This document shows, in pieces, positions 1 through 64,000 of a stretch of DNA of 64,000 bases (its first letter is position 1; each line of letters opens with the position of its first letter). Source of the stretch: Isoetes taiwanensis (taxonomy: Eukaryota; Streptophyta; Lycopodiopsida; Isoetales; Isoetaceae); the NCBI GenBank assembly GCA_021234155.1, contig JAJEKV010000014.1, positions 8,573,563 to 8,637,562 on the forward strand. The letters run 5' to 3'. Both the position numbers and the translations under genes were made by a program. The notes below the pieces were generated by a model, which did not search any database, had not been told where the DNA came from, and saw nothing but the letters and a program-made list of their open reading frames with translations.

Positions 1-21
1 CCCTAACCAGACCCCAAAACA

Positions 22-45
22 CCGCCGCCATTTGCCGGGTCTGAT
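22..45 (+). promoter_or_regulatory. Possible primer binding site of the first gypsy element
   Basis: The block CCGCCGCCATTTGCCGGG directly follows an LTR-end-like CA. It resembles the CGCCGTTGCCGGGG-type site known for Asp-tRNA priming in Athila/Tat elements, but the leading TGG is not preserved. Weak on its own; the position is what supports it. Confidence 0.3.
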
Positions 46-726
46 TTTATCCTACTTTCTTACGTCACGCCATGTCCGTCCGTAATTTCATGCGGAAGAA
101 CTCCTTTCTCGAACGACCTCTCGCTTGGGGCGCCATCAGCGTCGGAAATCGCCCCATTACGCGACATGTATGGCCGCTTATGACATAGAGGGAGGCCATC
201 TTGGTCTAGGGCTCAGTCCGCGCCACCCACCCCTCGTGTCGGGTCCTCGGTTCCGCCCCCAAGCGTGCAAACATTGCTCACAACCTCGGTCTCCTCATCA
301 CTATCGGGAGCCTTATCGGGCTCAACCTTCTCAACCGTACTTTCACACCCCCTGAACATGCCTACATCCATCATTCTTCAGGGCCATCGCCTCTTCAAGA
401 ACCATCATCTCCCGGGTGGCACGCGGCTATCCACATGTCTCCTTTGCACCTACCAGAATATCCTTTCCCTACGTTTCCCTTTGCTCTTCTTCGTTTACAA
501 CCTTACGGATCTCAAAACCAATGCTCCGGGCTACTTAGGTCTCTCTCATAGCGGTCACCCCTTCATCGTGGTCCGCAGCACAAAGTGCCACATCCACCTC
601 AACCTCAATATCCTCACTATCCCTTTCGTCGCCCAAAGACTTTCACATCTACCTTCGGACTGAACCGACTTATCCCACCTTTGGCAACACTAAAGGCAAA
701 CCGTTAGACCAAAGTGCTCAGCCCAC

Positions 727-1683
727 ATGGAAGAATTTGAGGCTCTAGCTGTCCTAAATGGTCACGCCAAACCTCAACTGAAATTCCACATCTTTTTCCA
801 CCACATCAAGCGTGGCTCTCCTCATCAATGGCTCATGTCCAACAAAAGCCATTGGAAACAAGACTGGTCCGAAATGCGACCGCTTTACGTCTCATTACGG
901 GACCACGGATGATGATCAACTTCATCTCAAGCAACTCAATGAACTTCAACAAGAGCCCACCTGAGTTCCGCCTCGGATTTTATGGATCGACTTCACATTC
1001 TGCTAAGTAAGCTCAAGGAGTACCCTACACAGAGCCAGATTTTGGTCTGGTTTCTCCAAGGACTTCCTCCCGCTATTCGACTCATGACTGAATACCTGCG
1101 TCCAAAAACTTTGGAGCAGGCTATCGACCTTGTCAATCACTCCGGCCAATGTTTCCTCCCGAGGCGTGGCTCTTCAAGAGCTCCCGCTCATTCCACTCCG
1201 TCATGGTTCCCACAAACGGCTGCTTTCAGCCTCAACACGCTAATCCACCAAGTAGTCAAATCTGGTGCCATATTTGCAAATATCAAGGCCATTTGGCCAA
1301 TGAGTGCAACTCCACCAATGGCCCGCCTCATTGCAAACGATGCAACATGTGCAATCATGCCACGGAAGAGTGCACTCGCACTCATCCCACACCGTTCCGC
1401 AACAAAATGGTTTATCAAGTGCAAACCACACCTCAAAGAACAATCGCACTATCGCCAGCCCACCTCTTCGTGCAGCCCACGCAACTCTATCAAAGAACCG
1501 GACCAACCACGGGGATCCAACCAACGTCCTCCTTTTGATCCTTCTAAAGCTCGGTGTTATCACCGTCAAGAATGGGGTCATACCACCGCGGCGTGTCCTC
1601 AACTTCCACAAGTTCGTGCGGCTTTCCCGGCACAAATCGGGACCACATCGGTCCGCCTCACGGCTTACCAACTCGCTCGCTAA
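727..1683 (+). pseudogene. Gag region of the first gypsy element (broken)
   Basis: Encodes the capsid and nucleocapsid precursor of the retrotransposon. The N-terminal part (727-912) is an aromatic, tryptophan-containing stretch like the retrotransposon gag domain. Two CCHC zinc knuckles can be read at about 1270-1390 (WCHICKYQGHLANEC, then CKRCNMCNHATEEC). A third knuckle-like block lies at about 1550-1600 in another frame (CYHRQEWGHTTAAC) and has Arg where the second Cys is expected. At least two frame changes separate these blocks, so no intact Gag can be made. Nucleic-acid binding by the knuckles is known for the family; the gag call rests on the knuckles and their position upstream of the protease. 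Confidence 0.7.
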
Positions 1684-2930
1684 TGGCAAACAAGGCCCAG
1701 CGACCCGTTCTTAAGAAGCCACCAAAGCGCCTCAAAGAATCACGCTTATCAACCAGCTCCAACAAATCAACCTCACTGGATCAACAAGCCCAAGAGGAAA
1801 TTTTTCGTGCACTTAATCCTCCAATCCAGTCAAATTGGGTTGGTTTAGTTTCACGCCGCACCAAGGCATCACGCCCCTTGACTATTATTCGAAGGGCACG
1901 CGAACCCGCCTTTGCGGTTGACACCATTCCTCATGGGGACGAAAAAAAGGTTCACTTTGCACCTGACTTGGAGAAGCTCATGCCACATGTTATGCCCAAA
2001 GTTCGCCAAAGCATTTTGAACCTCATGCAAGCTGCTGAAGGCCGCACATTGGCAAATGTTCATGCCACCACTAGAGCTCAACAAAGACAAGATACACCTT
2101 CAACATCTCAACCTCCACGCTCTCAGACATATCCCAATATTGCAGCCGAGGTTGACTTACTCAAAGAAGTTGCTGCTTCCCTGCCACGCACTCCCGCACC
2201 AGTGGAACCAGCAGATCCTTTTTCTCATGTACCTCTCGAACTCCAAGAGGAGCTCGCTAAGATCAAAATTCCTTTAAGCTTGGCAACCATTTTAAAACTC
2301 TGTCCTGCTCTCAAGGACCAGTTACCACTCCCAACTGTTTTAGTTGGGGCTGTGGCTACCTCTACACCCACGGTCCATGCCACGGTGGGAAATCAGCAAG
2401 TCAACCATGTTCAAATCGATGGAGGTAGCGCAGTCAATCTCATCACGGATAAACTCCGCAAACAAATGGGCATCACCCAACTCTTTCGCGCCCCATATGA
2501 CATCAAATTGGCTAATGGCCACATCACGAGACCTCAAGGCGTCACCCCTATTCTTCACATCCACATAGGTGATCTCCGCTTTCCCATGGAATTTGGAGTG
2601 TGGAAAGCTGGCGAAGATCCAGGTGACTATGAAATCTTTGGTAGGCGGACCTTTTCTCCGCCCGGGCAAAGAGTATCCACATCGGGCCGCGGACCGCTTA
2701 GTCATCACCGATGGTCATCTCAATGCCACCATGGACTTGCAAGCAAAGCGGGATCATTTTCATTGACAATGCGGAACCTTCTCTCGGACATTATTCGAAC
2801 TCAAGACATTTCGAATATTTATCAAGTTCAAGCTCCACTGCGAGTGCGCCTCTGTCATCCTATCCCGAAATATGCCGATCCTTGGGGAGAAATGACTCTT
2901 GATCGGGACCGGTACGGGCGCCTTACTTGA
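1684..2930 (+). pseudogene. Aspartic protease region of the first gypsy element
   Basis: The open frame at 1554-2930 begins with a basic, Pro/Ser-rich linker and contains a retropepsin-like core at about 2400-2640. The catalytic motif reads QIDGGSAVNLI: Asp-Gly-Gly-Ser, a D-G-x variant common in plant gypsy proteases. It is followed by the hydrophobic strands expected of the fold (VTPILHIHIGDLRFPMEFGV). Past about 2660 the frame loses similarity to a protease, and the sequence to 3360 is split among frames. The domain would cleave Gag-Pol; here it is part of a dead polyprotein. Confidence 0.7.
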
Positions 2931-3360
2931 CCCCTATCGGCTCCTTGCAATCGAATCCAACGCGTTGATCACTTTTCGGACATCGACACTTCGCAACTCC
3001 CCGTTGATGTACCTTTGTCATGAAGCAACCACTACTAGATGACACTGAAAGCAACCTCTCTTTTTCACCACGCGAAGTGCCACGATCGGTTATGCTCCAA
3101 CCTCCCGCACACATTGTCCGGATACTGAAGTCATACCCCATATTCAGACTCGAAAGTCGAGATTGTGGGCGTTGGCAACAATCAACTTTGTCGCATTGCC
3201 GCAAACCTTAGGCTCCTTATCGTAGCAGGGGCCGCCATTGCTTAAAAAAATTCAAACACATTTTCGCCGGAGTTACAAAGATCTTGGGGAATCAACAAAA
3301 GCTTGGGGAACTCACCATTCCTACCAAATCTGATGCACCCGGTGTAGCAACGACGATGCA

Positions 3361-4130
3361 TGTGCTCAACCCTAATTACCGCGGATCGCGTCAAGGCGGA
3401 AATTGACAAACTCCCTTTGCCGGGTTTGATCTATGAGGTCAAACATTTCGAATGGGTGAGCCCCATCGTCATTGCCCTTAAGCACAATGGTAAGATCCGC
3501 GTGCCATGTAGACTATCGGAAACTCAATCGAGCCACGGGCGTGATCATTTTCCACTTCCTTCACGAGACCAAGTTACGGAAGAAGTGGGCTGGACATGAG
3601 ATGTACTCCTTTATGGATGGTTTTTCTGGCTACAATCAGATCTCCATCAAAGAATCTGATCAACTCAAGACCACTTTCACCACCCCGTGGGGCACTTTTG
3701 CCTACAAGGTGGTTCCTTTTGGATTATCCAACTCTCCTTCAACATTTCAACGCATCATGCTCTCGGTTTTTCATGATTTCATGAAGGAAAATCCCTTCTT
3801 GCAAATTTTTCAAGATGACTTCTCTGCCTACAGTTCCATGGCTGACCATTTGGATAAATTGGAACTCGTCTTCCAGAAATGTGATGAGTCCGGCATTAGT
3901 CTCAATCCTGAGAAATGCACCTTTAAGCGTCACTTACGGTGTTACGTTAGGGCCATGTTGTCGCAAAAGCGGGAATCACCCGATCACGCCAAAATCGATT
4001 GTGTGCTCAAGGCTCAAGCACCAGCCAATATCAAAGAGACACGCTCTTTCCGGGAAAGGTCAATTATTACTCCACCTTCATACCGGATGGCAGCCATTGC
4101 AGATCCCATTCATAAACTCACGGGTGTGAA
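3361..4130 (+). pseudogene. Reverse transcriptase region of the first gypsy element
   Basis: Classic gypsy RT blocks appear in order: EWVSPIVIALKHNGKIR, then a shifted block matching the DYRKLN region, then MDGFSGYNQISIKESD, TTPWGTFAYKVVPFGLSNSP and TFQRIMLSVFHD. The catalytic double aspartate reads FQDDFSAY at about 3810-3835, followed by SLNPEKC in the thumb. Frame changes lie near 3500-3600 and after 3990. Function in the family is copying element RNA to DNA. The FQDD form in place of the usual Y/F-x-DD with a hydrophobic x may reflect mutation or consensus error. Confidence 0.8.
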
Positions 4131-4189
4131 TCCACGGGCTTGGAATTCCCAAAGGAAGCCGCTTCCAACAAACTGAAGCTTTTTGCTTA

Positions 4190-4600
4190 CCGAGTGCACC
4201 GGTTCTTGTTCCTCCTCAATGGGACAAGCCCTTTCATGTTCATGTCGATGTCTCGGCGTTTGCTATTGGAGCTGTTCTTTCTCAAGAATATGATGCGCAC
4301 ACTGATAAACCAAATCGCTACGCCAGCCGAAAACTCAATTCTGGCCGAAGAACTATTACGCCGCGGGCGTGAAGCTTTGGGTCTCATTTTTACGTGTCCA
4401 ACGCTCCGTCATTACCTTTTGGGCAGTCAAATCAAGTTCTTTGTGGACCACCAAGCACTCCTCTATTTGATCAACAAGTCCACGCCCACGGGCCGCATTG
4501 CTTTCGTTGGGTCCTTCTTCTCAAGAATTTGCTCCTTTTGAAATCGTTCATAAGGCTGGCAAATCTCATGTTGTTCCGGATTATCTTTCACGCATCCACA
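4190..4600 (+). pseudogene. RNase H region of the first gypsy element
   Basis: In one frame the sequence reads KPFHVHVDVSAFAIGAVLSQ, the first catalytic Asp block of RT-associated RNase H. It is followed about 150 bases later by QIKFFVDHQALLYLINK, the second conserved block with the DHQAL signature. These blocks are in a different frame from the RT above, so the polyprotein is broken between them. The domain would degrade RNA in the RNA/DNA hybrid. Confidence 0.7.
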
Positions 4601-5080
4601 CGGATGATCCCGCAAGGGGTCTCAGACGCCTTCCCTGATGCTCAACTCTTTTTAGTCACGGCAACACCACATTGGTTCCATGATTTTCAGCAGTACCTCC
4701 TCACGGGGTGCTCTTCCACCGTAAGGCGAGGCGCCTCTCTCACATGGCGACAATCCTGTCGCCATCAATTTCTCAGGAGAGGTCCGTGACTACACCATGG
4801 TTGCGGACATCTCTACAAAAAGGGTAAGGACACCATCCTTCGACCGTGTTCTACCTCATGAAGTTCGGATATTGTTCGAGAAGCTCATCAAGGGCTCGGT
4901 GGTGGTCATTTTCATGGTGACACCACGGCATGAAAAATCCTTTCCGGGTATTATTGGCCCACGCTCTTCAAAGATGCTCACGCCCACGCCAAGACGCGTG
5001 TGGCGCTTGCCGGGTGGGGGGGCCCGCGCCCGTGGCGCTCTTCCCTTGACGCCGGCCGCCCGCGCCACTTCCCGCCGATA

Positions 5081-5994
5081 AATGGGGAATGGACTTTGTG
5101 GGACCTATAGATCCTCTGCGAGGCACACTTTCGTGCCGATACATTACTCGTTCTCACCGACCACGCCACCAAATGGGCGGAAGCTTGTGCACTTCCGGAC
5201 AACTCTTTTGCAAGCACGGCTAGAGTCCTCTATCAACAAATCATCACGCGATTTCCGCCTACGGAGCTGGTCGGTGGCCGTGGTGTTCATTTCATCAATC
5301 ATACTATCAAAGAGGCGACGGATTATCTCTCGATACATCATCACAAGAGCACACCTTACTATCCTCAAGGCAATGGGTTGGGCGAAAGCACCAACAAAAC
5401 TACGGTCACCATTCTCAAGAAAATTTGTGACGCTTCCCGCACAGATTGGCAGACAAAACTTCCTACTGTTCTTTGGGCCTACAATACTTGTTTCAAGATT
5501 GCTACGGGTCACACTCCTTTTAAATTGGTTTATGGTCAGGAAGCTCTCATGCCATTTGAATACATCCTTCCAACACCCGCTTTCAACCGCTAGCTCGCTC
5601 ATAATCCACGGTTGCTCTCAAAGAACGGGTCTATCAATTAGAACAGTTGGATGAACTTCGAAGGGATGCTTATATTCGTGTTCTTCATGGACAACAGTTG
5701 CAAAAATCTTTACATGACAAACGTTTGAAGACCAAAACATTCAAAGAAGGAGATTTGGTTCTTCTTTATGATTCCAGGTACAAAAATTTTCCGGGTAAAC
5801 TCAAGTTTCGTTGGCTTGGCCCTTATCACATTGTTCAAGTGGTTAGACCAAGCGTTTTCCAACTAGCTGAGTTAGATGGCACTCCATTACCTACATTGGT
5901 TAATGGTTTTCGTCTCAAAGCATTTCATCACACAGAAAGTGAACATCAACACACAGAGACAGTTCAAGAAGCAAACACCACAGAAAGTGACTAG
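5081..5994 (+). pseudogene. Integrase region of the first gypsy element
   Basis: The integrase core starts with WGMDFVGPID (about 5080-5115) and continues in another frame with the TDHATKWAEA block (first catalytic Asp region, about 5155-5185). It continues with the YYPQGNGLGE block near 5360-5390 that carries the catalytic Glu. WQTKLPTVLWAYNT and FKLVYGQEALMPFEY follow. The C-terminal part (5647-5994) is intact for 115 residues: EGDLVLLYDSRYKNFPGKLK, then RWLGPYHIVQVV, the GPF/Y-like module. No chromodomain follows, which argues against a chromovirus. Frame breaks lie at about 5130 and 5600. Confidence 0.8.
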
Positions 5995-6334
5995 AAAGGC
6001 GGTAGATTATATTATAGTGGAGATTTTTTACAAAATGTGGGCGCAGCCCAGCTATTTCCGCTATGGGCACTGCCCTATATACAAAAACGGGCTCGAGCCC
6101 TATTTACTAAGTCCCGAGGAACAACCCTCTACTCGGGGTTCGGAAAAGGAGGTGATGCGAGGAGATGGTAGAGGTTCTGCCCCGGATCCCGAAGATGCAG
6201 AACCACCTCCATCCGTTGGTCTTGGTCGGGATGTTCAGCCATCCCGCACACACGGCCGTCCATGCGAATGCCGCGGTTGTGGCGGCGCCCGAGATCCGAA
6301 CAATTCATCTTACAAGTGATCCACTCGGCGGTTA

Positions 6335-9300
6335 GTGGGCATTGTGCAATCTTCGTTCAAGCCCGTGGCGACCATACCGGCGCCATCGGATGCCGCCGTT
6401 TCTCGGTTCGTCTTATATAGCCAATCGAGGAACTCCTTGTCGGCGTGGACTAATCACACAAATCGCCAACGTGTTTGCAATGCAAGGTTTGTTTCTAAAA
6501 TGAGAATCGTTCTCCTCCGCATATCTAGCCATGGTACCTTGACACATTCCTTTTAAATGATATCCCACCGAGTTGCCCGGCATTGAATGCCATTCCTTCT
6601 TTCCGCCCGTCGAACATTAATGGGTGTCCTTTGCCATCTGTCACATCCGATCTTTCTTTCACGTCTCATCCTCACCGTTCATTGCTTCTCCCTTACGTTT
6701 TTGGGACTTAGCCAAATTTTTGCCTCTCAATACCCTTCTTAGCATCTTTTGATTTTTTGGCACCATCAGCGGTTCGGTTCGCACTCTTCATACCTCTTAA
6801 GCCTCCGGTTTATGCCCTAAAACAAACCTTTTCGTTTCCTGCGCCTTCGTCCTCCCGTGCTTTCGACTTTCGTCTTCGCCTTTGGCATCCCTCTTCGTTC
6901 GCACATCATTCCCATGGCGGCCCCAAGATTTTCTACACTTCAAACTCTTGCTCCCAAGGATCCGCCCTTTTGCATCGTATCCTTCTTGGCGCCCACTTTC
7001 CGTGAAGCCCTTGTTGGCCCAAATAAAAGTATTGAAGCGACACCGGCTTTTTTGAATTCTCTCAAATGGAACTTAGGCTCCAAATCGACCCGATTCGCGG
7101 CGGTTCATCGCGCCAATATATCGTTAACTTGCCCTTAAAGGTTACACCAAGCGTGGTCGATGGCACCACCATTTCATTGACTCAACATTTGATTTCGAGG
7201 TATTTCATATTCCCTTGCACACCCCTTTGTGTATCATGGTGCGCTATACGGGATATCGATGTCACGAGTTTGGTGCCTCGCTTATCATGTCAATGTCCAT
7301 CGTCGACCAATATCGACAAACCTCCGAGACCTTTGTTAAATTTTACGTGGCGAAAATTCCTTGGGTATTCTATCAAGAACACCCATATCAATAAGCCCCG
7401 TCTTCCCACGGTCATGAGCACGGTCACACTCATGTCCTTTGTCTCCTCCTCTACACCATCCACTTCACACCATTTTTCCCGGACCTCCCAAACTGGGCAG
7501 CGGCCGGCTCCACCACCACAACACCCTGCAATGGGTTGTTGTATCGGTATCGGCCGAGGATGCTCAAGTTGCCGCTCTTAAGTTTTAAGAATCCCAAGGC
7601 GCTCTTATGGCGGGTTCCAGCAATTTTCGAGGCCTCGATGCGGTACACCAAGACCTCCGGCTGCATCGCCCAAGTTGCAACTTTGGAGGCCAAACTTCAA
7701 GACAAGCATGAAGCTCTCTTACGGGCTCATGCGGATCTCAAAAGTACACAAGCTCAAGTCAGCCAACTAGCGGTCGGCGGGCTCAGCTCGGTCGAAATTC
7801 AGACTTTATTGGAGCACAACAAGTCCAAAGCGGCTCTCGAAAGTACCAAGGACGGAATATTGCTAAACTCAATGCCTTGTACTTTGAAGCTGTGTGAAAA
7901 TTTCAGCACTCAAGTTCAAAATCTTTTTCGGCGGGGCGCTCAAGTAAGCCTCCTTGGCCGGCTCGGCTTTCTACAGACCTCTCACGCTCACCTCTCTTCA
8001 AGATCAGCCTACGGAGGTGCGGCAGAAAATACTAGATGGCGGAGATTGCCGTGGCTTCGTCTCAATACACCGGGAAATCTTCCTCCCGTGTCAATCCTTA
8101 CCGAAGCGGGTCGTGACCCGATCACGCGCTGCTACTCGAAAGGGACAATCGGATCCGTGATCTCGAACAACAATTTTGCGGCAAGCTATTGATCTGGCGA
8201 TGAGGCTCAAGCAAAACTTGGCCTTGATCGCAATTCTTCACCGAATGCCGGTTGACTCCCGGCTCCCTCCCCGCTATCATGATTATGTGGTTGCTCGGCG
8301 CCACCTCTTCCTTTCAAAGTGGGCGCGGCCGATGGTACAATGGATATTCAGCGGCGATCTTTGATTTTCTTGGATTTGGCGAACTCTCCATTGAAGACAA
8401 AGGGTTGTGATGTGCCCTTGTCGTCTTTGATCTCATACACCATTGTGCCGATCCGGACTTTCTCACCTTGAGTGGTTCAGCCCATGGCTTACATCTTTCA
8501 TGATTTCTATGCGGGTGATACACGGAAAACTTTGGAAATGGGCCACGCCCGGCTTTTCGAGGTGACCCCAACGTGCAATGGGTGCTTCGGGGATAACAAT
8601 CCATATCTTGCGGATTCTCGCCGGACCCAAACTCTTCATCGAGTACATGCACGAGCTTGCCAATCATTTATCTCTCGGCAAGCGGAAAGGCTACAACAAA
8701 TCGAGGGAAGTATCTAGGACATCCAGAAGATCTTCCCTATGCACAAATTTATATGCGACACCTATTTGGTTACAATCGATTACAAGCTCGTTGGATAGCA
8801 AGGCGGTCCCCACGGGATGGGATAGCCCTCTGTCAACTCTCGACTCTGCTTCTCTTTGGGATCGTTGGTGTCGCACTTGATCCGGATCTTGTCGATCCAT
8901 TCAGGGAGCGCTTTCAAGAACCCACGCCTACGGGCATGGTTCCTTCTCCCTATGCTTCCACATGTACCTCCCGCCCGGGTTCTGACTTCGATTGGCCTTC
9001 CTTTTTGGACCAAGGTCATGGATGGTCATGCGGTGGACCCCACCTCGGATCTCGGCCGGATCTCCGGTGGGATCCACGTTTTGTTCGCCGCTCACATTGG
9101 GAAGAAGGTGCCACTCTGGACAACACCACCAATTGGATCTACATTGCTAATGGCGTGGTTGGCAGCGGCCGGCGGATGCGCTTCATGGTCTCAACACCTT
9201 CTTGCAGGAATGCCTCCACCTCACGATCGCCGTCCATCTTCAAGCCGGATTTTGCGCTGCCCTCAAATGCATTTTGCTAAGCTCCTTAAATCGGCGTCCC

Positions 9301-9600
9301 CATTTTTCTTTGCAATCCAAATGCCGTCGGTGCCTTTGGCCTTCGATTTGTCTCCTCATGGAATGTCGGTACATTTCTTGAGGGCCCGCCGCGCCCTTGA
9401 AGACATGGTCCTCTCGCTTTCTTATAGATGCCGATAGATCCGCCCTTGGCCAAAACACACCTCAAGCTCTTCAAATCGCCAAGATCTCATCAGCCCGATT
9501 ATCATAATGGTGCCGTCCTCACTCCGTGAGGATCACTTTCGAATAGATGGCTTCAGCCCTCCCAAAGCGCTTCCTCCTTTTCTTCTTCACTCGGTGTCGT
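6335..9600. other. Post-integrase region with degenerate extra ORFs on both strands
   Basis: About 3.3 kb between integrase and the purine tract. On the + strand, readable pieces lie at 6857-7138 and about 7165-7390, and a coiled-coil-like piece at about 7670-7780 (LEAKLQDKHEALLRAHADLK). On the minus strand, protein-like pieces lie at about 9480-8310, for example WIDKIRIKCDTNDPKEK (8910-8780) and KVRIGTMVYEIKDDKG (about 8470-8420). I recognise none of them. Post-pol ORFs, including antisense ones, are known in Tat-lineage elements such as Grande. Assigning these pieces to such ORFs is inference. Confidence 0.45.
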
Positions 9601-9602
9601 TT

Positions 9603-9612
9603 GGTGGGGGAG
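9603..9612 (+). promoter_or_regulatory. Polypurine tract of the first gypsy element
   Basis: GGTGGGGGAG lies immediately before TGTTAGTCC, the expected 5' TG of an LTR. This is the usual place for the plus-strand primer. Confidence 0.6.
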
Positions 9613-10176
9613 TGTTAGTCCTCTGTGCCTCACAGTGCAGGGACTATTCATCATATCTGACAGACCAGGTCAAGCTCAAGGATCCTCGATCAACCCTTGG
9701 GTCGGACATCCAAGGCTCATGAAGACCAAGCGGCGGACCCGCGGTCAAAGCCTTTGGTACATCAACAAAGAGGCTTCGGACAAGTGGCGGCCGCGTCCGC
9801 CGTCGTCGGCGTGATTCTAGGCACTTCAAGAGCACCGCCAACATTCACCAAATCAGGCCTCCTTCGAGTCGGCACCGAGATCGATCGAGTGTCTATATTG
9901 GGCCCAAGGCCATTGTACTATATATATGAGTAGAGTTAGCTCATAAGTTTTTAGATGAGTTTTGAGTCTTGTCTCTTTTCAGTTTTCTCTCTATTGCGAG
10001 AGCTCATGTATTTTCATCATTGATATCAAGGAAGCTTATCATCTTTCTCTCATTTGTTCTGTTCTCTTCTTTTCTTCTCTTTCGGCAAATCCGTGACATA
10101 GTCCCAGGACTCTCTGTTAGATCCACGGGTCCTCACAGAGGGTCATCTTCCAGAGTTCGAACCCAGACCCCAAACA
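9613..10176 (+). repeat. Putative 3' LTR of the first gypsy element
   Basis: Starts with TG after a purine tract and probably ends with ...CCCCAAACA. It contains a TATA box (TATATATA at about 9919-9927) followed by a pyrimidine-rich leader at about 9970-10085, as in plant LTR promoters. The 5' partner lies outside the window except perhaps its last ~20 bases, so the 3' boundary is inferred. Confidence 0.5.
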
Positions 10177-11050
10177 TGGTTCATGCCCATATCTCCTCTC
10201 CCACCCCTGCTGTCCAACACAAAGAGTGATATATTTTTAAGGCCTGAAGTTGATTCTGGCAAGAGACCTTTGTACCCAATGGGTGAATCTTTGGACAACG
10301 TCGTCTTCTCCGATAATCTTCTTCACAAGGGCCACTTTTCTTCTCAACTCGCCCGATTACCTTAGGGGTAGAGTCTCCTTATGTTTTGTATTTTTAGCCT
10401 TGAATTCTTTAGGAAGTCCTTTGACCAGAATACAAACTTCTTGATGTCATCATTCGACCTTGTATTTGTCCCGGCAATCAATTTCGGATAATGCCACATC
10501 CCCCGATAGCCTTTGTTAACTTCGGCTCCTACGGTGACTTCATAATCACATTACATCCTTTACATGGCTGCGGCACTCAACGAAGGACATCCTATCCTTG
10601 GTGAAAGCACCCTTCTTGTATAAGACTTCCTTCTTTAAGCAGCGGTCTAAAACCCAAATGGTCTCGGCGTCGTCTAGCCCCCGAAGTCTTTCTCATCTCT
10701 GTCACATTCAAGTCAAATATGCTTACATCAGCGGGGAGGCACCCTACCCATAGTGTGCGGCTTCCCTTGTGCATAAAGCGTCCCGAAATTCATTCCACTT
10801 GAGCCATCGCCTCCTTACAAAACACAATCTTATACGAAGTCTGTTGGTCACGACTGCTGGATGAGCTTTTGAAGGATGCGCAATGTCATCACCACCTTTT
10901 TCTTTGATTTTCTTGCGGTCTTCTTCTTCTCTGTATAATTGTGCGACGAGTCGCTCCAGCAGCTTGAATGCCTCAGACTTTGACCCGCATGCGGTGGGCA
11001 ATGGGCCACTATTCCACCCCTTGTTGGTGGGCGTGGCGGTTGTTCAACGT
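10177..11050 (-). other. Unrecognised sequence with weak minus-strand coding pieces
   Basis: No gene can be called. On the minus strand, short protein-like stretches are visible, for example at 11001-10744 (KLLERLVAQLYREEEDRKKI) and 10774-10592. They are in different frames and match no family I recognise. They could be the tail of the degenerate coding region at 12.65-11.68 kb. Confidence 0.25.
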
Positions 11051-11096
11051 ATGGATTTGCAATAATACGGACATTGAATCGATATCATAGAATAGA

Positions 11097-11423
11097 AACG
11101 CCGGGCGCGATTTGAATAGAATTGATCAAGAGAAAAATCACGCCTGGCGTGAAATGAATAAAGTTACTAATGCAATCCACGCCAGGTGTGCTTTAAAATC
11201 AAATCAATTCCGCCAGCGTGTTTTCAAATCAATCAATTCACGCCCGGTGTTTTGGATCAATTGGTTGACTTGAAAACACGCATGGCGGAATTGATTGATT
11301 TGAAAAGCGCTGGCGGAATTGATTTGATTTGAAAATCGCTGGCGTGAATACAATTTATGAAACCGGTAGATTTGAAAACACTTTGGCGTGAATTCGATTG
11401 ATTTGAAAACACGCCTGGCGTGA
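11097..11423. repeat. Array of about ten short GC palindromes with AT-rich spacers
   Basis: Around ten variants of the imperfect palindrome CACGCCnGGCGTG occur at about 11098, 11139, 11179, 11210, 11239, 11277, 11307, 11337, 11380 and 11410, spaced 30-43 bases apart. The spacers are variants of GAATTGATTGATTTGAAAA, and the same spacer appears inverted at 11221-11240 (TTTTCAAATCAATCAATTCA). The array therefore carries both direct and inverted symmetry. There are no protein-coding neighbours of known function. More single copies lie at 12.65-16.73 kb. Confidence 0.8.
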
Positions 11424-11683
11424 ATATTAAAATGCATTGGAATAGATGCAGTTAGTTACCTTTTGTATAGAAATGTCTTCCCCATTTCATTCAAAGTTGC
11501 GCTAATCTCAGCCAAATCTGCAGGTGAAGTATTGGCATCCAAGATACGACACCTCCTATACGCATAGTGATTGTAGAACGCGTTTTGGCCTGTTTGTTAC
11601 GCTTTGCGATGAGGGCCTTCGTGCCTCAACAGAATCTTTGCCCGTCGATGACGGCGAATTTAATATTTTCATTTAACATTAAC

Positions 11684-12071
11684 TCACGGAAGTTCGGCCC
11701 ACCGGCGGCCGGGCTTGTTCGAGATCATATCCCAAGGTAACACATCATTTGGCATAGGCATTTTGACTGGATTACTAATCATGCTACGAACAATCTCCAT
11801 GGCATGTCTTTGGATCATATCTTCGCTAACATAAATGGAGCTTGGTGAACGGATGAGGGACTTCACATGGATCATAAAAGTTTCCTTAAGACCCAATGGA
11901 TAATGGTCGAGTATTTATTGACTTGTTCATCGCCTCTATTTGCGCCACTCGTCTGTTCATTCTCAAAAGCGAAGCCTCCATGCCTTCGACAACTGCAGGT
12001 TGAACATCCTTCCCTAGATCTAGGACCCTCTTAGAAGCTTTCAAGTCGCCTAATTCCCTAGCTTGGCGCAA
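11684..12071 (-). pseudogene. Unrecognised minus-strand coding fragments
   Basis: Two adjoining minus-strand frames (12071-11886 and 11896-11684) overlap by 11 bases and read like one shifted protein. The first is charged and helix-forming (LGDLKASKRVLDLGKDVQ); the second continues with a hydrophobic, Met-rich stretch. No known domain is recognised. They follow the acidic fragment at 12650-12270 on the same strand and may belong with it. A degenerate transposon gene is possible. Confidence 0.3.
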
Positions 12072-12269
12072 ATAGTGACTTGGTGTCGGTTTTTAGTGAA
12101 CATGCCTCTACACTGTTTTGTAACCCCTTGGCAAATAGATATTGGCGTAAGCGCTACATTGGTTGGCCAACCATACTTAAAACATGTCTCACCGTTCACA
12201 TGTCTTCATGAGCGTATCCTTGTATCACGGTAGCAAAGGTGAGTAAGTCCGGAAAGATCTTTCTTACGC

Positions 12270-12650
12270 TTACCGTGTAATCTCCAAGAGCAATTTGCAG
12301 TTGGTGTCATCCTCTTCCTCACAAGAGATTAGGATCCCTTGTTTGGCCATCTTGTCTGCTTCCTTTTTCCTCGAGAAGAGAGTTAAGTCGAGCTTGCCAT
12401 TTGTCTTGGCAAGGTCAACGTACCACTCGGCACCCTCGTCCATTTCCTCTTCGAGGGAGGCGGGTCGGGTGGTTGCTATAAGAATCGGCCCTTCATCATC
12501 TAAGGTGAGATCATATGGTATCTTTGATCCGGGGTCGTCCGCCTTGCTTTCTTGGCGAGGATTAGAACCCGAATTATTAGGGTTTTCTTCCTCTTGAGCA
12601 CCGCAAAAGAAGATGAGCACTTTTAGAGTACTTTTTGAACAAGAGATCAC
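12270..12650 (-). pseudogene. Unrecognised acidic minus-strand ORF
   Basis: A 126-codon minus-strand frame, rich in Asp, Glu and Lys (EEEMDEGAEWYVDLAKTNGK, then LFSRKKEADKMAKQG). Composition and lack of low complexity suggest former coding sequence, but I see no domain. The ATG at 12648-12650 lies directly beside a CACGCTTGGCGTG palindrome (12650-12662), so the start may be fortuitous. It runs towards the fragments at 12071-11684. Confidence 0.35.
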
Positions 12651-12699
12651 GCTTGGCGTGCATTTAAACCTAAATTAGTACAAATCACGCTTGGCGTGT
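12650..12699. repeat. Two CACGCTTGGCGTG palindromes
   Basis: Identical 13-base palindromic motifs at about 12650 and 12687, about 37 bases apart. This is the same spacing class as the array at 11.1-11.4 kb. Confidence 0.7.
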
Positions 12700-12841
12700 T
12701 GGTAGCTCATATTTCACACTATTTAACCTCATTGAACATTGCTATCTCCAACTGTCTAACACCGCTATATTCTATATATAAAACAGAGCAAAATTATGTT
12801 CTACTGAGCGGACAATCGAGCATTGGCGATGTTAATACTTA

Positions 12842-12929
12842 AAATTCATGCAAAGCATAATAACTCAAACTCATGCAAAGCATATTAGCGAAGGCAAGGA
12901 AATATCTCAAATTCATGCAAGCATAATAC
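12842..12929 (+). repeat. Three short direct repeats
   Basis: TTCATGCAAAGCATA-type units recur three times (near 12845, 12872 and 12914), each preceded by a C/T AAA(T/C) run. Short AT-rich tandem repeat in unannotated sequence. Confidence 0.6.
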
Positions 12930-13879
12930 TCTCCACGGTGTGTGTATACGTGGCAAATTAAATACCTTGAATAGGGTTACGTGGTATTATACGGTATTAC
13001 GATCAACGTCCTCTCGAAACTTGAGAAGAGCGGGTTTAGGGATTCCTCTTCCCCGCTTCCTCTCCCCGTCCGCCTCGACCTCGATTCACTTTAGAAGACA
13101 TCTCGAGTCGCCTAGTAATGTAGTCGGAAGGTCGCGGATCTGGCCTTTCGAAGCCGCTCAAGAAATAGTTTGTTTTCTACCAGACGAGAAATAGAGAAAT
13201 TTGAATTTCAAGAAAACACAAAATGCGGTTTCGAAATATTCTTGACACATACAAATAATAATGGCGAAGACCCGTCCGCCGACTTCTTTCATTAAGTTTT
13301 TAAAACCAATCTATCCAAAAGTATCCCGCCAAATTTATCCGCCTAAACGTAGTTAACCTAATCTTTCTTCTAATTGAATTTTCCTAACCGCGGAGTTTCC
13401 ATAGCGCCTTCAGCTTCTCAAATCAGCTTCGAGACACAAATCGACTTCTCAAGAATGGCTCTGAGAATTACGGTACTCATCTCATTCCAATAGCTTGAAC
13501 ATTAATTTCCAATAGTAGGTGTTCGAATAGCAATTTTTACTGCGAAAGGTCGAAGATGAATGTTTCATCTTAACTACAAATCGAAAAAGGAAAGTAGGAT
13601 TATGCAAGATCGACTCTATCGATCCGATCAGAATGCTTGTCATGGAATTCCGCCGGGGATAAGTATGTCCGAAGTTCTGATTGATTAATCACTGCGCTAT
13701 GGATGAAGCTTTACCTCGCAGACACCCCGGTGGGGATACGGTTGGAGAAAGTGTTGGAACATTTGTTGCATGGCCAAGAAACCGCTTAAAAAAGGTATGT
13801 AACATGTATTACATTGTAGAAATATAGAAGTAGACAAAATTTGTTGTATTCATTGGAAAAAGATTACAATTATATATAA
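12930..13879. other. Non-coding stretch
   Basis: No gene, RNA or clear element end seen. A GC-richer block at about 13010-13190 is open on the + strand (84 codons) but has no recognisable features. Confidence 0.4.
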
Positions 13880-14595
13880 TCACGGATAAACCGGATAAAA
13901 CCGGACAAAATCCCGGACTACTCTTGTTTCAAGCCCGATCTCTTTGAGTAGTGGGCTTTTCGATCTCCCATTTCCATTGCGGGGCATAGTGAATTCTTCG
14001 GTAAAACCCCAAAAAAAACACCGGGCTCTAGCTCCACCACCCCTTTGCTCCACCTCCACCTCTTGCTCTGCTCTGCTCGCTTTGCTCTGTTGAACCTCCA
14101 ATGCATCGTATAGCGCTGCAGTAGTGGTTCCATTGGTTGAGCCATCTCCATTGCATAAGTATACCGCTTTGTGGTAGTGGTTCGTGTTGGGGCATCCGGG
14201 CATAGAGGCTAACCACTAAGAAACGCAGCTCCTCATTTTGAATCTCGAGCTGACGGATGCGAGATTCACTCTCGATCAATGCATGTACTGCATTCTCGAA
14301 GTGATTAGATAAGAGGGCCGACCTCAGATGCGATTGCAAGGGCCCCCGAGCCCGGATCTATCATTGCCCTGCCTCTGCCGCCATCATCATTACTTGATCC
14401 AAGTACTCCGGGGTTGCAAGACCGGTGCTCGGTAGGACCGGTGCTTTCATTACCGCGGTTCAACCGGTTGGAGATTGGAGTAAACCGAGTCAACGTGTGA
14501 TTCTGGCCCAAATGTAATTCCAATCCATCTTCGCCTGTAGGGTGATTAATGTAACCGCATCTATCAATAGGAAGTGAGCGAGTATCGGTATTCAC
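13880..14595 (-). pseudogene. Unrecognised minus-strand coding region, frameshifted
   Basis: Three minus-strand frames overlap end to end (14595-14305, 14339-14028 and 14203-13880), as expected of one gene broken by shifts. The middle piece contains a helical block at about 14310-14230 (ALIESESRIRQLEIQNEELR) typical of a coiled coil. The others are rich in Gly, Asn and Gln. No family is recognised. It lies between members of the GC-palindrome family and may belong to the same element. Confidence 0.35.
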
Positions 14596-15429
14596 CGCTG
14601 GCGTGTTATATTTATTTATTTATAAACTTAGAAACTAAGAGACCGCGCCCGTGTTTAGCGTAAAAGTTGAAAGTAGGGATACAATTGTTTGCACTTTTCA
14701 GCGATGTAAACCGCTATATAAGAAAAACTATACATTTCGGCGTGCATTCGAATTGAGGAGGGAGAAAAAAAAAACACATACGAGATAGATAAGTAAATAG
14801 ATAAAGGCCAGGCAATTATTTACACGCTAACTGAATGCACGCCGAGCGTGTATTCATGTTGAAGGCTAAGGTTACCATAAAACACGCTTAGCGTGTTTCA
14901 AATATTATCTTTCATTTTTCTAATGCTTTCTACTACACTTATTCATAATAGAAACTTGCATGCAATAGCATGATTAATTCAGAAGAGAAACTCAAGAATT
15001 TACGAAACAAAAGAAGCGGATGAAGTTTATAAAAACTATTACGGTTTTCATAAACATCATCCGCTTCCTCCGCCTCGAAAGCAAATGCAAAAGCTTGTCT
15101 TCTTGGATTAAACCGCCATTGAGATGCAACTTAAAACTAAATGAAAAACTAACCTTGAGTTAAATTTTGGAAGGATTCAAGAACGGAGGACTATGCTTGT
15201 GGTTTTAATTCGAGGCTTTTTCGATTCATGAGACCTTAGTCCTCTGCTTTTGATTTTAATTCGAAGTCTCCGATTTCCTCTCGCTACGGATCTCTGAGAA
15301 CAAAAGCGGACTCTTTTAGTAAGTTAGGAATTGCCAAAACCAAACATCTAACATTGATGAATATAAATCTGCTCACCAAGATTTGGACGGGCGGATCCAA
15401 ACACGCCAGAAGCAGAACTAACCGCAAAT
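14596..15429. repeat. Sequence with scattered GC palindromes
   Basis: No gene seen. Single copies of the palindrome family occur at about 14600 (GCTGGCGTG), 14836 (CACGCCGAGCGTG) and 14883 (CACGCTTAGCGTG). This links the stretch to the array at 11.1-11.4 kb. Confidence 0.5.
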
Positions 15430-15550
15430 CGTTATGAAGGAAGGAAGAAAAAATGTAGGAACTTTGAGGCGTAAAATGGATTTATATAGGTACAATTAGA
15501 AAAAAGTTAGCGTGAATAATTGATTGCTTGAATTAACACTTTGGCATCTG
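15430..15550 (+). repeat. Direct repeat, copy 1, with TATA-like box
   Basis: Shares its order of blocks with 16620-16740: GGATTTATATAGG, then an ATTAGAAA block, TTAGCGTGAATAATT, TTGCTTGAAT/TTGCCTCAAA, and GGCATCTG. The TATATA block suggests a promoter-bearing element end (LTR-like). A CACGCCAGAAGC half palindrome lies just upstream at about 15403. Confidence 0.6.
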
Positions 15551-16080
15551 GTCTTCCCCCGGACATGACATGTATATGGTATATATGGAGAATATTGCAT
15601 TTCATGCAATAAATTCTCTGACATTTTATTCCATTTATTGCATTGAAAAAAATAGAATTTAGAAATTTTATATAGGCTACATTAAAAATGATTTTAAAGG
15701 CAAAATTATGAAGGCTAAAAAATGACTTGTAAGGTTGGGGAATTGTTTTAGGTCGTATAGGAAAATTTCCTATGGTTCTTGGACTAATCGAGAGATTTCT
15801 CATGTGGTTGATTTATAGTGTTCCCGAGACTTTGTTGAGACAAAATTTGCTGAGATACAAAATTTTAGAGATAACGACTTGGAGACAAAATAATTGGAGA
15901 AAACAGGTTGGATTTAATTCAAATAATTTTATGTCTGGAAAAAGCTGTTCGAATAACCTTTGTTTGAAGAAAATTTTATGATTAAAACTGTTTGATTTCA
16001 TTCATAAGAGGAGAATGTACAGATGCCGAAGGCTTTTCACAAAATTACAGGGAAAAAAAATGCCGTAAGCAACCAAAAAA
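15551..16080. other. AT-rich non-coding stretch
   Basis: Open frames here on both strands are short, AT-driven and of odd composition. I see nothing functional. Confidence 0.4.
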
Positions 16081-16470
16081 AAGGGGCCGCCCGGGGATCA
16101 GATCATTGATCTTCCACGCCCCGCAACAAAGAAGGAAGAAAGGTGTTAGAAAAGAAAGAAAGGTGAAAAAAAAAAAAAAAAAGCGGACATGCAAACTGGC
16201 TCATCTCTCGGCCATTCTAAAAACCGGGTCGAATTCTCGACCTTCCTCCTCATCCTCTTCCCTCCCCTCCTCCTCCTCTTCCTCCTCCTCCTCTTCGGAG
16301 ATTTCATTCTCGTTTCGAGGTGGTCAAGCCAACCCCAGAAGCGAGCGGTTTCATGCTCTTGGGAGGACATCTCCTCCTCTTCCTCCAACTCCTCCTCTTC
16401 CTCCTCTTCCTCCTCTTGAATCGGAGGAATCGGAGGAGCTCAACCTCTCCTCTTCCATGTCAAAATCAAG
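16081..16470 (+). repeat. Low-complexity purine tract then CTC/CTT-rich tract
   Basis: A GAAAG/AAGG and poly-A block (16120-16185) is followed by a long run of TCCTCC/TTCCTC trinucleotides (16240-16440). This creates long but meaningless Ser, Lys and Pro-rich frames on both strands. Confidence 0.85.
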
Positions 16471-16619
16471 CATCATCCTCCCGAATGGGAATCGAGGAGA
16501 ATTGGGCAAGAAAATCTATGAGGGGGGGAAGAGAGGGGGTTCTTCAACCCGCGTCTCTTTGACGAGACCTCGGGTTCTTCATGAAGTTCGAGCCCGAGGT
16601 GAGCAGCTTCATGCATGGC

Positions 16620-16740
16620 GAAAAAAAAATTGGGACGAGAATGGTCTTGAGGCGTGAACTGGATTTATATAGGGTTAATTAGAAATTAGCGTGAATAATT
16701 TATTGCCTCAAATAACACGCCAGGCATCTGAAAATTCCTT
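16620..16740 (+). repeat. Direct repeat, copy 2, with TATA-like box
   Basis: Partner of 15430-15550, about 1.19 kb away. It contains GGATTTATATAGGG, TTAGCGTGAATAATTTATT and CACGCCAGGCATCTG, so it also carries a GC palindrome. Confidence 0.6.
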
Positions 16741-17059
16741 GACTATATTATCTAGGGTATATTATTATGGATAATAAATTCTCACGTCTATTAGTTATAT
16801 GTCTTTTCGTAATCATATATCCAAATTTTTGATAATTAAAATTTGGATATATTTATATAAATGTCATTTCCTTGTTGTTGCCATGAAAATTCTTGTTTTA
16901 AATGATTTCGTTTACACCCATTGTTATTATTATATTAAACCTATTTCATAGGAATTTCTTGCTTTTAAAAAAATTTGATTTATCTCTACATATTCCATAA
17001 ATGTACGTACTTTTTTTATCTTATGGTGTAATAATTTTTTCTTACTCATTGACTAAAAA
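16741..17059. other. AT-rich spacer
   Basis: Very AT-rich, no coding capacity. A TTTGCCTAG-like acceptor before the coding block at about 17077 could make this an intron or 5' flank of the next gene. Confidence 0.4.
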
Positions 17060-17076
17060 GGGTGCAATTTGCCTAG

Positions 17077-19877
17077 GTCAATGGTGCCCCTCCAACTCAA
17101 GATGGTGAAAAGAGCAATATCAATGAAAAACCAACTCCTAGCAAGAATGTTGAAGAAAAACAATTAGTCCTCTATAGTAGGGTGCAATGGAGGAACAAGA
17201 AGGTGAGAATCATGCACAAGTGCAACAAGGAAATAGTAGGCCAAGGAGTCATTGTGCTAGCAGATCCTGGTCAAGCTGTTAATGATGAAAGACTAGGGGA
17301 AGACAATATTGGTATTGCAATTTCGATGTTGGAAGACAACTGGAAAGGTAAAGGTTTGGGTGACAAGGAATGTTTTGGTTGTGTCAAGCAATTGGAGGTT
17401 CCTTGCATCATGGCATGGCCTATAAGTAGTGTTCAATTTGTGGAGGATTATATTTTTCCGAGCCTCGAGGTTGTTGGGGACAATGATTGTCTTGATATTG
17501 ATCCATTGGCGGTTGGAACTCTAAACCTAGGCAAAAGGGGAGAAGTATCGGTTTGCCGGACATTATCCTAGCAAAAGAGCCAAGTTGATTAGTGACACCA
17601 AACGTGAGACAATGGTGAAGGTTAGGGGCTGAGATTGTTGTTGGAGTGATTGTATGCAATTCTTCACAATAGAACAATTGGTGGAAGCAAGAGCCACTTT
17701 TCAAGAGTACATTGTTGATGAGAGGAGGACCTACATGTACACAATCTTCGAAAGCATGCACTTCAAGATGAAAGAAACCCAAGCAGAAAAAGATACCCTT
17801 TGCTAGGCAAATGGATACGTGCAAAAGCATGGCGGGAGTATCCATGCAATTCCAACTTCTTCATGGCATAATTGGCAAAAAAAAAAAAGAGAGAGGAACA
17901 GGATTGCTTTACATGGAAATAATGGTTTGTTGAGACCAACAAGCTAGGACCTTGGCTGCCGGGGAGATATTTGAAAAATATATTGATTTCAATGCGAGAG
18001 TCTATGCCACACAAAAGCAGAAGGGATGAAAAGGGAAGAGCAGGTTGTTGAGAAAAGGTTGCCATCACATTGTACTCAAAAGAGTATTTTGGAAGAAGTG
18101 AATTCCCTACTTGAGAATTGGGAATTCTTCCAATATCCCAACCTAGCTTTAGTAGGTTATGGAAGAAGCATTTCAATCATGTCACCATAGCAACTTCAAA
18201 CAACTTTGCAAAGTGCAATTTATGTGCTAAGTTGAAGGAGACTCTTGATAAAACTGTGCAACCTAGTCAAAGGGCTAGGATAAGGGAGCATATGAAGGAC
18301 CATATGATGACCAACTATCATGTAGATCATGTTATTGGATGTGGAGGATCTGATTCGCATTGGAACCCAATAACTATTTATGTATTATACATGACAAGAT
18401 GGACCAACAAAAAGACTTGTCTTCCACAATTCAAGTACATACCAAAGTCATGTGGAAGATCATACCCTTCTGAGATCTCAATGATGGGGCAATCTTGCAT
18501 GGGCAGAATCAAACCTACTATGGCCATTTTAGTTTGGAGTTGTGGAGTGATGGTCCAGATTTTCATATTGGGAGTATCATGAGGTGTTTGAGAAACTATG
18601 AAAATGGATACAATGGTCACCTCCAGGGACCTTACTGACTAGCCGAGGCACTACATAGAGCATTGTTCGATGGAAACCCTAACAATATTGAAAAGTTCAG
18701 CAAGGCAAGGTTTAGGAAGCATGGGTCCAATGAACATGTTGGAGCTTCAACTTCACGTGCTAAACCTCAAGATCTACCCAAAAGGTTTCTCTTGCAACTT
18801 GATAATTGTCTTTGGCCAAAATAAGAACGGTGGATGTTTTCTTTCCTATCCTACTTAACAATTTGTGGGGATATTTGAAAAAGAGTTAATTTAGGGTTTC
18901 TTATGCGGGCATACCCATGAGGATGTGGATGCATTATTTGGCAAATATAGTTGTATCTTGAAGCAGACAAACAAGGACCAACTTTCCTAGGCTAATGGAA
19001 ATCTTGCATGAATGCACTACTCCAAACCCTATAGCTTCTCTCATAGAAAAAGTGCAGGATTGGAAGAGCTTTGTGGATGGTTATACATTGGATCTTGAAG
19101 GTCATTCCAGGCCTCTGCAGTTCACTTTTTGGGTGAGAGATGGGATTCCAATCTTCCAATGGAAGATGAGACCTTCGAGAGGATGAGTGGAGAGGAGGGA
19201 GGAAATATGCGTAGAGATGAGAATGGCAAGCCTATGATACCTCTAGGTCAACCAAAAGCTTTAAAACCCCATGAAGAAGTGAAGCAATTGGGATTGACTA
19301 AGGAAGGAATCCAAGACTATATAAAGCATTGGCAAACCAATCCAGATGACACCAACCGTGCCTTGGTGGCTTACTGGAAGAAGGTGATTTACCTGTTGGG
19401 GGAGATAGACACATCCTCAGATGAATTGAAAGAAGGGTGGTTGCCTAAAACTAGGTGGAAGACCTTAGCAGTCTGCCGAGGATTTTGATGACACCGTAAG
19501 TAGCATTCGCAAAGCAATATGCTCCTCCTCCTTCTGACAAACACTATGTTGGTCCTAAGAACAATAGGCCAAAGTTTCTAGGCATGGATGCTTATGAACC
19601 TTCCACTGACTTGGAATGCCACCAAATTGTGGTAGTAAAGCCATCAGATTTAGATACATATCCAGTGTGGTTGGGGTTCACTATCTCTGATATTTGCAAA
19701 GAAGAAGGTAATATTAACTTCAACCATGTGCGGGTGGAATGGTGGTGTCCAGTGCATCAGTTGACCAACGTATCGGATAAAGAAAGGTACTCAGATTGTT
19801 GGACAAAGAAATGGAGGAGAAATCCGAGTGATCCTGATCTTTGGCTAGACTATGAAAGTGTTTTGTACTCATGGACT
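17077..19877 (+). pseudogene. Transposon gene of DUF7869-like type, 5' and main part (broken)
   Basis: Plus-strand coding sequence of a transposon-encoded protein. Visible blocks: VGQGVIVLADPGQAV ... MAWPISSVQ (17230-17440); RLWKKHFNHVTI with C-x2-C (18155-18235); DNC, then one base later in another frame FGQNKN (about 18800-18825); GHTHEDVDALFGKY (about 18905-18950); and a C-terminal chromatin-domain-like block PVWLGFTISD ... VEWWCPVHQL ... YSDCWTKKW (19650-19820). The DNC..GQNKN and GHTHEDVD pair is, to my knowledge, typical of DUF7869-type plant and fungal transposon proteins. There are many frame changes between 17571 and 19490. The frame is cut at 19877 by a Ty3 insertion and resumes at 30633. 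Confidence 0.65.
19873..19877 (+). repeat. Target site duplication (GGACT), left
   Basis: GGACT directly precedes TGTTGAAGG, the outer end of the LTR. The same five bases follow the other LTR at 30628-30632. Confidence 0.8.
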
Positions 19878-20377
19878 TGTTGAAGGTATTCCTGGCAAAA
19901 CCTTCAACCTCAGTGGTTTAGAACCTCCAGGTTGCTTAAGGCAACCACTCTGAGTGCAAAAGTTCCAGAAAGAATCACAAAAGATCACTAGGAGTGTGTT
20001 TCCCTGAAGAGAAAAAAGTCTGCCTCACAAAATCTCTTGCAGAATGTGATCTATGGGGCTATGGGTGTGGATATCACTCCTTGATGTTCTCAACACTTGT
20101 CACTAACAGACTGCAAAAGCTCAATGAGGTCAGAGTAGGCTAGGTGGGCGAGATTCAAATCACTGACCCAGTCAATTTTTGGTCAATATCCCTGACAGAG
20201 AGCTGATATTTGGAACTCGATATTGGTGATGAATTTTTTGGGACTATCAACTCTATCTTTCTCAGATTTGTCTGCACACCAGGGGCCAACTATTCTTTCT
20301 GACCAGAAAGGATCCAATTCTTTCTTTTGATAATTCTTAGCCTAAGACTGTAAGAAGAAAATGTTCTTGAAAGAATA

Positions 20378-22870
20378 TGTAGCATAATGACAGGGGGTTT
20401 TTTTTGCGTTTTTATACACTTTTTGCTAAGGTTTTCCTATGATTTGGTGGCCGTATTCATCTATGTGTACTAAATAGTATTTCTAGAGTGCATCGTTTCT
20501 TGGCCATTGATTTTTTATAAGAGGCAAAATCGTGCGGTTGTAATTAAATTTATCTCATTTGCATAGGGTGGACCATAGTCTAATTTTTGTATTAATTTTT
20601 TTTTTAAGGGGCCGAAAAGGCATGCAAACATCGAACCCATTTGCTAGGGTTTGAAGATCTTCACAAGTTCTTTGCCGATTCGCTTTGTTGGCCGATTCAC
20701 CTGTTCATGATCTTCTGCTTTATGCTAGATATGCAAGCACCGGTGTAAAAATATTTTAGGGTTTCTGCTTCTTGTAAACGGACTCAGATACAGAAGCAAA
20801 CTGATAAATCGATTGGATTTTTTCATGCTATAATGGCCGAAGACTCTGTACCGGATTTGAAGTCCGGATTTGGCAGCGGTTGAGTGAGGATCTTGCATCA
20901 GACAAAGATGGATATGGCATTGGATGATTGAGGTACTTGTCTCGGATTTGGAGTGCAGTATGGAGTCCGGATTTGCCAGCAGCGTTATCTCAGGTTATAG
21001 TCAACTTGGTGTTCGATTTGCATTTTGCACTGCTCTTGTGATCCAGAACAATGCCATTTTGTCTACATCTCGATCCAGCTAGAGGTTCCGCAGCAGTGAG
21101 CAAAGGTCAGTAAAGCAGTTGAATATATAGTTGTAAAACAGGGTTTTGTATGCAGACGGCTATAAAAGTAGAAACCGATGGCCATATTCTGGTAAATCTA
21201 TTCTTCTTGTGTTTGCTTGCTTAAAATAAGTGCTTGGTTTTTGTATCTGTTAACATGATCTAGGGGTCTTTTAAAGCAAGCAAATTTGGCCATGAATCAT
21301 AACCAAGTGCATTATATTTCTTTTAGCTCTTCCTACATTAAATATGTAAACAAGCAGATTCTGTTGCTCTTTCCTTAGATTAGCTAATATTGCCATAGGA
21401 TATGGATGGATACCTGATTTTATTGTAAGTTCTGCAAATAAGAATAATCATCTGCATGGCACTCATGTCTATAAGGTATGGGAATGTCTGAACTAAAATT
21501 TTCTTGGCAGAGAATGTTTCTTCACAATAGAGAGACTATGAAGCATTTCGTAACATCCCATTTCGAGATTTCTTCCTTCTTTATATAGACCAGCGAGTCT
21601 AGGGCAAGGACTAACTTCCACAGTTTCTTGGCTTTTTTCTCAGATTAGGCAATAATCCACATTGCCACAGTCCATATTACAAACAGGATATGGATCAGAG
21701 AGTTTCATAAAGTAACATCATCTCGTATGCTTTGCAATGCAATGATACTGAGCAGTATATCTTCTCCAACACTGCAATGCAATGATACTGAGCAGTATAT
21801 CTTCTCCAACAAAAAAGTGTTATGTTATTTGCTTCTATTGTAAAATAAAGTGTTACGAGATGGTGAAGCATTTGGTGAGATCTCAATCATAGTAAACAGA
21901 TGGTGAAGCATTTGGTGAGATCTCAATCATAGTAAACAGATGGTGAAGCATTTGGTTAAATCTCATTGGGCATTTCTTCCTTGTAAGAATCATCTTTTCA
22001 CTTATTTAGAATTATCTTTAACTCTTGTTATAGTTTACTTTTGAAGGGGCATGCATGGACTCAGACATTCCTTGTTGGCAACTACCATATAAATTGTTGC
22101 AATACATTTATCCTACAACGACCTAGTTTACACCAACACATCTCCACATGCTTTGCATATTCTGGCCAAAAGTTGGCCAAAAGTAGCACGTGGACCTCTT
22201 ATGGGAAGAGGATAAACTTGTGGACTGGTTAATGAACTAAGTATTTTTCAATGTTAATAAATGATTAATCCCACATTTCACATTACATTCGTTGTACCCT
22301 ACATTCATTACATGTGTTCAACTACAATATCCAAACTTAGTAATTAATATTTTAGACTCTTAAATTTTACCTATGTTTTCTTTTGTTAAAGCCCAAAGGG
22401 CCCAATTTTTTTTTTTTGTAAAACAACCCACATAACTACCATTAACATTAATTCACATAAACCATTACATCCAACATTTTTAGATTAAAATCCCCCTAAA
22501 ACCCCCTTTGATTTGGGTGCATATTCACACGAGGGGTGACGTAGGGCAGCGAGAGCCCCTTTAATCGTATAATATATGTATAAAATCAAAACTATTCAGT
22601 AGATACCCTCAAATCTTATAGTATTTTGCAAACTTGAATATACTGTATACAAAAATATGTACAAGCATACCCCACAAACGAGGATCGCTATGTACGGTTT
22701 GGATTGAGGAATAAAGGGCAAATATGCCCATCCAACAGCTCTCGATGCCCGGAGTCACCCCTCGTGTGAATATGCACCCAAATCAAAGGGGGTTTTAGGG
22801 GGATTTTAATCTAAAAATGTTGGATGTAATGATTTATGTGAATTAATGTTAATGGTAGTTATGTGGGTTG
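20378..22870 (+). mobile_element. 2.5 kb insertion element, copy 1, unknown class
   Basis: Absent from the intact LTR at 28.6 kb, so it is an insertion. The left end TGTAGCATAATGACAGGGGG and the following ~300 bases are shared, in inverted orientation, with 62365-62100. The right part (22381-22700) is shared with 60085-59755. Interiors differ between the copies. No transposase is seen, so it is probably a non-autonomous cargo-carrying element. A short exon-like piece (MAEDSVPDLKSGFGSG) sits near 20835-20885, of unknown origin. Confidence 0.7.
21733..21957 (+). repeat. Two adjacent tandem repeats, each of 40 bp period
   Basis: A unit containing AATGATACTGAGCAGTATAT recurs at 21741 and 21781. 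A unit containing GATGGTGAAGCATTTGGTGA recurs at 21858, 21898 and 21938 (the last partial). Both have a 40-base period and lie inside the 2.5 kb element. Confidence 0.85.
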
Positions 22871-22874
22871 TTTT
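22420..22874. repeat. Foldback: near-perfect 121 bp inverted repeat with 213 bp spacer
   Basis: The left arm 22420-22540 and right arm 22754-22874 are reverse complements with about one mismatch. Arms include CCCCCTTTGATTTGGGTGCA and AACCCACATAACTACC. The right arm abuts the LTR sequence TTTTGTAAGG, so it forms the right end of copy 1. Copy 2 of the element carries only the left arm and spacer. Confidence 0.85.
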
Positions 22875-24871
22875 GTAAGGGTCAACTGCACGTGTATCTA
22901 ATGCTGTCTACTTCCACATACTTTGTTTGACAGGATTGAAGTTCAAACAGTGGCTCTCCCATGCTCCACACCTGTTGTGCAATACCTCATGTTCTAACAA
23001 TGCCAACTTTCCATTGCAATGCAGGGATTTGGCTTTTGCACTTTCTAAGGGTTTGTGATACAGGTAGACAAAACACAGCTAGCAATGTGCACGGGCACTA
23101 GATACTCACGCTATGACAATAAAGCTATGATAATTTTTGCTTTTTTGAAAAGATCACAAAGCAACTCAAACAAACTGCTGCAAAGGTCGGATTTTCAATT
23201 GAATCAGTCACTCAGAAGATACAATATAACATCCCAAGCTCGGGGTCTTGGGCACAGGATCAAATAGGTGCACATAAAAAATCCGGAGAATTAAGTCAAT
23301 AATCCGGATCAAAGGTAAACATAGGAGGTCAGGATCAAGCTCAAGGTTGTCAAGCCGGTCCTTCTTCAAAGCCAAAAAATCTTCTTTGCCTTCAAGCCCT
23401 CGAAACTCTTCTGTGCGAAAAATCCCTTTTGTAGAATGTCTTTGTTCGTTGAAATCTTCATCATTTCTTTCAATTCTTCTGTCTTTTAGCCCGCACTAAG
23501 CATTCATGGCATTAATCATAATGATTTGGCAGGTTTAGGTGCTGAATTAATGGTTTGTTAGGTCGCTCTGAACGGATCTTGGCATTTTCCAGGTTTAGGT
23601 TTCTGGCAGTTCGAAGAGAAATATCCCACAGGCCCAATTCAATTTAGCAGACAAAGTATATAAGGCCCAAAAAATTGATTTCTTCGATTATTGCGTCAAA
23701 GTGTCCACGTGGGATTCGGTACCTCCACGCCCTGCGCCCGGGATGCTCCTTGGGGGGGGATTGGCTTGGAAGAGAAATTAGGTCGGGGAGGGGGGGTAGA
23801 TAGGAAAAATTTTTGCACCCCTTACACCCTATGGCACGATTCCCTAGAACACATATACCATGCCTAAAATAAGGCCTTTTCTCAAAATTCTTTTTTTTCT
23901 AGGGGAATCTCTTTTTGTGCCCTATAATATTCTGGGGTCTTTTTTCACCATAGAGCTCTTTGGAGTTTGGAAAAAATTTGGGGAGTGGATGAAGTGGCAT
24001 TTGAAACACATGGCATGGCTAGGTAGTATGACATGGCCAATGGGAATGATGACGTGTCAGCCCACTTGAATTTAAAAATCCTCTCTAGTCAAAATTTTTA
24101 GAATGATGTGGAGATGATGTGTGTGAATGATGAGGTGTCAAAAGTGATGTGGCAACAATGATATTTTGAAATGAATTTTGATTTGAATGAGAGTTTGAGA
24201 TGAAAAGGATGAAATGGTGATGGGTGTGATGTGTGAAGTAAGGTGTAGGGGGACTTGGCACATCTAGTGCTCATTAGGAAGCCAAAAATTTTGTGGAGCA
24301 TCTTTGAAGCATCTTTGAGGCATATTTGAATTTTTAGCATTTCCCTTAGGGATTTTGCAAGCCTCTCTACATTTTGCTCAAGTTGCATGGAATGTTGACT
24401 TCATAAGCAAAGTTATGACTAAGTCAAGTCTCTCTTGAACTAGTGGATGATGAAGCAAGTGGGTGTTTTATGAAGGTGTATTTTGACTAGAAAGAACTTT
24501 CAAGGTCAAGTTTGACTTTGGGAGGTGTATGAGGAAGGAGTCAAGGTTCAATGCTATTTGGGATGGTGGAGTGGATGAGGATGGAAATAAAAAAAAAAAA
24601 AAATATGCCAAAGATGCCAAGCTCATAAATGATTACATACCATGGAATGCTCTTCAAGGGGTCTTCTTTCTCTTCTTCTCTACACTTCCTATGCTTGTTT
24701 GACCTTTTGCATCTCTTGAGTGACTTGAGTCAATTGTCCTTCCTTTGCTCTTCAAACTTGAGTGTATGCTAGTGAAGCATTCTCCTAATATCTTGCAAAT
24801 TGAACCAAACTGATAGGATTAGTACTAATATATGCTTGGCTCTTACATCTTTGCCATAGCATGGCGAAAGA

Positions 24872-25539
24872 TTATGCCAAACAAAAGAGAAGGCTGGTCT
24901 TCCACCCCCTTTTGACTAGCTGCTTGATGACTCTTGACATGTTCTCCGGCCGGTTGCCAATATGAGAATATGGTTGGCAACTCAATGACTACATATGGAT
25001 TGGAAGGTGATAGATTTGATATTATGAGCGTGCATATGATGCTACTTTCGGATGAACCCGCATGGAAAATAAATCTCTTTAGTTATGAGAAGTCGCAAGA
25101 TGGTGGTATGACAAGCAGACTTGGGAAATTTATTGGCAATGTAGGAGGAGTTTCGATGCAATGAGGTCAACTCTTGATCGGATGACGGATGGAGATAAAC
25201 ATGGGAATGCACCGCATGTGAAGATAAAGCTTGTTAGTATGAGTGAGTTCTTTGGTGTGGAGGCAATGTCGGCAACTCCGGATGATGGAGATCAATGTAG
25301 TGCAATGGAAGAGATGTGTGACAGACATGCTCGGATGCACCGCATGGAACTATGATCATTAGTATCAATTCACTCCTTGAGTTGATCACAATCGCATAGC
25401 AACACTTATAAATTCATTAACACACCAATAATAACCCTAAAGCGAGAACTAAATTTACTAAGACAGCCTAATCGATCTAGTTTTAACCATATGTATTAAC
25501 TATACCTAGCTACATCTTACCACGAGAGATTTAGGTTGA
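24872..25539. other. Non-coding inner end of the second gypsy element
   Basis: Between integrase and the 3' LTR. Two + strand frames (24934-25164, 25161-25355) are rich in ATG/GATG and have no recognisable features. A purine-rich AAAAGGGGGTGG on the minus strand at 24904-24915 may be the polypurine tract. Confidence 0.4.
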
Positions 25540-26420
25540 GCGAGCAAGGGCAACATGTTGTTGCCAATACCTTTTAGGTGCACAATGTTGATAGGGTTCA
25601 TCAATTCTCGCCATCGGCAATATCCTTCACCAATATGAATCCTTGCCATTTGTCCCTATTACTTCAAATGGTCCCTCCCAAAGATTTTTGAATTTTGTTG
25701 CCATATCTTCCCTTGCTTTGTTCCACTTTAACACTAACTCTCCTTCTTTCAAGACTCCCTGTAATTTATGTCTTTCGCTTTGAAGGTCTGCAATATCCTT
25801 GGCCTTTTTCCTTATTATTGCATTCTCGACCTCATATCTATGCTCCTCAAAGCTGCATCAATCTCACAAATCTGTCTTTTTAGAGCATTATCCATTTCCA
25901 AATTTATCCGATAGGCCGGTCGAGTGATGGAAGCTCTAATTCTATAGGCAATCTCGATTCTATCCCATACACTAAACTGAAAGGGGTGTGCTTTGTAGCC
26001 ACTTTGATGGTAGTTACGTATGCCCAAAGTGCATCATGAAGTTTCAAATGCCAATCCTTTCTTGAAACACCGATGGTCTTCTTGGGATTGACTTGAGAGT
26101 CTTATTGGTTGACTCTGCCGGCCATTTCCACGAGGGTAATAGGATGAACTCTTGGTGTGTTTGACTTTCAAGGTGGCTAGAAGTAATGCAATTGTATGGT
26201 TGATGAATTGGTGCCTCTATCGTAAAACAATTTTGAAAGGGATACCAAATCGCACGGATATTTTCATGTAGAAACCTTGCGCGTAGCTTGGGCATTGGCT
26301 TCTCTCAAAGGAATTGCCTCGCCCATTTGGTAAAGTGTCGGTGGCAACTAATATAAACTGGGTCTTTGGTGAGGAAGGTGGGTCTATGGGGCCTATAAAA
26401 TCCAGTCCCCACATTTGAAA
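25540..26420 (-). pseudogene. Integrase fragment of the second gypsy element
   Basis: The core begins MWGLDFIGPIDPPSSPKTQFILVATD (first 20 residues to PKTQ; 26414-26340), the standard integrase start with the first catalytic Asp nearby. The C-terminal module can be read at about 25760-25640 (WNKAREDMATKFKNLWEGPF), the GPF/Y module. There are several frame changes. Downstream to the LTR (25540-24872) lies non-coding leader-like sequence. Confidence 0.65.
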
Positions 26421-26722
26421 AGGTCCGGGGAAATTATGGCGGTCGGGGCATTTGGTTGCAAGGTTCTTTTGCCAAAAATCGGCATTTGTGGCAAAGCATT
26501 TTATAGCTTCATAACAATCCTTAAAGAGAGTAGGCCAAAAGTATCGACCTTAAAATCTTTTTTCTTTGTTTGTCGGGCCGCAAAGTGTCCTCCACAAACT
26601 CCCTCATGACACGCCTCAATTATCATTCTAGCCTCTTCCTTATCCACACATCTCAACAAGACTCTGCCTTGTCAACTTTGCATAGGATCCCCTCAATTAG
26701 ACTGAACTTCTTGCATTTGTCC

Positions 26723-27689
26723 CTAAATCTCCTTTCTTGACCCGACACTCAAGTTCTTAGGTAACTCATTGCTTTCCAAATAGTTTTCGATGTCAAATTG
26801 CCAATCAATGTTTTTTGCATCAACAGAGATCAAGTTTGTTAGATTGTCATCAACACACAAACCATCTTGATCTTCATGCTCAAACAACACAAGTGGAAGG
26901 TAGGAGCTGGGATTCTCGATCAACTTTACCACCTTTACGGTAATATCATAAGCTTGGATCTTACAAGCCCACCTGCACAATTTGGCCTTTTGCTTTTTTT
27001 TTTGCAAATAGGAGTGAGAAAGGATTTTTTGCCTCATGAGCACTTGCACCTGATTGTTTTTGAGGAAGATGTCCTTGCCTTTCTATCAAAAACATCGGGG
27101 CTGCTGCACTCTTCTCCAACTTTGGGATATCTAATCTCGATGTCGGACCACATTTTGCTTGCAAAAGTAATCACATGATCCCCTTGTAATGATTGCCACA
27201 CCAATTGCTTTCTTTGTCACACCGATGTAAGCTTTGAAGGGCTTCTCTAGATCGGGAGGTTTTAGCGGGGATAGATTTGCAAATGGCATCAATGATTTTG
27301 TCAAAAGAATTTTGGCATTGCTCATCCCAATCTACTAGGATGTGTTTGCTTTCACTTTTGGAGAACTTCCCAACCTTTGTGAGGCTGGAGATTGGGCTTA
27401 TGGTGTGGGAAAAATGAGGGACATACATTCTCAAGAAGCTGGTCATCCCTATGAAGCTCTTAACCTGTTTGAGGGTTTTTGGAGGTGTCAATCTCCTTAG
27501 GGCTTCAATCTTACTGTCAGATATTTGAACTCCTGCTGTAGACACTACATGTCCAAGCAATTCCCCTTTTGATGATAAAAAAACACACTTTTTGGGGTTC
27601 AAACTCACTCCCCCCTTTCTACACAAGTCAAACAACATGGTTAGCATATCAAAATATCCCATGTTTGATGCGAAAAGTTTGCAACTCAA
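26723..27689 (-). pseudogene. RT C-terminal half and RNase H of the second gypsy element
   Basis: Starts in the RT after its catalytic aspartates: LFDLCRKGGVSLNPKKC, then GHVVSTAGVQISDSKIEAL and VKSFIGMTSFLRMYVPHFS, the thumb and connection. Then comes the start of RNase H (VDWDEQCQNSFDKI). After frame changes near 27175-27050 a helical block with RNase H-distal character follows (CRWACKIQAYDITVKVV). Lack of the palm domain shows it cannot be a working polymerase. Confidence 0.75.
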
Positions 27690-28071
27690 ATATTAAACCT
27701 TGAGGGTCCAAGACTCTTCCAAACCTTGCTAGAAACTTTTTTACCAGTTCTTCCCAAGAATTGGTGCCTAAACCTATAACATATTCTAACCAAGCCCTTA
27801 CCTCATCATTCTTGAAACATTTCTTAAACTCAGAAAACTTACAGCCTTTTTTGTGACCATATTCTTGATAGTATTCTTCAAAGGTCTTGAGGAAATTGTT
27901 GGCATTCATGCTCGGATCAAAAACAGGGACTGGAGTAGGCACATTTAACTCGAAGTATTGATAAGGCATGCCTGCAGTTGCTTGTATGGTGACAGTAGGT
28001 GTAGCAGTAGCTTCCTGATTATCCTGTGTCTCAGTAGGCTCAGATGTCTCATTAACTCTTCTTGGTGCCAT
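27650..28071 (-). pseudogene. Gag fragment of the second gypsy element
   Basis: Begins with MAPRRVNETSEPTE just inside the primer site. The retrotransposon gag domain follows: FDPSMNANNFLKTFEEYYQE, then FKNDEVRAWLEYVIGLGTNS and WEELVKKFLARF. The frame ends at a deletion junction near 27660, after which RT sequence begins in another frame. The zinc knuckle and protease are missing. The start ATG at 28069-28071 is well placed, 40 bases after the LTR. Confidence 0.75.
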
Positions 28072-28092
28072 GAGTCCAGATTCCAGGAAGAT

Positions 28093-28111
28093 GATCTCGG
28101 TAGAACCTCCA
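28093..28111 (-). promoter_or_regulatory. Primer binding site of the second gypsy element
   Basis: Three bases inside the 5' LTR end, the minus strand reads TGGAGGTTCTACCGAGAT. It begins with the TGG required to pair with a tRNA CCA end and contains a T-arm-like GGTTCTACC. I do not name the tRNA. Confidence 0.55.
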
Positions 28112-28114
28112 AAA

Positions 28115-30627
28115 TGTTGAAGGTATTCCTGGCAAAACCTTCAACCTCAGTGGTTTAGAACCTCCAGGTTGCTTAAGGCAACCACTCTGAGTGCAAAAGT
28201 TCCAGAAAGAATCACAAAAGATCACTAGGAGTGTGTTTCCCTGAAGAGAAAAAAGTCTGCCTCACAAAATCTCTTGCAGAATGTGATCTATGGGGCTATG
28301 GGTGTGGATATCACTCCTTGATGTTCTCAACACTTGTCACTAACAGACTGCAAAAGCTCAATGAGGTCAGAGTAGGCTAGGTGGGCGAGATTCAAATCAC
28401 TGACCCAGTCAATTTTTGGTCAATATCCCTGACAGAGAGCTGATATTTGGAACTCGATATTGGTGATGAATTTTTTGGGACTATCAACTCTATCTTTTCA
28501 GATTTAATCACGCACACGGGGGCCAACTATTCTTTTCGACCCGAGAAAGGATCCAATTTTCTTTTGATAATTCTTAGCCTAAGGCTGTAAGAAGAAAATG
28601 TTCTTGAAAGATAATGTTTTGTAAGGGTCAAGCTGCCGCGTGTATCTAATCTTTGTCTACTTCCACATACTTTGTTTGACGGGATTGAAGTTCAAACAAT
28701 GGCTCTCCCATGCTCCACACCTGTTGTGCAATACCTCATGTTCTAACAATGCCAACTTTCCATTGCAATGCGGGGATTTGGCTTTTTGCACTTTCTAAGG
28801 GTTTGTGATCTGGGGTAGACAAAACACGACTAGCAATGTGCGGGCACTAGATACTCACGCTATGACAATAAAGCTATGATAATTTTTGCTTTTTTGAAAA
28901 GATCACAAAGCAACTCAAACAAAGGGCTGCAAAGGTCGGATTTTCAATTGAATGGTCCACTCGGAAGATACAATATAACATCCCAAGCTCGGGGTCTTGG
29001 GCACGAGGATCAAATAGGTGCACATAAAAATCCGGAGAATTAAGTCAATAATCGGATCAAAGGTAAACATAGGAGGTCGGGATCAAGCTCAAGGTTGTCA
29101 AGCGGTCCTTCTTCAAAGCCAAAAATCTTCTTTGCCTTCAAGCCCTCGAAACTCTTACGTGCGAAAAATCCCCTTTTGTAGAATGTCTTTGTTCCGTTGA
29201 AATCTTCATCATTTCTTTCAATTCTTACGTCTTTTAGCCCGCACTAAGCATTCATGGCATTAATCATAATGATTGGCGGGTTTAGGTCTTGAATTAATGG
29301 TTTGTTAGGGTCGCTCGAAGCGGATCTTGGCATTTTCAGGTTTAGGTTTACGGCGGTTCAAGAGAAATATCCCACAGGCCCAATTCAATTTAGCAGACAA
29401 AGTATATAAGGCCCAAAAAATTGATTTCTTCTGATTATTGCGTGCAGTGTCCACGTGGGATTCGGTACCTCCACCGCCCCACACGCCCGGATGCTCCACG
29501 CGGCAGGGGGGGATTGGCTTGGAAGAGAAATTAGGCTAAGGGGGGGGTAGATAGGAAAAATTTTTGCACCCCTTACACCCTATGGCACGATTCCCTAGAA
29601 CACATATACCATGCCTAAAATAAGGCCTTTTCTCAAAATTCTTTTTTTTTTAGGGGAATCTCTTTTTGTGCCCTATAATATTCTGGGGTCTTTTTTCACC
29701 ATAGAGCTCTTTGGAGTTTGGAAAAAATTTGGGGAGTGGATGAAGTGGCATTTGAAACACATGGCATGGCTAGGTAGTATGACATGGCCAATGGGAATGA
29801 TGACGTGTCAGCCCACTTGAATTTGAAAATCCTCTCTAGTCAAAATTTTTAGAATGATGTGGAGATGATGTGTGTGAATGATGAGGTGTCAAAAGTGATG
29901 TGGCAACAATGATATTTTGAAATGAATTTTGATTTGAATGAGAGTTTGAGATGAAAAGGATGAAATGGTGATGGGTGTGATGTGTGAAGTAAGGTGTAGG
30001 GGGACTTGGCACATCTAGTGCTCATTAGGAAGCCAAAAATTTTGTGGAGCATCTTTGAAGCATCTTTGAGGCATATTTGAATTTTTAGCATTTCCCTTAG
30101 GGATTTTGCAAGCCTCTCTACATTTTGCTCAAGTTGCATGGAATGTTGACTTCATAAGCAAAGTTATGACTAAGTCAAGTCTCTCTTGAACTAGTGGATG
30201 ATGAAGCAAGTGGGTGTTTTATGAAGGTGTATTTTGACTAGAAAGAACTTTCAAGGTCAAGTTTGACTTTGGGAGGTGTATGAGGAAGGAGTCAAGGTTC
30301 AATGCTATTTGGGATGGTGGAGTGGATGAGGATGGAAATCAAAAAAAAAAAAAAAAAAAAAAAATGCCAAAGATGCCAAGCTCATAAATGATTACATACC
30401 ATGGAATGCTCTTCAAGGGGTCTTCTTTCTCTTCTTCTCTACACTTCCTATGCTTGTTTGACCTTTTGCATCTCTTGAGTGACTTGAGTCAATTGTCCTT
30501 CCTTTGCTCTTCAAACTTGAGTGTATGCTAGTGAAGCATTCTCCTAATATCTTGCAAATTGAACCAAACTGATAGGATTAGTACTAATATATGCTTGGCT
30601 CTTACATGCTGCCATAGCATGGCAGCA
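28115..30627 (-). repeat. 5' LTR of the second gypsy element (intact, 2513 bp)
   Basis: Starts after the primer-site region and runs to the GGACT duplication, TG...CA bounded. An A-run lies at about 30341-30363. It serves as the empty site for the insertion in the other LTR: GAAAGATAATGTTTTGTAAG at about 28605-28624 is uninterrupted here. Confidence 0.85.
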
Positions 30628-30632
30628 GGACT
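30628..30632 (+). repeat. Target site duplication (GGACT), right
   Basis: Directly follows the LTR end ...GGCAGCA and matches 19873-19877. Five bases is the length expected for Ty3/gypsy. Confidence 0.8.
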
Positions 30633-30731
30633 CCAAACACTATTCCAGCTAGAAATGCGAGAATTACAATACCTCAGGATGTCAGGAAGAAGGCTATGAT
30701 ATCATTGGGGGTGCTTGAAGAAAGTTGAATA
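30633..30731 (+). pseudogene. 3' end of the DUF7869-like transposon gene
   Basis: After removing one copy of the GGACT duplication, the frame ending YESVLYSWT at 19877 continues here as PNTIPARNARITIPQDVRKK and stops after LGVLEES about 100 bases later. The join restores an uninterrupted reading frame across the Ty3 insertion. This confirms both the insertion boundaries and that this is the tail of the same gene. Confidence 0.7.
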
Positions 30732-31430
30732 ACTATGTAAATTTTTGTTATCACGTTTTTATGATATGGTGCTATATTGTGAAATATTGACTATTTTGTA
30801 AATAACATGATATTACGTTTTCATAATTTTGAGGTGAAATGTGTGAATTTGAATATGCTACTAAAAACATGCAATATGAAATTTGTCCCAAAATTAAGAC
30901 ATAAACCCAATTTAATTGAATGATGGTTAATGGCAGTTATGACTTTTATTTTTGTAACAATTGAATTTGTGGATTTTATGGGTCTTATATATTGTTGTTT
31001 TGGAGCCCTCAAAGGGCCAATATATATCATAAATGAAAACAAAATATGCCTGACCAACATTCTTAAACATTTATAACAATGTTGCGAATATTGATGCATA
31101 TGCCATAACTATTTGCTTTGGATTTAGCAGCATTTGATCATTTATTGTTTAAAGAAAACAACACCTGCATCCTTTATAAGATAAACAACCCATCATATTT
31201 GTTATAAGAAAAACAACCCATAATGTTGTTTTTAAAGCCACGTCATTTGCTGAAAACATCTATTTTTATAAAACTACATGTGATTTCTATGTAAAACGAT
31301 ATATCAAAATTTGTTCTCATCAAAAAAACAATATTAAAAAACAACAATTGTTTTGATAAACCACATTTTTCTTTTGAAATTACATATAATTTTTTGTGGA
31401 AATCAACACTTGGAAACAATATAGTTAAGA
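30732..31430. other. AT-rich intergenic sequence
   Basis: No gene seen. A stretch at about 30890-31020 faintly recalls the foldback family (GTTAATGGCAGTTATG, CCCTCAAAGGGCC) and may be a diverged copy. Confidence 0.35.
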
Positions 31431-31439
31431 GAAAAAACC

Positions 31440-31815
31440 AGAAAACTACGCCTAGTATCTAGCAAAGTCCGACAAAATTCTCTACGTGGTTTTTTAGTGT
31501 TGTTTTTTTTTTGCAAAACAACAGTTAAAATAACATGTGGATATTTTAAGTTTATTGAAAACAACATGTCTATTTTTTAGGGAAAAAACACTTGAAAACT
31601 ACAGCTAACTTTAAAAACAACATGTAGAAACACATGTTAATTTCTACGCATAGGTAATTTTGACAAAAGTCTACGTGTAGACTTTTTCCCAAAAAACTAC
31701 ATGTAGAAAAATTTGGCTAAAAACTACACATCGTTTCTAGCAAAATCGGACAAAAATCAGCACGTGGTTTTTTGACGTTGTTTTTTGGCAAAAACCACAC
31801 TGAAAAACATGTGGA
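31440..31815 (+). repeat. Direct repeat pair about 280 bp apart
   Basis: 31440-31540 and 31720-31815 share AAAACTAC, TCTAGCAAA, ACGTGGTTTTTT, GTTGTTTTTT and AACATGTGG in the same order. Related ACATGTAG/CTACGTG words fill the space between. Probably a degraded tandem repeat. Confidence 0.65.
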
Positions 31816-34570
31816 CCCAGTATTGGGGTTGTTGTATCTTTGTCTATCTTCTAAATTAGTTTCTTGTCTCATGGAGCTGATGGCGCCTTTCGTGCCCTTG
31901 TTAGAACCTCCATGCAACCCCCATAAGCTACATGATCTCAAGGTTCTAATTGAGTTCTGGCTTCTCCAAGCAGAACAATCTCTATATTGCTGTTGCCGGG
32001 ATCCCGTTTACTATATACAAGGTCTGCCCTACTATCTACAATTCTAAGGACTATTCCCAGACTTCTTACAATAAGCTTATCTTAGTTCTTACTTCTTCTT
32101 ATATACCAATGTGGCAAAAGACATTCAATCTCATATTATCACATTCAGGATCACCCAGATTCCTTTATACTCTTAATTCAAATCATTAAATCGTGATTCT
32201 CTTTCAACAAGAACGATCTCAGCAATCTAAGCTTCCCCTGGTGTAAGCGGCAAACCACCCACCTGAGAACCAGTTCAATGACGATCTTTTGACTCCTTCT
32301 ACCTGTTTTCTTCTCAAAATATCCCCTCCTTTCAACTTCTAGCTCCAGAAAGCAAGCTGCACAAAGAGATACAATGGTGCAGTCAATTCTGATACAGCTT
32401 CACTCTTTCTGTAATATCTCCCTCATACGGATGAATTTCGACCTTATCAGACACAATCCGGAAAGCTGATTTAAAAATCTTTTCAACAAAGTAAGAATTA
32501 CCTGAATTAGATCTCAGATTGGCGAGATATGATGTTCCAGGTTTCGGCCAACAAAAATGCCCAAAAATTGCTCCTTCTGCCTCCGTCCAGAAACCCTCAT
32601 AAAAACTGATGCCCTTTGGTTTTATCACATGAATTTAGTATAAACTCCTCATACATAATATGTATTTCTCATGTAATGATCAATTGGAATATTCTCTGTA
32701 AGCATTAATAATGAAATATAAACTACATATCTGCTAATGGGCCAAGCTCATTATAAAAAAAACACCCTGGTTGGTTGTTGAGAAAAGGTATATAAGCAGA
32801 AGGTTTATCTCCATCCAACTTTTCTTGCATGTACTTCCAATCATTGTAGTAAAAGCAAAAACAAATTGCAAATTCATTACATCCCAACCGGAATGATCCC
32901 AAACAATTTTGGACATGATCTATTTTGGTGCTTCTTAGAAAAGGGGTGGTCTTTTGCCCACAAAACTTGGTCCCCAAGGTAATATCGATGTTTGGAGTCC
33001 ATTTGCAAATCCAAATTGCAGTTCCGGAGTGGGAGAGTTGCTCTTAACATGGGGCAATCCAAAAATGTCACGTTGAAAATAATTTACAATATGAGTGCTA
33101 TTAGAGAATTGCAACGAAAACTTCTCCCAAAGAGACCATTGAGGAAAGAAACATGCTTCTAGAGGTTAATAGGATAAACATGCAATTGAATATTTATGTT
33201 ATCAAGAAATACATGGAAGTTCAGTAACATACGGAAGCTCCATAGGATCTTCAAACAATCAACATGAGGTTGGCTTGTGGTGAGCCCATGGTTAAAGTCT
33301 AGTAGGGTCATACTCCCTACCATTTTCTTGCATAGGAAGCTAGTGCGAAGACAGGAAAAGGACAGATGGTTGATTTTGAAATTGTCTTGTCTTTAAATGG
33401 ATGATTCCTGGAGATTAAATTAGAGATAAACAAGAGTTGTCATATGTTTCCAATTGATTGTTGAACTGAACAAAATGTTATCAACATTTTGTGTGGAGCA
33501 ACATGATGGGGATGTATAGAGCCACCACATTGATAGCCATAATGACGATAATTAAAATGGAACAACAGGAGCCAAGGAGCTACAATCCTTTAGGATCCCT
33601 GATCCCGAGTGCCTATATGTAGACACATGGAAGCAAGGGGGTGAAAATCTAGGCTTGAGAAAAGCAAGGAACCACGTTTGCTTGTAAAGGGGTAAAATGA
33701 TGAGGCCCCGCAATGATGTGTATACACCTCGCTAGACAACAAAAGGGCCTCGTGTAACCGGCGAAGGCGGTGGTCAAAGTACCAACCCCAAGGAAGAAGA
33801 AGCAAAGACTCAGCATTAATTAACCAGAGCATTTTGGGTAATGTGGCTCAATTCTAAAAAAAAAGAAATGACGCTTGCTGCATAGGCAGGGAAAAATACA
33901 CCAAATGATATAAAAAAACAAAAATCGGCAGGAAAAATACAGAGACACGCACCATATGCATAAAAACAAAAGGCCCACAAAAAAACAAACAGTGAATTCG
34001 TGAGAGAGAGCCTGGCCTCGCCATAGCTCACAAGCTGCCGCAGCAACGCGAGCAATCGCGCCGGAAGAGAGAGAGAGACAAGTGAGGCCTCCGGCGGCTG
34101 TCGGAGTATATACATGCCTTGATCCAAGAAGGTCCTTTTCGCGTTGGACAAAAAAAAGCCTTCCGTTGCTCGCGAGCGAACGCATCAAGCATGGCCGGAG
34201 CTGATGCAGCAACCGGATCGATGCTTGGATTAGTGAGAAAAGGGGCTTTAGATATGGCTGTGTTCTGGTACCCACCGGCCACTACTCCATTCATGTCTAT
34301 TCCCTTGCCTGCCTGCTCTAATCAATCTCCATAAATGAAGTCTAATTTCTGCTCCAATTTGACGCAGCCAGCTGAAGATGATGCGTCCTTCGTAGATCGG
34401 GCAATTGATGGTCTGTTGTTTCTGCCGGAGCTGAGATGAGCTGCTCCAGAATCAATAATGCACTTGTTTGTGCAGCTTAAGGTAGGAATTACAATAAACT
34501 AGCCCCTTTTTAGATGATATCGGACCATAGAGCTCGGCTTTAGGTACTTTGTTAGTTTGTTCTGGGGAAG
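31816..34570. other. Intergenic sequence upstream of the IDD gene
   Basis: No convincing gene. A minus-strand block at about 33010-32900 (YYLGDQVLWAKDHPFSKKHQ) loosely recalls a gypsy integrase tail, but it is too short to call. GA-repeats at 34066-34080 and scattered ATGs upstream of 34582 may belong to the IDD promoter and 5' leader. Confidence 0.35.
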
Positions 34571-34581
34571 TTGAGTAAGTA

Positions 34582-37224
34582 ATGCACAGTCAAGCAGCAA
34601 GAACAAACGGTAGTTTTGAAACCGATTTCAGCAGCAGCGGGTCTTTCAAATTTGAGGGGGGATCCGCCAGCATGCCTCTATCTAATTTAACAACGGCATC
34701 TGGCGAAGCCAGTATTTCATCAGGTAACATGAACGGCTACCAGCCGGCCTTGCAGCAACAGACTTCCAACATATCCGTTGCGCCCACATCCAGCGCTAAT
34801 CCTGCCAAGCGGAAGAGAAATCTTCCTGGAACGCCAGGTAAAAGCTTCAAATCTTATCTACAAAATTTTAATCCATTCCATTTTGTTGTTATTGCTTCTG
34901 TTGCTCAGTGCTGGCGTTATTTGTCTGCAGATCCTGACGCGGAAGTGATTGCACTCTCGCCAAAGACACTCATGGCCACAAACAGATTCGTATGTGAAAT
35001 TTGCAATAAAGGATTTCAGAGAGATCAGAACCTGCAGCTGCACAGACGTGGCCACAATTTGCCATGGAAGCTGAGGCAAAGGACGAGCAAGGAGATTCGT
35101 AAGAGAGTTTACGTTTGCCCGGAGCCTTCGTGTGTCCACCATGAGCCTTCAAGAGCACTAGGTGATCTGACCGGCATCAAGAAACACTTTTGTAGAAAAC
35201 ACGGAGAAAAGAAATGGAAGTGCGACAAATGTTCCAAGAAATATGCAGTTCAATCCGATTGGAAAGCTCATTCCAAAACCTGTGGTACTCGGGAGTACCG
35301 TTGCGACTGTGGAACACTATTTTCCAGGTTCGTTCAAGTTGCCCACTCAAAAATTCATCAAATTGATTTCGTCATGTCCATAGATCTGGTGAATTATAAG
35401 GTTAGAAAAAGCAGCAACCAGAATAGTTTTTTTATGAGAGAAATTGCGAGCGTGCTGTGCTGAGATCACCTAGCCATAGCCTGGCATTAAATGCCAGTTT
35501 TAGATTAACCAAAAATTGGGCTGGGGGGCTGACAGCAGGCCGTTACGGTGCGCATTAGGAAGATCCCAATCGATAGTCAAATGCCCGAATTTGAGAAAGG
35601 GTGATGAGAGCGTTTGAATCTTACAGCATTCCTTGATTTATGCTTAGAATCTAATCAAGGGCAATAGATGGATGTGTTATTTTGAGCATCTAGGGAGAGT
35701 AAAGAAACATTAAGTGTTGTGAGAAGTTAATTCTAACAAGAATGGTTGCGATTTGCAAGCAGGAGGGACAGCTTCATTACGCATAGAGCATTCTGCGATG
35801 CATTGGCGGAAGAGAGCGCCAGGGTAACGGCGGCCAAGCAAGGGGTGCACAGCGGCGAAAGCAGTCTGGATGCAGATCCTTCATTGTCCAAAATGGGAGC
35901 ATCTTCGCCTCAATCAATGCACATGCCATCCTACGATTCCCTCACTTCCATTTCTCGGAATGGATTGCCTGCCAACATCGCCGCTCTTGGTCTGCCGGAA
36001 CATGGCTCCTCCTTCAGATGGGGCCAAAGCGGATCAGCTCCAAGGCTGTCCCTGTGGTTGGATCCAGGTCCCGGCCCTCCGAATGCCCAGCAGATTATGC
36101 ACAACTGTGATTCTGCATCTCCCATGAACCATCTGGACAGCAGCTCTGCCTCTGCTTCCCTTATTCAAGCTGCCAACAAGGAGTTCATGGAATTTGATGC
36201 GTCTCAGTCATCTAGGGGTTCTAGTAACTTTGTCCCCATGCCTACCTCGGGCAATGGAAGCCTTACAAATAGCATTTTTGCTCCCATCAATAGCATGTGT
36301 TCTGTGCTTGGACAGAACATGCCCACATTTTCAGATTACGAAGATTTGGCCAATGGTTTGGACAGAGGTATGAACAACGGAAATGGATCTCTTTCTTTGT
36401 CGTCCACAGTTGGATTGACAAGCACAAGCATGGCCTCCCATGACGTTTCCAGGAACCGGCCAAATAATAATGTATCTTGTTCAGTGTTTAATCAGCAAAC
36501 GACGGGTTCACAGATGTCTGCAACTGCATTGCTGCTGAAAGCTGCACAGATGGGTGCCACCAGCAGCAGTCCATCAATATTGCGTGGATTTGGTTTAACC
36601 TCATCGGATTCTAACTCTAGTGCATCACTGTGGAATCAACAGCAGCAGGAACAAAAGTTATCTAGCAGTAACTCCAATGCTCCTCCTCCTATTCATCAGC
36701 ACCCGTTGCTGAAACGTGCGGGTGAGCTTTTTGGATGCTCCCTTGAATCAAATGCTTTTGGTGGCCAAGAAAGGCCCACAGATAACGTAGGAATGACAGA
36801 ATTTGTATCCTCTATGTCGGACACTTCTGACGTTTTTGGTGCAAGTGTGAGCAACTGGCAACAAATGTTTGGACTGCCTGGAGGTAGCGATGTGGCCAAT
36901 AATGTGCACTTAACAGAGGCTGCAGAAAAATGCACATCAATGCAGGGAACTCCGCATTCCCAAGGAAGCCGTCTTCCTTCAATACAATCCGGTTTCGGGA
37001 GCTTCCCAACAGGGGAGGAACATGATACGTTCACTCGTGACTTCTTAGGAGTTGGTGCATCGAATGGGCTTCCAGGCAGAAATCTGCCTCCCAGGGACCT
37101 GGCTAGCATTACTCCAATCACTGGTCTCAGATCAGATTTTGCTTCCTTCAGAAATCAGAGGGAGAGTCTTAGAACCATTAGTGCCAATGGACCTTCCCAA
37201 GCTGAGGCAGCAGATGCCTCCTAG
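34582..37224 (+). CDS. IDD: INDETERMINATE-DOMAIN (IDD) C2H2 zinc-finger transcription factor
   Basis: Nuclear DNA-binding regulator; the family controls flowering, root patterning, gravitropism and gibberellin responses, often with GRAS partners. Exons 34582-34837, 34931-35327 and 35764-37224 join in frame at GT-AG introns of 93 and 436 bases. The protein has KRKRNLPGTP before the fingers (nuclear signal), then ZF1 FVCEICNKGFQRDQNLQLHR and ZF2 from YVCPEPSCVHHEPSRALGDL. C2HC fingers KWKCDKCSKKYAVQSDWKAH and YRCDCGTLFSRRDSFITHRAFC follow (last His/Cys split by intron 2). C-terminal family motifs are present: MSATALLLKAAQMGATSS and TRDFLGVG. The start fits a Ser-rich N-terminus with SGEASISSG. 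Length of about 700 residues is at the long end of the family. Apparently intact; the only clearly functional host gene here. Confidence 0.95.
34838..34930 (+). other. IDD intron 1
   Basis: GTAAAAG...TCTGCAG, 93 bases, between the KRNLPGTP and DPDAEV blocks. Its length is a multiple of three without a stop, so it also reads through as coding. Family alignment shows it is spliced, because the two blocks are contiguous in known IDD proteins. Confidence 0.85.
35328..35763 (+). other. IDD intron 2
   Basis: GTTCGTT...TTGCAAGCAG, 436 bases, splitting the Ser-Arg-Arg of the last finger (TTTCCAG|GAGGGAC). Contains stops in the read-through frame. Confidence 0.85.
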
Positions 37225-37454
37225 TATTTCCAACTATTTGCAGCTCCATGCAGCTCACTTATTAAATGTGCTCCTCAAGTATCCTCTTACATTTGCTCGG
37301 GACAAGTCTAAGTATTGCAATGTACAGTGGTGCTTGCACAAGGTAGCAACCCTAATCAATTCCTAGTTTAAACTGTACTACATTCCTCTGTAAACTAGCA
37401 GCTGTGGTAGAAGATTTTCTAGATATGCTGATGAGACAGCATTGAATGGTTCCG

Positions 37455-37470
37455 AAATCAAATAAAATTG
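37455..37470 (+). terminator. Possible polyadenylation signal of the IDD gene
   Basis: AATCAAATAAAATT lies about 235 bases after the stop codon and contains AATAAA. Reasonable distance for a plant 3' UTR. Confidence 0.4.
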
Positions 37471-40400
37471 GTATGCTGGGACAAATCCTTTGTTTGCTCA
37501 AGAAGTTGGGAGCTGCACAGATGGATGGTATTCTTTTTTTAAGTTTAATGAGGGTATATTTGAATGTGACAAATATTTGTAGCGGGGAATTGTACCACTT
37601 GAATCTGAGCCTGAGGTATAAGTGCATGTAATAATATTCAAGTGATGGACGTCTCTTTTCAAGACGTTCCAATGGCATAGGAAGCATGTGAAATAACAGC
37701 GACTTTCATCATATTTGTAAAGCTCTAATTTGCACACAAATAACGCTTGCTCTGCTGCACATACGTTCTGCTGGGCTGGGCTGCTGCAGCACAAAGGAAA
37801 GCACATCATTGCACTGTGTAGTAATGCTATAGCTTGGCCGTCCTATGACGTGAAGCGTACTCTAGCAATAGTCCAGAATCCAGAATAGTTCAGGGTCATT
37901 CACTAGAGCCAAGTACAGTGCATTTTGGGGTATCGCAAATATCCATGCTTCCAAAAACCTAAAAATATGGACAGAATGGGGATGGATAGATGGCCATGAA
38001 ATGCCACGAAACACGAAAGGCCCGAAAGAGACTTGAGTTGATGTTTTTGGCAGGAAAAAGAAGCGAAAAGGAGGGCAGCAGGTATGAGCGGAGGTACCAC
38101 TGAAAAGTTCTTAGCACCCGACACAAACAAACGGAGCCCGTTAACGGCGTACGACTTCCCAGTCCCTGTTAGCCCAGTTTTCTTTTGGTCTCAATTATGA
38201 GTTTTTTTCGAGTGGCAGAGGGGATAAGCGTAAAGCAAAGCAACGATTGCTTCATCATTTAGAGGGCTTTTGTAACATGGCCCAAAGAGCAATTGCTAAA
38301 AGAGAGTAACAATTGCTACATCATTTGTGGCTTTTGAAGAAAAGCTACAGCCGCAGGTACTGCAGAATTGTTCCCCCATCCTTTAGTCGACCATGAATTA
38401 GAATATGATTCGGTCATGATGGAGCCCACAATTTATTAATGTTTGAGCTGAGATGCTTAAGTACTCGAACTATTGCATTGCCCCTCCCCTCGTGATCCAC
38501 TTTGTGAAAAAGAGAAATCCAGCAGCTTTCTACTTACTAGGATTTTTTACCAAAATCCTTTGGCATATGTATGTGTATGGGACCCCACCAAGCTTAGAAA
38601 ATAGAATGCATGAGCTCAACACTCGTGTGTACGCTATTCCGGGGTTTTGTAAAAGAGTTAAAAAAGCGAGGAAAGAATCAGGAAGGCACCCAAATAAGAA
38701 AGAAAGGGATTAAAGAAATGGGAGCAACAAACTGACGTAGCAGGGAGGGAATCAGGCAATTTGTGGAAATGGGACGAGAAAGCGAGGAAAGGGATAAACG
38801 GGACGGCAGGAGGAGCATCAGAGGCGGAGGAGGAGATTCTTCACGGAGGAGAAGGCCTCGCGAGACAGATGCAGCAGCAGGCCAGGATCTGCTTCTGCAC
38901 TGCACCATTTTCAGAATTAGCAGAGCAGTGCAGACTCCCCCCCACACATTATACAAAATATTTGGCCCAAAAACAGGCCCCACCGCCCAATCCATGCAAC
39001 TCCCATTATGCCTCATCATCATCATCCATTCAACTCAATGCATCTGCATGCCCAACATTTAAACCCCAAAAAAAAAAATCACATTTTCATTTTTATTTTC
39101 ATTTTCATTCTCATTACCCCATGCCATGATGCCCTTTCCATGCAATAGACTCCCCCTCCTAGTTACGCCCCATCATTTCACCCACTACCCTTCCTACGTC
39201 ACAGCACCTGCCATCCCCTTGTCCAAAGAATAGACTAAAAGCAACGCCAATAACAAAGGCTTTTTGGCCTTGTTGATAAGAGATCCATTGGAATTTCCAA
39301 GCCGAAGCCTCTTTCTTTAATCTAGCAGCGCCAGTGCTGTACCTCATGCTGCAGGGCCTTTGTTTTTAGTATCTCCGTGTATTTTTGGGGGTGTGCTAAT
39401 AATGGGTGAAGCCAGAAATTGGGGTTTGTGGGAAGAAGTGTCGATTGGGGCGGCGCTAATCAGTTTGATTTCTTTATTTAATGAAGGCATGGGGCAGTTT
39501 TGCGTTGGGATCTCCAACTCGCTTCTCCACATTTGTAGTCTTCCATCGTTTCACGAGGGGAAGACCATTCCAACTCCATTCATATGCTAATCATATGCTT
39601 TGGGAAGCTTGCCTCCAACATTTTCCCCTTGCTTTCTTTCGCCCTCTGCCACTTTAAAAGATGGTCAACCGCAAAAAAGCCAAAGCAAAAGCAAGATCTT
39701 CTTGCTACGCCCCTTAACATTTTTCCTTTGGGGTGGTTGAGTAATACCCTAGAGTGTTAGGTCAAATGGGGTTTTCAAGGAATGTAACACGTACACTTAC
39801 ATGCTCCTCTTCCTCAGTATACACGCATATTCCTGTTCAACTAGGATTCCCAACCTGGTCTCCATTGTCGACGTTCCAACCCCCCATGACTTAATCAAAT
39901 GTCATTTTCATGACAGGCCCCCCTTATAACACATTCACATACTACATTCTCTTGTTCCATGCAAATGATTAAACTATTCATCCCTTATAATAAGTTCAAA
40001 ATAAAACATAATAAAACATATCACATACTTTTTAACATTACACTATGTTTTCTAGATGTATATGCTCTTTTTTTTAAGTGACCTTACATTTTTCCAATAT
40101 TGTGCACATCTGTACCCTACGATTGCAATAAGGATGTTCTTATCTGGAGATGCCAAGGGGGAGTGAATGTCTAAGCTAGATTGTTATTTGTCGTATGCAA
40201 ACTATCAAATGATTCTATGAAAACATCCATATGGCACAATGGGTAAGCACGACACCCTAAACTTGACAGCACGACATCCTCGAGTTGTTAATACTTGTTG
40301 ATGCCTTGCCAATATATAATTTATTCGAGCATTTTTTTTTTATTAAGTACTCAAATGCAATTCTATTATGCTTATTAAAGAGTAGGTTTAGAATCTCAAA

Positions 40401-41560
40401 GAGACAAGATCTTTTCAAGCATATGATCTCAATGTCACATAAGCGTGCCAGAAGTTTTTTATTTTGTATATTTATGTACTTGCAAGCTTTTATGATTGTA
40501 TAAGAATTAGAACATAGGTCAATTTGTAAGCAATGTGAAGGGAAACTTATTCTGTTTTTATAAATAGTTAACTTTTAATAGCGACTTATACTTGATTGCC
40601 AGTCTCTTTACTTGAGCACTTGGCTCATAATATATTGGGAAAACAGAATAAGGAGGCAACCATCACAATGTCAAAGCAATTGAGAGCACTTTTGAGAGAT
40701 GCGATGAATGATTTTTCTTTTGTATGTCTATAATTTCATGATGTGCCCGTAGTTTTCATAAGGGCAAATAACACTTACATTATTGAGCATAAGTTTCTCG
40801 AACTTCCCAAAGAAAGGCATTCACATCCATTTGAGACATTTGTTTTTAGTTGTACCATTGAGGTAATAAAACTATCCTCATTTATCGAGATGAGTGGCTT
40901 GTCTCATCATCACCATCATCAAAAAAAGCTTAGTGCTATCAAGTTATAATCTCTAGATGTAGAGTGCTATCAAGTTATAATCTATACATGTATTTGGATT
41001 ATGATGTTATATGAAGATGGAATTAGCAGACACCAATGAGAAAACGATTTGTAAGTATGAAATATAAACTATCCTCTACACCTATATAGGAGAATAACGT
41101 GAGTCTGGTATATGCTACTCTTGCCAAAATAAGAAGTTATTCTTCGTCCATCTTGAATGGGTCGTCAATCTAGAATGCAAAAATAAATGATAATGATAAA
41201 ATCAATATAATAAACATTTTAATTCCAAATAACACCATCTACCAACTAAGACATTTGTGGCTAATAATAACCTAGTGGCTAGGACCAACAAAGATATGGT
41301 TAATCAAGCAAATTTGGACATGTGTCAACATAATGAGCTGTCAAACGAATCAACTAATGCTTTGAGTTGACGTCCATCTGCACCTGGCTTGTGCTCCTTG
41401 TAGATCAAGCTAACTTTATCACTCTTTGAGCACTCACACTGCAATTACATCCTAAAAACATAACTAGTAAACTGTGCCCAGCATTGCCACGTATAATTAG
41501 GGTCATGTATTTATATGTGCATTTGATATAAGACTGATTACAATGATGCAAGGTATAGCT
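37471..41560. other. Intergenic sequence
   Basis: No gene seen over about 4 kb. A (TTTTCA)n-like pyrimidine tract lies at about 39080-39115. Open frames at 38.45-39.13 kb are compositionally odd (purine-rich one way, His/Pro-rich the other). Poly-A/T-rich from 39.9 kb on. Confidence 0.4.
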
Positions 41561-42180
41561 TGAGACTAATGTTTAATTGATGCTTATTAACATGCTTGGA
41601 AAACGGAGAAGAGATATCTTAGCAAAGTTCAGGATGGGATGTCATGATCTGAGAATTGAAAAGGATAGGTGGAGAAAAGTAGACAAACAGGACAGGCTAT
41701 GCAGAATCTGTGACAGAGTGGAAATAGAGGACGAAAACCACATGCTTAATGAATGTCCAACTTACACAGACATCAGAGAAAAGTACAGGAGAGTAAGATG
41801 GGGGCAATCAGTACATACCATAATGGCAAGGACAGAAACAATGGGAGATCTGGCAGATGCAATACGGGAGATGCTGAACAGGCACCGGGAAGCACATGAA
41901 CAAAAAGGGCTTACGATATGATTTGCTCAAGAGGCAAATCATAGACGCCCACTAAATGTACAGCTTAAAGCTGTTTGATATAGACGCACACCTGCACGGC
42001 CTAGAAGCCAGAACAAAGTAGGGTGCCGGCATTAATAGGAAAAAGTGAGCCTTCAGAAAAGGCTACAACAAAACAGCGTGATGAGCTAGTAGCCCCCACC
42101 AGGGAGCTCGCCCACGCTACACAAGTCCAGAGGCCTCAGGGCACAAGGGACAATAATGTATTCTATTCTATTAAACGGGT
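41560..42180 (+). mobile_element. LINE 3' fragment with zinc-binding tail
   Basis: The frame at 41577-41921 reads like the C-terminus of a non-LTR retrotransposon: FRMGCHDLRIEKDRWRKV, then RLCRICDRVEIEDENHMLNE and CPTYTDIREKY, the C-x2-C...H-x4-C zf-RVT-type module. It ends before GTATTCTATTCTATTA at about 42158, a short tandem tail as in RTE-like LINEs. The rest of the element is absent (5' truncation). Confidence 0.6.
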
Positions 42181-42348
42181 GTTGCTAACATAATGGTATG
42201 ACATTTGCAAAACTTGTGAACCATATGGGAAGGAGGTGCATAGACACTTGTGAAGGATTTCGTTGGAGTCTAAGATTACATTACATATGATATAAGTTTT
42301 TTGTTTGGATTTATAGCATATGCTCAATAAGCGTATGTCTATAAATAC

Positions 42349-42380
42349 TTCTTATCTTATCTTATCTTATCTTATCTTAT
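42349..42380 (+). repeat. (CTTAT)n microsatellite
   Basis: Six to seven copies of CTTAT. Confidence 0.95.
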
Positions 42381-43139
42381 AAACCAAAATGTTATAAAGA
42401 TGCTTTAGGAAATGTTGTTTAGCTTGACTTTCATGTTAACAAAGGCCTAAATAATTGATGATCGATTAGCTTCAAATTATTAACATGTTTGAGCCAAGAA
42501 TTTTGGAGGAGAATTAATTGCCCTTATGATTGTTTTTGGGTCAAAGCATGGAGGTGGGGGGCACTTTTTGTGTCAATGACACATGGTGCGTAGTGGGTGG
42601 CTATTTTCTTTGTATTTTTGAAAAATAGTTTTCTTTCATTTTTTGATATTTTTCCCTGAAACGCATTCATATTACGCTTTGGAATAATTCAGTAGAACTA
42701 GGACATTCCAAAAGCTATGGATTCCATCTATTGGATGAATTGCTGTGTAGTCCGTAATCTTTCCTGACCTCCCTTTACATAACAATTGTACAAGTATGCA
42801 GTCATATTTTGGAAGTGATAGCTTACCATGCTTTAGATTGTTATAGCTTATGAAAAGCAATTAAATAGCATATATACACAACCAAAAATATCCAACAAAA
42901 CAAGCATACTTCATTGTAGAAAAGGGTTAAAGCATGGAGCTGGGGGCATTTTTGCGCCAGCCAAACATCCCCGAAGCACCTAATGCTGAAACTTTTACTT
43001 ATTTTTATTTCTATAACTCTGATGAAGCTGAAATTTGGTTAGTAATGCGAATGGCAAAGTGCCTATAAATTCTTTTGGCCATACTTGGGATTTCTTGTAG
43101 GACTTCATGATCTTTGTTTGATTGAAAAATATAAATCGA
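42381..43139. other. Intergenic sequence
   Basis: No gene seen. The phrase AAAGCATGGAG(G/C)TGGGGG recurs at about 42544 and 42932, with GGCA(C/T)TTTTT following, a diffuse repeat. Confidence 0.35.
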
Positions 43140-43310
43140 GACAGGCAGATCGACCATGAAAGAGCATGAATAGAGGATTTGCCAATGCTGTCAGCTAGGA
43201 GTTATTGAAGATGAGGCCTATACTCTTCAGCAGTGCCCACCATGTGCATCTATTGGGACATGCTATGAGGGGTTGGCTACACCCGACCAATCGCTATATA
43301 TGATGATGAA
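43140..43310 (+). mobile_element. LINE tail fragment
   Basis: A short frame reads RICQCCQLGVIEDEAYTLQQ CP, matching the C-x2-C ... EDE-x-(H/Y) ... CP pattern of LINE C-termini, as at 41.7 kb. Too short to place in a clade. Confidence 0.4.
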
Positions 43311-43598
43311 CACACCTGCAGTAGGAGCACCGACATCCTACATCTAGGAGATATTGGACATGCAGAGTCAGTTATGTTTCTGATCATCACATAACCATAT
43401 AAAATTATAGTTTATCAGCAAACCTATTACTGCTAAGGTTTTTTCCCTCGGAATTCCTTTGAAATGGGTTTTCTTATTCTTGGATAGTAATAGGCCAGTT
43501 GTTTGTTGTTTGGGTCCCATAGGTCGATTGATCTTCGTGGACGATAAAATTCAATTCAATTCCTTAGATTAAATAATTCTTTTACATTTGTACAGGGT

Positions 43599-45365
43599 GC
43601 TTGGCAGGCTGAAAAGCTACATCCAGCAGTTAATGCAGGCCTAATTGCTCTAATCCCAAAGGTAGATATGCCCATCAATTTTTCAGATTGGAGACCTATC
43701 TCATTAACAAATGTGACATATAAAGTTTTGGCTAAAATCTTTGCCAACAGGATCAAAAAAATTCTTCAGAATAAGATCTGTCCAGTCCAGTCTGGCTTTC
43801 TTCCAGGGAGATGCATCTTGGACAATTTTATTGGAGCTTATGAAGGTCTACAATGGAATAAACTAACCAATCAAGGCTGTGTGCTCTTAAAGTTGGATTT
43901 TAAGAGAGCCTATGACACCATTGACTGGAAATTTCTTCATAGGGCTATGGCACAACTTGGATTTTCAGAACAGGTTATTGGGAAAATAGTTGGCTTCAAT
44001 GCAACTGGCTGTTCAACAGTATTGGTTAATGGCTCTCCTTCTTCCTTTTTTGAGTGCAAGAGAGGGGTTAGACAGGGGTGTCCTTTAGCCCCCTATCTCT
44101 TCCTAATAGTAGCAGAAATGATTACTAGATATATCATGAAGATGCAACAAGATAAGAAAATCAGTTGCCTAAATCTTCCAGACACAAGAGACACTTTATC
44201 AGTAATGCAGTATGCTGATGATACTTTTGTGTTTTTAAAAAGGCAAGGGGACAGTATCCAAAATTTCCTTACTGCCATGGAGCTTTTTGGGAAAGCTTCA
44301 GGAGTGGTTCTGAACAAGGAAAAATGTGCCTTCATTTCTGATAGCCTGGAGGATCACATTGAGGGAATAAATGTTTGTGGTCTTCAGAAAGCTACTAAAC
44401 TGTTGGGTCTTCCATTAGCTCTCAACATGAGTCTACATGGCCTTTGGGAACCCATTGTGACCAAGATAAAGAAAAAGCTCCAAATGTATCCCAAATCTTT
44501 GTCCTTAGCTGGGAGAGTAGAAATAATTAACAGTGTTATTGCCAGCTCTTATGTCTATTTTTCATCGGCAATAATTGCAGACAAAAAAACATACCAGGAG
44601 CTAGAGGTCATTATGAAGGAATTTATTTGGCAAGGCACACATATGGTAGGATGGAAATATTTGACTTTACCTAGAAAGAAAGGAGGATTGGGATGCAAAG
44701 ATCTTTTCTTGCAGGCCCAAGCTTTGGCAGCAAAATTGGTTTGGAGAGCTCTGGACCCAGCTGCTAAATCTCCTGCCCTTGTTTTCACCAGATACTGGGT
44801 CGGGAAGACTACATTAGTAGGAAGTCCATCTACCCCTCATCATCTTCCTGATTCAACCTTTTATCAACTCAATCCAGGGTCTGGTACCTCCACCATAATG
44901 AAAAGGATAATCCAAGCCTGGAACAAGGTATCTGTATGCTTTAAAGCTTATCCAATAGAACAGGTTTCAGAAGACTTCAACTTTTTCTGGCATCAAGGGC
45001 TGGTTAGTGAGGATGATGGATGGAAATACAAGGAATGGATGGATAGGGGCTTGTGCACAATTGGTAGCATGACAGTTGGTGAGAACTGGAAAACATGGCT
45101 AGAAATTTCTAGTCTTGTTCAAGACACCACCTCTAATAGAAACATTTACAGAATCCTAACAAGACATAACAGGGAGAGGGGTGCACAAACAGCTGATCAG
45201 AATTGGACCATGAATGGTAAAGGATATAGTGTGGCTAAAGCTTATTCCTTGCTGTTGGGGTCAGCCAATGGGGCTGCACAGAACAGGAAGCCATTCAGAT
45301 TATTAGAAAAGGATGGAAACTACAATGTGCAAAGAAAGTCATTCTTTTCAGGTGGCTTTTCTTGA
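43599..45365 (+). pseudogene. LINE reverse transcriptase
   Basis: The frame is open from the truncation point, with AWQAEKLHPAVNAGLIALIP upstream of the first ATG at 43668. RT motifs follow: WRPISLTNVTYKVLAK, QSGFLPGRCILDN, LKLDFKRAYDTIDW (motif A), GVRQGCPLAPYLF and QYADDTFVFLKR (motif C, catalytic YADD). KKLQMYPKSLSLAGRVEIIN in the thumb region is typical of plant L1 elements. The RT core itself has no stops and may be recent. It lacks an N-terminus, so it cannot act alone. Confidence 0.85.
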
Positions 45366-45844
45366 ACAAAAGCTTGAAGTCAAATGCTCACAGAGCGAAA
45401 TATAATAACCAAAACTCTGACAGATGTCCTTTAGGTTGTGGCCAAGCTGAATCCTCTACACACATATTTATTTGCCCTTGGCTGACCCCCTTTTGGAACT
45501 GGATAGGCAATCATATTGGTGCTGTTCCAGCTACTGAACATGATCTTTTTGACTTCCTAGCAAATACTTCCTCCTTTGTGGATACAATTAGATCATTATG
45601 CTTGTGGGTAATCTGGAAGCACAGGAACAATGTGGCCATCAATCACCATGCTCCAGATTTGAACTTTCTTAAGACTACCATCCAATTGGAGTTAGCAGAG
45701 GCAGCCATGGCACACAGAATGAATAAGGGATGCAATTATGATAAAAGATGGGATGCTTTGGGCTCTTTTCAAGGGTTCTATGCTTTCTTTTCGTCTTATT
45801 TCAATAACATATCTAATGTCTCTGACAGATTATCTAGTCAGTAA
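45362..45844 (+). pseudogene. LINE zf-RVT tail, shifted frame
   Basis: Continues the LINE in another frame after a shift near 45300. It contains CPLGCGQAESSTHIFICPW, the zinc-binding zf-RVT module, then WVIWKHRNNVAIN, the usual terminal block of plant L1-like proteins. Stop at 45842. Confidence 0.8.
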
Positions 45845-45849
45845 GCATC

Positions 45850-46181
45850 ATGAGGGTGGCCATGCCAGAGAGGTCCCGGAGGATACTCGACCCATGTCTC
45901 ATCAGGAGGTGTTAGCAGCTCTGCAATGGGTCAAAACAGAAACGATCATGATCCGAACCTTTCAGCGAATATTGAAAGATGAAGATATTTGGCTCTTCAA
46001 ACAGGAAATCAAGCATTATTTCGAGGAGAAGCTGCAAATCTGTATAGGGGCCCGGGAATCGTGGATCCTCCACATTCTGGATTCATCTGCTTATGGAGCA
46101 GTGGAGCTTGATCACCTACTGTTCAAGTATACTATTCACGCCTCGGCAATCATATCATTGGACGGAGTCACAGAAGGCTGA
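45850..46181 (+). other. Unexplained open frame in the LINE 3' region
   Basis: Downstream of the RT stop, a frame stays open for about 110 codons (ALQWVKTETIMIRTFQRILK, then IWLFKQEIKHYFEEKLQI). It has normal-looking composition and ends before the poly-A tail. I do not recognise it; it may be an unusual LINE 3' extension or captured sequence. Confidence 0.35.
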
Positions 46182-46444
46182 AGTTTTTATCACTCTAGCA
46201 GGAGCTATCAGAACAGTTAAAACTTAATGCTCTTATAATTTTGATTTTGGTATTCCTAAAAACTTTATTCAGTGTTTGAATTTTGGTAATTATCCTCCTT
46301 GGGAGTGTCAAGGCCATTTTTCAATTTGGCCTTTATAACAGGGTTTCCCCCTGTCCTTTTGTATTACTATGTATTTACATGTAATATAATATCACTGCCG
46401 TTTCTACAAAAAAAAAAAAAAATAATAATAATAATAATAATTCT

Positions 46445-47214
46445 TTTCAATTGTCCATATGGCACGATCTCGTCAAGTGCAAAGGACACTAATAAAAGCT
46501 CCCATAGCTTTAAAAATGAATATTACCTCGGGCTATGAGGGATTTTGTCTATTCCCCTTTAGATTTGTATTTAGCAAGCTTGCGTAAAGAGAGCTGCATC
46601 CAGATATCATGCCACATCAGCTTAAATTGATGAGCACCATTGAATTTCTAATTTCTTAATCTAACAACTATTAAAATTTAAAAAACTCTTGGAAATTGCA
46701 TGGGCCACTCTTCTCCGTCGACTATACTTCCACTCAACTGCATCCTGCATCGGCTATAGAGTGGAGGTCGCTGAAGCTAAAAGATTGGGATTGAGAGTCT
46801 CTAGAGCTAAACGATTTGAGCTGACCTGCACCCTTACACTGATGCAAGTTAGTTTGCTTTATTCACATTCTTCCAACTAATAAGTGCAAAGAATGATATC
46901 AAAAATCTCCTTTACCCTCTTGCAAAAATCCCCTTTGCCTCCCCAACTCAAGGCGACCCCCTACTCAAGAGGGCAAAGGCAAGCCTGCCCCTTTCCCCTT
47001 TGCCCTCTTGCAGGTCCAAGCTCTTAGTTAAGCGGATTGCATTTTTGAAAACCTACAAATGTTCCTTACAATATTTTTTAGCATAGAAGATTTAGTAGAG
47101 AAAGGGGATATGTTCTATTTTATTGAAACTAAATAACATGACTTGTTTGCATTGCCAGAGATTGAAGGCTTTTAAAATATCTATCCTGTGAAAAAATCAA
47201 GTTTTAAACAAGGG
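46445..47214. other. Intergenic sequence
   Basis: No gene seen. Repeated TTTGCC/CTCTTGCA words at 46905-47020 only. Confidence 0.35.
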
Positions 47215-47508
47215 CATTGTGGAAATGGTGGAGTTGCTTGCTATGTGAGGCAGGAATGCAAGCATTGTGTGAAAGGTACATGGCAGGCATGTATGGATTA
47301 AGAACAAAGGCAATCATTTATTTGGCTAGAGCAAAAAACTGATGTGGATTTTCTCTATTTTCACAAAAGTCCTTTTGGAGACCCCATATTTTCTCTAATG
47401 AGACGACATACAGTGTATATGGCAGTATGCAATTTGGCTCCACGTCATATGCAAGAATACTTAAATGCATCTAGTGACGATCTGTTTTACAATTTAGAAC
47501 AAGGCATT
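47215..47508 (+). pseudogene. Possible LINE endonuclease fragment
   Basis: A frame reads GGVACYVRQECKHCVKGTWQ, then FLYFHKSPFGDPIF and VYMAVCNLAPRHMQEYL. This resembles the GG(V/I)A-x-YVR ... (A/C)VCY-x-P blocks of AP-endonuclease-type LINE domains. It has one internal stop and is cut off by the LTR beginning at 47509. Confidence 0.35.
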
Positions 47509-47933
47509 TGTTACGAACCATAGGTTAGCAAGTAATCAAAAGATCAAACATCTATTAAGCCAACACTAAAACATTTATGATTCTCAAAACCAGGCCTTTA
47601 GCCCAAAGCTCTCCACCCAACTGGACTCGCGAAATCAAGAATCTCCAAGATAGTCCATGTGCAGTTTATGTCAAGTAAGAAGGAATTTAGGACAAACCAC
47701 CCTAAGAGAATCCTCTCTAAGGAACAAACACAGAGTTTATGGAAGCTGGCAGTTGAAGGAGCAAAAGATGATGGAGATGAGTCCCCCCTTCAATAAGTGC
47801 ATCTCCTCCCCTTATATATTGATCAAGGAGTCTTTTAGAAAGGTAAAGGTGCGTGGGCCAATTATAGAATCTTAATCTTTTCCAAGGCTCCATAAATATC
47901 TCAATTGGTTCAGGTCTTATGTTCAATTCTGCA
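47509..47933 (-). repeat. 3' LTR of the LARD-like element (intact, 425 bp)
   Basis: Reads TGTTACGAACC ... TTCAATTCTGCA on the + strand. It preserves the uninterrupted target GTTTATGTCAAGTAAGAAGG at about 47663-47682, into which the DNA transposon inserted in the other LTR. Confidence 0.85.
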
Positions 47934-48044
47934 ACTATCTCATTCTTGCTTTCCGAACCACTCCTTCGAGCACCACCATATCAGTTCCTCCCCTTCCCGG
48001 GATTGATCGTCCTCGATCAAGAAATTATATAGCAAAATTAGCAT

Positions 48045-48275
48045 AACCAAGTCCATGGCTACAACCTGTACAATACAAAATAGTCAAGTCCAGCCCTTTA
48101 GACTAAAAACTTTCCAAGTCCAGTTGTTTAGGCAAAAATTCTCAAGTCCAGCCCTTTAGGCTAAAAATTTTTATAACCAAGTCCATGGTTACAACCTAGT
48201 TGAATCCACAACTAGAAATATTCAAGTCCAACTCTTAAGGCTAAAAATAATCAAGTCCAGCCTTTTAGGCTAAAA
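48045..48275 (+). repeat. Interspersed minisatellite (CAAGTCCAGCCCTTTAGGCT-like)
   Basis: Five copies of a 28-30 base unit CAAGTCCAGCC(C/T)TTTAGGCTAAAAA occur at about 48084-48275. They alternate with two copies of ACCAAGTCCATGG(C/T)TACAACCT at about 48048 and 48176. Lies in the internal region of the LARD-like element. Confidence 0.8.
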
Positions 48276-49678
48276 ATGTACTAAAGATCAATTATTATGC
48301 TTAGTAATCTCAAAATGTACTTTGCACAAGATTTTGCCTATGAAATTCTACCGTAGGATTCCCTTAAGCTAAATGTAACTCAAATATCCCTTTATTTTAT
48401 AACACAAATGCCTAAACCCTTAGGTTGCTCCTTGCGTCCATAAAAGATGATAACATTTGCCAAAATAACTTCATACATGACAATTTCCATGTCATGTGAT
48501 AACTCAACAAACAACGTTAGACGGGCAAACCCATCCAAATTGATGTGGCTCCTTTGGTTTCTACTTATGTCATTAACTGCATCATGTTCTTCAATCCACC
48601 ATGGCACTCATTATCACCATCAAATCATAATTTCAACATATACCATGTCAACACTCAAATTTTTGTTTCCAAAAATCACAATCCAAACTGCTTCTAGGCA
48701 AATAAAACTCTTAATATTTCTTACTGTGTCAATTATTATATTTTCTGAGTTTTAACATCTATACCCAGACATGCTGTTTTCCTAGCAAAATTTTCAAGAT
48801 AGAGCTATTCAATGGGTCTAAATAAAATACTTTAACAAGGCCAATTAGCTCCTGGTATTTAGGTTACCTAATTTAACCATCGAAAATTAAGGTAGACTTA
48901 GGCATCGAAATTTTTTAACAAGACTTTTAGCTAGTTAAGATTAGGGTTCCATGAAAAAAAAAACGATGGCAATTGCTTGAAGTGGTTGTGGCTTCGAGCA
49001 AGATCTCCCAACACCTGTAATCTTCAGCTCTGGCTATGGTCTAGCGGAAAAAACTTTGGGTTGATAAATAGGTCGAATTTAAGACCTTGGTTGCGGATTA
49101 CGACCATGACGGCAAGCTTAGATCCAGGAATGTCAATCTAGGATAGAGTATCTCAACATGCATTGGATTTGCAAGCTAGCTGGCCCTTTTTTTAATCAAA
49201 AAGGTAAAGCTCTCAATTAGATTCAACACTTTGACAGAGATGAAGCATGGTTTTCAGAGATAAAGGTCGGCTGCTGACAGGATGCAATAGCAAATCCGAA
49301 ATCTGCCAATGCGATTTCATATGTCTGTGTGGTTTTAAGCAAATTAAGAATCCAGAGCAAATACATCCTAGCATAGTTTTTCCAATTCTAGTGATCAAGC
49401 AGCGCATCCCCTAATCCTTATATAGCTTGGAATCTGGCCAAGTTTTTATAAAGGCTTTAACAATTTTTGGAGCAGATCTGAAGGGAAATTATGAAAAACT
49501 GAAGTAACACCAGAAAAAAATTAGTTCATGAATCTATGCTTTTCCCTTATCCCTTTATGCCATCCAAAATTCTAGTTATTTTCCTTGAAGCTTATTTTAG
49601 GGATTCTGGCGTCTTAACTTTGCTTAAAGAAATAGAAAACTTCTTCTAAACACAGGCTTCAAGAAAAATCAGAACCGT
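48276..49678. other. Non-coding internal region of the LARD-like element
   Basis: No gag or pol similarity on either strand. Short open frames only. Confidence 0.6.
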
Positions 49679-49690
49679 GCTCTGATACCA
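49679..49690 (-). promoter_or_regulatory. Primer binding site (initiator Met tRNA)
   Basis: The + strand GCTCTGATACCA is the complement of TGGTATCAGAGC, the standard plant initiator-Met primer site, two bases inside the LTR. Confidence 0.9.
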
Positions 49691-49857
49691 CTTGTTACGA
49701 ACCATAGGTTAGCTAGTAATCAAAGATCAAACATCTAGTACGCCAACACTAAAACATTTAAGATTCTCAAAACCAGGCCTTTAGCCCAAAGCTCTCCACC
49801 CAACCGGACTCGCGAAAGCAAGAATCTCCAAGATAGTCCATGCGTAGTTTATGTCAA

Positions 49858-49885
49858 GGTGAAAGTATGCTGGTGGGTAGCAAAA
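49858..49885 (+). repeat. Left terminal inverted repeat
   Basis: 28 bases, exact reverse complement of 57573-57600. Core GGTGAAAGTATGCTGG then TGGGTAGCAAAA. Confidence 0.9.
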
Positions 49886-49970
49886 GCATGCGTCCGGACG
49901 CATGCTTATAGCAGGGTTTTAGCCCGCTTAAAGCACCCCTGCTTTTGCTTAATTTGGGGTGCTTTAAGCG
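49886..49970. repeat. Subterminal palindromes of the transposon
   Basis: GCATGCGTCCGGACGCATGC (49886-49905) is a perfect 20-base palindrome abutting the TIR. A second hairpin has arms CGCTTAAAGCACCCC (49925-49939) and its exact complement (49956-49970) with a 16-base loop. Possible transposase binding sites. Confidence 0.85.
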
Positions 49971-50169
49971 TAACTGCCCGTCATTTTTTTTACGCCCTTC
50001 ATGTACTAACACGTCCACCTCACGAATGAACCGTTAGGATAATGATTGTGGGTTTTTGGCTGGATTTTCGCACGAGTGGTGTGGTAGTACGTTGCAAATT
50101 GGATTACTTCGTCATGGGCCGCGAAAATTCTCCCTCCAATTCAATTATCCTCCCTCTCTCAGGAATTTC

Positions 50170-53100
50170 ATGGCGCTCCCTGATACCGGCCTGGAGGCAA
50201 TCACGCGTTTAGCATTGGATTTTCGGCCTGATGAATCCCAATACAGTGTTCCAAATTTGTTGGATGTCAATCCAACACAGGAAATATCACGTGAAGATCC
50301 AGTTTCCTCTGCAATTTACAAGAAATTGGATGCAGAGAGAAAGAGAGAATACAGATTAAGGAATAAGATGAAAAGAGAAGCGGTTGAACGGGAGGATCTG
50401 AGCATGAGACGCAGGCAAGAAATAGCCAAGCAAGTAGTTGATTACTTCAATAAGCTCACCAAAAAGCATTCACCAGAACTCAAGGCTGATGTGATGAAGA
50501 GGGTGGTTCATCACCACGAAATGGAAATCTCAGAACCTGGACTTTTGCCAAATCCAAAGGAGTGCAAGGCGGAGTCTTTGCTCAACAACTTGAAACAGAC
50601 AATGGCAGCCACAAAGAGGCTAAGGAACCATGATATTTGGAGAGCCAGAACCTCAACACTTGTGATGGCTTCTTCCACAAATTCGAGATGCAATTCCACT
50701 ATGGCAGGGCTGTTAGGTACATCTATTTCTTGTCTTCATGCCTGTGCTTCTTCATGCTTTCAAGTGCTTGTATCTGCTGAGTGATGCTGGCTGGGATATG
50801 TTCATTGATACATGTGCAATATTTCTTATGATAGGTTGCATGAGGTCAACAATTGCAACTGCTGCATTAAGGAAATCGGAAGCCTTCCTTGGAAATGGTC
50901 CGTGGTCTGCTTTCCAAAAGAGGTTGAGGTGCGATTCTCTCACCCCTGCTTGCAAGCAAAGCATAACAGAATTCTGGAAAGAAAACAGCAGAGTCTCTCC
51001 TTGCAAGAAAGATGTTGTGAACACTGTTGGAGAGTCAGGCTTCCGAATTTCTTATCCCTTGCACCTTCTGGAGGTCACACAGGTATAAGTTTCCATACAA
51101 ACTTTTTTTTCTGCTATTTCTAACCAAAGGCCACCATTCAGCTGCAGCTATATCAACAATACAAAAAGGGACATCCTGAACACCCTGTTTGCTTAAAGGC
51201 TTTCGAGAAGTTGAAGCCTATTTATGTGAAGAAAGTATCAGAAAGGGAAACCTGTTGTTGCATATACCATATGAAGTTGGAGTATGCCAGGGTAGCACTG
51301 AATGCATTAAGGTCAGCGAAAACTGGATTCCATGGTGAAGAGTGCAAGTGCACCTTGAGGTCTGTGGACTGGTGAGAAGTGTTCGGCCAGACCAACATAA
51401 TTATGACTCAACCAATGAGCTCACGGAGGGTCGTGGGTTTGCAACAAGAGCGAGGGTGAAGAATGGTATAAACATGACTGCTTGATGCAGACATGTCAGA
51501 AGTGTGGCACGAAAAGTCTTCCTATATGTCCAAGAGAAAGAGAGAATCACGAGTTCTTGCTTGAATGGAAGACGTTTGAAAAGGTAATACTCTCTTTATT
51601 GTTTGCTGAAGCATGCTGATATGTGCTGTCATGCGCTGACTACTGCTTTTGTGCTTTCAACTTGCGCTGATCTTCTTTTTTTTATGCTACAGACCTTGTT
51701 ACAGATTCCAGTGGAGACAGAAGAAGCTGATGGAGTTGCAGCCTGCGTTACCAAGGAAGTGCCAGGTGGCAGCAGAAAGAAAAGATCTAATGCCACCAAG
51801 AAGGGAAACCAAAGTAAGAAGTCCAAGGTAGCTGGTGGGACACGGCCTGAAGCTGCAGCACAAGCTGAGAAGAATGGAAACAAAAGTAAGAAATCCAAGG
51901 CAGCTGGTAGGACACAGCCTGAAGCTGCAGCACAAGTTGAGAAGAAGGGAAACAAAAGTAAGAAATCCAAAATTTGGTGGGACCTGACTGAAGCTGCAAA
52001 GACAAGATGAGACCTCAAATGGCAAGGGAAAAAAAAAAGAAAGGACCAAAGCCAGTTCTTAGATTGTCTTACAAGAGAACGGCAGTGAAGGCTTTCATTT
52101 CATATCTGTGTTCCACGTTGAAGATATTCGTGTCACACAATTACAGGGCTAGGTGGCAGGCCATGCAATTCAAGAGGTGCTTGGACAATATCCAAGATGG
52201 CACCATTGTTTCTGTAATTGATTTTCTTTGAGAATTACTGACATCAAAATACAAAGGGAGGTTCAAAGCGGCATTGGCACAATGACCAAATAACAATTTC
52301 GTCCACATCAATTATAGGATGGACAAATGACTCTGGGATCGAGAAAGCTATTGAAGGAAACCCATTTTACTTGAGTGATGACAAGATTCATGACACTCTT
52401 TTTGTGCAACACCGTCTTAGAAAGCACAATTCATGGCTAGTATCAAATGGTGTAGAATTCTCCGGGCATATAGTTTGGTGGGATGGTTGTTCTAGCCAAT
52501 TCAAATCTGCGGACCATTCTATTTCCTACCAAGATATCACCACGAGCTAGGGAAGGAAATAATATGGAATTTCTTTGGGACAGCCCATGGTAAGGGAGAG
52601 CACGATGGGCAAGGGGCAGTCCTCAAAGGGGCATTCACTAGAGAGCAGCTCAAGTATGATGGAGTGAGATTTAGGGGTGCTGCTGATGCCTGTGAATTCG
52701 CTATGAGTTGGAATGAAGGTGCCAGCAACGGGGACATCAAGAGGTAATATGCTTTCATCTGCATTCATCTGCTTTTAACGTGCTTTCATCTGCTTCACAA
52801 AGTGCTTTTATCTGCTTTTATCTGCTGTGTAATGCTGTAATGTGCCTCTGTACTGTATGTGAACTGCAATAGTTGTTGCTGGCTTTTTGCAGGCACTTTT
52901 GGTTCATTGGAAAGGATGATGTTGATAGGACAGACCGGCTGGACCCGTGGCTGGGAGTGGAAGGGACGAAGGAAATACACAAAGATCGGGACATACTTGG
53001 CCAAATCAAGCACAAGGGTGGCTCATAGAGGTTTAAGTTGTTTCTGTGGTAACTGTTTGAAAGGAAACTGGTCATCTTGTGTGAACAAGCAGAGGTTAAA

Positions 53101-53558
53101 GAATTGGAAATATGTTACTCTAAAGCCAGAAAAGTCTACTGGTGAAGGTACTGAAGACGAAATCGATGAGGCATTTTTTGAAGGTGATGGAGAATGGCTT
53201 AGTGGAAACATAGAGGAAGGTGATAACTTTGTTTGTTGTAGCCGAGGAGGGAAATCGGGGAGAATGCAGATTTCTATGTGGTCAAATGTGTTAAGCGAGG
53301 CATATCCTTGATGTAATTGTCAAGGATATTTCGGGTCAGACCTTCAATATCGATGAACATGTGTTGGCTGGTTTGTACTATCTTTGTCCGGCCCGATGGT
53401 ACTTTGGGAGCTACTTGAAGACAAAGGTCCGACCTTCCAAAGATATCATCGCGTATCGCCATCAAGTTTGAGATGAATCGATTCACGGCACTAACAGATT
53501 TTCCCTTGATCAGGCTACTCACCAGATGATCCTTGACAGTCTGCCATATGAAGGTTGA
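50170..53558 (+). pseudogene. Transposase-like gene of the TIR element (frameshifted)
   Basis: Likely the mobilising enzyme, by position and motifs; not proven. The first real ATG is 50170. Exons about 50170-50716, 50835-51082, 51142-51583, 51693-52743 and 52893-53558 are separated by GT-AG introns. Order: a basic helical N-terminal region (KKLDAERKREYRLRNKMKRE); SRVSPCKKDVVN and CCCIYHMKLEYARVALNALR (about 50985-51310); three 24-residue Lys-rich repeats; WQAMQFKRCLDNIQDGTIVS; DF with ENY, then RHWHNDQITI (52218-52305); WWDGCSSQFKSAD (about 52478-52515); FFGTAHGKGEHDGQGAVLKG (52565-52625); LSCFCGNCLKGNWSSC (53034-53085); and ending CPARWYFGSYLKTKV. The D, D, D/E spacing suggests a DDE-type core. 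Frame breaks lie near 50650, 51380, 52010, 52230 and 53310. From memory, similar motif sets occur in uncharacterised animal proteins. Confidence 0.7.
51800..51975 (+). repeat. Three 72 bp tandem repeats encoding Lys-rich segments
   Basis: Units starting near 51800, 51872 and 51944 encode KKGNQSKKSKVAGGTRPEAA-like 24-residue repeats. Basic KKSK cores look like nuclear localisation signals within the transposase-like gene. Confidence 0.8.
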
Positions 53559-53869
53559 ATATGCTTTGACCTAGTTGTTTTATCATTTTAACAGGTCTGT
53601 AGTTACTTGTGTACTTGTCTCAAATTTTGATCATTATATTGGAGACAATGCTTGTGAGTATTGGAGTCTTTTAGTATTGGAAACAATGCTTGTAGTAGTC
53701 TTTGTATTGGAGTATTTTAGTCTTTGGAAACAATGCTTGTAGTATTGCGAGTAAGCTTGATATATATTAGAAAATTGTACACTCAACATTTGAGACATCT
53801 TACAAGATCACTCAATACTCAAGATATAACACAAAGTATCTGCATATATTACAAAAAGTAGTGTACAAT
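53559..53869. other. Spacer between the convergent transposon genes
   Basis: Contains repeated TTGGAGTATT / GAAACAATGCTTGTAGTA words (about 53640-53750). No gene. Presumably the shared 3' region. Confidence 0.5.
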
Positions 53870-56800
53870 GGTTACTTCATAAGTCATCGAAGTCCTCAAA
53901 TCTATGCTCGCCGCCGGGAAGGGTGCCCAAAGAAATTTGCCTTTGTACTTCAATAGGAGCATTGAGGATATAGTAGGTCGAGACAAGGTAGTTGTTGAGA
54001 CGGTAATCCAAAGATCAAGAATCGCCTCTCGAGGGCCAACCATGCATCGGTGAAATCAATTTGTGAGATCGTTTCTGCATCTTGTATGAGAGGCCAAGTA
54101 TTCCAAAGCAGGACACACAAACTACGCAAAAAAATTGTCCTCTTCTTGCCCCTTGAAAGGCATAACAGAAGCGGTTGTGTGTGCGGGGGTTTAGAAACCC
54201 TTTGTGCGGTTTGTCATCAACCAAGAAAATCATACCATGATATTGAGGAAAATCCTCAAGAACAACCTTCAACTCCTTGAAAAATAGTTGCTTTTTCAGG
54301 TCTTTGGTTGGATGCTCGCATGCATAGCAATGCTCTTGACCATATATCTTCAAGAATCTGGTCTGCAGATCAGGGAACAATGCATCCACCATATCCCTTG
54401 TATTCCGAAGTAGAGAAGCACTCCAAATCACAACATCAAACCTCTGCAGTGCCCACTCCACAAACTCATGATACCCTGGTCTGCAAATGAGGTACTTACT
54501 TGCAGTTTCTTTTACAACATGGTTCGTTTGTGGTGGATGCAAGATTTTTTGATTCATTCTCCTCTGTTATTAATGTGCCCGATTACACCATTTATGTCAA
54601 GCACCATGCACTTCCGTGCGGGTGTCCATCCCTCGGCGTTTGCAACCCTTTGTCGATGGGCTGCCGCATCGTGCTTTATGCGTCTTTGGGCTGTCTTTGG
54701 GAAGTGCTATATCCGGACGTCTTTGGAAGTTCTTTGCGACCTCTTTGGACTCGGTTTATCTTTGCTACCAGGTGATGGAGAGTGCTGATAGCCATAGCTA
54801 GATACATCCTTACTAGTATCTCCCTGTCCCCAATGTATGGGTGTTTCCTGGCTATCAGTAACCCGTACCAAGTGGTGGCTTAGGGTCCTTGGTCTCCTGC
54901 AAAATCAAAAGTGGTGCTACAATTACCAACCTGGCTGGCGAGGACATTATGCCAAGTGAAATAAGACAAGTAAAATAACTGCTTGAACTTAAATATTGGA
55001 TTGCACCTTTTATATGTAAGAGTTTGTTTTGCACTTTGGTTTCTTCATTATCCGTGCGGGTTCTCTCACTATCTTGAGCCTCAGTTGATTAAGCACCACT
55101 TGTGGCTGCCTTCTCCTTCGCATGCAAATGCATATTGATCCCTAGGTTGAAACTTCGAAACAAATTTTACAAGGACACAATGGGGAAAAACATATATTAT
55201 GGTATTACACAAAAACCTTTTAAGCGATCGTTTTGCCAAGTCTTGTGCAAACAAAATTGGCCCCTGAAACGAAAGTACATATAAATTACATTAGATTTTG
55301 TTTTTTTCCTAGTGCCACGTCTATAGGCACATCCTCATCAACCGAATCATCGACTCACCCTCACTCTCGGGCTCCGGGACCTTTTTGGTCCCGGACCTTG
55401 AGAACTTGTGATTCGGCTCACAACCTTGTTCACTGCTTATCCACTATATTGGTCTTCAACATCCTTATGCCGCCTGCATCAACGGTGTTAGAGGAGGCCT
55501 TTGTAGAGGTTCTTTGCAGAATTTGGAACTATATTGTATTTTCGGCATCGTCGCCGAACTACCGGAATCGCTTTGGACCGTGTTGGTGTCTTTTGCACGG
55601 TGCTTTTGGTCTTTGCAATGTCTTCAGCCGACCGCTTGCCTCGTCTTTGTTCACTTTGTCTCTGGCGCTTCTAATGTACCCACTTCAGAAACAAACGCGT
55701 GTACCTTTTTGGCTGTTCTTGCTTGTGGAGTTCGAGTCCTTGTAGACTTGTGTCCGGGGTCCTTTACTAAGAGGTGTTTTGACATGCTTCCTTTTCTGTT
55801 GATATCACGGAGTTGTAGCTACCACCTCATCTAGGTCAATTGTCTCAACTATTTGTTTGTGTGTTGCCCCAAACATGTAAGGGTTCTGCTATTTGTCTTC
55901 CCCAATTCCTCCACTAAGCCTCTTTGGGGCTGTTTTACGAGCATTCGAGGCGGTGTGTCTTCTCCATAAGCAAACTCAGGCGGTGACATGATATCGTGGC
56001 CACATTTCAGCTTCGGACTTAGGGTGTAATCATCCGGAATGCCGGCCCGCATGTGGAGCATCGCTCCTCATCTCCAATTGGCAACTTTGAATGTCACCGG
56101 GATAGATGCTCACAAGCTGGCCAGCTCTCCTTGTAAGTTCCCTAAGCCTGTTGAGATTACAGTAAATCTTTGGCTTTTGCAAGTTGCGCCGGTGTTTGCA
56201 ACCTCGGCGGCTATAGTGGCCACTGTTGAACTATCCCTCATCTATTGGGCCACCCCCATTTCAACAAGGGCTTTGAGCATGTACTCGCCATGTCTTTCTC
56301 TCTCTCAAGCTCGAGCTTCTCAGAGGCACCGACATCGGGACACAGAGCTGCTTGAAGGCGTGAGATGTTGTCTTTAATTTTCTGCAATTTCTCTTACGAA
56401 GCCAAGAAGAAAGCTCCCTTAGCACGGGGACTGGACAACTAGCTCCTTCTTGGAGACTAAATCGGCTGCTTTGCGTGTCTAGGGTTTCCCCGCAAATCTT
56501 TGCATAGGACTTCAGGCGTGATATGTTCTCCCCATAAGTTGTGTGTAATTTGTTGGGCGCGATGCAAAGCTCTAATGGACGGCCTCCCTTCTAATTTAAT
56601 ACCGGTGCCTCCGAACCCGGCCTTTCGCTATGCTTTTCGGTCTTTGTGGTTTGCCGAGATTTGCTGGCCTCGCCTACGCTTCTTTGGAGCACCGGGCGCT
56701 TGCCGGTTCACTTTTAACCTTCTTCTTTGTAGGCTCTACTCTTTCCGCAACGCTGCCCAATTAACCTTGAACTTCTGTGGATCCTGCTTTGCTCTGAGGC

Positions 56801-57251
56801 AGTTATTGAATGCAAATAGGTATGATACTGTCTTTCTAACTTCTCTGTTCTTCAACCCGTCCGGGTATATTTTGCTCAGAAGCTCTATTAGAGCTTCTTC
56901 GTGCTCTGGCCTCACCTTGTCAATGGAAGTTTTGCCAGGAATGACCCCGTTGGTATCCCAAACTTCATTGTACTGCTGCAGAAATGAGGTCTGCGTTGAA
57001 ATTGAGAGGGATGAACGCCCTCGTTTGGCGGACACTGCATACGCATGGAAGTCTTCTTTGGTTCGGCAATCAGCTAGGTCCGGTCTTAAGGGAACGTTTC
57101 TTCCGGCCCGAAGAATGCAAGAAAATCGAATTAAATCGTGGTTGAACCCTAAACCCATTGAAATTTTGTTTTGTTGCTTTTTGCTTACCCGGATAATGGG
57201 TTCCGTTGGAATTACTGCTTGAGCGGGCGGATCAATCACCTTCTTTACCAT
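53870..57251 (-). pseudogene. Second gene of the TIR element, NIF/FCP1-like HAD phosphatase domain
   Basis: The first ATG in good context is 57249-57251 (MVKKVIDPPAQAVIPTEPII). The N-terminal 170 residues run to 56736 and include SISTQTSFLQQYNEVWDTNG and EALIELLSKIYPDGLKNREV, with no family I recognise. The middle (56.7-54.7 kb) is basic, Pro/Ser/Lys-rich and frame-broken (TKKKVKSEPASAR; QTIVETIDLDEVV). The C-terminal part is a NIF-type HAD domain: KCMVLDINGVIGHI (54616-54575), RPGYHEFVEWALQRFDVVIW, SASLLRNTRDMVDALFPDLQ and GMIFLVDDKPHKGF (to about 54160). Family members dephosphorylate Ser/Thr in nuclear proteins such as the RNA polymerase II tail. Here the second catalytic Asp is Asn (DIN-G), as in some plant relatives, so activity is uncertain. 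A frame change lies near 54555. Confidence 0.65.
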
Positions 57252-57489
57252 GGTTGATCTGTTTGTATAAAGTGGAAATCCGAAAGCGCAAATTCGCGGG
57301 TTGCTTGGCCGGAGTAGAGAAAGTTGGGGAAGAGAGATTTGGAAAAACACAAATTCGAAAGTTCGTTCGTTTGTCTAGTGGTTCCAGATTGCAGGGGTCG
57401 CTTTCATTACTGGGGGCGGCAAACAGGTAATGATTGTATAAACGGGTACCGGCTAGACGAATAGACGGGCAGAATATAGGTGGTACTAT

Positions 57490-57572
57490 ATAGGTGAAGG
57501 GTGGGAAAAAAATGTATGACGGGTGGGAAAAAATGTATTTTGGGTGCTGGTGCTGGTGCTGGGGTCGCGTTT
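57490..57572 (+). repeat. Subterminal direct repeats at the right end
   Basis: GGGTGGGAAAAAAATGTAT-like units occur twice (about 57498 and 57520), followed by (GGTGCT)n. They differ from the left subterminal region, so the ends are asymmetric inside the TIRs. Confidence 0.75.
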
Positions 57573-57600
57573 TTTTGCTACCCACCAGCATACTTTCACC
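57573..57600 (-). repeat. Right terminal inverted repeat
   Basis: 28 bases, reverse complement of 49858-49885, followed by CGTCAAGCAAGAAGG of the LTR. Confidence 0.9.
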
Positions 57601-57874
57601 CGTCAAGCAAGAAGGGATTTAGGACAAAACACCCTTAGAGAATCCTCTCTGAGGAACAACTGTAGAGTTTATAGAAGCTGGCAAGCGGCAGTTGAAGGAG
57701 TCGAAGATGATGGAGATGGGTCCCCCCTCCAATAAGTGCACCTCTTCCCCTTATATAGGGATTAAGGAGCCTTTTTAGAAAAAGGTAAAGGTTCGTGGGC
57801 CAACTATAGAATCTCAACCTTTTCCAAGGTTCCATAAATATCTCAATGGTTCAGGTCTTATGTTCAATTCCGCA

Positions 57875-59407
57875 TCGATCCGAGCCATCGGATCGCCATT
57901 CTGGGAAGGGACGAGCTATTATATAAGGCCATTTCCTCTTTCGGACCGGTTATCGGCGTCTTCTCACAGCAGCTCTTCTTCTATTCTCGTTGCTTCCCTC
58001 CGTCTTTCCTTGTCCATTGCTTCTCACCTGTCTTATCATCTTGCTTCCTCCGTTTTCCCATCACAGATTCTGAATTTTTCCTGCTCTTCAACCTGCACTT
58101 GTTTCACATTTCTTTTTTGGCTCATCATCTTCTGGCTTTGGCCATTTGATAGCTAGGCTGCTCTTGCTGTTTTGTTTCAACTTATGATGTATACAAGGTA
58201 TCGCTTATGAGGAGTCTATAGGAGGATTGCTCTACACGAAGATCCGTCATGCACTATCAGGAATTATTGATGTACTTCCATGCGATTTAGACTGTAGTTG
58301 GGCTCTGGTTGGATGATTCCTGTTACAGTTGAGCTTTTCTTACATTTACAGCTATCTATCTGCATGCATCCTCTAACGGATTGGTTTTACTTCTCTCAAT
58401 TTGATCTTTGGAACATGCAAAGGAGTATGCAACAGCTATTTTCTTTTATAGTATATTGAGTGCAGGCAGAGCAGGGATCGGTTTCTGTCCAACGATCTGC
58501 CTCATCATTGATTCGTCAGGAGCAGATCTTTTCAAACATTTGGATTCATCTGGCACCTGCGTGGATTCGTAGGAATGGTTGACCTTCTTCTTTTGGGAGA
58601 CATCCGTCCTCAGGCTTCACCTATGAACCGCAACCCATTCTGGCCCAAGAACTGTTGATCCTTGACTCGTACCGGCCTTTCCTCTAGCATCTCCACGTTT
58701 TTCGCCTTTTGCCAAGTTGGCTTTTTGATTGATTTACATGGGTCATTGCTATCTCCAGATCTGGCCAGCTCTGCATGCTGCTCTATTTTCTGACAATTTG
58801 CCTTCCTAGTCTGGTCGGATTTGCCCCTGTGCTGCTTCGTTTTCCCTTGTGCTATACTTATGTTGCGATCCAACACACCAGCTTCTCAGATTCTAGCCTG
58901 CTGTACCTGCCTGCAACAGGCCCATGATTTCCGAAATTGGAGTTATGCAGCCGATTGGAGCCAGGTGGACAATTTGCCGAAAGCGCTCCAAGCATCGGCC
59001 ATCGGATTCCTTTGCAAATCAATTCTGGAGCTTCTCCAACGAATCCTCCTTCTTACATAATCTGATTCGGCCTATCCTCACTGCATTTGCTTCACAAGCA
59101 TCTGATCCTCAAACTCTTTGCCATTCGATTCCCCATTCGATTCCCCTTTCGATCACCTGTGCAACCCATGTCGGGGTTACCTTATCCTGGTATCCCCATA
59201 TTTCTTTTATTTTCTACCCTATTACCTAAGCTAAGATTTTCCACCATTACAAGGTTACATTATCTCTGTATCCTCAGATTTTATTTCGACCTCCTTCGAG
59301 GCATTCAATGTTGGTTAAGGCCGGGGATGATCTCTCAACTCCCTAGCACTCGGCTTTGGCGGATAATCTTCAGATAAGTTTTTAGAATTCCACATTTTCT
59401 TTGGGTT
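57875..59407. other. Non-coding sequence with a TATA-like start
   Basis: TATTATATAAGGCC at about 57918 is followed by a C/T-rich leader-like stretch (57950-58080), which looks like a plant promoter plus 5' leader. No coding region follows that I can recognise. Confidence 0.4.
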
Positions 59408-59757
59408 GTGCATTGAATCAGGTTAAGTTTAGTTGTGCATTTTCTTTGTCAGGCTTATTGCGGAGTTTATAGTTTAGAAGGGGCTCTACCATGTTCCTTG
59501 GTTTTTGTGGCATAGTGCGAATTATGACATCCGAATATCCTCATTTATTCCTCTGGGGTTTCTTACCATATTACTATCTAAGTTTGGGTTTTGCAAACAC
59601 TCACATTGTGCATTGAATCAGGTTCAGTTTAGTTGTGCATTTTCTTTCTCAGGCTTATTGCGGAGTTTATAGTTTAGAAGAGGCTCTACCATGTTACTTG
59701 GTTTTTGTGGCATAGTGTGAATTATGACATCCGAATATCCTCATTAATTCCAAGATC
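59408..59757 (+). repeat. 200 bp tandem duplication, second unit interrupted
   Basis: GTGCATTGAATCAGGTT...CCGAATATCCTCATT repeats at 59408 and 59608 with few changes. Unit 1 continues ...CATATTACTATCTAAGTTTGGG. In unit 2 this continuation appears only at 62366, after a 2.6 kb insertion. Confidence 0.85.
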
Positions 59758-61739
59758 TGGACCATACATAGCGATCCTCGTTTGTGGGGTACGCAAGTAC
59801 AAATTTTTGTATACTGTATATTAAGGTTTGCAAAATACTATAAGGTTTGAGAGAATGTACTTAATGGTGTTAATTTTGTACATGTATTGTAAAATTTTTG
59901 AGGCTCTCGCTGCCCTACGTAACCCCCCGTGTGAATATGCACCCAAACCAAAGGGGGTTTAAGGGGGATTTTAATTTAAATGTGTCAAATGCAATGGTTT
60001 GTATTAATAAATGTTAATGGCATATATGCGTTGGTTGTTATATTGTAAAAAAATTTGGGCCCTTCGGGCCCTAATAAAGCCCTTCGGTCACTTTGCACAC
60101 TAAAAATGGCATAAATGCATGTAACAATTTTAAAAACACTTTTGCATGTAGACAAGCCTAAAATCACAAAAATGCGTTGTTTTAATATAAATACAATGAT
60201 GTGCATTAGTAGCATGATGGGATGCTTGCTATGGGCAAACACAAATCACATATGATGGATTATAGGTTTCCAAGGCTATGAATGAAATTGTCCTGATGAG
60301 AAATAGTAAAACATAGTGCCTTCTAACATTGAACATATGTTGTAGCATATGTTGTAGCATCGAATATCTCTGCATGACGATAACAAGTTTGCCAAGCAAA
60401 TATTACCAACCAGTGGGACTTGAACCCATTTTGTCCTTGTAATCATCTTAGTAAAGAAACTTGTGTACCTGTAAGAGCATAAATGCAAAAAAAATCCAGA
60501 GCATTTATCCAGCCAATACTTCTGAAATCCCATTGAATATGTATACTGGCATGATGAGAGACACCATTAGCAGTTATAACATTCTCTGCTGATTTTCATG
60601 TTCATCCTGTGACTAGGCTGATGCTTTTACGAACAGTGGACTTCTTAGCATAAGCTTATGTTGCCCTCTCACACATCTACAGCAATCGCCTCAACAAGTC
60701 TTTTAGTTTGTCACAAAAGGTCGTTCTACCCAGATTAAGTTACAGTAATATCATCCACATATGAATAAGTTCACAGACAAGAAACTATGATATTACCTCT
60801 ATCACAGGATCCAACATGGCAGCCATAACAGGATCATACTCCGGCTTAGAAACTAGCCTCCATTCGCTTCTCCTTTCTGTTCGTTACAACTTGCAACACT
60901 GAAACCATCCCAGAATCTAACTTCCGGGATACCTTCCGACTTTAATACTGCTACTGCAACAGCAAAAGATCACGTCACAAGTGTCAAATGGATTTAAATA
61001 AATGGGAAATAGCTTCAAATGCTCATGCTATTCTAAAGTGCGCCGTAAATCTGTCCAGACATGTGATCTTGTGTTAAAAAGGTTCCCTTCTTACACACAC
61101 AAAAATGACCTGAATAAGAACCAACCGAGGGAAGATTTTCCAAGCTGCAAATCATCAACAATCATAAATCATCTGACATAATTTCAATGGGTTCATCTAT
61201 TTAAATAGCAGTGCGATGACCAAGTTTTAAGGATCTAAATCTCAATGTTTTTGGATGGAATAAGATTTGGAAGCAAATAAGAGTCAAAGCCAAGAGCAAG
61301 CTGAGAGATTTGAAAACGATTATATGATCTTTTATGTCATGGCCATGAGAAATACAAAAACGTTTTGAGAGTAATGCGATGTTTGGTAATTCAAAAAAAA
61401 AGGGATTTCAAACCTGGTAGAAGACTTTTGGGCGTCGCTAGTCTGATCATTGGAGACCAAAGTATTATGACTAAGAATTCATTACAAGCTGGGGAGGCCT
61501 AAAAATGGAGCTTTCTATACAAGCGCTGGATCAGAACTTCAATGGCAGAGGTCTTTCTAGCAGAAGCCTAATCATTCTCCTATCAGCCTCCGTACAAATT
61601 CCTCAAGAAGACCATTTTAACTGCCTGAAAGCTCAGAACACAAAGAAACATCCATTTTGGCTTGAATAGAAAGGTTTCGGGCCAGCAAATACCTGGATCT
61701 TGCGGAGTTTTGCAGAAACGCCCCAAACTTAGTACAGAG

Positions 61740-62000
61740 ACGGCCAAAGCAATTTCGGCCAAAGCAATTTCGGCTTCATCTCCAATGACGAAAAAAGCCG
61801 TGCGTACATACATAGTGCTCTGTTCCAAATAGAAGATCCAGCAAGCGGCCACATCTGCTCGCCTTCACACGCAACTCCAAATTATGTTCATCTAGTGCTT
61901 CCTTTAACCGTTCCACCTGTGCACGCGCTCGGCATTCTGCTTGAAGCATATGTATTTCAAAAATCATGCCCAAAGCATATGTATTTCAAAAATCATGCTC
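61740..62000. repeat. Short tandem duplications flanking the gene fragment
   Basis: CGGCCAAAGCAATTT is doubled at about 61741-61776, and a unit of about 30 bases, CATATGTATTTCAAAAATCA then TGC, is doubled at about 61948-61999. Small local duplications of this kind also occur in copy 1. Confidence 0.8.
61863..61946 (-). pseudogene. HUB/BRE1-like E3 ligase coiled-coil fragment inside the insertion element
   Basis: Minus-strand residues RARAQVERLKEALDEHNLEL followed by RVK resemble the conserved coiled-coil segment of plant HUB1/HUB2 (histone H2B mono-ubiquitination E3s), where a QSLKS-LDE-NLELRVK core is known. Only about 28 residues match before the similarity stops. That is what one expects of a captured exon piece, not a working gene. 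The RING domain and the rest are absent. Confidence 0.5.
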
Positions 62001-62365
62001 ACGCATTGGCTAGCATACCTGGGAAGCCTTGGCAATGCTCTGGCCGATGGCATAGATCTGGAAGATATGGCCACCTCCACGAACCCTAATCCTCATATCC
62101 ACATTGGCAAAGCACCCTAAAATAAAATAACCCTAAAGTGAAACATCTCGATGCTTGCATGTATGGCTTATTAAAATAAATAAATAAAAAAAATAAAATA
62201 AAAGGGGGTAAACCATTAGGGATATGGAATTTAGACAATAAAAATGCGGAGTGCACTCCAGATATACTGATTAGTATGCCTCGCACAATACGCCCATGAA
62301 ATCATATGAAAACCATGCCAAAAAACGTATAAAATCACAAAAAAAAACCCCCTGTTATAATGCTA

Positions 62366-64000
62366 CATATTACTATCTTAGTTTGGGTTGGGTCTCTTTT
62401 CTACGCACTTATTGACACCTGCTATTAAACACTCTCTTATCACTCACATTGTGGCATATAGTTTCTTATTGGGATTTTATATTTTTGCTATGTTCCTTTA
62501 TGTAACCTATTTTGCTAGAAGTCTCGTCATTCATAGGGAGATCGTCTTTAAGGTTGAGTTATTTTTTCGGGCAATCTTCCAACCCTTCTGCTAACGTTGG
62601 CATATTGTTTTGTTAGAATTATATCTTACCCTTCATCATAACTTCGGTCCATATTACCTTTGCTTTCCATGTAAATTTTCCTTGATATAGCCCTTCTCTT
62701 CATTCTGAACCCTAAGTTCCAACTTGCTTGTGGTTTGACACTCATATCGATTTTGTCTTGTTCTCACCATTGCTCTCTCCACTCTTGTTCCCACATAGCC
62801 ATCTCGAAATTATTCCTTATTCCATTTGTCTCGGAAACAGTACACGTTATCTGCGGGGATTTTTACGTTCTTAGGGACCCTCGAAGGTGCGCATAAGGTA
62901 ATTTTTTGTTTGTTGATTTCATTTGGGACCTGGACTTTTTTAGCTCCTTTTTGCTATAGTTATTTGTGATGCATTTGGTCGCCGTTACAATACGTTGTGG
63001 GTTCGTTATGTCATTTGGGTGATTTCTCCTTAATGTTCTTCCGTACTTACGATTTTTGATGCTATTGACATGGGTTGTATGTTGCAACTTTGAGCTATAT
63101 CTTTGTGGATGTGTATGGTGTACCTTATGGACATTGCGCTTTGAGTATCAGGGGAGAGCATGTCTTCTTTTCCTTTGATAAGTTTCATCGAATATTTTCT
63201 TCGTTCTTTGCTCGCCGAGTTCTTTGTTTCCTATCTTCTAGGTCTCATATTGCTTCTCTTCGGTGATCTATATTTTGCTTTTTCACATGTTGCATTGCAT
63301 ACTTCTTTTACATATTTTCTATTGGTTTACGGTCATTGGCTCTATCTCAAATTTGTTTCTACACCACTTTTCCATATATGCATGTATTTGGTTGTCATTT
63401 TTTGCATTGAGATTTGCAAGTGGATTTGTCTAGCATCCGTTTACATTTTGGTGCGAGTTTTGTTCTGTTTTGCTACCCTTTTGTTGGACATTTTCCTTCA
63501 TACTTGGTCTTAAAGCATTTCCTATTTGTTGTCCTGATATGTTATGTTTTGGATTGTCATCTCTAGATATGCCCATTTCTTGTCCTGAGCAAGTTTTTAA
63601 TGTTTATCGAGTTGCCTTATTTTGTATCTGGATGTGGCATGCTCTTATTTTCCACATGACAATATGTAGTTGTTGTGTTCCCATTACCCATTTCCTCACT
63701 TGGTTATTGAACTCACCTCATTACTCCTACCCGACCCTTGGTGCTCTCAACCCCCATCTCCTCGATATCATTGGCCGTAACTTTTACCTTCGACTTGGTT
63801 TCACTTTTTGATCTCCTCCTTTCACACATCACCATCTTAACGTTCTCTCGCCTTGGGTCTCTTTTGCCTATATCCGCGATGTCTTTTCGGCTAGGAGCGG
63901 CACACGCGATCCTGCATGAATCGCACACATTGGGAGTTCTTGGGGGGTTCCACATGATGCTGCGTGCGCTCAAGGTCACTGGCGCTCCTCTTCTTCTCAC
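62366..64000. other. AT-rich sequence, no convincing gene
   Basis: Long T-rich hydrophobic frames on + (63075-63811) look compositional. A minus-strand frame runs off the window edge (64000-63713). It is basic (KMVMCERRRSKSETKSKVKV) and could be the edge of an element gene outside the window. Not identifiable. Confidence 0.35.

Follow-up and report, generated by a model that had tools for sequence, protein, structure and literature searches.

The DNA analyzed (the window) was a stretch of 64,000 nucleotides from Isoetes taiwanensis (contig JAJEKV010000014.1, positions 8,573,563 to 8,637,562), in which a transposon interrupts one of a pair of sister LTRs. The element carries two convergent genes: a transposase-like gene (gene 1) and a gene whose product combines a putative RING-H2 with a NIF domain (gene 2). 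Both genes are broken by stops and frameshifts. We are highly confident that this is one decayed member of a land-plant DNA transposon lineage with two genes and many copies. Feature coordinates are provided in Table 1.

Table 1. Features of the element and of its insertion site (window coordinates)
Feature	Position	Strand	Basis or remark
Sister LTR with empty site	47505..47939	.	GTCA at 47670-47673
Primer-binding-site-like TGGTATCAGAGC	49679..49690	-	sequence; adjoins interrupted LTR
Left target-site duplication GTCA	49853..49856	.	empty/filled site; 15/16 copies
Left TIR, family form GGGTRAAAGTATGCTGGTGGGTA...	49857..49885	+	first base A in window copy
24-bp perfect palindrome AAGCATGCGTCC/GGACGCATGCTT	49884..49907	.	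inner edge of left TIR
Subterminal inverted repeat, 15 bp, CGCTTAAAGCACCCC/GGGGTGCTTTAAGCG	49925..49970	.	
Gene 1, transposase-like, broken	50170..53526	+	several GT-AG introns (by eye); core 52% identical in family 2
Gene 1 Cys/His clusters (CCCIYH; WYKHDCLMQTCQKCG)	51142..51583	+	possible zinc-binding region (by eye)
Gene 1 candidate catalytic core	52040..52744	+	putative triad assignment
Gene 2, broken	53880..57251	-	coiled-coil-like stretch (by eye), RING-H2, basic linker (by eye), NIF
NIF domain (HAD, FCP1/SCP-like)	54150..54706	-	LDINGV motif I, IWSAS, VDD
Degenerate RING-H2 (putative)	55941..56060	-	
Right TIR, ending CTTTCACCC	57573..57601	-	
Right target-site duplication GTCA	57602..57605	.	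empty/filled site; copy comparison

Element boundaries were corrected by using other copies in the host genome. The two 28-bp TIRs (49858-49885 and 57573-57600) are identical, and a perfect inverted pair of this length is expected by chance roughly 5e-8 times given the size and composition of the window. The sister LTR holds the same site without an insert (TTTAT GTCA AGTAAG), and the filled site reads TTTAT GTCA, the element (AGGTGAAAG...CTTTCACCC), then GTCA AGCAAG. The clean insertion, perfect TIRs and empty sister LTR described in the earlier note, made from the sequence alone, were all borne out, as were its two convergent genes, in the form of broken reading frames on opposite strands. 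Its GTCAAG flanks were not: a 6-bp duplication was ruled out, given that the target duplication was 4 bp and identical in 15 of the 16 copies with both ends found (GTCA here). The element therefore spans 49857-57601 (7745 bp), and the left AG of GTCAAG is its own start. Its termini in the host genome are GGG...CCC; most other copies have G as first base where the window copy has A. TIRs with target duplications of fixed length in many copies, together with the empty site, fit a TIR cut-and-paste DNA transposon. The host LTR element lies on the minus strand, as indicated by the primer-binding-site-like sequence beside the interrupted LTR, which we take to match initiator-Met tRNA.

Gene 1 contains the DGCxxQFK and HGKG motif blocks that had been noticed earlier (as DGCSSQFK and HGKGEHDG), and three aspartates form a candidate triad: D1 in VIDF (~52220), D2 in WWDGCSSQFK (~52482) and D3 in HGKGEHDG (~52604). 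The first Cys/His cluster (CCC[IQ]YH) was readable in 21 of 25 scanned sequences and the second in 13 of these. No Pfam transposase family was matched up to E 5 by the joined gene 1 and nine core sequences (HMMER filters drop most weak matches), which ruled out the superfamilies with Pfam transposase models (MULE, CACTA, hAT, PIF/Harbinger, KDZ and piggyBac). Gene 1 matched no PDB sequence, and no relatives were found in IMG/VR viral contigs or GTDB genomes. The AlphaFold model of the core was poor (mean pLDDT 38.7); the strand and helix order predicted from it fits RNase H.

Gene 2 had been described as a large gene ending in a HAD domain and as encoding a NIF/FCP1-like phosphatase. The terminal domain was confirmed as NIF by Pfam PF03031 (E 3.6e-14 in joined frames, 1.2e-11 in a single uninterrupted piece), with scores of 53.2 bits for the window copy, 69.1 for copy L030 and 76.8 for family 2 against a gathering cut-off of 21.8 bits. 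A predicted structure of L030 resembled CTD-phosphatase structures, and Tim50 was among the nearest folds. The catalytic motif of NIF/FCP1-type phosphatases is DxDx[T/V]; here motif I is DxN, the second catalytic Asp being replaced by Asn in 26 of 28 aligned copies and read as Asp in none, and the remaining two (L018 and L027) are broken at this site. Because of this substitution, "phosphatase" stays unproven, and the domain is as likely to recognize a client without turning it over efficiently as to be a true phosphatase. That the NIF is a pseudo-enzyme scaffold, as is the NIF domain of Tim50, and that gene 2 acts through its RING alone is quite conceivable, if somewhat short of evenly balanced; the Asn and the nearness of the Tim50 fold favor it, whereas readable copies keep the nucleophile Asp, the motif II Ser/Thr and the motif III Asp pair.

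The RING-H2, which the first description of gene 2 had missed, was recognized by its ligand pattern (C-x2-C-x(n)-C-x-H-x2-H-x2-C-x(n)-C-x2-C), readable in copies L009, L011, L012, L020 and L023. All eight Cys/His ligands were kept between families (three sequences aligned), and the coil and RING region aligned between families at 27% identity (E 6e-23). The Pfam RING model gave 20.1 bits in family 1, rising to 25.4 when a 58-aa piece was excised, and 12.7 in family 2, in each case below the curated (gathering) cut-off of 27.3 bits; the RING-H2 thus remains a putative assignment based on ligand pattern and cross-family conservation.

First-look candidate sites for the two genes in the genome numbered 8367 and 4795, and 150 of each were scored. 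A convergent NIF match lay 56-1502 bp downstream in 62 of the 150 listed transposase-core matches (~0.03 expected by chance), with a median gap from core to NIF of 1142 bp. Eight core matches without a listed partner were drawn at random, and NIF was found in six: in five of the seven newly fetched (absent 650-2300 bp downstream in the other two), and in the eighth, C1076, which is the NIF-bearing copy L009. Of 20 family copies fetched, 18 showed NIF similarity, some being incomplete or broken in frame.

A second family, with a core 52% identical and a NIF 32% identical to the first, has the same convergent layout, GGGT...ACCC TIRs, a 4-bp duplication and the RING. Its element is 6888 bp long with a 30-bp perfect TIR (GGGTGTAAATATGGTTCTGCTACCCAAAAA) and the duplication AGTA, and its core adjoined three of three further NIF matches of that class. 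For a third NIF class (L032, ~28% identical), no transposase core was present in the 3.9 kb fetched, which reached ~2.9 kb downstream of the gene.

The proposal that the NIF gene is part of the element was upheld by these counts and by the second family. Of the observations that the earlier note had named as speaking against it, the first applies in part: one copy, L028, shares the TIRs but lacks a NIF, although it is an internal deletion in which the second half of the transposase core is gone as well, and two of the seven newly fetched core matches had no NIF at the distance given above. The next, capture of a single host gene, is at odds with the existence of a second family built alike; a one-off capture was ruled out by the 62/150 convergent pairing, the follow-up draw and that family's layout. 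Constraint was estimated from dN/dS on raw distances. The NIF gave 0.29 (P 2e-4), 0.34 (P 6e-5) and 0.65 (P 0.01), significant in three of five pairs, and 0.62 (P 0.17) and, in family 2, 0.45 (P 0.23) in the two pairs without significant constraint. The transposase core gave 0.11 and 0.18, the family-2 gene 1 pair showed no significant constraint (P 0.34), and in the full table some pairs were weak, with the core up to 0.83.

It is very improbable that gene 2 is a recently captured, functionless host fragment (a Pack-TYPE hitchhiker). Plant transposons do take up genes (PMC8903248), and host NIF genes exist, the one FCP1-like gene read (L029) having canonical LDLDHTLL; against this, gene 2 has the same architecture in two families that are ~30% identical, its NIF is constrained, its position and orientation are fixed, and DxN is unlike the motif of that host gene.

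As a whole, the locus is probably best explained as a decayed two-gene transposon copy in which gene 2 encodes an accessory protein aiding expression or spread. Gene 1 would encode the transposase, whose RNase-H-like core with three Asp residues would cut with a 4-bp stagger and whose Cys/His clusters would bind the ends. The gene 2 product would act in the nucleus as an accessory protein: dimerization would come from the coiled-coil-like stretch, recruitment of an E2 for ubiquitin (or SUMO) from the RING-H2, and contact with nucleic acid or chromatin from the basic linker, while the NIF would recognize, and perhaps dephosphorylate, a phospho-Ser/Thr client. Its most likely use would be to mark or remove some phosphorylated component of the host's transcription or silencing machinery by which the element is held back, and it would therefore aid expression and spread and not the catalysis of cutting. 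This specific role is put forward tentatively, as possible rather than probable. A more novel version, a transposon-encoded phospho-directed ubiquitin ligase in which the NIF, converted from phosphatase to phospho-Ser/Thr reader by the change from DxD to DxN, steers the RING-H2 onto phosphorylated host proteins, is unlikely; if true, its targets could be RNA polymerase tails or silencing factors, and it would allow the element to reach maybe thousands of sites.

A fairly unlikely alternative is that gene 2 is a transposition cofactor, as are TNP1 of En/Spm and MURB of Mu, that binds subterminal sequence or bridges the ends, the RING and NIF serving transpososome assembly or turnover and not host manipulation. 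The two-gene layout and orientation conserved in two families would suit such a role, as would the palindrome and subterminal repeats of the window copy, but Pfam recognized no DNA-binding domain in gene 2 at the curated cut-off, and proteins are the usual targets of RING and NIF domains.

The RING-NIF pairing beside a transposase-like gene is kept in two distant families, and the element most likely belongs to a cut-and-paste transposon lineage with an old accessory regulator. Silencing holds plant transposons in check, and to our knowledge few plant transposons have genes that act against the host. A RING-NIF lineage kept through deep divergence offers a handle on the use of host-type protein-modification domains by transposons, and the system could show if phosphoproteins can be bound by a DxN NIF without turnover.

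A search of the open-licence literature (by title and abstract start) found no report of a NIF/FCP1 gene carried by a transposon; a Trichomonas intron paper (PMC12316389) contains both terms once, and PMC9177992 contains FCP1 once. Among described superfamilies the lineage is possibly Sola-like, by description and not by sequence. According to PMC10741241, Sola elements have a DDD transposase and 4-bp TSDs, are mostly 2-9 kb long and are reported in a moss; PMC3627910 describes Sola2 elements with 4-bp TSDs that can carry Fanzor1. The element here resembles them in its 4-bp TSD (15/16 copies; AGTA in family 2), TIRs with GGG...CCC ends, a candidate DDD triad, this size range and an accessory gene, which is RING-NIF and not Fanzor1. 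That it is a Sola member with a known transposase, only its RING-NIF gene being new, has a little less than an even chance. The duplications here are not AT-rich, unlike the Sola2 cases described in PMC3627910, and 4-bp TSDs occur in other superfamilies.

In fungi, PMC12730594 describes DNA transposons that carry a gene for a TET/JBP dioxygenase or an alpha-kinase, the TET/JBP enzymes being thought to counter silencing, and TET-carrying IS3EU families with a kinase gene opposite to the transposase. These likewise add a host-type regulatory enzyme; they differ in superfamily and host (fungi, not a plant), and the added gene is a kinase or dioxygenase and not RING-NIF. Dada elements (PMC3706591) are also large and mostly intron-containing, some with an added enzyme domain, and have 6-7 bp TSDs, no TIRs and small-RNA-gene targets; the element here has a 4-bp TSD and TIRs, lies in an LTR, and no tRNA or Rfam match was found in the window, so Dada was rejected. 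IS3EU/GingerRoot, with GingerRoot present in a clubmoss (PMC10045372), was likewise rejected: its 6-bp TSD and TA..TA (rarely TG..CA) termini differ from the 4 bp and GGG..CCC here. Among NIF proteins, SCP, CTDNEP1, Fcp1, UBLCP1 and Tim50 share the fold and most motifs with gene 2; they have DxD in motif I, whereas the NIF of gene 2 has DxN, is joined to a putative RING-H2 and is carried by a transposon.

The element in the window was found to be a 7745-bp insertion within one LTR of a small LTR element, presumably minus-strand as judged by its primer-binding-site-like sequence. As the earlier note had described, its two 28-bp terminal inverted repeats (TIRs) are perfect (chance expectation ~5e-8) and an uninterrupted empty site is present in the sister LTR. 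Coordinates are provided in the table below.

Features of the window
Feature	Position	Strand	Remarks
Retrotransposon-like frame	1548-2930		family-2 copy L031 continues into a frame much like it (by eye)
Reverse-transcriptase remains	3460-4176 and 43548-45844		Pfam RVT_1; by eye, gypsy-like and LINE-like
Long hairpin	22420-22874		perfect inverted arms of 42 and 78 bp
BIRD-IDD zinc-finger transcription factor gene	34579-37224		sole clear host gene among open frames scanned; BIRD-IDD factors are plant-specific, and on this basis the window was treated as land-plant DNA
LTR with empty site	47505-47939
Two-gene element	49857-57601
Perfect palindrome, 24 bp	49884-49907		immediately inside left TIR
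Gene 1, broken frames	50170-53526	+	Cys/His clusters
Diverged relative of the hairpin	59761-60078

When the host assembly (G000, 1.66 Gb) was searched with the whole element, 22 of 1558 first-look candidates were scored and 38 matches obtained; copy counts are consequently lower bounds. At least eight matches, the window itself among them, cover the entire query at 90-100% identity, and one more does so at 80%. Twenty copies (L009-L028) were fetched based upon whole-element similarity, and both ends were located in 15 of these and in the window (n = 16); L012, L014, L016, L021, and L025, in which one or both ends were not located, were omitted. The termini are GGG...CCC, some with single substitutions, and an identical 4-bp duplication flanks 15 of the 16 (L023 has a one-base mismatch). 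The duplication in the window is thus GTCA and not GTCAAG as previously noted, the longer flanks having been seen because the first base of this copy is A, not G.

Three subfamilies were distinguished within family 1 (the window element and its relatives): a window-like subfamily (L009-L017, L020), a second (L019, L022, L023, and truncated L021), and a mosaic third (L018, L024, L026, L027, L028, L030); L025 was too short to be placed. In the mosaic subfamily, identity to the window falls to 63-75% over the right 2.7 kb, in which the 5′ part of gene 2 lies, but is 83-94% over most of the remaining sequence, NIF (HAD FCP1/SCP-like) domain included, which amounts to a module exchange.

The conserved core of gene 1 contains VIDF, W[SW]DGCSSQFK, and HGKGEHDGQGA, with a candidate Asp spacing of D-86-D-40-D (counted by hand in the open L012 reading). 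Because no Pfam transposase model matched gene 1 up to E 5, no PDB relative was found, and the AlphaFold model of the core was unusable (pLDDT 38.7; strand/helix order resembling RNase H), we infer a transposase role for gene 1 from its position, copy number, and conservation.

Gene 2 is convergent on the minus strand and, in the open L020 reading, encodes a coiled-coil-like stretch (by eye), a RING-H2 with every ligand present (zf-RING_2 E 7.7e-4 for the whole reading and 1.7e-5 for the excised piece, both under the curated cut-off), and a basic linker including an acidic-hydrophobic IDLDEVV stretch, which we take to be SIM-like. The NIF domain follows the linker, as read in open frames of other copies (69-77 bits). 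UBLCP1 was the best PDB relative of the NIF profile (E 9.5e-10), and the structure model (mean pLDDT 67, best over the first ~100 residues) matched CTDNEP1, SCP1-3, Tim50, Fcp1, and UBLCP1. The second Asp of motif I is the general acid/base of classical NIF phosphatases. Asn occupies this position in 26 of 28 aligned copies, comprising 23 from family 1 (the window among them), two from family 2, and one from class 3. The frames of L018 and L027 are broken at this residue, and none of the copies reads Asp, so the general acid/base is absent; L029, the only host FCP1-like gene that was read, carries DLDHT. Any catalysis by this domain is putative.

NIF similarity was detected in 18 of the 20 fetched copies, partially in some (L020: domain residues 1-85 only); the other two are L025, a fragment, and L028, in which an internal deletion also took out the core's second half. 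Since these copies had been chosen by whole-element similarity, two independent hit lists were made, one for the core (8367 candidates) and one for NIF (4795 candidates), each consisting of the top 150 scored hits. A convergent NIF hit lay 56-1502 bp downstream in 62 of the 150 listed core hits, versus ~0.03 such pairs under random placement; three further pairs within 6 kb broke this rule. From the 88 core hits left without a partner, eight were sampled at random; one (C1076) was L009, with its NIF already known, and five of the seven newly fetched had NIF beside the core, while none was found 650-2300 bp downstream in L034 and L037. Membership of the NIF gene in the element, in one shared arrangement, was thereby borne out.

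Pairwise dN/dS was calculated from open frames only, which biases against stops and not against missense changes, using pairs that partly overlap in sequences: the gene 1 core gave 0.11 (P 1e-5) and 0.18 (P 2e-6), with other core pairs up to 0.83; NIF gave 0.29 (P 2e-4), 0.34 (P 6e-5), 0.65 (P 0.01), and 0.62 (P 0.17), and 0.45 (P 0.23) in family 2, all by raw distance; the RING/coil part gave 0.62 (P 0.02); and the family-2 gene 1 C-terminal pair was too close to judge (P 0.34).

A diverged family 2 was represented by L031, chosen by NIF profile only, in which a core (52% identical to family 1) and NIF (32%) are convergent. A matching core lay beside all three further family-2 NIF hits examined (L040-L042), and a complete element at C1025 measures 6888 bp; its 30-bp TIR is perfect and begins with GGGT, and the 4 bp duplicated at its flanks are AGTA. 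Both RING and NIF are present in its gene 2, which is homologous to that of family 1 (27% identity, E 6e-23) and conserves all RING ligands. Most simply, the pairing would therefore predate the split of the two families.

Class 3 NIF genes (L032 and similar profile hits) carry LDMNGVL and are multi-copy by score pattern; no transposase core was found in the 3.9 kb taken at L032 (2.9 kb of it downstream of the gene), and these genes may be carried by a different mobile element. On contig G000:C1018 (22.9-26.8 Mb), twelve strong NIF-profile hits possibly form a host phosphatase gene array.

We conclude that this two-gene transposon lineage is real and abundant and that its RING-NIF accessory protein is old. 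The literature searched yielded no transposon carrying a NIF or FCP1 gene. Dada and IS3EU/GingerRoot, as described, were ruled out by duplication and termini. Sola agrees in its 4-bp duplication and candidate DDD class, which makes it a possible relative, and is known to acquire an accessory gene (PMC3627910). The nearest functional precedent is provided by transposons of fungi that carry TET/JBP and alpha-kinase genes (PMC12730594).
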